In this document: piece after piece, positions 1 through 32,343 of the stretch | Layout: each line of letters starts with the position of its first letter | Position numbering within the stretch: the stretch's first letter is position 1 | Origin: an uncultured Clostridia bacterium | GTDB taxonomy: Bacteria > Bacillota > Clostridia > Christensenellales > CAG-138 | Direction: 5' to 3' | DNA length: 32,343 nucleotides | Assembly: GCA_947166925.1 (NCBI GenBank) | Contig: CAMVGD010000018.1 | Span: 1-32,343 of the forward strand | Program-made: the position numbers and the translations under genes | The notes under the pieces: generated by a model | What the model saw: only the letters and a program-made list of their open reading frames with translations | The model's database searches: none | Told to the model about the DNA's origin: nothing

Positions 1-3
1 AGC

Positions 4-92
4 GCGCGATCTACCGCCGAAGCGAAGTGAAACGAAGCGGAGCATGGTACGCGCGATCTGCCGCTGTAATGAAGCGCAGCGGAATGGAACAG
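4..92. repeat. Two imperfect direct copies (period 47 bp) of an intergenic element beginning GCGCGATCT(A/G)CCGC
   Basis: GCGCGATCTACCGC at 4 and GCGCGATCTGCCGC at 51; the second copy contains a CCGCTG...CAGCGG stem (61-66/77-82). Confidence 0.5.
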
Positions 93-95
93 GGA

Positions 96-120
96 GAAAA
101 CCGCACAGCGCGCGGTTTTC
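96..120. other. Perfect 9-bp stem-loop GAAAACCGC-N7-GCGGTTTTC
   Basis: Direct reading of 96-104 and 112-120; possible terminator of an upstream unit. Confidence 0.45.
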
Positions 121-216
121 GACCATGTGAGACCATCCGGGTGTCACGACAAAGGAGTGACGGATGAGGGGGTGCCGCGCATGGCGCAATATTCGCGCGG
201 AAGGCGTCGCGGATGG

Positions 217-245
217 TTGCAAAACGTGCCGGGATGCGGTACAAT
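217..245 (+). promoter_or_regulatory. Sigma70-type promoter candidate TTGCAA-17-TACAAT
   Basis: TTGCAA at 217-222, 17-bp spacer, TACAAT at 240-245, immediately upstream of the ATG at 253. Confidence 0.45.
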
Positions 246-252
246 ATTGGGT

Positions 253-1188
253 ATGGAACAGTTTTGGACGTCTTTCAACATCGTCATCCCGCTCGTCATC
301 ATGATGGCGACCGGGATGCTCATCCGCAGGGTCGGGCTCGTCTCCGAGGACGCGTTCCGCATCATCAACCGCATCGTGTTCTACATCGGCATCCCGACGC
401 TCGTGTTTCACGCCGTCGTCACCGACACAACGACCGCGCGCTGGCAATACGCGCTGTGGGTCGCGGGAAGCGTGCTCGTCGCCTTCGTGCTCTCCCTGCT
501 GCTGGGCCGCGCGCTCACAAAGGACCCCGCAAAGCGCGGCACGCTTGCGCAGGCGGCGTACCGCAGTAACGACGGCATCTTCGGGCTTGCTGTCGCAACG
601 GCGCTTTTAGGCGAGGGCAACACCGGCACGATGGCGTTCACGCTCGTCATCTCCGCGACGCTGTTCGGCGTCACCGGCGTGCTCTGCTACGAGCTGAACC
701 GCGGCGGCAAGGTCAAACTCGGCAAGGTGCTTCTGAACACGATCAAAAACCCGGTCCTCATCGGCGGCGTGCTGGCGCTGATCGTGCGCTTTACGGGACT
801 GCAGCTTCCGTACGTCATTCTGAAGCCGATCGAGTATTTTAAGAGCATGTGCACGCCTCTGGGCTTTCTGGTCCTCGGCGGCGTGCTGTCGTTCAAGTCC
901 TTGAAGGAGGACTGGAAGCTCGTCACAGTCATCAGCGCGGTGAAGCTGATCGCCTTCCCCGTCGCGGTCTGCACGATCGCGTACTTTGTCGGCGGGCTCA
1001 GAGGTCCTGAGCTTGCCTCGATCTTCATCGTGTTCTCCGCGCCGACCGCAATGTCCTGCCTGCCGATGGCTTCTGAGCTCGGCGGCGACGTGAAGCTTTC
1101 CGGCGAGCTGATCGCGGTCACGACCGTGCTCTCGCTTCTGACCGTATTTCTCTATCTCACATTCTTCGGAGGGATCCTGACAGCATGA
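253..1188 (+). CDS. AEC (auxin efflux carrier) family transporter
   Basis: Multi-TM protein MEQFWTSFNIVIPLVIMMATGMLIRRVGLVSEDAFRIINRIVFYIGIPTLVFHAV; AEC-like N-terminal pattern; the provided ORF starts at 127 but the family-like start is M43 (253). Confidence 0.85.
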   Translation: MEQFWTSFNIVIPLVIMMATGMLIRRVGLVSEDAFRIINRIVFYIGIPTLVFHAVVTDTTTARWQYALWVAGSVLVAFVLSLLLGRALTKDPAKRGTLAQAAYRSNDGIFGLAVATALLGEGNTGTMAFTLVISATLFGVTGVLCYELNRGGKVKLGKVLLNTIKNPVLIGGVLALIVRFTGLQLPYVILKPIEYFKSMCTPLGFLVLGGVLSFKSLKEDWKLVTVISAVKLIAFPVAVCTIAYFVGGLRGPELASIFIVFSAPTAMSCLPMASELGGDVKLSGELIAVTTVLSLLTVFLYLTFFGGILTA

Positions 1189-2387
1189 CCGAACGGCTTT
1201 ATCTTCTTGACAGCATGACGTCCGCGTTCGACGCGGTCGTGACCGCCTGCGAACCCGCAAAAGGCGGATATCTTATCGAGCTTGACCGCAGCGCGTTCTT
1301 CCCGAACAAGGGCGGACAGCCCTGCGACGTCGGCACGATCGGCGACGCCGTCGTTTCCGACGTGAACGAACAGGGCGAGCGGCTTTTGCACCTTACGGAC
1401 CGCGCGATCCCCTTGGGCACGGCGGTGCATTGCGCGCTGGACTTTGCCCGGCGCTTCGACATCATGCAGCAGCACACCGGCGAGCACCTGCTCTCCTACT
1501 GCGCGTGGCACCTCTATGGCGCGCAGAACGTCGGCTTCCACTGCGCGCTCAGCTACGCGACGCTCGATCTCGACAAGCCGGTCTCGCACGAGGGGATCAC
1601 GGCGATCGAGAACCTCGCAAACCGCCTCGCCGCCGAAAATGCCGCGGTGACGGCGAAGATCTACGAAACCGAGCAGGACCTTGCCGGCATTCCGCTCCGC
1701 AAGCACGCGGAGGGGCTGACTGCGCCGATCCGCATCGTCACGATCGAGGGCAGCGACGCGTGCACCTGCTGCGCGCCGCACGTCAGGCGCACCGGTGAGA
1801 TCGGACAGCTGAAGATCGTCGAGGCGATCCCGTACAAGGGCGGCACGCGCTGTACCTTCCTATGCGGCATGCGGGCGCTTTCCCACGCGCAGCAGATGCA
1901 GGACACGGTGAGCGCGATCGCGCTCCGATTCTCCACCGCCCGCGACCAGGCGGAGGCGGCGGTGCAGAAGCAGGCGGAAGATCTGTCCAACGCAAAGCGC
2001 GAGCTGCGGCAGGCGTACGCCGCGCTCGACGAATACCTTGCAAAGGCGCTCAAGGCCGAATCCGAGGACGTGAAGGGCACGAAGCTGATCGTGAAGATCC
2101 TGCACGGCGTCGACGCAAAGCGGCTCCGCAATCTTGCGGGCGCGACGATGACGGACAAGGCGCTCTCCGTGCTGTTTTCGGACACGGGCGAACGCGTCTC
2201 GTACCTGCTCGCCTCGAACGGGATCAAAGCGGACATGGGCGTTCTCATCGCGGCGGTCAACACGGCGCTGAACGGCAACGGCGGCGGACGCGGCACGCTC
2301 GCGCAGGGCAGCGCGAAAACGCCCGCAGACTTGGCGGAAACGGTCGAAAGCCTGCGCACCTATTTCAGAAACGTGCTGCGCGGATAA
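1185..2387 (+). CDS. Alanyl-tRNA editing protein (AlaX-like; AlaRS editing plus DHHA1-like C-terminus)
   Basis: HTGEHLLS and CTCCAPHVRRTGEIG zinc motifs of the tRNA-SAD domain; coiled coil then DHHA1-like GTLAQGSAKTP; 4-nt ATGA overlap with the upstream CDS. Confidence 0.88.
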   Translation: MTERLYLLDSMTSAFDAVVTACEPAKGGYLIELDRSAFFPNKGGQPCDVGTIGDAVVSDVNEQGERLLHLTDRAIPLGTAVHCALDFARRFDIMQQHTGEHLLSYCAWHLYGAQNVGFHCALSYATLDLDKPVSHEGITAIENLANRLAAENAAVTAKIYETEQDLAGIPLRKHAEGLTAPIRIVTIEGSDACTCCAPHVRRTGEIGQLKIVEAIPYKGGTRCTFLCGMRALSHAQQMQDTVSAIALRFSTARDQAEAAVQKQAEDLSNAKRELRQAYAALDEYLAKALKAESEDVKGTKLIVKILHGVDAKRLRNLAGATMTDKALSVLFSDTGERVSYLLASNGIKADMGVLIAAVNTALNGNGGGRGTLAQGSAKTPADLAETVESLRTYFRNVLRG

Positions 2388-2388
2388 C

Positions 2389-2407
2389 GGACGTGCCATG
2401 CACGTCC
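2389..2407. repeat. Strong 8-bp stem hairpin GGACGTGC-CAT-GCACGTCC
   Basis: Perfect inverted repeat starting 2 nt after the AlaX-like stop codon; no T tract. Confidence 0.6.
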
Positions 2408-2426
2408 CTACATGGGCAAAGGAGCA

Positions 2427-2453
2427 TTTCGCGGGACGCCGGATGCGGCGTCC
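2427..2453. repeat. Repeat element TTTCGCGGGACGCCGGATGCGGCG, copy 1; contains hairpin GGACGCC/GGCGTCC
   Basis: 24-nt identical copy at 3966-3989. Confidence 0.6.
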
Positions 2454-2482
2454 TCTGTTATTGTGACGAAAATCCCGGCATG

Positions 2483-2560
2483 TGTCATTCTGTGCGAAGC
2501 GAAGAATACTGACCCGTTTCCGTAAAGATTCTTCGTCGTCGCTGCCTCCTCAGAATGACA
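2483..2560. repeat. Imperfect palindromic REP/MITE-like element TGTCATTCTG...GAAGAAT / ATTCTTCG...CAGAATGACA
   Basis: Terminal inverted repeats TGTCATTCTG and CAGAATGACA with an internal GAAGAAT/ATTCTTC pair. Confidence 0.65.
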
Positions 2561-2630
2561 AATGCTGCTTGGTTCTTCTATCCTTTGATGCTTTTCGCTT
2601 TCTGTGCGGGAAAAGATATTTTATGAATAC

Positions 2631-2669
2631 AAAAATAGCTTCTATGTTTCCTTGCACATAGAAGCTATT
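2631..2669 (-). terminator. Rho-independent terminator of the lipoprotein gene
   Basis: Perfect 14-bp stem AATAGCTTCTATGT/ACATAGAAGCTATT, 8-nt loop, followed on the minus strand by TTTTT. Confidence 0.8.
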
Positions 2670-2684
2670 CTGCTTATATCGATA

Positions 2685-3647
2685 TTATCCATTTAGTGAC
2701 AGATCGATCAACATTTTTTCGATTTCATTTGTAGTATCAAGATACAACTTCAGTTCTTCCGGTGAAAGATCATCCTCGCTAATCTCATCGAGCGCGATCA
2801 TTGCTTCCTCGTAATGCTGCATGTATTCCAGATACTTCATCAGCATTGATGCATCCGGAGATTTTGTGTATTTCTTGATAAAATCGCAGTATTCCTTAAA
2901 GAACGCACGGTATTCGTCCATTGCCTTCTGAAACTCCGGCCGGATTCCGGTCCTCGTCTTTTGCGTCGATGTGGGTTTCGGCGTGGGCTTCGGCGTAGCC
3001 GTCGGTGTCGCTGTAATGGATGGATCAACTTTAATGGAGCGGATGATCTTTTTCGCATCAGAGGTGTAATCAAGCGGGCTGCTTATTTTTTGTATAAATA
3101 TAACCGTGATAAGGGTTTCCGATTTCTTATCAAATGCATGTGATATCACAAACGAAAGGGGTGTTCCTCCAGTAGAACCTTTTCCATATCTTGTTTTACC
3201 TGAAAACCCTCCTATCTTGGTCGTATCTTCCGATACGATCCGTACATTGTCGATTGTTTCCGTCAGTTTATCGGATATAGCATCCATACCCGCAAAGTAT
3301 TCTTCCTGCGTGCATGCTAACGGAGACAAACCGATTATAATTGCAGCATCCGCATCCGTTTTTGCTGTCGAAAATTTGAGATAGTCCCCAGCGCCTTCTC
3401 TTTCATAATAATATGCCGGAATCTGGAACGAATAAGCGCCTACTTGATAAACGCGGTTCGTCTTTTCATCGAAGCCGTTTTTTTCGTTGTTTGGTTCCTG
3501 CGTGATTTCAACTGTGCGCTCGGTGGCTTTTGGCGTTTTCTTTGTTTCACTTGTTTCAAGAAACGCCTTTGGTATGCTTATACACATGCACGCCGAAAAC
3601 GACAGCATGAGAAGCAAACTGAAAAAAATAACTAATAACCGTTTCAT
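2685..3647 (-). CDS. Predicted lipoprotein with Thr/Pro-rich linker and helical C-terminus
   Basis: Signal peptide MKRLLVIFFSLLLMLSFSACMC with lipobox; TATPTATPKPTPKPTSTQK linker. Confidence 0.75.
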   Translation of the reverse strand: MKRLLVIFFSLLLMLSFSACMCISIPKAFLETSETKKTPKATERTVEITQEPNNEKNGFDEKTNRVYQVGAYSFQIPAYYYEREGAGDYLKFSTAKTDADAAIIIGLSPLACTQEEYFAGMDAISDKLTETIDNVRIVSEDTTKIGGFSGKTRYGKGSTGGTPLSFVISHAFDKKSETLITVIFIQKISSPLDYTSDAKKIIRSIKVDPSITATPTATPKPTPKPTSTQKTRTGIRPEFQKAMDEYRAFFKEYCDFIKKYTKSPDASMLMKYLEYMQHYEEAMIALDEISEDDLSPEELKLYLDTTNEIEKMLIDLSLNG

Positions 3648-3659
3648 ATGTCCCTCCTG

Positions 3660-3692
3660 TTTATGTTATTTTGTTAACATAAAATATAACAT
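3660..3692. promoter_or_regulatory. Operator-like half-site array (ATGTTA/TAACAT x3, 12-bp spacing) in a divergent intergenic region
   Basis: Inverted repeat TTTATGTTA-N6-TAACATAAA at 3660-3683 plus a third half-site TAACAT at 3687-3692. Confidence 0.5.
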
Positions 3693-3737
3693 ATCCATTG
3701 TTTTTCTGCAATACTAAATTATTGTTAAGGAGATACT

Positions 3738-3938
3738 ATGGATATGGAAAAACTGATTTTACAGCCAAAACGTCCAAAAGGAGAAGATGGTTTCAAGATC
3801 TTCTCCATCCGCATACCGGATGAACTGGTCGAAAAAATCAACGACCTTGCCGCTAAATCGAATTACAGCCGCAATGAATTGATCGGCAAGCTTCTAGAAT
3901 TTGCCGTAGAACGGTGCGACATCGAGGAAAACAAATAG
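3738..3938 (+). CDS. Ribbon-helix-helix (CopG/Arc-like) small DNA-binding protein
   Basis: KIFSIRIPDELVEKINDLAAKSNYSRNELIGKLLEFAVERC matches the RHH pattern; SD AAGGAG upstream. Confidence 0.8.
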   Translation: MDMEKLILQPKRPKGEDGFKIFSIRIPDELVEKINDLAAKSNYSRNELIGKLLEFAVERCDIEENK

Positions 3939-3965
3939 CGCTTCCATTGTCATTATAGACACCTT

Positions 3966-3989
3966 TTTCGCGGGACGCCGGATGCGGCG
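3966..3989. repeat. Repeat element TTTCGCGGGACGCCGGATGCGGCG, copy 2
   Basis: 24 nt identical to 2427-2450. Confidence 0.6.
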
Positions 3990-4001
3990 CCGCGGAGCAC
4001 A

Positions 4002-4025
4002 GGCGGGTCAAAAGCCCGCCTTTTT
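4002..4025 (+). terminator. Rho-independent terminator downstream of the RHH gene
   Basis: GGCGGG-TCAAAAG-CCCGCC followed by TTTTT. Confidence 0.75.
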
Positions 4026-4148
4026 CCATTTATTTCCGACGATTTTCACACAACTGTTGCGTTTTGTTCATAAATACGGCACACTTTGCTTGCATTCACG
4101 CGCTATACTGTCAGTATCCGAGAGTATACAGCAAAGGAGCGTCAGCCG

Positions 4149-5864
4149 ATGAAACGACCGATCCAACCGAAGCGCCTGCACGTTCTGTGCGCCTTTGCGG
4201 CAGTCTTTGCGCTGCTGCTGATCGGCTGCGCGGCGACGGCGGCGCATATTCCGGAGGCGGAGATCCCGGCGGACGACGTCGTCTTTGAAGCGCCCCCGAC
4301 GCCCGAACAGGCGCTTGTTACGCCCGATCCCGCGCTGATTACGCCGGAGCCGTCGCTTGCTCCGACGCCGACCCCCTCTCCTACCCCCACCCCCTCGCCC
4401 ACGCCGACGCCCTCGCGCCATCCGCTGCACGGCGACACGCTGCTGCCCGGCGACGAGGAGCCGATCGTTCTGGACGTCCAGATCCGGCTGATGGAGCTCT
4501 GCTACCTCGATTTCGAGCAGCCCGACGACGAATACTCCGACGGTACCGCGGACGCGATCCGCGCGTTTCAGGTGCGAAACGGACTGCACGCGAACGGTCT
4601 GTGCGACGCCGAGACCTTTGAAAAGCTGTTCTCCGACGACGCGCTGACCTACGCGATGGTGAAGGGCTCGACCGGCGACGACGTAGAGCTTGCGAAGGAG
4701 CGATTGATCGAGCTCGGCTACCTCGACGGCGTGCCGTTCGGCGAATACGACGAGCAGACCGAGGCCGCGGTGCGCAGGTTCCGGCAGAAAAACCACCTGA
4801 AGGACGACGTCATCATCGACAACGACGCGTTCGAGGTGCTGCTCGGCGAGGACACGGTCTCCAATTTCTACGCGATCGGCGATCACGACGAGATCATCGA
4901 AACGTATCAGCAGAGCCTGTACGCGCTCGGCTATCTCACGTACCTGCCGGACGGCGTGTTCGGCAGGCAGACGCAGAACGCGGTCCGGCGCTTCCAGGAG
5001 GAGAACGGTCTCGTGGTGGACGGCTGTCTCGGCAAAAGCACCGTCGACCTTCTGAAAAGCGGCGACGCCGCGCCGTTCGTCTTTACCGTCGGCGCGGAGG
5101 GCGCGGACGTGGAACGCATTCAGCAGCGGCTCGCGCATTTCGGATATCTTTCTTCGTCGCAGGTCACCGGCTATTACGGCGACAAGACCGCGGCGGCGGT
5201 CAAATCGTTCCAGAAGCGCAACAAGCTGAACGCCGACGGCGCGGTCGGCTTCGATACGATGCAGCTGCTTCTCAGCGAGGACGCGAAAGCGGCTCCTGCC
5301 ACGCCGAAGCCCGCTACGCCGAAGCCCACGAAGAAGCCTTCCGCAACAAAGACGCCCGGCGCGACGCAGAAGCCCGGCACGACACCGAAGCCGACAAAGA
5401 AGCCGACCGAAAAGCCGACCGAACGTCCCGACGAGGGCGATACCGGCTCCGGCGGCAGCACGATCGACTACGGAGACGGCGTCGAGGCGTTCATCCAAAC
5501 TGCCGAATCCCGGCTCGGCTGCAAATACGTGCGCGGCGCGAAGGGTCCCGACAAGTTCGACTGCTCCGGGTTCGTGTACTGGTGTCTCAACAAGTCCGGC
5601 GTAAAGCAAAGCTACATGACGAGCATCGCGTGGCGCAGCTGCTCGAAGTACAAGCGCATCACGTCGATGAGCGATCTCCGGCGCGGGGACGTGCTGGTGT
5701 TCAAGGGCAAGTCCATGAAGACCGGTCACGTCGGCATCTACCTCGGCGGCGGCAAAATGATCGACGCGTCCTCCTCGAAGGGCAAAGTCCGCATCACGGA
5801 CAACGTGCTGCACAGCACCTACTGGAAGGAGCACTTCCTGATGGCGTACCGCATCTGGGACTGA
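4149..5864 (+). CDS. Secreted/lipoprotein cell-wall hydrolase: about four PG_binding_1 repeats plus C-terminal NlpC/P60
   Basis: MKRPIQPKRLHVLCAFAAVFALLLIGCA signal; PTPTPSPTPTPSPTPTPS linker; repeats LGYLD...TEAAVRRFRQKN..., LGYLTYLPDGVFGRQTQNAVRRFQEENGLVVDG, FGYLSSSQVTGYYGDKTAAAVKSFQKRNKLNADGAVG; FDCSGFVYWCL...GHVGIYLGGGKMIDA catalytic motifs. Confidence 0.9.
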   Translation: MKRPIQPKRLHVLCAFAAVFALLLIGCAATAAHIPEAEIPADDVVFEAPPTPEQALVTPDPALITPEPSLAPTPTPSPTPTPSPTPTPSRHPLHGDTLLPGDEEPIVLDVQIRLMELCYLDFEQPDDEYSDGTADAIRAFQVRNGLHANGLCDAETFEKLFSDDALTYAMVKGSTGDDVELAKERLIELGYLDGVPFGEYDEQTEAAVRRFRQKNHLKDDVIIDNDAFEVLLGEDTVSNFYAIGDHDEIIETYQQSLYALGYLTYLPDGVFGRQTQNAVRRFQEENGLVVDGCLGKSTVDLLKSGDAAPFVFTVGAEGADVERIQQRLAHFGYLSSSQVTGYYGDKTAAAVKSFQKRNKLNADGAVGFDTMQLLLSEDAKAAPATPKPATPKPTKKPSATKTPGATQKPGTTPKPTKKPTEKPTERPDEGDTGSGGSTIDYGDGVEAFIQTAESRLGCKYVRGAKGPDKFDCSGFVYWCLNKSGVKQSYMTSIAWRSCSKYKRITSMSDLRRGDVLVFKGKSMKTGHVGIYLGGGKMIDASSSKGKVRITDNVLHSTYWKEHFLMAYRIWD

Positions 5865-5898
5865 CGCCGAAAAGCGCCCGGTCCCGTCCGCGGTGAAA

Positions 5899-5920
5899 AT
5901 GACACAAAAATGACACAACG
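5899..5920. promoter_or_regulatory. 11-bp tandem direct repeat ATGACACAAAA/ATGACACAACG upstream of a promoter
   Basis: Two adjacent copies, one helical turn apart, ending 7 bp before the candidate -35. Confidence 0.4.
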
Positions 5921-5927
5921 GTTTTGC

Positions 5928-5955
5928 TTGTCTTTCCGGAAAAATGTGGTATACT
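5928..5955 (+). promoter_or_regulatory. Promoter candidate TTGTCT-16-TATACT (extended TGG)
   Basis: Hexamers read directly; upstream of the small CDS at 5980. Confidence 0.5.
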
Positions 5956-5979
5956 GAAGAAAAAAGGAGAGATGCGCAT

Positions 5980-6174
5980 ATGCCGACGCTGAAGGACAAC
6001 TGGAAAAAGGTCGGGGACGACCTTACGGAGCTTGGGAAGGATCTCGGCAAGACCATTGTGAAGACCGTCAAATCCGGAGCGAAGGCCGTCTCGGACTGGG
6101 CGGACAAGGACGACGAACCGGCGGAAAAGCCGAAGGAAGACGTCGCGGCCGAGCCCGGGGAGCAAAAAGAATAA
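5980..6174 (+). CDS. Small amphipathic-helix protein of unknown function
   Basis: MPTLKDNWKKVGDDLTELGKDLGKTIVKTVKSGAKAVSDWADKDDEP; GGAGAG SD upstream; followed by a strong terminator. Confidence 0.75.
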   Translation: MPTLKDNWKKVGDDLTELGKDLGKTIVKTVKSGAKAVSDWADKDDEPAEKPKEDVAAEPGEQKE

Positions 6175-6184
6175 CCGAATAGCA

Positions 6185-6216
6185 AAAGCCGCTCGTTGGA
6201 GCGGCTTTGTTTTTTG
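6185..6216 (+). terminator. Rho-independent terminator
   Basis: Perfect 10-bp stem AAAGCCGCTC-GTTG-GAGCGGCTTT then GTTTTTTG. Confidence 0.85.
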
Positions 6217-6223
6217 TCGAAGC

Positions 6224-7108
6224 TTATGCGCCGGGGAACTGCTGCATGAGCTTTTTGTAATCGTCCGCGCTGAGGCTCCAGAGGATCTCGCTGCGCAGCG
6301 TCAGATACTTCGGATCGGAACTGTCGTAAAGCCGTTTGCGTTCCTGCGGAGACATCCGGACGATCAGATTTGCGATCGTGCGGTAGTCCGACTTCGGCTT
6401 GTCCTTCCCCGCGTCCAGCAGCAGCGAAAGCATGGTCTCCTCCGCCTCCTCCGCCGCTCCGCTGCCCGAAGACGCGCCGGCGTGCCCGCCGCCCGAGCCG
6501 TACGCCGCGCCGGAGAGGAACGCCTTGTACAGCGCCTGCGCGGCGCTCATCGCCTGCTCGCGGGAACGATTGATCTGTTCCGCGTTGAATTCGTCGACTT
6601 CGATCTTCTTTTCCTGCTGCTCCTTCATCGCGTCAAAGAGATGTCCCGCAAGCTCGGAGGCATAGCTGCTTTCGAGTGTGCTGACGTCGCGCGCTTCGCC
6701 GCGGTACTGACGCTCCTTGACGTCCGAAAGATAGGTGCTGGTTCCCATTCCGCGCGACCACGCGTCCGCGTCCAGCTCGGCGTTGATCTGTTCCGTCCGC
6801 TCGCGGCGGTTCCGGATCGCCTGCTCGTACGCAGGTCGGAGCCAGTTTCGGATCGTTTCGGAGAGCACGCTCTCGTCCAGCGGCGTAAACTCCACCGTTT
6901 CGGGAATATAGTGACGCAGCATCGCCGAGAACAGCGCCTCGAACGACGGAATGTCCGGCGCCGTCCCGCCCGCTTGTCCTCCTCCGCCGCCGGACGAGTG
7001 TCCGGGGATCTGCGGTTTCTGCGGCTCCTGCGGCTTCGGCGGCTTCGGCGGCTTCGGCGTATCGATGTCGATCGGCGGCGTCAATGGTTTGATGGGTAGT
7101 TTGATCAT
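6224..7108 (-). CDS. Phage-module protein with Pro/Lys-rich N-terminus and helical body (possible virion-internal protein)
   Basis: MIKLPIKPLTPPIDIDTPKPPKPPKPQEPQKPQIPGHSSGGGGGQAGG, then a long helical region; terminal gene of the cassette; start re-assigned from ORF M15. Confidence 0.55.
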   Translation of the reverse strand: MIKLPIKPLTPPIDIDTPKPPKPPKPQEPQKPQIPGHSSGGGGGQAGGTAPDIPSFEALFSAMLRHYIPETVEFTPLDESVLSETIRNWLRPAYEQAIRNRRERTEQINAELDADAWSRGMGTSTYLSDVKERQYRGEARDVSTLESSYASELAGHLFDAMKEQQEKKIEVDEFNAEQINRSREQAMSAAQALYKAFLSGAAYGSGGGHAGASSGSGAAEEAEETMLSLLLDAGKDKPKSDYRTIANLIVRMSPQERKRLYDSSDPKYLTLRSEILWSLSADDYKKLMQQFPGA

Positions 7109-7112
7109 TCTC

Positions 7113-7310
7113 TTATTCTCCTTCCGTTTGTTCGGCCAATGCCGATTCAAGTTCCAGAAGCTTGTTGTACAAAAGCTCCAGATTCTGGTTCAGATTGTTT
7201 TCGTTCTGCGCAACGCCCGAATCATAGGCGTCCCGGTCGACGTTCGCGGACGGCAGGCGTCCGAGATAGACGGGAAACAGCGCCTGCATGCCGGTCGGTG
7301 TATATGCCAT
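7113..7310 (-). CDS. Small phage-module protein, unknown function
   Basis: MAYTPTGMQALFPVYLGRLPSANVDRDAYDSGVAQNENNLNQNLELLYNKLLELESAL; tightly packed between cassette genes. Confidence 0.6.
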   Translation of the reverse strand: MAYTPTGMQALFPVYLGRLPSANVDRDAYDSGVAQNENNLNQNLELLYNKLLELESALAEQTEGE

Positions 7311-7321
7311 GGCGCACCTCC

Positions 7322-8752
7322 TCAGCCCGGACGCTTCTGCTGATCAAACAGCAGCGTCACAGGCGCGTCGATCGTGAACGGCGCGCCGTTGACCGACGAG
7401 AACCGCAGCCGGAACACGCGCCCGACGCCGCGCAGCGGGATCTCCGTGACGCCGAGCGGAACGGAGGACAGCCGGATCTGCGTTTCGTACGTTCCGCCGT
7501 CGGACACGGCGCGTATGCCGATCCGTCCCTCGCCGCTTGCGGTGAGCCGCAGCAGCGTCTTGTTCGTATCCTTTCTGCCGAGATCCATGGCGGGCGTCGT
7601 CCACCACGCCTGGATGGGGTCGCCGTCGTAGCTTGTATTGTTGTCGAACGCGACGTACTTGCCCGCGCCGGTCAGCAGATACAGCGTACCGTGGACCGTG
7701 CAGAGATCGACGGCGGTGAAGCCGCTGCGCAGCATGAACCGATCGCGCAACACGTCGTACTCGATCAGCGTGTCGTTATACGGCGCGTCGTAGCGCATGC
7801 GGATCGCAAAGTACAGCGTGTCGTCGCAGGCGGCGGAGCGGATGCCGGAAAGGTTGGCGTTCTGCAGGATCGGATCGAGCGCGCGGAACGCTGCGCTTTT
7901 GCGCACGGTTTGTCCGTCATAGAAGCACAGCCCCGCCTCCGTCAGGAAGAACAGGCGGTCCGCATAGCGCACGCACGCGGTGTGCAGCGGCTGGCGGAAC
8001 GCCGCGTCGACCCGGATGATGCGATAGTTCCCGGGGCGGTCGCCCAGCAGCCGGTAGAGCGAATCGCGCTTGAAGATCAGGAGCTGATTCGACATGGCAA
8101 AGAGCCCTGTGATCGGGTCGTCGTCCACGCCGACGTCGACGTAGCCGCCGGATACGTTCTCGCTCGCTTCGTCACTGCGCCAGTCGTCGATCATTCTGCC
8201 GCCGCCGGGCGCTTTGCTCCAGTAGAGCCTTGCGGGCGCCTGCGGATCGCCCGCTGCAAAGAGTCTGCCGAAGTACAGCTCGACGTAGCTGATCGTATGA
8301 TACGATTCCTTCTGCTCCGTGCCGAACACGTCGACGGTGTTCGTTGCCGCGTCGAACGTGATCAGCGGCTCCTCGCCGCAGGCGATCAGCAGACGGTCCT
8401 CGGTGCCGATGCGCACCTTCAGAAAATCCATGCATTCACCGACGGCGGTGCGTTCAAACTGATACAGCGGCCGCCAGATCCCGGAAACCGCGTCGTAGTA
8501 ATACAGCATGTCCTGCGAAGCGGCAAGATACCGGTTCCCGCGCTCGGTGGCGTAAACGTACATCCGCTCGAACGGCGTGATGGCTTCAAGCGTCTCCGGC
8601 ATGACGCGGGAGAACCCGAAAGCCGTACGCAGCGCGCCGGACCGCGTGTCGACGTTGCAGGCATCCGGACTCATGTCGGGCTTTAAAAGCCCCTCCGAAA
8701 GGTCCATGCGCACGCTGCCGAACGAAGGCAGTGAAACGGTCTGATATGCCAT
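7322..8752 (-). CDS. Podovirus-like tail hub/stabilisation-type protein (beta-rich, propeller-like)
   Basis: LPSFGSVRMDLSEGLLKPDMSPDACNVDTRSGALRTAFGFSRV, repeated beta-blade-like stretches with DxxxGIWRPLYQF, GRLFAAGDPQAPARLYWSKA; position after the connector. Confidence 0.6.
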   Translation of the reverse strand: MAYQTVSLPSFGSVRMDLSEGLLKPDMSPDACNVDTRSGALRTAFGFSRVMPETLEAITPFERMYVYATERGNRYLAASQDMLYYYDAVSGIWRPLYQFERTAVGECMDFLKVRIGTEDRLLIACGEEPLITFDAATNTVDVFGTEQKESYHTISYVELYFGRLFAAGDPQAPARLYWSKAPGGGRMIDDWRSDEASENVSGGYVDVGVDDDPITGLFAMSNQLLIFKRDSLYRLLGDRPGNYRIIRVDAAFRQPLHTACVRYADRLFFLTEAGLCFYDGQTVRKSAAFRALDPILQNANLSGIRSAACDDTLYFAIRMRYDAPYNDTLIEYDVLRDRFMLRSGFTAVDLCTVHGTLYLLTGAGKYVAFDNNTSYDGDPIQAWWTTPAMDLGRKDTNKTLLRLTASGEGRIGIRAVSDGGTYETQIRLSSVPLGVTEIPLRGVGRVFRLRFSSVNGAPFTIDAPVTLLFDQQKRPG

Positions 8753-8764
8753 AGACGCCTCCTT

Positions 8765-9319
8765 TCAGTACCGGCAGGTGATCCTGTAATCGGTCGGTTC
8801 GTCGAGGTCGAGCTTCAGGCGGCGCTTGCGCGTTTCGTACAGCGACATCGCCGCGGACGCGCGGTTCAGTCCCTGCGCGTCGTTGACCATCGAGAACCGC
8901 CCGACCATGTACAGCACGATCAAGGGATGGCACGCCGCGGGCAGCTCGGGCTCGTCGCTGTCAAGGACGAGCGTTTTCGGCAGGTACCGATAGACGACGG
9001 TCATCGGACCGTCCTGCACCCCGGGCACTTTGAGCGTGTTCGTATCCGCGCCGAAGCAGAACGGGACGCGCATGCCGCTGCGCTCCGTGCCGAGCACCTT
9101 TGCCGCCGTATACGGCAGCGCCGTCAGATCGATCGCGCCGTTGACGAGCGGGAGCGTGTCGCGCCGCCAGGGACGGAAGGTCTCGTACAGATCGACCAGC
9201 GCCTCGTTCGCAAAGCGCAGCAGCTTCTCCTTCCACAGCGGCAGCGCCGCGGTATCCTCGGGATGCTCGAGCTCCGCGAGCGCGCTCTGAATGAGTTCAA
9301 GCACGGTCACGGCGATCAC
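8765..9319 (-). CDS. Head-tail connector/tail accessory factor-like protein (P22 gp4-type position)
   Basis: TVLELIQSALAELEHPEDTAALPLWKEKLLRFANEALVDLYETFRPWRRD; GTG start with GTGA overlap to the upstream gene. Confidence 0.6.
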   Translation of the reverse strand: MIAVTVLELIQSALAELEHPEDTAALPLWKEKLLRFANEALVDLYETFRPWRRDTLPLVNGAIDLTALPYTAAKVLGTERSGMRVPFCFGADTNTLKVPGVQDGPMTVVYRYLPKTLVLDSDEPELPAACHPLIVLYMVGRFSMVNDAQGLNRASAAMSLYETRKRRLKLDLDEPTDYRITCRY

Positions 9320-9576
9320 CCTAACTTTCTTCCGCCGGTCGCGGTAAACGCCTCGGCGGCGCGGGCGCCGTTTTGCAGCGTTCTGCGGCTTTCCTGCAGG
9401 ATCCGCGCGATGCGCTTCGGTACGGTCACGACCGTGTCGGTCGGGATCCGGAAGCTTACGCCGTTCAGCGCGCCCTCTAAAAAAGCGCCCGTGCCTTCGG
9501 AGGGAATGCAGACGGAAACGGTCGCTTCACGGTCGGTCCCGGTTTCTTTCGGTTCGGTTTTTGCCTTTGTATTCAT
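9316..9576 (-). CDS. Small phage-module protein, unknown
   Basis: 86 aa, MNTKAKTEPKETGTDREATVSVCIPSEGTGAFLEGALNGVSFRIPTDTVVTVPKRIARIL; between MCP and connector. Confidence 0.6.
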   Translation of the reverse strand: MNTKAKTEPKETGTDREATVSVCIPSEGTGAFLEGALNGVSFRIPTDTVVTVPKRIARILQESRRTLQNGARAAEAFTATGGRKLG

Positions 9577-9598
9577 CGTTCATGCTCCTTTCTTATGC

Positions 9599-9625
9599 CC
9601 GGGGGAGGGAAAACGCCTCCCCCGG
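9599..9625. other. Strong stem-loop immediately after the major capsid gene
   Basis: Perfect 10-bp stem CCGGGGGAGG-GAAAACG-CCTCCCCCGG, no T tract on the minus strand. Confidence 0.65.
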
Positions 9626-9634
9626 ATCGGTTCG

Positions 9635-10843
9635 TTACTCCGAAACCGCGTGCTCGATGCGCACGATCCAGAGCGGATTCAGGATCTTTGCGGCGTACGC
9701 GGCGACCTTTGCGCCGACGGTCGCGCGCTGATTCAGCGGATCGCCGCTGCCCTCGCTGCCGTGCGGCTTGATGATCGTCTCCATCGTGCCGGAGCCGTCG
9801 ACGTCGATGACGCCGTACGCGTCCGCACCGAAGACCAGCGTCGCGTGGACGTCGCGCTCACGATAGTTCGTCGTGATCGCGCCCGCGTCGTCCGTGTAGA
9901 CCGCGGCGTTCAGCGAATAGGTCACGTTCTCCGCGACCGTCAGCGTGTTGGTCGTCTCGTTGAAGCCGGTGATCGTGAGTTCCGCGCCCGCGATATACAC
10001 GAAGTTGCCGGGGGTGGACAGGTACTTCAGCTGTTCCGGGGTGGGCGCGTTGCGCAGCGGGATTGTGTTCGTGGTCGAGTTCGCCGACTGGCGCGTAAGA
10101 TTCCAGATCGTCTGGTGATAGACCTTCGCTTCGGTCGATTCCACGAAGACGACGCCGAACAGTCTGCCGATCTCGCCGGAGTAGATCTGCTCCGCGTTGC
10201 TGTACTTCGATACATCCTGCCAGAGCGGATCGTTCTGCAGATCGTAGGTCGCGTCCGGCGAACAGATGCACACGAAGTGCGGACGGCGAACGGAGCCGTC
10301 GATTGCGGTCGTGAACATGCGCGCCTTGTTCTTCTTCAGCGTGCGGACGGCCTTGCGGATCTCGTCGACGGTCAGTACGCAGTCGCCGTCGAGCTCGTTG
10401 CGGTCCTCCTTGCCATTTGCGTACTGCACGTTGGTCGTCGCGCACATCGCGTCGCGGGTGACCCATTCGATCACGGTGCCGAGCTGTTCGCCCAAAAGCT
10501 CCGCGGAATCCGCGAGCACCTCGTCGTAGGCGGTGAGGTCGAGCAGATCGCTTACCTCGACGTAAGCGCCGTACTGGCTGACCTCCGCCTCGACGTCGGA
10601 CTGCGAAAGGGACTGCCCTTCCGGCGTGACGCCCTCGACGAGCGTCAGCGCGTCGACGTCGGGCGTAAAGAGGTTGTACTTGCGGAATTCCACGCGCTTG
10701 CCGCCGTGCCGCGGGATGCTGCGCTTCTGACCGAAGCTCGCGTGCACAAGACGCGTCTTTGCGGTCTCCAGAAGCTTTTTGTCATAGAACTGCTTGTTGA
10801 AATATGCGCTGTTTGCAGTGTTCAGAGTGGTATTGATAGCCAT
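9635..10843 (-). CDS. Major capsid protein, N4-gp56 family
   Basis: MAINTTLNTANSAYFNKQFYDKKLLETAKTRLVHASFGQKRSIPRHGGKRVEFRKYNLF...LTLVEGVTPEGQSLSQSDVEAEVSQYGAYVEVSDLLDLTAYDEVLADSAELLGEQ. Confidence 0.88.
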   Translation of the reverse strand: MAINTTLNTANSAYFNKQFYDKKLLETAKTRLVHASFGQKRSIPRHGGKRVEFRKYNLFTPDVDALTLVEGVTPEGQSLSQSDVEAEVSQYGAYVEVSDLLDLTAYDEVLADSAELLGEQLGTVIEWVTRDAMCATTNVQYANGKEDRNELDGDCVLTVDEIRKAVRTLKKNKARMFTTAIDGSVRRPHFVCICSPDATYDLQNDPLWQDVSKYSNAEQIYSGEIGRLFGVVFVESTEAKVYHQTIWNLTRQSANSTTNTIPLRNAPTPEQLKYLSTPGNFVYIAGAELTITGFNETTNTLTVAENVTYSLNAAVYTDDAGAITTNYRERDVHATLVFGADAYGVIDVDGSGTMETIIKPHGSEGSGDPLNQRATVGAKVAAYAAKILNPLWIVRIEHAVSE

Positions 10844-10855
10844 GGGTTCCTCCTT

Positions 10856-11278
10856 TTAGATATGGACTCGTTTGCCGTTCTGCGCGGCGTTTCTGTACTG
10901 TTTCTCAAGCGTCGAAAACGCTTCTCTCGACATGGACATGTAGTCCGGCGCGGCTGCGACCGCGCGGTCCGTACGCTGGGACTTGGGCAGCGCCTTTCGG
11001 CTTCTTGCCTGCTCGCTCATGCGGGTCCTGACGTTGTTCTCCGCATCCTCTGCGCGCTTTTCCGCTGCGTAGATCCGCACCGCGGCCTTCGGCTCGAATT
11101 CCTGCAGAAGCTCCGCAAACGCGCGGTCCTGCACCGCCTCCGAAAGCTCGAAGCCCTCGGGCAGCTCGCCGTTTCGCTCCATTTCGACCAGCGCGTTCGC
11201 CGCCTCGATGAACGGGTTCTCCGCTTCGGTCTCCGCCGGTTCCGTGACGGCGGGCGTCTCTTTCTTTTTGAAGATCAT
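10856..11278 (-). CDS. Scaffold-like protein
   Basis: 140 aa, acidic/helical, FIEAANALVEMERNGELPEGFELSEAVQDRAFAELLQEFEPKAAVRIYAAEKRAEDAE; lies between portal and MCP. Confidence 0.6.
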   Translation of the reverse strand: MIFKKKETPAVTEPAETEAENPFIEAANALVEMERNGELPEGFELSEAVQDRAFAELLQEFEPKAAVRIYAAEKRAEDAENNVRTRMSEQARSRKALPKSQRTDRAVAAAPDYMSMSREAFSTLEKQYRNAAQNGKRVHI

Positions 11279-12885
11279 ACTTTACCTCCGAATCGTTTTT
11301 GTTTCATTCGTTCGGGAAACAGCGGCTCCTCCGCCGTCTCCTTCATTTGCTTCAGGACCTGCTCCTTGCCCTCAAAGGTCATGAGCGGGATCGCCTGCTC
11401 ACGGGTGATCGCACCCATGGACAGAAGGTTCATCATGAGCTCGTTCTGCGCCGCGCTCGCGAAGCGGCTGCGCTTGACCGCCTTGATCGAGATCAGGAAC
11501 TCGACCGGCAGCTCCACGCCGCCCGGCGCGCTTTTCAGAAGCACCTCGCTGTCAAAGAATACCTCTCTGGGCTCGCCGTCGACGGTGATCGTCACCGGAC
11601 GCAGGAAGCAGTTGAACTCGCGTTCCGTTTCGATCTCGAGCCGTACCGCTTCGCGGAACGCCTCGTGCAGCTGATCGGAAGCCTGCCGCGCGCGCTTCGT
11701 GCTCATCTCCTGCAGCGCTTCGATCGCCCGCGCCGCGGTTACGCCGCCCGGCGCCGCCCCGCGGGAGGAGTCGTTCGCGCCGCTCTCCTCCTTGATGTCC
11801 TCGCGGATGGAGCGGATGTAGGAAAGCAGGTAGTCCGGCAGCGGCGCGGTGGACATCCACGTCACGCCGTTCAGGCTTTCGCCGGTGTGCACGTCCTTGG
11901 ACCAGTCGCGAAGGTCGTCCGGATCGAAGCCGGACGCGTCGGTGACCAGCAGCTTGTTTCTTGACGCAAGGAACGCGTTCTTCAGCACAAGCTGATCGAG
12001 CTTGTCCGCGTAAAGCTGCTGCGTGCCGAACAGATCGACCACGCCGAAGCCGAGGGCGCTTCCCTTCCGCGGGTAGAGCGTCGTCAATACGAACGGGTAT
12101 TGACCGTGTGCAAAATAGCCCTCCGGCTTGATGTCGCGGCTGTCCTCGAGCACGACGCCGTTGCAGAGAAGCGCCATGTGGACGCGGTACGCATCCTCCT
12201 TCGCGTCGTATTCACGCCGCCAGTATTCGATCAGCAGGCAGGCGTTCTTCGGATCCGGCGAAAGGATCTCGTCGGTGATCAGCTCCGCCGTATCGATCGG
12301 GCGGGATTCGATCAGCGGACAAAGGTCGGGATAGTGTGCTTCGATCCACGCCTTCGGACGCAGCGCGAGCTTGAAAACCGCCCGTCCGTCCTGGAGATCG
12401 GTGACCAGCGGATCGATGAGGATGCTTCGGATATCGACGTGACGGATGAACGCGCCGCCTAAGCCTCCGTTTTCCGCGCTGTCGTAGCCCACCTCCTGTA
12501 CGCACCAGCCGCCGACCAGAAGATCGTGGATCATGCGCCGGTACTCGACGGGATACGCCGCCGCGTCGTGGTTTCTGCGGACGACGGCGTCGATCACCTG
12601 CGCGGCGTAGGCGTCCGCCGCGCTCTCGGGCGTGATGACCGCTTCGGGCGTCAGGTCTGCAAGGTCTGCGGACACGTTTTCGATCGTGGACTGCAGGATC
12701 GGCGTGACCGGCCGCGGCTCGTTCGGATCGGTCACGGGCACGTCGTACCAATGCTCCCCGCGATACATCCGCTCATTGTGCTCCTGCCGCCGCCACTCGT
12801 TCGCAAACGCGTTGCGGAACTCGTTGAACAGCGCAGTCGCTTCTTCGGCTAACCGCCGTTTGGTTTCGGATTGTCTTGGTTTCAT
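11275..12885 (-). CDS. Portal protein (P22-like)
   Basis: NEWRRQEHNERMYRGEHWYDVPV...RPVTPILQSTIENVSADL...IHDLLVGGWCVQEVGYD...FIRHVDIRSILIDP...SGANDSSRGAAPGGVTAARAIEALQEMSTKRARQASDQLHEAFREAVRLEIE. Confidence 0.85.
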   Translation of the reverse strand: MKPRQSETKRRLAEEATALFNEFRNAFANEWRRQEHNERMYRGEHWYDVPVTDPNEPRPVTPILQSTIENVSADLADLTPEAVITPESAADAYAAQVIDAVVRRNHDAAAYPVEYRRMIHDLLVGGWCVQEVGYDSAENGGLGGAFIRHVDIRSILIDPLVTDLQDGRAVFKLALRPKAWIEAHYPDLCPLIESRPIDTAELITDEILSPDPKNACLLIEYWRREYDAKEDAYRVHMALLCNGVVLEDSRDIKPEGYFAHGQYPFVLTTLYPRKGSALGFGVVDLFGTQQLYADKLDQLVLKNAFLASRNKLLVTDASGFDPDDLRDWSKDVHTGESLNGVTWMSTAPLPDYLLSYIRSIREDIKEESGANDSSRGAAPGGVTAARAIEALQEMSTKRARQASDQLHEAFREAVRLEIETEREFNCFLRPVTITVDGEPREVFFDSEVLLKSAPGGVELPVEFLISIKAVKRSRFASAAQNELMMNLLSMGAITREQAIPLMTFEGKEQVLKQMKETAEEPLFPERMKQKRFGGKV

Positions 12886-12937
12886 GGTTATTCCTTTCTG
12901 GTTGATTTTTCATGTGCCGCAGGCGCAATTCATCGAC

Positions 12938-14269
12938 TCACAGCCCCCGGAAGCCCGGATCCGCCGTCGGCGTGCCCGCAAGCGGATCGTAGCGGTACAG
13001 GCGCTTCCGCTTTTCCGGCGCGGCGGGCCGCGGACGGCTCATCAGCCCGTAGCGCAGCGCTTCCGGCGCATGGTCCTCGCAGTTGGAGGCGACGTCCTCG
13101 CAGTCGTGCTCGTCGAAGGTCAGCGTCGGCAGCGTGCGGATGAGATTGCGGCAGGTCTCGAAGATCCGCAGCTCCGGCGCGCCGTCGTCTCTTTTGGCAA
13201 GCGCTTCGCGAACGCGCTGCCAGCCCGGGACACGGGCGTTGTCCGCCGCGAGAAGCGGCACGCCGTTTTTTGCGAACACCTCCGCAATGCTCTCCCCCTC
13301 GGCGCCCTTGAGACCGCGCTGCTGCCAGGCGTCGGGCGAGGCGACGGTATAGGTGATCCGTTCGCCTTCGGAGAGCGTTTTTACCCGCCTTGCGATCTCG
13401 CTCGAAAGCGTCTTCCTTAGGTACAGCTCCCGGTATACGTACAGCCCTCCCTCCGGCGCAACGGCAAACCACAGCACGCAGCACGGATCGTTGTAGCCCC
13501 AGTCCATAGCGCGAAAGCGCTTCCACTCCATCGGGAGCCTCGTCGGCTGCACGACGTGCAGGCTGCGGTCAAATTCCGGAAAGTACTGTCCTTCGAGCAC
13601 GTCCCAGTTGCCGTCCAGGTACGCTTTCCGGAGGTGCTCCGGCAGGTTTTCGAGCGTTTCGAGATACTGCGGATTCGTGCGGAGCAGGATCGGGTTGTCG
13701 GTGACCCGCGCCGGGATAAACACGTAATCCGCCGCCTTTTCGCTGTTGCGGTAGCTTCGGTCGATGAACAGGCGCTTGACCCATGCGTGCCCGACGCCGC
13801 CGGGGTTGCAGGTGTAATACATGCGCGGGGAGAAGTCGGTCCGCACCGAGCGGTTGCAGGTGGTCAGAAACTGCATCTGCGCCTCCGTAAAGTGCGTCGC
13901 CTCCTCGAGCCCGATCACGTCGTACTCCTGTCCCTGATACTGAAACACGTCCGCCTCGCGGTCACAGTAGCCGAGCTTGATGCGGCTGCCATTCGGGAAC
14001 TGAAACGCGCGCTGCGTCGCCTGATACGTGACCGCGCCGGCAAGCTCTCTCTGCAGCGGCAGCACATGGTTCTCGCTGAGCTCCGGCAGCGTCCGGCGCA
14101 AAAGCAGGAGCTTTAGCCCCGCATAACGAAAGGCAAGGAGCACAAACTTCCGGCGCATCGCCCACGACTTGCCGCCGCCGCGCGCGCCGCCGTAGGCGAT
14201 GTGCCGCGCATCCGCAAGGAAGAACTGTTCCTGCTTCGGGTTCGGCGTACCCTCTAAATGCAGGATCAT
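12938..14269 (-). CDS. Terminase large subunit
   Basis: MILHLEGTPNPKQEQFFLADARHIAYGGARGGGKSWAMRRK (Walker A), EYDVIGLEEATHF (Walker B), RFRAMDWGYNDPCCVLW (nuclease); start re-assigned; ATGA overlap with the small subunit. Confidence 0.93.
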   Translation of the reverse strand: MILHLEGTPNPKQEQFFLADARHIAYGGARGGGKSWAMRRKFVLLAFRYAGLKLLLLRRTLPELSENHVLPLQRELAGAVTYQATQRAFQFPNGSRIKLGYCDREADVFQYQGQEYDVIGLEEATHFTEAQMQFLTTCNRSVRTDFSPRMYYTCNPGGVGHAWVKRLFIDRSYRNSEKAADYVFIPARVTDNPILLRTNPQYLETLENLPEHLRKAYLDGNWDVLEGQYFPEFDRSLHVVQPTRLPMEWKRFRAMDWGYNDPCCVLWFAVAPEGGLYVYRELYLRKTLSSEIARRVKTLSEGERITYTVASPDAWQQRGLKGAEGESIAEVFAKNGVPLLAADNARVPGWQRVREALAKRDDGAPELRIFETCRNLIRTLPTLTFDEHDCEDVASNCEDHAPEALRYGLMSRPRPAAPEKRKRLYRYDPLAGTPTADPGFRGL

Positions 14270-14658
14270 TTGGAATACCTCCCCGCCGCGTCGTCCAGAA
14301 CGATCTGAAGCGTGCCGTCCTTCTGATCCGCCATCCCGGAAAGCCCCATAGCGCGCAGCGCCTCCAGCGCCGACTGGTAATTGAGCTCGCCGAGCAGCGT
14401 CCGCTCGAGCGTGTAGGCGGCGACCCGCAGAACAGCGTCGCGAAGGATGGCGTCCTCTTTGGAACCGCCCCCGGTGTGAAACGCCCGAAGGACCTCCTCC
14501 GGCGTCAGCCGCACCGCCCTCGCAAGACCGAACAGGGTGTAGGGGATCTGTCTCTCCTCCGTTCCGCCGTTCTTCAGCTCGCGGCGCTCGCGCGTCGCGT
14601 CGCAGGCTGCAAAATACGCCCCGATCGCGCTGTTCATTCGTTCCGTTTTTCTGCTCAT
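14266..14658 (-). CDS. Terminase small subunit
   Basis: MSRKTERMNSAIGAYFAACDATRERRELKNGGTEERQIPYTLFGLARAVRLTPEEVLRAFHTGGGSKEDAILRDAVLRVAAYTLERTLLGELNYQSALEALRAMGL; GGAGG SD before ATG 14658. Confidence 0.75.
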   Translation of the reverse strand: MSRKTERMNSAIGAYFAACDATRERRELKNGGTEERQIPYTLFGLARAVRLTPEEVLRAFHTGGGSKEDAILRDAVLRVAAYTLERTLLGELNYQSALEALRAMGLSGMADQKDGTLQIVLDDAAGRYSK

Positions 14659-14770
14659 GGTTGCCTCCTTGCCTTTCGTCGGTATGAGCATAGCATAGAA
14701 ACTTCGGACATTTTTCCCGGAGTTTTGCCATATTTCAAACCCGCCGCCTTGCTGAAAAATCCCGGGGCAT

Positions 14771-14799
14771 AAAAAAAAGACGCACGGTCAACGTGCGTC
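14771..14799 (-). terminator. Rho-independent terminator between the tubulin/vWA operon and the capsid cassette
   Basis: Minus strand GACGCACG-TTGAC-CGTGCGTC followed by TTTTTTTT. Confidence 0.88.
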
Positions 14800-14841
14800 C
14801 TGTGTTCTGTAACGGAAGATTTGATACGGGCTGGGTTACGG

Positions 14842-15315
14842 TCAGAAGCCGATACCGTTCAGGTACCACTTGTCCGCCCTTTTCACGCATTTCAGTACGG
14901 CCGTGGTCTCCTTTCTTTCCTCTCCCGTTCCGTATCCGATCACGGCCGTTACGTGGCAGCGGTCCTGATCCTCGTTGAATTCATAAGCCTTCGCTTTGAT
15001 CGACAGCGAAGAAAAGAACGCGTCCGCTTTCACGCCGAGCTCCCCGAAGTTGTCCAGAAGATCGACGATCCGGTCGAGTACGCCGGACGTGTCCTCAATG
15101 CCCAGCGTATTCATCACGAGCAGGATCGGCTCGCCGACGCTCGGATTGAAGCATTCGACCATTGCCCTGACGTCCAGATTGTGGCATGCGGACTCGAACG
15201 GCGCAAGCAGCTCGCGCTTGATCTTGCTCTTTTCTGTCGCTTCGCATCCGAACATGGACGCCGCGATCAGAAGCGCCAGCAGAATGACCGCAATGCGTCT
15301 TGCCGTTTTTTTCAT
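14842..15315 (-). CDS. Predicted lipoprotein
   Basis: MKKTARRIAVILLALLIAASMFGCEATEKSKIK lipobox; AGGAGG SD upstream; start re-assigned from ORF M17. Confidence 0.78.
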   Translation of the reverse strand: MKKTARRIAVILLALLIAASMFGCEATEKSKIKRELLAPFESACHNLDVRAMVECFNPSVGEPILLVMNTLGIEDTSGVLDRIVDLLDNFGELGVKADAFFSSLSIKAKAYEFNEDQDRCHVTAVIGYGTGEERKETTAVLKCVKRADKWYLNGIGF

Positions 15316-15352
15316 ACGGATTATCCTCCTTTTATCACAGTTCTGCACAGAA

Positions 15353-15389
15353 ACGCCCCGCATATCCGGGATCCGGGTATGCGGAGCGT
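15353..15389. other. Long imperfect stem-loop between the 1520-aa gene and the lipoprotein gene
   Basis: ACGCCCCGCATATCCGG / CCGGGTATGCGGAGCGT, 17-bp arms with two non-Watson-Crick positions. Confidence 0.6.
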
Positions 15390-15396
15390 CGTTTGG

Positions 15397-18300
15397 TTAC
15401 AGCGGTTGCTTCGGATCGGAGAACGGCGTTTTCTTTCCGTAGATGGAGCCGTTTCTGCTGAGTCCGTAGACCTCGAGGTATTTTGTAAAGCCTCTCCCGT
15501 ATTCGTTATCCATTTTCGGCGTGTTCATTTCTTCGCGCTTTGCGGTCTCCGTCTCGCCGATGAGATACGCATACTGGATTTCGCTCCACATCGCCATGCC
15601 TTCCGTGATCTCCCGCATGTTCTTTTTGCCGTACTTTTCTTCGAGCTGGGCATAGTCCCAATGCAGGTACTGCCAGATATGCGTCAGCTCGTGCGCCATG
15701 ATCATGACCGCCATAAGCCGCGGCGTTCCGTTCGTCATATAAACCAGGTGTTCCTTTTTATTCTTCGTTGCAAAGCCAAGCACCTCGGTGTAATTCTTTC
15801 CGCCGCCCTTCTTCCAAAGGCGCTGCAGCTTCCGGTAATTGACCATCTCGACTCGCATCGGCGTGTCGAGTGTAATGCCGTAGAACAGATGCAGATTGCG
15901 GATCACCTCATGGAACAGCGCAACGAATTCATCCTGTGTTTTGATGGACGTCTTGCCGCAGTTCAGACAGCGTTCTCTGCCGTCGGACAGACGTTCATAT
16001 TCGCTGCCGATCAGCTTCGTGCCGCAGAAGCAGCAACGGCGCACGCCCGTTTGTTCCGGCGCGCTGCCTTCCAGAATCGACGCGATGTCCTTGCCTTTGC
16101 GCGCCTGCTTCAGCGAGCTGTTTCCGACGCCGAGGCTCTGCAGGAATTCGATGGTCCCTTCGACGTCGATGCACTTCGGCATCTCCGTACCGCCGTACAG
16201 AAGATAGTAACGCTCGTGATAGGGCAGCCTTGTAAAGTCGGTTCCGCCTTTGACGACCGATTCCGGTTCAAAGGTCAAGGTATCGTCGTCCGTTCCGAGA
16301 TCGACTTCTTCCTGTGTGCCGGTCGGCGCGGTCTCGCCCGCGCTGCGTCCGTTTATACGCATGCTCACATGCGGATCGGATCCTGCGTCATCCGCCCCGT
16401 CGACAGGTTGTTCGCCGTCCTCCGCAGCAGGAGCGTCGGCGGATTGTTCGCCATTCTCCGCTGCAGACGTGTCGGCGGATTCTGCGCCGTCCTCAACAGC
16501 AGTCGTGTCGGTGGGTTCTGCGCCGTCCTCAACAGCAGTCGTGTCGGTGGATTCTGCGCCGTCCTCGGTCGATTCGGACCCGTTCTGCGTTTCGGTCGTT
16601 CCGGTTTCACCCGGTTCCGTTCCCTCCGCGGGTCCGTTCTCCGGAGACGTCGGCGCTTCCGTGCTCTGCCCGCTGCCGGTATCCGGCTCGCCGGGCTCCT
16701 CCGCCTTGTTCTTCTTCCGCTTGCGGAACAGCTTCTTAAAGAAGTTCCCGATCGCGCTGAAGATCTTTTTGAAGAATGCGCCGATCGCGCCGAAGATCTT
16801 CTTGAAGAACGCGCCGATCCTGCTGAAGAATCCGCGTTTCTTTTTCGGTTCCTCGGGCTCCTCTCCGTTGTCTTCGGGGAACTCCGGCGGCAGCTTCACC
16901 GGCGGATGGAGACTGTTTTCCATCGCTTCCAGATGCCATTCGAGATAATCGCACATGATCGAAAGGATGCGGTTGAGATTTCTTCTGACCGCTTCCAGCA
17001 GACCGATATCCAGCTGGCTGTCCTCGATGATGTAGATGCACTTCTTTTCTTCGCCGATATCCAGAGAGTACGTGAGCGGGATTTCGACTTCTCCCGGGAT
17101 TACGGCGCAGATATAATCCTGATTCTCCGCAAACAGCGTGCGGAAGATCTCGTTGAGCAGGTCCGCGACCGTGATCTGGACCTCCCGGGTCACGCTGTCC
17201 GGCAGATCGATGCGAAGCACCTGCTTGCTGCAGTAGATGCGGTCTGGGATCCCGTTGATGGTCACACGGCGGCCGTGTTCAAAGTCGTTGTAGTTCTGCA
17301 GCTCCCAATAGCCGGTCGTTTGCACGCGCAGATCGGCAAACTGCTTCACGATGCTGATCTCGCCGATCTTGCGGTTGTCGCCCATCATATCGGAATCGCG
17401 GAGCGACGACAGCGTGTATTTGCGTTCCTGCCGGTAGGAGGGTCTGCCGGTGATATGGTCCGCCGCTCTGCGGACAAGGACCTGACCCTGCGCCGTGACG
17501 CGCAGCATCTCGTAGTACTTGCCGTCGAACGTGAAGAACTGACCGGGCAGATATTTCTGGAATACGTGTCCCAGAAGCTCCGTGCCGAGATACAGCGTCT
17601 CACCGTTCTCGTCTTCTGCAATGTATTCCGCGCTTCTGAGCCCGCCGATCACCGCCGCGCCGAACGCCTTGTCCGTAATACTGTACCGGTTCTCCATGCG
17701 GCCGAGCTCGACCGAGTATCTGCGGCGCAGCTCGATGACGTCTGCCGAGAAGGTCTGCTCCCCGCCGTTTGCCCGGACGACAAGCAGTTCTCCGCCTTCC
17801 TCATCGACGGGGATCTCGCCCGACGCGTAGCATGCGCAGAGCTCATGCCACAGACTTCTGACCGGCGTTTCCGTATCCGCGCCGATCAGGAGCAGCTCGC
17901 GCTGCAGCTCTTCCTCCGTGACATACCCGCCGCACATGCGGAAGCAGACGCGCATCACCACGTTGCGCTTCGTATGCGCGTAATCGGCGACGATGTACGG
18001 GATCGCTTTCGGATCGGTGTCGAAGATGCAGTCGTTGTCCGCCATGTAGTCCTTCAGCAGGTATTCGGATGCAATGATGTTGATGAATCCCTGTTTTCTG
18101 GCTCTGGTGGAGAACGTCCGGCGGATCTCGAACATGTTGTGCGATTCGTCTTCAACGGTCATATAATGATCGTCGCTGACCTTTGCGCTCCACATGTTCG
18201 GAGAGGTGCGGAAATACTCGTCGATGCCCTCCTGCACCGCGTTGCGTTCCGCATAGGTTAGCAGCGGATAATAGTACTGCTGCGCGATCCAGCGGATATC

Positions 18301-19959
18301 CCGCACGGGGAACACGTCTCCGCCGTACCAGTCCGCAAACCGTACGCCGTTCTTGACGCCGGCAAAGGACAGCTCCGTTCCGAAGCCGATGTACCGCGAA
18401 ACGCCCTTCAGCATTCTGTGCTGCAGATGCGTCTCGCCCGGCGTCCAGCACATATAGGAGGAAATGCCCGAATGCCGTTTGGTTGCCGACACCTCGGTCA
18501 GATTTGTCATCAGGATGTGCGAAAGCGCGTCGACCAGACCGTCGCAGTTCTTATCCGTCGAGCAGTAGGTGATCTGCTGTCCGCGCATCCGGCAGTAGCG
18601 GACGATGGAATTGAGTCCGACCTGCGCCGTCGTAACGAGCCGCGACGGTTCGATGAGGACCACAAACGATACCTCCGCAAAGAATTCGCGGTTCGCTTCG
18701 TGCAGTTTGAGATCGTGTACGCTGGAGCGCGTGATGACGCCGACGTCAACGTCCTGCGGCGTCTCCTTCAGCACGCCGACGTTCCACAGCGACGGAACGT
18801 TGGTCACCGCAGTCAGTCCGTCCTCGCACCATTGCACGATATCGGCTTCCGTCTTATGTCTGCCGAGAACGATCAGCACCTTTCCGTGCTTCATCAGCGC
18901 TCTGTTCATCGGATAGAACATGTACGGGATCAGATCGTAATAGAACGGGTTGTTGAACAGGATGCTCTTTCCCTCCAGAAGATCCCTTCCGGAGGCGAGA
19001 TAGCTCTGATCGATCTCCATGCCGGCCGTGGCTTTACGATGCATGAAGATGCCGTAAGCCTCCAGCATACGGTCGTCGCCGTTCTCGTAATCGGAAAGCA
19101 GCTCGTCGGCAGACTGCACGCGTTCGCTTCCGCCCGAAACAAGGGTGTCGTCGATCGACAGCTTATCGCCGAACAGGCGCTTCAGCTCGGGGCGCAGAAT
19201 GCGGAAGTCGATGCCCTCGCCCTCCTGCGTTTCTTCCTTTTCATACTCGATCTTGCTCTCGGACCGCGTGAGACCGTCCATGACAAAGCAGATCTCGCCG
19301 ATCAGAATGATCCCGAATACCGGATAAAACGCGCCGGTCAGCCATCCTTTCTGATAGATCATGAATACGCCGGCAACCGCAAGGCAGGAGATCACAAGCG
19401 CCGCGATATACGCCGTTTTCAGGAAGGTGCGCGCCTGTCCGATATGATTCTTGACAAACATCTCGCCCGAGCCCGGATCCTTTTCATAGAACAGCCCGGC
19501 GGCGCGTTCATACAGCTTGTTGCCGCTCTTGCAGATCGGCTTCATGATCGTGATAAGAATCCGCTTCAGGATGATATGCGCGAGCATGATCAGCGCGTTT
19601 GCAAGATAGAACACCGCATAGAAGATGTTGGCGTTTTGGATCGCGTTTGCAAGACCGGCCGACAGCCCGTCGATCCAGGACGCAACAGACGTCAGCCGTC
19701 CGTACAGGATCGTCCTCAGCCATTCCGCCAGCGAATGGATCCATGTCGGGATTGCCCGGATCAGACTCTCCACCAGCGCCGTGATCTTGTCCATCAGAAT
19801 CAGCAGTACGATGCAATAGATCAGCGTGAGGACAGGCATGAAAATCTGCCTGGATCGTTCCGGCTTCTTGAGATTCACCTTCATATTCCACAGCGCAAAC
19901 AGCGCGAACGGTAATATGGGAAGGAGAAATCTGACAGCTGTTAGAATGTTTTTAATCAT
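15397..19959 (-). CDS. 1520-aa multidomain membrane protein: N-terminal TM region, degenerate helicase/ATPase-like core, amphipathic 11-mer repeats, acidic repeats, zinc ribbon, DA1-like HExxH metallopeptidase
   Basis: MIKNILTAVRFLLPILPFALFALW TM helices; FVVLIEPSRL; RIGAFFKKIFGAIGAFFKKIFSAIGNFFKKLFRK; DGAEPTDTTAVE repeats; CCFCGTKLIGSEYERLSDGRERCLNCGK; AHELTHIWQYLHWDYAQLEEKYGKKNMREITEGMAMWSEIQYAYLIGE. Confidence 0.7.
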   Translation of the reverse strand: MIKNILTAVRFLLPILPFALFALWNMKVNLKKPERSRQIFMPVLTLIYCIVLLILMDKITALVESLIRAIPTWIHSLAEWLRTILYGRLTSVASWIDGLSAGLANAIQNANIFYAVFYLANALIMLAHIILKRILITIMKPICKSGNKLYERAAGLFYEKDPGSGEMFVKNHIGQARTFLKTAYIAALVISCLAVAGVFMIYQKGWLTGAFYPVFGIILIGEICFVMDGLTRSESKIEYEKEETQEGEGIDFRILRPELKRLFGDKLSIDDTLVSGGSERVQSADELLSDYENGDDRMLEAYGIFMHRKATAGMEIDQSYLASGRDLLEGKSILFNNPFYYDLIPYMFYPMNRALMKHGKVLIVLGRHKTEADIVQWCEDGLTAVTNVPSLWNVGVLKETPQDVDVGVITRSSVHDLKLHEANREFFAEVSFVVLIEPSRLVTTAQVGLNSIVRYCRMRGQQITYCSTDKNCDGLVDALSHILMTNLTEVSATKRHSGISSYMCWTPGETHLQHRMLKGVSRYIGFGTELSFAGVKNGVRFADWYGGDVFPVRDIRWIAQQYYYPLLTYAERNAVQEGIDEYFRTSPNMWSAKVSDDHYMTVEDESHNMFEIRRTFSTRARKQGFINIIASEYLLKDYMADNDCIFDTDPKAIPYIVADYAHTKRNVVMRVCFRMCGGYVTEEELQRELLLIGADTETPVRSLWHELCACYASGEIPVDEEGGELLVVRANGGEQTFSADVIELRRRYSVELGRMENRYSITDKAFGAAVIGGLRSAEYIAEDENGETLYLGTELLGHVFQKYLPGQFFTFDGKYYEMLRVTAQGQVLVRRAADHITGRPSYRQERKYTLSSLRDSDMMGDNRKIGEISIVKQFADLRVQTTGYWELQNYNDFEHGRRVTINGIPDRIYCSKQVLRIDLPDSVTREVQITVADLLNEIFRTLFAENQDYICAVIPGEVEIPLTYSLDIGEEKKCIYIIEDSQLDIGLLEAVRRNLNRILSIMCDYLEWHLEAMENSLHPPVKLPPEFPEDNGEEPEEPKKKRGFFSRIGAFFKKIFGAIGAFFKKIFSAIGNFFKKLFRKRKKNKAEEPGEPDTGSGQSTEAPTSPENGPAEGTEPGETGTTETQNGSESTEDGAESTDTTAVEDGAEPTDTTAVEDGAESADTSAAENGEQSADAPAAEDGEQPVDGADDAGSDPHVSMRINGRSAGETAPTGTQEEVDLGTDDDTLTFEPESVVKGGTDFTRLPYHERYYLLYGGTEMPKCIDVEGTIEFLQSLGVGNSSLKQARKGKDIASILEGSAPEQTGVRRCCFCGTKLIGSEYERLSDGRERCLNCGKTSIKTQDEFVALFHEVIRNLHLFYGITLDTPMRVEMVNYRKLQRLWKKGGGKNYTEVLGFATKNKKEHLVYMTNGTPRLMAVMIMAHELTHIWQYLHWDYAQLEEKYGKKNMREITEGMAMWSEIQYAYLIGETETAKREEMNTPKMDNEYGRGFTKYLEVYGLSRNGSIYGKKTPFSDPKQPL
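16409..16588. repeat. 36-bp coding tandem repeat (about 5 copies), encoding 12-aa acidic units
   Basis: GCGCCGTCCTCAACAGCAGTCGTGTCGGTGGGTTCT then a near-identical copy, flanked by more diverged copies. Confidence 0.75.
16722..16828. repeat. 33-bp coding tandem repeat (3 copies) encoding IG(A/N)FFKK(I/L)F amphipathic 11-mers
   Basis: IGAFFKKIFGA-IGAFFKKIFSA-IGNFFKKLFRK. Confidence 0.75.
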
Positions 19960-22009
19960 AGAGTTCTTCCCTCTTTAAGGTGATGCGCTTGACCAGGTTG
20001 ACGGGCGCTGCAGCATAGCAGCCCGGCTGCAGGAATTCGATCCTGCATGCGTCAACGTCCCGGAACGGCAGCGGATAAGGATAATCGACGGGACGCGTGA
20101 AGTCATAATCGTATCCTTTGACCTCCTCGTCGTCGGAAACGCCGTCCAGCGACTCAAATCTGCCAAGCACCTCCATGGTTTCCGCCTGACTGGTGCGGAT
20201 GTCCGCGATATGTTTCTTCAGGATGCGGATCCGGATCGTATCGGGGGACTCGTTTCTGTCCCTGTATTTCAGGACCGAGAACCCGCGCATGATCCTGCAC
20301 ACCGTGGTGAGATACGCAGAGAACTGCGCCATTGCGCCGTTGATCTGGTTTTCGATGTGCTTCATGACCGCGTTGAACCAGAAGATCAGCTTCCGAAGTC
20401 CGCGTCTCAGGAAAAACAGGGTGATGAACAGTACGATCGCCATCAGCAGAAGCGCTGCCCCGATCACGGCAAGCGACGCAAGAACGCTGTTCTTCTCCGC
20501 CATGTTGCCGAACAGCATCGGCAGAAATCCCGCAAGGAATACCAACAGCACGACAACGCCCACAGCGATCGTCGTTTTTTTCGTCATGCGCTTGTCGATC
20601 TTGTTCCTGACCGCCTTGTCGCGTGTTTCGATCTCCTTGTCAAACGTTTCCGTATCAAAGAGATCCACGGTCCTGATCTGCACCAGCCGGACTTCCTCCT
20701 GCGCGATGCTCTCCTCCAGATCCTCGATCTGGAACGAATTCAACGCCAGCGCCTTGTCGCATTCGCCCTGCTTTAAGCGCCGCACGTCGGAAGCCGCCTT
20801 TTTGAGCGCGCGCCGCGGCTGCTTCAGCAGCTTTTTCAGCGTCTGCCGGGATCGATTCAGCTGACCGTTCCAGACTGCGTATTCATCTCTCGGACAGTCT
20901 TCGGAAAGGCTGTACTCCTTTGCGTTCGCATAGAGATCCGCGCTGTTAATATCCGGATCGACGGATACCGGAATGCTGACGTACCCGCTGAAGATCGCTT
21001 CCGCTTCCTTGTCGGTCAGCCGCTCCGGCTGCTTTTCGTTGATCTTCCGGATCGTTTCGTTGATCTGCGCGACCGTTGCGTCGAGCTTTGCGTTGTATCG
21101 CGAGAGCAGACCGCCCAGCGCCGCTTCGTCGTCGTCGCATCCGATCGCATAGACCCGTCTGGGCTTGACCGCGCCCTGCGGCAGATCGTTTTCCGCCAGC
21201 AGCAGCACCGTGTACAGATACCGGATGTAATCGTACGTATAGTTGCGGTGGGTGTGCGGCAGGATGTCGAACACGAAAAACCGCATCCTGTCGAAGTACA
21301 TATTCCTGTCGGCAAAGTCGGAATAGAACAGATCGTTGTGCGGCGTCCATGAGGTTTTGATTTCGTATTCCTCGCCGCTGCACGTACGCTTTGCAACGCA
21401 AAGGATCTCGGCGGGACGCGTAAATCCGATCGTTTCCCCGTTTTTGATCTGTTCGCGCAGCTCAGCTTTTTTCGCGCTCTCCGCAAGGTATTCCGCATAC
21501 TCCGGATCCTCACGCTTCAAATCGTTGATGCCTTCGGACACCAGAGGCGCTTCGCAGAGAAACGTCATCAGCCGCGTCAGCGGATTGCCGGCAGCCTCGG
21601 CGTATGCGTCAAACTTCGCCTTTTGCAGTTCCTCGAGGTAGCGCCTGAGCCCGGCGTCCCTGCGCTTCATTGCAAGCTCCGAAAGCTGCTCCGCTTCCGG
21701 GTCGTCCTCCTCGAACTGCAGATCGCCGTTCAGGTCCTCATCGGCATATGTTTTTTCCGGCTTTCTGTACGTTACGAGATCATATGGGTTTTTCCGGGAA
21801 AGCCCTTCCTCCCCGCACAGCACGAGAGCCCGCCACGCAGCGCGTCTCGATACGGTTTCCTCAAGCGCGGGGACCATTTCCGCAAGTGTTTTCCCCTCCG
21901 GATCCCATGCGCAGAAAGCAAGGTCTTTGCTGATATACGGCTCTAAAAACAGCTTGTATTCTTCAATGCTGTTCAAGACAGTTTCCTGTGCAATTATAAC
22001 GGTAAACAA
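19952..22009 (-). CDS. Two-TM coiled-coil protein of the tubulin/vWA operon
   Basis: TM segments TTIAVGVVVLLVFLAGFLPMLFG and VLASLAVIGAALLLMAIVLFITLFFL; coiled coil before them; TTG start at 22009 with GGAGG SD 7 nt upstream (ORF tool extended to 22072); overlaps the next gene. Confidence 0.65.
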   Translation of the reverse strand: MFTVIIAQETVLNSIEEYKLFLEPYISKDLAFCAWDPEGKTLAEMVPALEETVSRRAAWRALVLCGEEGLSRKNPYDLVTYRKPEKTYADEDLNGDLQFEEDDPEAEQLSELAMKRRDAGLRRYLEELQKAKFDAYAEAAGNPLTRLMTFLCEAPLVSEGINDLKREDPEYAEYLAESAKKAELREQIKNGETIGFTRPAEILCVAKRTCSGEEYEIKTSWTPHNDLFYSDFADRNMYFDRMRFFVFDILPHTHRNYTYDYIRYLYTVLLLAENDLPQGAVKPRRVYAIGCDDDEAALGGLLSRYNAKLDATVAQINETIRKINEKQPERLTDKEAEAIFSGYVSIPVSVDPDINSADLYANAKEYSLSEDCPRDEYAVWNGQLNRSRQTLKKLLKQPRRALKKAASDVRRLKQGECDKALALNSFQIEDLEESIAQEEVRLVQIRTVDLFDTETFDKEIETRDKAVRNKIDKRMTKKTTIAVGVVVLLVFLAGFLPMLFGNMAEKNSVLASLAVIGAALLLMAIVLFITLFFLRRGLRKLIFWFNAVMKHIENQINGAMAQFSAYLTTVCRIMRGFSVLKYRDRNESPDTIRIRILKKHIADIRTSQAETMEVLGRFESLDGVSDDEEVKGYDYDFTRPVDYPYPLPFRDVDACRIEFLQPGCYAAAPVNLVKRITLKREELYD

Positions 22010-22025
22010 AACACCACCTCCGCTC

Positions 22026-22050
22026 CCCCGGTCCGTTGAGCGGACCGGGG
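22026..22050. other. Perfect 10-bp intra-operonic stem-loop just upstream of an SD
   Basis: CCCCGGTCCG-TTGAG-CGGACCGGGG; ends about 5 nt before the GGAGG of the TTG-start gene. Confidence 0.65.
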
Positions 22051-22081
22051 ATATACAGCGTTTGAATTGCACCGGTGCGGC

Positions 22082-25000
22082 TTATCCCTCCGCGCCTGCC
22101 TGCTGATTGCCTGTTTCAGTCTTTTCGACGGTTCTGATCCTTGCGCGCATGGCCTCGAGCTTCTCGTCGAAGTTCTCCGGCTGCGGCTCGGTGCTGAGCT
22201 CGGCTTTGATCTTTCTGTAGATGATATCGAGCACGGGATTGTCGCACGCGTCGAGGTTGTTTCTGAGATTCTCCGTCGTCTCGTAGTGATCCATCATCAG
22301 GTTGAACTGATCGATCAGCTCCGTGCTGAGCACGAATTTCGCGTCGTTCGCATTCTCGAACGTATTGATCTCGTCTCTCAGCGTCTTGATGACCGCGTCG
22401 ACAAGGACCATGATTTCATCGTTGTACCGCTTTGCGTTCGGCAGGGAGTTGTAGTAGTACAGCGGGATCTCGAACAGGCTCGCGACGCCTTCGTGTCCGG
22501 TCCTGCCCTTGCACACCGGCTGGATGGTGAATTCCTTTACGCACCTTGCAAACTCCGTATCGCAGTAGTTTGCGTTGTGATCGCTGTCATTTGTGCGCTT
22601 CTTCTCCGCCGCCTTCTTCACGTCCTCCACGATCGCCGAACTGATATACAGCGAATCGAGGATCTCGAAGAATTCGTCACACATGGTGCCGTTCGAGACC
22701 GTCAGGTTCACAAAGCGCTCGTCCGTGTTCTCATAGCGGTAGACTCTGCGGCCCTGTCCCGCAACCGGCGACACCTTTCTGCTGGTGATCAGGTTATAGA
22801 TGAGACCGTAGACCATCGCCTGATGGATCTTGATCATATGACGATACTGATAGCCGTCGTCGATCTCCGGCATAACGGCGATCGAATCCCAGCGTTTGTC
22901 GATGTGCTTCGAGATGATCGCGTTCTTGGTGGAATCCGGACCGATCATTTCGGAATGCTTCACATACGCGCTGTGATACAGACCCGCGTTCTTTGCGCCG
23001 GTCTCTGTGAGGTTGTCGGGCGCGAACTTCTTCAGCTTGTCCGGTCTGATGTTGTAGATCGCATTGAAGAAGTGCATCTCGTACTTCGAAACGGAATCGG
23101 TCGCCTTCTGCTCCTTGATCTCGATCAGGTCCTTTACGCGGAATGCGCGCATGTCCTCGAGAGACTTGTTGTACGCGCAGCACTCGATCGTTCTCGGCTC
23201 CTCATGCATCATCTTCTGAATGCCCGGCGCGGCAAGGCGCTTGCCTCTTTCGATGACGTTGCAGATGTACGCTTCGCTTTCTTCTGCCGAAATCTTCTTA
23301 TAAAGCTTCTCGTCCTTCGGGAGATCTTTGTTTTCTTCACGCTGTCTGATGTGATCCAGCATCCGCTGTTCCATTGCGATCGCTTCGACGATATTCATAT
23401 CGATGGATCGGCACTGCGATCTGACCTGCTTCAGGAAGTAGCCGATCATGATATCGTCGAAGATATCTACACGTTCATCTGTATCAAGCGTAGCTTCAAG
23501 CCGTGCTCTGCGATTGAACGCAACATTTGCCTTGATCGCGTCGAAGATCGCACCATTCAAATCGGAAACAAGGCTTTCTCCTTCACTGGACTCTCCGATC
23601 GTCGTCATCGTCAGTTCGTCGAGCACTTCTTTACTTGCGCAAACATTGAGCAGCGAATCACCCTTCTGGAATCTGAGATTGTCGACGATATCGCCTCTCC
23701 TGCGCTCCGCAACCTTGACTTTTTCAGGGAATGCTTGGAAGAATTTTTCAAATTCGATGCTGACTTCCTTTACAAAGTCGAAGCCGCGCTCATATGCCGC
23801 CTGCTCGGCAAGCGCTTTCGCCAGTTCTTCAATCGTCTTGAAGTATTGCATAAAGTGACCGTTGAGTCTGTCGAAGGCTTTTTGATCGAAATTACTGGTC
23901 AGGCACGCATTTACAAGTGCATCGATAGTCGTTTCTTTCGCTTTTGTTTTTGCTGCATCGAACTCGTTTGATTTATTGTCAGCATTCTCCGAATACTTTT
24001 CCAGAAGCCTTGTTTTTTCCGAGATCGTACTGGCAACGGCATCTTTCTGATCGAGGAAATATGTATATACCTTGTACAGGAGATAACGGATCGCATTGGG
24101 ATGGCAAATGTCTCCACTGATGCTTTGCAGCACGCTTTCAATCATGTAAGGTTCTTTTACGTTTACGGTCTTGGTCTCGTTTGAGAACAATGCTTCTGCA
24201 ACACTGCGCGCCATTTTTGAGACGGCTCCGAATGTTCCCGTTACTACGTTCTGATAGTTTCTTAACTGATCGAGTTTCGTCTGTACTTCCTTACGAAGAT
24301 TCTCGTCGTGTCTGTAATCTGGTTTGGACTGTACGGTTGCAGCCTCGCGTGCTTCCGAGATCAGCGTGTTCTCGAAAATACAGTCGTGCATGTAATTTGC
24401 CAACGCGAGATAATAGTCGTCCAGTCTGGTTTCTGCATCGCCCAGATATGTATCGAAGATTTCTTTGGTGAACGGATCCGTTTCGCTCTTTCCTTCCATA
24501 GACAGGCAATACTCGACTGCGATTTTCGGCGCGTCTTCACCGACAAGCCCTTTTTTCTTGGCTTCTGCGACCTTGACTTTGAATTCTTGATCGTATTTTG
24601 TCCATTTTGCCGCTTCACCGTCCCCGCCGATGTTGTTCACGGTCCAGTTGTATGCGACATATTCCGCCACATCGTCGTACGGATAACGGAGCACGCTCGC
24701 GCCGATGCCCGCGAAACGGTTGCGGCCGCTGTTTTCCGGCTTGGAGATCTCCTGTACGATATTATCCTCGACGGAGAATGCGCTGCCCATCATCGGTCCG
24801 ACGTTCTGCTCATAGAGCGCCTGCGCCGCCTGCTCCTCGTACTGTCCCTTGTTGACCAGCGTATTGTCCTCGGCGTTCTGACCGTCGAACAGGAAGCACC
24901 AGTCGCAGGGAAGCAGCGCAAGCTTTCTCTGCTCATTGCTTCCGATCACCGGCACCGTGATATGCAGGTCCTTATAGCGTGCAAACGGTCCTTCGATATC

Positions 25001-25699
25001 GAAGAAGCCGGAGCCTTTCATCATAAAGGCGTTGATCTCCTTCACCGTTGCATATGCATTGCTACGCTGACTTTCCCGCTCCACTTCGGAAGTGATCACG
25101 CTGTCCAGCGTTTCCGGAAGGAGCAGCATCATGCGGATGATCGATCCGGACTGCGGATACTTGTTCTTGATATAATCGCGGATATACATTGCAAGCGGCA
25201 GCACGGAGCCGGAGCCGGTTCCGCCGGACGTGGTGGAAACAAAGCAGATGCGGATCGCCTGCTTCAGATTTTTGCCGTCCTTACGGTACAGCTCGTCGAT
25301 CGCGTCGAAGATCGGACGGATCCTGCCGGTCTTGATCGTCGAATTCAAGGCCAGTCGGGAAATCGCGCGGACCTGACCTGCGCCCTCGGAAACTGTCTTG
25401 TCATACATGACCGCGTTCTTCGGGAACCAATTTTTCAGCGCGTCGCGATCGTAGTCGAGATAGTCGCCGACCGTCTGTGTCGTGGACGTCTGCACGGTAT
25501 AAACGTACGTTTTGCATTTTCTCTGGATCTCAGCCAGATCGTTGACGTTTGTGTCCAGGCAGACAAAGTTCATGTTTTCCAGTTCGCCCGGCTGGCACTT
25601 GTTAGCCACTTTGCATACAATCCTGCTTCCGGTTCCTCCGATGCCGACAAACAGCGTTGCGGCATTGACGATGTTGTCCTTCAGTTTTTCCATTTTCAT
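22082..25699 (-). CDS. Tubulin_2/FtsZ-like GTPase-family protein (1205 aa)
   Basis: NAATLFVGIGGTGSRIVCKVANKC nucleotide loop; FVSTTSGGTGSGSVLPLAMYIRDYI tubulin/FtsZ signature; large C-terminal extension. Confidence 0.85.
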   Translation of the reverse strand: MKMEKLKDNIVNAATLFVGIGGTGSRIVCKVANKCQPGELENMNFVCLDTNVNDLAEIQRKCKTYVYTVQTSTTQTVGDYLDYDRDALKNWFPKNAVMYDKTVSEGAGQVRAISRLALNSTIKTGRIRPIFDAIDELYRKDGKNLKQAIRICFVSTTSGGTGSGSVLPLAMYIRDYIKNKYPQSGSIIRMMLLLPETLDSVITSEVERESQRSNAYATVKEINAFMMKGSGFFDIEGPFARYKDLHITVPVIGSNEQRKLALLPCDWCFLFDGQNAEDNTLVNKGQYEEQAAQALYEQNVGPMMGSAFSVEDNIVQEISKPENSGRNRFAGIGASVLRYPYDDVAEYVAYNWTVNNIGGDGEAAKWTKYDQEFKVKVAEAKKKGLVGEDAPKIAVEYCLSMEGKSETDPFTKEIFDTYLGDAETRLDDYYLALANYMHDCIFENTLISEAREAATVQSKPDYRHDENLRKEVQTKLDQLRNYQNVVTGTFGAVSKMARSVAEALFSNETKTVNVKEPYMIESVLQSISGDICHPNAIRYLLYKVYTYFLDQKDAVASTISEKTRLLEKYSENADNKSNEFDAAKTKAKETTIDALVNACLTSNFDQKAFDRLNGHFMQYFKTIEELAKALAEQAAYERGFDFVKEVSIEFEKFFQAFPEKVKVAERRRGDIVDNLRFQKGDSLLNVCASKEVLDELTMTTIGESSEGESLVSDLNGAIFDAIKANVAFNRRARLEATLDTDERVDIFDDIMIGYFLKQVRSQCRSIDMNIVEAIAMEQRMLDHIRQREENKDLPKDEKLYKKISAEESEAYICNVIERGKRLAAPGIQKMMHEEPRTIECCAYNKSLEDMRAFRVKDLIEIKEQKATDSVSKYEMHFFNAIYNIRPDKLKKFAPDNLTETGAKNAGLYHSAYVKHSEMIGPDSTKNAIISKHIDKRWDSIAVMPEIDDGYQYRHMIKIHQAMVYGLIYNLITSRKVSPVAGQGRRVYRYENTDERFVNLTVSNGTMCDEFFEILDSLYISSAIVEDVKKAAEKKRTNDSDHNANYCDTEFARCVKEFTIQPVCKGRTGHEGVASLFEIPLYYYNSLPNAKRYNDEIMVLVDAVIKTLRDEINTFENANDAKFVLSTELIDQFNLMMDHYETTENLRNNLDACDNPVLDIIYRKIKAELSTEPQPENFDEKLEAMRARIRTVEKTETGNQQAGAEG

Positions 25700-25734
25700 G
25701 CTTCTCCTCCGATTTTTTATAAAGTATCCTGTGT

Positions 25735-28266
25735 TCAGATAATAACTGTTCCGGTCAGACTGACTCGCATCCTATTACGTCCGGCCATTGCTACACCGGA
25801 AATCATCAGTCCCTGCTGGTCAGATACCGAGAACTCTGTCGGGTTGCCCTGAACCGCAACTCCGTTTTTGTAACTCAGACCTGCCCCTCCGATCACTAAA
25901 CTGTTCACGCAAGGATTCACTCTGATATCTGTAAAGGTTACAGAAAGACTTTGATTTTTGAAAATCATATGCAAAAGAACCTTAATCAGCGGATCGGCGG
26001 CCACCAGCGTTGCGGAAAAACCGCCTCTTGCCATAGGCGCAGTCCTCGGCGGATTATGATCAAATCTGAATTGGCCTTTCTTTTTCAGTTTTCCGGTATA
26101 GGAAACGGTCGCATGAATCCCTTGGATTTCACGTCCGTTAAGGTTAAATACGATTGCGGTTACATTGATCTTCCATGGCAAGACCTTGCGCGTGAGAATA
26201 AACGCCATCAGTGCGATGAACAGCAGGATCGACAGTCCGATGATCAGCAGGACCAGCCAGCGCGGCAGCGGACGGATGTGCAGATCCGCGGAATCGAAGG
26301 ACGTCGTCGCGTTGCCGACCTTGTCCTTGGTCGTGACGGCGGCGGTGATCTTGTAATCGCCCTTCTTGATGTCGTCCGCGTTCATGTGCACGATCAGCTT
26401 GGACTGATAGATATCCTTCTCGACCGTGAACGGGATCAGATGCTCTCCGTCGGAGATCGCGATATTCCACTCGGCCGCGTCCATCTCCGCCTGGCTTAAG
26501 GGGTCCCCGCCCATCGCCATATTGATGTCGATCGGCGAATCCGCAACCTCTGCATATGCCAGATGCTCGGACGTCGGCACGACCTCGATGCGCAGCCCGG
26601 TAACGTCGTTTTCGACGCTGAACGTGATCTGCGTCTCCGCGTCCGCGGGCTTATGGTTCGGTTCCTTGTAGGTCGCGGAAACCGTTGCGATGATGTCTCC
26701 CGCCGTGGTGGTCTCCGGATGCGTCGGATCGAAATAACCGACGGTGATCAGGAACGCATCGCCCGCCGGCGCCGCGTCGAGGCGGATGTTCGCATTGGGT
26801 ACGACCGAAAACTGCGTCATTGCGGGGTTCATCAGCGCTTCCCCGTCAAGCTTCTTCCCGCCGTACCACAGCTCCGCGCGGATCGGCTTTGCGTTCGGAA
26901 GTTCCGACAGGTGATAGATGTCCTCCGCGCCCGACAGACGGATCTCCAGCGGCTCCGCCTCGTCGTCTTCAAATTTGATGCCGGATGCGGGCCAGCCGAC
27001 GTCGGCGCCGCAGCGGGTCATCGTGCATTCATCCAGATAGTGCACCGTGACCTGCGCGTCAAAGACGTCCTGCGCATGAAGATCGATCTTCGTCTCGCCG
27101 AAGGCTTTGCTGTCCGGGACATGCTGTCTCTGTCCGTTGATGGTGTATTCCACATCGTAAACGATCTGCTTCAGTTCCTTTGCGTCCGTGGGCTGTCCGG
27201 TCACATTGTCGACCAGCCAGTACTTCAGCGTGTACGTTCCCGCGCTGGGGCGCGTGCTGCCGTCTACGACATTGCCCGCAGGGTCGATCAGCTCCATCTT
27301 CAGATCGACGTCCGGCTCGTAATAGACGCCGATGCTGGACTGCTTGCCGGTATAGCTCAACTGATACGTTCCCGCCTTGCAGTCGTTGTATTTCACCAGA
27401 GACCCCTGCAGGTTTGTATCGGGATAATCCGCCGTCCTGGAATATTTCATCGATCTGGCGTCTGTTTTCGTTCCCGCATCGTTTCCGTTCGCATCCACAA
27501 GCGACACGTTCTCGATGTCCCTGCCCTGTACAAAGACGAAGACCTTTTTCATAGATACGTTGAACTGTATGGTATCGCCGACGTCGTCCAGCGCATAGCG
27601 GTCGAACATGAAATTGCACATCTCCGTGAGCTCTTTCAGGATCTCCTCGCTGCCTTTCGTACCGCGAACACGATGCTTGGCTCCGATCGAAAGATCGGGA
27701 ACAACCGCGTTTGCGCCGATACCGAGATAGAGCGTATTGATGTCAGTGGTACCGTTCAGATACTTTTCCAGTTCTCTTTTGGCAGCATCTCCGTCAAGAG
27801 AATCTCCTCTCTTACTGTGAAACGTCGTTCCGTCCGTCAGTACGATCAGCCATTTCTCGCCGCTTGCGTTTGCAAGCCCGTTGATCGCGGCCTCGACCGA
27901 TTCGATCGGCGTACCGCCCCCATTTGATTTGATCTCCCGAATGACAGACGCCTCGGACGGATCCGTGATAACCAGCGGCTGCGTATTAAAGGCGTAGGTC
28001 TTTCCTTTCAGCTCGATTCTGTTCATGGGATAGATCATCATCGTATCCCCTTCGTTCATCATGGACGCAAAGACCTCCAGCGCGTACGTCGCCCTGCACC
28101 ATGCCATATGGTCCCCGTCGGTATACATGGAACCGGAATTGTCAAAAACGACCGCGATCGTTTTCGGCGGGCGCTGCGCGCCTGAGGAGTCCGCTCCCGC
28201 CTGCGCAAAAGGCACGCTCGAAAGAAGCAGAACGATCATAAGGACAACACAGAAAAACCTCTTCAT
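25735..28266 (-). CDS. Secreted vWA-domain protein with Ig-like region, one TM and a cytoplasmic tail
   Basis: Signal MKRFFCVVLMIVLLLSSVPFAQA; MIDAS FDNSGSMY...NGGGTPIESVEAA...LIVLTDGTTF; C-terminal TM WLVLLIIGLSILLFIALMAFILTRK. Confidence 0.87.
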   Translation of the reverse strand: MKRFFCVVLMIVLLLSSVPFAQAGADSSGAQRPPKTIAVVFDNSGSMYTDGDHMAWCRATYALEVFASMMNEGDTMMIYPMNRIELKGKTYAFNTQPLVITDPSEASVIREIKSNGGGTPIESVEAAINGLANASGEKWLIVLTDGTTFHSKRGDSLDGDAAKRELEKYLNGTTDINTLYLGIGANAVVPDLSIGAKHRVRGTKGSEEILKELTEMCNFMFDRYALDDVGDTIQFNVSMKKVFVFVQGRDIENVSLVDANGNDAGTKTDARSMKYSRTADYPDTNLQGSLVKYNDCKAGTYQLSYTGKQSSIGVYYEPDVDLKMELIDPAGNVVDGSTRPSAGTYTLKYWLVDNVTGQPTDAKELKQIVYDVEYTINGQRQHVPDSKAFGETKIDLHAQDVFDAQVTVHYLDECTMTRCGADVGWPASGIKFEDDEAEPLEIRLSGAEDIYHLSELPNAKPIRAELWYGGKKLDGEALMNPAMTQFSVVPNANIRLDAAPAGDAFLITVGYFDPTHPETTTAGDIIATVSATYKEPNHKPADAETQITFSVENDVTGLRIEVVPTSEHLAYAEVADSPIDINMAMGGDPLSQAEMDAAEWNIAISDGEHLIPFTVEKDIYQSKLIVHMNADDIKKGDYKITAAVTTKDKVGNATTSFDSADLHIRPLPRWLVLLIIGLSILLFIALMAFILTRKVLPWKINVTAIVFNLNGREIQGIHATVSYTGKLKKKGQFRFDHNPPRTAPMARGGFSATLVAADPLIKVLLHMIFKNQSLSVTFTDIRVNPCVNSLVIGGAGLSYKNGVAVQGNPTEFSVSDQQGLMISGVAMAGRNRMRVSLTGTVII

Positions 28267-28342
28267 AAAAAACCTCTGAATGATATATTTGCTGATGCCG
28301 CAGCGGCCGAGCCCCAACCGCCTTTCATATATATGCATTCAT

Positions 28343-28371
28343 ATCATAGCATGCAAAAGCAGGTAATGCAA
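28343..28371 (-). promoter_or_regulatory. Promoter of the vWA/tubulin operon, TTGCAT-17-TATGAT
   Basis: Minus-strand hexamers (ATGCAA 28366-28371; ATCATA 28343-28348), 17-bp spacer. Confidence 0.65.
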
Positions 28372-28422
28372 GGACGATTGTCGAAATTTGTACGTTTTAT
28401 ACGTGCGTTTGCACATAAATAA

Positions 28423-28443
28423 GCAGCCGTATTTCGCGGCTGC
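28423..28443 (-). terminator. Terminator of the cob operon
   Basis: GCAGCCG-N7-CGGCTGC stem; minus-strand downstream TTATTTATG. Confidence 0.55.
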
Positions 28444-28489
28444 CTTGTTCAGCAGAAAAACAGATGGACCGGATCCGGACCTGCTCCGT

Positions 28490-29062
28490 TCACGGCAGCG
28501 GGCGCACGTTCAGGAGGACCGGCGCGCCGTCGCGTGCGATGCAGTCCGCTTCGTAGCCGCCGAGGTTCGGCGCGATCCAGTCGTAGAAATCCTTCTTCGG
28601 CTCGGCAAACTGCCACAGGATCGACATGATGACCCCGCCGTGGACCACGAACGTCGCGTTTCCGTCGAGCGCACGCACCGTTTCGATAAACGCGCGCTTC
28701 ACGCGGGCGTGAAAATCCGCCTGCGATTCACCGCCCGGGCACGCGCCGCGGCACAGGTCCTCGACCCATGCGCGGTATGCGGGATCGTCCGCCATCTCGT
28801 CGGCGGTACGCCCCTCGAACGCGCCGAAATCCATCTCGTGCAGGTCATTCACAACGATCTGCGCCGCGTTCGGGAACAGGATCGCCGCGGTCTCCCGTGC
28901 CCTTTTGAGCGGCGAAACGTAAACGCGGTCGAGCGAAAAATCCTTTTCCTTTCGCTCCGCGGCTTCGCGTCCCTCGGGACACAGCGGTTCGTCGGAGACG
29001 CCGACGTAACGGCGCGCCGCGTTGCCCGCCGTCGTTCCGTGCCGGATCAGTCGGATGTGCAT
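28490..29062 (-). CDS. cobC: Histidine phosphatase, likely alpha-ribazole phosphatase
   Basis: MHIRLIRHGTTAGNAARRYVG...SPLKRARETA...EMDFGAFEGRT...VVHGGVIMSIL; position in cobalamin operon. Confidence 0.85.
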   Translation of the reverse strand: MHIRLIRHGTTAGNAARRYVGVSDEPLCPEGREAAERKEKDFSLDRVYVSPLKRARETAAILFPNAAQIVVNDLHEMDFGAFEGRTADEMADDPAYRAWVEDLCRGACPGGESQADFHARVKRAFIETVRALDGNATFVVHGGVIMSILWQFAEPKKDFYDWIAPNLGGYEADCIARDGAPVLLNVRPLP

Positions 29063-29412
29063 GGCAGTTCTCCTTTCAGCACGATCGGGATCCCCGCAAC
29101 GACGCGCACGACTGCGTCCGCGCGTTCCGCAAGCAGGCAGCAGAGCCGCCCGGTCGCCTCGCGCCATGCGCGTTCAAAGGGGTCCATCGGGATCACGCCG
29201 CTGCCGACCTCGCGGCAGAGGACAAGCTGTTTTTTAAGAAGCAGCGGCAGCAGCGTCTCCGCGGAAGCCGGATCGGCCTTGACCGCCGCTTCCAGATCGG
29301 TCAGAACCGGCGCGTCCGCATACGGGTCCTTCGACATGTCCGCATCCGAAAAGCCGAGCGTCCTTGCGTATGTGCGCTTGCCCGCGCCGAAAGCACCGAG
29401 AATCAAAACCAT
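29047..29412 (-). CDS. Short CobU-like protein (second cobinamide kinase/guanylyltransferase paralogue)
   Basis: MVLILGAFGAGKRTYAR P-loop; LCREVGSGVIPMDPFERAWREATGRLCCLLAERADAVVRVVAGIPIVLKGELP, CobU C-terminal motifs. Confidence 0.75.
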   Translation of the reverse strand: MVLILGAFGAGKRTYARTLGFSDADMSKDPYADAPVLTDLEAAVKADPASAETLLPLLLKKQLVLCREVGSGVIPMDPFERAWREATGRLCCLLAERADAVVRVVAGIPIVLKGELPCTSD

Positions 29413-30179
29413 AAGCTTACCGCCCTTTCCGCAAGCACCAGTCCCAGGGTCATTGCAATCGCGCCAAGCGAGATCCCCGCCCCCGCGAGATCGCCGGACA
29501 TGCCGCCGAACTGCTTGTTCGCCGTATGCCGGATATAAAGAAACACGAGCCCGCCTGCAAGGAGCATCGCGATCGCCGCCGCGGGCGAAAGCGCCGCCGC
29601 TCCGCCGAGCGAAAGCGCGACCCACAAAAGCAGCACCCAGACGGAGCCTTTCGACGCGGAATCGCGGAACGCCTTCTGCATGCCGTCCGTGCTTCCCGAC
29701 GGCAGCAGGCTCAGAAGCGAGCCGATCGCGCGGGACAGGACATGCGTGATCCCCAATAGTCCGACCGTCTTCCAATCGAGCGGCAGCGCCGCGCAGAGTC
29801 CGAAACAGATCAGCAGATAACAGCCGACGGCAATCACGGCAAACGCGCCGCAGTGCGGGTCCTTTAAGATCGCGCGCTTCTTTTCCGGCGCGGCATGGCT
29901 CGAAAGCGCGTCGGTCATGTCCGCAAAGCCGTCCATGTGGATACCGCCGGACAGCGCGATCGGCAGGATCGTGAACGCGACCGCCGTCAGGATCGCGGGA
30001 AGCTTAAGAAGCGTCGACAGCCAGTACCAAAGGCACAGAAATCCGCCGATCACACAGCCCACGAGCGGCAGCGCCGCAAGGACGTTTTTCAAGGAATACG
30101 CGTTCCATTCGATCCGCGGCGTCGGCAGGACCGAGAATGTGGAAAACGCGGAAACGACCGCGGTCCAAAGCGTTTTCAT
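29403..30179 (-). CDS. cobS: Adenosylcobinamide-GDP ribazoletransferase
   Basis: AFSTFSVLPTPRIEW...GGIHMDGFADMTDAL...KDPHCGAFAVIAVGCYLL. Confidence 0.93.
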   Translation of the reverse strand: MKTLWTAVVSAFSTFSVLPTPRIEWNAYSLKNVLAALPLVGCVIGGFLCLWYWLSTLLKLPAILTAVAFTILPIALSGGIHMDGFADMTDALSSHAAPEKKRAILKDPHCGAFAVIAVGCYLLICFGLCAALPLDWKTVGLLGITHVLSRAIGSLLSLLPSGSTDGMQKAFRDSASKGSVWVLLLWVALSLGGAAALSPAAAIAMLLAGGLVFLYIRHTANKQFGGMSGDLAGAGISLGAIAMTLGLVLAERAVSLWF

Positions 30180-30694
30180 TCGGGCAGCTCTCCTTTCAGG
30201 GGGATCGGGATCCCGGCGACGACCTCGATCACAGCGTCGGCGCGCACGGAAAGCGCGCGGTTCAATGCGCCGAGCGCGGCGAGATACGCCGTCACAGCGG
30301 GGTCGTAATCCGTTCCGTCGCCTCCGATCTCATCGGTCACGACGACCACGCGTTCACATTGTTTCAAAAGCGCTTCCGCGCCGTTTATCACCGCGTCGAA
30401 CGGATCGCGCGGCGGTTCTTCGGAAAACATTTCGTTTGCGGCAAGGTTGCCGATGTCCTCTAAAAGGACGCACCGGCACGGCGGAAGCGAAAGCTTTGCA
30501 AGGTCCGTATACCGCTCGACGGTGAGAAAGCCCTTGTCCTTCCGCATGGCGCGGTGCCGTTCGATCCGCTTCGCGCCTTCGGCGCCGAACGGCTGCATGC
30601 AGGCAAGGTAGACCCGCGGGGAAACGCCGAGACACAGCGATTCCGCATATGCGCTTTTTCCGGACGCCGATCCGCCGGTCACAAGGATCAGCAT
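30176..30694 (-). CDS. cobU: Bifunctional adenosylcobinamide kinase/guanylyltransferase
   Basis: MLILVTGGSASGKSAYAE...CVLLEDIGNLAANEMF...VVVVTDEIGGDGTDYDP...GIPIPLKG. Confidence 0.85.
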   Translation of the reverse strand: MLILVTGGSASGKSAYAESLCLGVSPRVYLACMQPFGAEGAKRIERHRAMRKDKGFLTVERYTDLAKLSLPPCRCVLLEDIGNLAANEMFSEEPPRDPFDAVINGAEALLKQCERVVVVTDEIGGDGTDYDPAVTAYLAALGALNRALSVRADAVIEVVAGIPIPLKGELPE

Positions 30695-31758
30695 GGCGCG
30701 CCTCCCTGCGGGGTGTACTGCTCGATGCCGGTCTCCGAAAACGAGACCGAGCCGTGATAGACCGCAAGCGCCATGTCGAGCAGCGGCAGCATGCACACCG
30801 CGCCCGTGCCCTCGCCGAGCTTCATGTCCGCATACAGGATCGGGTCAAGCCCGAGCTCCCGGAGGATCGCCTGCGCGACCGGCTCCTTCGAGCAATGGCT
30901 CGCAAGCATCGCCGTTTTGCAGTTCGGCACGAGCCGCACCGCGACGAGCGCCGCGACGGAGCTCGGAAGCCCGTCGATCAGGATCGGCAGCCGGCAGAGC
31001 GCCGCGCCGATATAGAGCCCGACGAGCCCCGCAAGGTCGAACCCGCCGAGCTTTCTCAATACGTCGAACGCATCCTCCGGATCCGGCTTGTTTTCCCGGA
31101 TCGCACGGGCGATCGCCCCGCGCTTTTTCAAAAGCCCCGCGTCCGAAAGCCCCGCGCCGCGCCCCGTGACGGTTTCGACCGGAAGGTCCAGAAGCACCGC
31201 CGCGATCGCGGAGGACGTCGAGGTGTTGCCGATGCCCATTTCACCGGTGACAAGGATCGAATCCCCCGCCGCCCTGCGTTCTTTGGCAAGCAGGATGCCG
31301 TTTTCGATCGCCCGGAGCGTCTGTGCTTCGGTCATGGCGGGTCCCTCCGCCATATTGTTTGTACCGTCGGCGACGTGCAGGTCGCGCACGCCTTCGACGC
31401 GCGAAAGCATCCCGAGATCGACCGGGATCACGTCCGCGCGCGCGGTTTTGGCCATGAGACAGACCGAGGAGCGGTGTTCCGAGATGCGACGCGCCATCGT
31501 CGCGGTCACGGACGCGTCGGTCTGGGTCACGCCCTCTTTGACGATCCCGTTGTCCGCGCAGAGCACGAGCACGGTGCGGCGGTCGATCGAAACGTTTTCA
31601 TCGCCGGTGAGCCCCGCGATGCGCACGACGGCGGTCTCCAGCTTGCCGAGCCCGTCCAAAGGCTTTGCGACGCCGTCCCAATGCGCCTTCGCGCGCGCCA
31701 TCGCCGCCGTGTCCTGCGGCGCGATCGCCTCGTTCCATGTCAAAAACGGTTCTTTCAT
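30688..31758 (-). CDS. cobT: Nicotinate-nucleotide-dimethylbenzimidazole phosphoribosyltransferase
   Basis: LDGLGKLE...ICADNGIVKEGVTQ...GEMGIGNTSTSSAIAAVLL...TGRGAGLSDAGLLKK...LGGFDLAGLVGLYIGAA. Confidence 0.94.
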   Translation of the reverse strand: MKEPFLTWNEAIAPQDTAAMARAKAHWDGVAKPLDGLGKLETAVVRIAGLTGDENVSIDRRTVLVLCADNGIVKEGVTQTDASVTATMARRISEHRSSVCLMAKTARADVIPVDLGMLSRVEGVRDLHVADGTNNMAEGPAMTEAQTLRAIENGILLAKERRAAGDSILVTGEMGIGNTSTSSAIAAVLLDLPVETVTGRGAGLSDAGLLKKRGAIARAIRENKPDPEDAFDVLRKLGGFDLAGLVGLYIGAALCRLPILIDGLPSSVAALVAVRLVPNCKTAMLASHCSKEPVAQAILRELGLDPILYADMKLGEGTGAVCMLPLLDMALAVYHGSVSFSETGIEQYTPQGGAPC

Positions 31759-31790
31759 ACGTCAGCCCTCTGCCTCTGTTCGATACTTCG

Positions 31791-31819
31791 ATTATACCAT
31801 TCGTCCCGGGGTCAGTCAA
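31791..31819 (-). promoter_or_regulatory. cob operon promoter TTGACT-17-TATAAT
   Basis: Near-consensus hexamers with optimal spacer, about 33 bp upstream of cobT ATG. Confidence 0.8.
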
Positions 31820-31849
31820 CGCCGTAAGCGGTCCCGCGCGGCTTTTGCC

Positions 31850-31877
31850 GCTATTTCGCTCCTGATGCGGAAATAGC
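31850..31877. promoter_or_regulatory. Inverted repeat GCTATTTC-N12-GAAATAGC in a divergent intergenic region
   Basis: Perfect 8-bp arms. Confidence 0.45.
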
Positions 31878-31906
31878 CCGCGCCAATCCGGACCCGTACG
31901 GCTGGC

Positions 31907-31922
31907 GGCATACAGGCATACA
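31907..31922. promoter_or_regulatory. Tandem 8-bp repeat GGCATACAGGCATACA next to a TATTCT -10-like hexamer
   Basis: Two adjacent perfect copies followed by TGGTATTCT. Confidence 0.35.
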
Positions 31923-32004
31923 TGGTATTCTGGATACGAAAACAAGGAGAGCGATCCCGTCCGGACCGCGATCCTCGAAAGAAGCAGAAAAGGAGGAACC
32001 GCAC

Positions 32005-32232
32005 ATGATGAAAAGAGGAATGATGGCTTTGCTGCTCGTCGGACTTGCACTGATCGTCGCATTCGTCGCCTGCTCCGGGCGCGGCGTCTCGACAAGCCGT
32101 TCCGGCTGCGGCGGCTGCGGGCTCGGCTGTGCCGCCTGCACCGCATGCATAGCCGCCGGCTGTGCGCTCTCCTGTGCAAGAGGACTATCCGGCACCCTGC
32201 AGACCGACAGCGCCGGCAGCCTGTATCACTGA
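32005..32232 (+). CDS. Small Cys-rich secreted/lipoprotein-like protein
   Basis: MMKRGMMALLLVGLALIVAFVAC signal/lipobox, then CGGCGLGCAACTACIAAGCALSC; strong SD AAAAGGAGG. Confidence 0.7.
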   Translation: MMKRGMMALLLVGLALIVAFVACSGRGVSTSRSGCGGCGLGCAACTACIAAGCALSCARGLSGTLQTDSAGSLYH

Positions 32233-32249
32233 CCCTCCGAAACGGAAAG

Positions 32250-32287
32250 GGGATGTTAAGAAAGTGCTCAGCATTTCTTAACATCCC
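32250..32287. other. Perfect 14-bp stem-loop downstream of the Cys-rich gene
   Basis: GGGATGTTAAGAAA ... TTTCTTAACATCCC. Confidence 0.7.
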
Positions 32288-32289
32288 GA

Positions 32290-32343
32290 TGAATTGCAGC
32301 ATGGCTGCATGAATTGGCTTCGCCGTGAATTGCGCTGCGCGCA
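32290..32343. repeat. Array of TGAATT linkers alternating with mini-hairpins, truncated by window end
   Basis: TGAATT-GCAGCatgGCTGC-A-TGAATT-GGCttcGCC-G-TGAATT-GCGCtgcGCGC-A. Confidence 0.7.

Follow-up and report, generated by a model that had tools for sequence, protein, structure and literature searches.

The ten phage-derived genes at positions 6224-14658 (minus strand) are probably the capsid-and-packaging locus of an ancient, host-owned system that derives from a podovirus and resembles gene transfer agents (GTAs). They lie in a window, the whole stretch of DNA that was analysed, of 32,343 bp on one contig (C18) of a 2.53-Mb assembly in 145 contigs. Comparison of related genomes establishes, as far as sequences alone can do so, that the ten genes have been maintained in the host lineage by vertical descent, intact, in unchanged order and under purifying selection. 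A separate operon preserves lysis genes from the same phage lineage. The cassette is filed here as a GTA-like element, and packaging and transfer are unproven.

The ten genes of the cassette

The cassette encodes small and large terminase subunits (TerS, TerL), a portal, a scaffold-like protein, the major capsid protein (MCP), an adaptor and a tail nozzle; its other three products are small or unknown (Table 1). The original prediction of ten tightly packed phage genes is confirmed, and all ORFs are intact. The many 4-nt overlaps described there are reduced to two of exactly that length (portal/scaffold and 86-aa protein/adaptor); the overlap of TerS and TerL is 10 nt.

Table 1. Genes of the cassette in order of their reading direction.
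Gene product	Position	Strand	Basis of assignment
TerS, small terminase subunit	14266..14658	-	PF16677 GP3_package, 29.5 bits
TerL, large terminase (ATPase and nuclease)	12938..14275	-	phrog_979 4e-52; PF03237/PF04466
Portal, P22/SU10-like	11275..12885	-	phrog_156 9e-49; PF16510 3.7e-21; PF23899
Scaffold-like, 140 aa	10856..11278	-	position between portal and MCP; tblastn homology across loci
MCP, N4-gp56 type	9635..10843	-	NCBIfam TIGR04387 5.4e-80; phrog_1357 5e-71; PF25209
Small protein, 86 aa	9316..9576	-	kept between MCP and adaptor in 31/31 loci; no family
Head-tail adaptor, SU10 type	8765..9319	-	PF24175 6e-11
Tail nozzle (short-tail tube), 476 aa	7322..8752	-	AlphaFold2 and Foldseek; phrog_3287
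Small protein, 65 aa	7113..7310	-	homologue at same position in 31/31 loci; no known family
Last gene, 308 aa	6224..~7108	-	Pro/Lys-rich disordered N-terminus and long helical region

The start of TerS was set at MSRKT, which has an AAGGAGG ribosome-binding site; a longer ORF reaches position 14691. The protein aligns with TerS of related phages but lacks about 10 residues behind the HTH-like segment. That this shortening could reflect a lost pac recognition is no more than a suggestion from the alignment. In TerL the Walker A, Walker B and coupling motifs and the three nuclease motifs are kept in 33/33 relatives, apart from conservative substitutions.

The scaffold-like protein yielded no HMM match. 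It has about half the length of its counterpart in related phages and shows tblastn homology to the protein at the phage scaffold position; its function is thus inferred, being assigned by position. Sequence searches against the PDB returned weak capsid matches only. The 86-aa protein might serve as a head decoration or in head completion.

The product of the gene at 7322-8752 had been described as tail hub-like. It is indeed a tail protein, but by its fold a nozzle rather than a hub: the AlphaFold2 model (pLDDT 91.7) has its best Foldseek matches among the podovirus tail nozzles of Pa223, VP1, P22 (gp10), SU10 and T7 (gp12). Portal, adaptor and nozzle, all of P22/SU10/T7 type, make up a full short-tail conduit of the podovirus kind, and no tape measure is present. 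The ORF of the last gene can start at 7150, and the relatives begin at MIK, i.e. at about 7108. An alignment of 22 homologues, one of them from the phage contig L113, contains an invariant DAxxRGMG motif. The predicted model is helical, with no structural match by fold and no known family, and it is possible, by inference only, that the protein is ejected or located at the tail tip.

Surroundings of the cassette in the window

To the left of the cassette lie genes for a peptidoglycan-binding/NlpC-P60 hydrolase (4086-5864, plus strand) and a 76-aa protein (5944-6174, plus strand), which are convergent with it; a small lipoprotein-like gene (14842-15363, minus strand) adjoins on the right. The bounding terminators proposed earlier do exist as hairpins but do not simply frame the cassette. 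The hairpin at 14801-14777 terminates the transcript of the gene upstream, and the one at 6185-6208 carries its T-tract on the plus strand and is therefore assigned to the convergent gene 5944-6174 and not clearly to the cassette. Across the window the number of terminator matches (9) is not in excess of that in shuffled sequences (10.2).

As originally stated, the window contains no integrase, replication or lysis gene. Pfam searches with the other genes revealed host functions (a Mem_trans transporter, a DHHA1 protein, CobS, CobU, a CobT-type phosphoribosyltransferase and a His-phosphatase) and no phage structural, integration or replication family among the remaining ones. The GC3 of the cassette equals that of the neighbouring host and housekeeping genes.

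A different GC3, lower than that of its neighbours, is found for the adjacent four-gene operon at 15397-28338 (minus strand). It encodes a 1520-aa protein with an HExxH-like AHELTHIW motif, a 706-aa membrane protein, a 1205-aa Tubulin_2 (PF13809) protein and, finally, a membrane-anchored protein of 867 aa, which by eye resembles a vWA protein and has no Pfam match above the cut-off. Comparison with defence systems gave no match worth naming. The operon was considered as a part of the particle system and rejected because of its GC3 and its absence beside the cassettes of relatives, including those at the same place in L039 and L041. It is probably a later insertion.

Conservation across relatives

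A scan of public genomes revealed 63 cassette-related loci, 31 of which comprise all ten genes in the same order and on the same strand (median span 8.3 kb). Since the same ten genes recur in this order in 31 further loci, the gene set is far beyond chance, and the gene order is kept without flanking prophage genes, as the original prediction required of a domesticated locus. Its second expectation, a common chromosomal position, is met only in part. L039 agrees with the window on both flanks, that of the cob genes and that of nlpC/dhha1, and L035, L036, L041 and L043 agree with it on one of them, but other relatives have different host neighbours. In dozens of loci host genes directly adjoin the cassette on both sides.

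The distribution is near-universal and not patchy. An MCP match was obtained in 19 of the 22 genomes of the same genus; the three without one are only 59-82% complete. Of 14 other genera in the family, 12 have a match as well. TerL is present in 58 of the 65 family genomes with a completeness of 85% or more, and among the high-quality ones in 45 of 50; about 10% of the good genomes are without it. It is nearly always a single copy, and some family genomes (G029) contain a second, phage-like copy of TerL or MCP.

Vertical descent and selection

The distances of five concatenated cassette proteins are strongly correlated with those of RpoB (Mantel r 0.905, p 1e-4, n=18), the RpoB sequences having been chosen by motif. 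The clades starred in the RpoB tree reappear in the tree of the five cassette proteins. For the MCP alone the correlation with RpoB is 0.75 when 26 genomes are compared and 0.78 when only the genus is considered.

The median dN/dS values are 0.115 for the portal, 0.147 for TerL and 0.235 for the MCP, and the highest value is 0.42 (86-aa protein), so that the whole range (0.12-0.42) lies far below 1; the neighbouring genes cobT and dhha1 reach 0.21 and 0.19. The dS of the cassette genes is mostly 0.4-0.8, which matches cobT, cobS, dhha1 and nlpC. All cassette genes are open in the relatives compared, without frameshifts. Taken together, the conservation, the congruence with RpoB, dS, dN/dS, GC3 and the TerL motifs exclude a decayed remnant and render repeated prophage insertion very unlikely.

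Mobility genes and the separate lysis operon

Of 24 genomes searched, 22 have no tyrosine integrase on the contig of the cassette; in the other two one lies about 80 and 120 kb away. Serine recombinases were searched for in the window only. Since the genomes were assembled from metagenomes, the cassette might in principle adjoin an integrase that was placed on another contig, and tyrosine integrases do occur elsewhere in these genomes.

The original prediction had named lysis genes just outside the window, along with att repeats, as evidence against a domesticated locus. Such genes do exist, but they form an operon of their own, far from the cassette and surrounded by host genes, an arrangement shared with other GTAs. 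A profile built from loci of sister genera detected an NlpC/P60-SH3 endolysin in nearly every genome of the genus. In the loci whose surroundings were read, the next two genes encode a 69-aa XhlA-type holin partner (phrog_689/937) and a holin-like protein of 63 aa, and the operon sits among genes for a SpoVT-like regulator, a pseudouridine synthase and a hydrolase. In the source genome it is located on another contig (C144). The phage contig L113 has a homologous endolysin-XhlA pair; that the operon serves the particle is inferred.

In sister genera a BppU_N baseplate protein, endolysin and holin directly follow the MCP block, and TerL-portal can be kilobases away from it or on other contigs. 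Thus the genes of one podovirus lineage have been scattered in different ways from host to host, as the layouts of the genus and its sister genera show. Searches of the source genome with the BppU_N Pfam model and a custom profile yielded no receptor-binding or baseplate gene. Within the genus only G012 and G020 have BppU_N matches, which may belong to prophages and were not closely examined.

Two further genes were noted in this context. A phage-type NlpC/P60 and PG_binding endolysin-like gene (L151:9771-10475, G000:C21) is kept across the genus. As a second endolysin of the system it was rejected, for it adjoins two D-Ala-D-Ala carboxypeptidase genes; it is probably a host gene, i.e. a domesticated wall hydrolase. 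In several members of the genus a fast-evolving winged-helix-like protein of 160-196 aa is encoded between the lysis operon and the pseudouridine synthase gene (L152:8407-8889, L156:9937-10527), and it is a possible regulator of lysis.

Phage relatives and origin

IMG/VR includes phage-like relatives (L105, L107-L113) on contigs that reach about 40 kb; one of them, L113, encodes an integrase and also has an anti-restriction gene. These contigs share homologous TerS, TerL (about 61-66% identity), portal, MCP, nozzle and endolysin/XhlA with the bacterial loci; portal and scaffold are longer in the phages. In the TerL tree five phage sequences group together as one clade (97/88), separate from every domesticated row. 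The branch joining the window-type loci is weak (82/68), and the topology would fit a single domestication with this reservation. An insert in the capsid protein was considered as a mark of domestication and rejected, since it also occurs in the phage-like L105 and L107. The MCPs of the Bacillus Pagevirus members Pascal and Page and of Paenibacillus phage API480 are about 35% identical to that of the cassette, which by this measure places the named phages at a distance.

Other related contigs in IMG/VR look like host chromosome entered as virus. The IMG/VR entry IMGVR_UViG_2799112622_000001 (L099) and ONMC01000031.1 (L048) agree in length and match coordinates. It appears that ONMC01000031.1, a bacterial metagenome contig with the cassette, has been filed as a virus in IMG/VR. 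Relatives of TerL, portal or MCP are also encoded by unannotated human-faecal contigs named 'Bacteriophage sp.' (MT837590, MT836218 and MT836150; L277-L279); these contigs may represent GTA-like loci of bacterial chromosomes and not phages.

Related capsid loci with other gene orders occur in other clostridial families (L257-L263, f40; L264-L272, from a class-level profile search). An example is the order scaffold, MCP, small protein, 258-aa protein, nozzle-like protein and 417-aa protein without TerL or portal nearby. Such loci recur in nine genomes of one genus and possibly represent further GTA-like systems.

Comparison with known systems

GTAs of the RcGTA type from Alphaproteobacteria are vertically inherited, have intact structural and packaging genes at several loci and make use of lysis genes elsewhere in the genome. 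The cassette resembles them in vertical descent, intact genes, split loci and lysis genes located elsewhere in the host genome. RcGTA itself is a siphovirus-like cluster with an HK97-type protease and a tape measure, and its capsid family differs from that of the cassette; no homology between the two would be expected. PBSX of Bacillus subtilis is a long contiguous prophage with a myovirus-type tail. In this Gram-positive host it is a host-fixed, phage-derived particle that packages host DNA, and it kills without DNA injection (PMC12946183).

The closest published systems are FpGTA I and II of Faecalibacterium (Borodovich et al. 2026, PMC12946183). They consist of a podovirus-type operon of ten ORFs (TerS, TerL, portal, scaffold, MCP and tail parts) without replication genes and, at a distance, another operon that contains structural and lysis genes; they occur across a genus of gut clostridia, and their particles measure about 40 nm and contain about 9 kb of host DNA (PMC12946183). 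The window's genome has the same layout, a ten-ORF packaging/capsid operon and a distant lysis operon; the likeness is one of gene content and arrangement. Its cassette operon is shorter (about 8.4 kb in contrast to 10.5 kb) and is family-wide, co-diverging with the family, whereas FpGTA is spread across one genus. Unlike FpGTA, the lysis operon lacks baseplate and fibre genes, and particle data are absent.

GTA-like random packaging was also reported for Christensenellaceae (3/25 events, genera HGM11616 and QANA01), with an operon described only for Faecalibacterium (PMC12946183). Because several relatives of the cassette are titled Christensenella or Christensenellaceae, it is a natural candidate for this packaging; its carriage in HGM11616 and QANA01 is undetermined. 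Literature searches revealed no other description of such a locus.

Alternative explanations

The main rival is a phage head and tail domesticated for another use, such as PBSX-like killing, interference with phages or a decoy that releases DNA, without productive transfer. The evidence for domestication fits this equally well, no receptor-binding gene was found in the source genome, and a PBSX-like role was raised for FpGTA by its own authors (PMC12946183). However, the TerL nuclease and ATPase motifs, TerS and the portal are conserved, which counts against a DNA-free device because such a device needs none of them, and the complete adaptor-nozzle conduit is maintained under selection. We regard this use as unlikely, although it deserves more weight than the other rivals.

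An ordinary temperate podovirus prophage, with its integration, regulation and lysis genes located elsewhere or missed, could be suspected from the integrase-bearing phage contig and from the second phage-like copies in some genomes. A temperate prophage is expected to have adjacent integrase, repressor and replication genes and a mobile distribution, none of which applies; the near-universal single copy, the host-congruent tree, the host genes on both sides and the scarcity of tyrosine integrases on the same contigs largely refute this explanation, and we consider it very improbable. Still less credible is the decayed prophage, the main alternative of the original prediction. The lack of integration and replication genes would suit a remnant, but ten ordered genes in 31 loci, their open frames, invariant catalytic motifs and low dN/dS rule it out. 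Equally little can be said for a satellite that packages its own small genome, which had also been suggested. Capsid-forming PICIs are compact and have their own capsid and terminase, as does the cassette, but the integrase, the replication module and the mobile, patchy distribution of such elements are missing. No alpA-like regulator adjoins the cassette, inheritance is vertical with a fixed single copy, and sister genera have the parts at separate loci.

The GTA-like reading, which the original prediction had put forward, is supported by synteny, single-copy distribution, low dN/dS and congruence with the host tree. Those features of a GTA that sequence data can show are all present: phage-derived structural and packaging genes without adjoining replication or integration genes, vertical inheritance with fixation in the lineage, purifying selection on all structural genes together with functional terminase motifs, and genes split over host loci with a host-encoded lysis module, whose link to the particle is inferred. 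Under host control, for which no regulator of the cassette could be identified, the cell would make small short-tailed particles with the portal-adaptor-nozzle conduit. TerL, working with a TerS whose DNA-binding end has diverged, would load them with chromosomal DNA, and the endolysin/holin operon would free them by lysing a subpopulation of cells.

Implications

We propose only tentatively, with doubt slightly outweighing conviction, that the cassette is the operon behind the packaging of random fragments in Christensenellaceae, i.e. a podovirus-type GTA that the ancestor of the family (about 20 genera) acquired from a phage lineage with temperate members in circulation to this day, and that has been co-inherited ever since. 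It would then be among the oldest and broadest GTAs outside the Alphaproteobacteria. Few lineages are documented to have GTAs, and it was only in 2026 that one of podovirus type was first reported. Public virus collections can list such loci as phages, which inflates prophage counts, and domesticated loci beside their phage relatives constitute a natural experiment. The random DNA packaging already seen in Christensenellaceae would obtain a named operon as its explanation, and, if the GTA-like reading is true, host-owned DNA-packaging particles would be ancient and common in the clostridia of gut and rumen communities.
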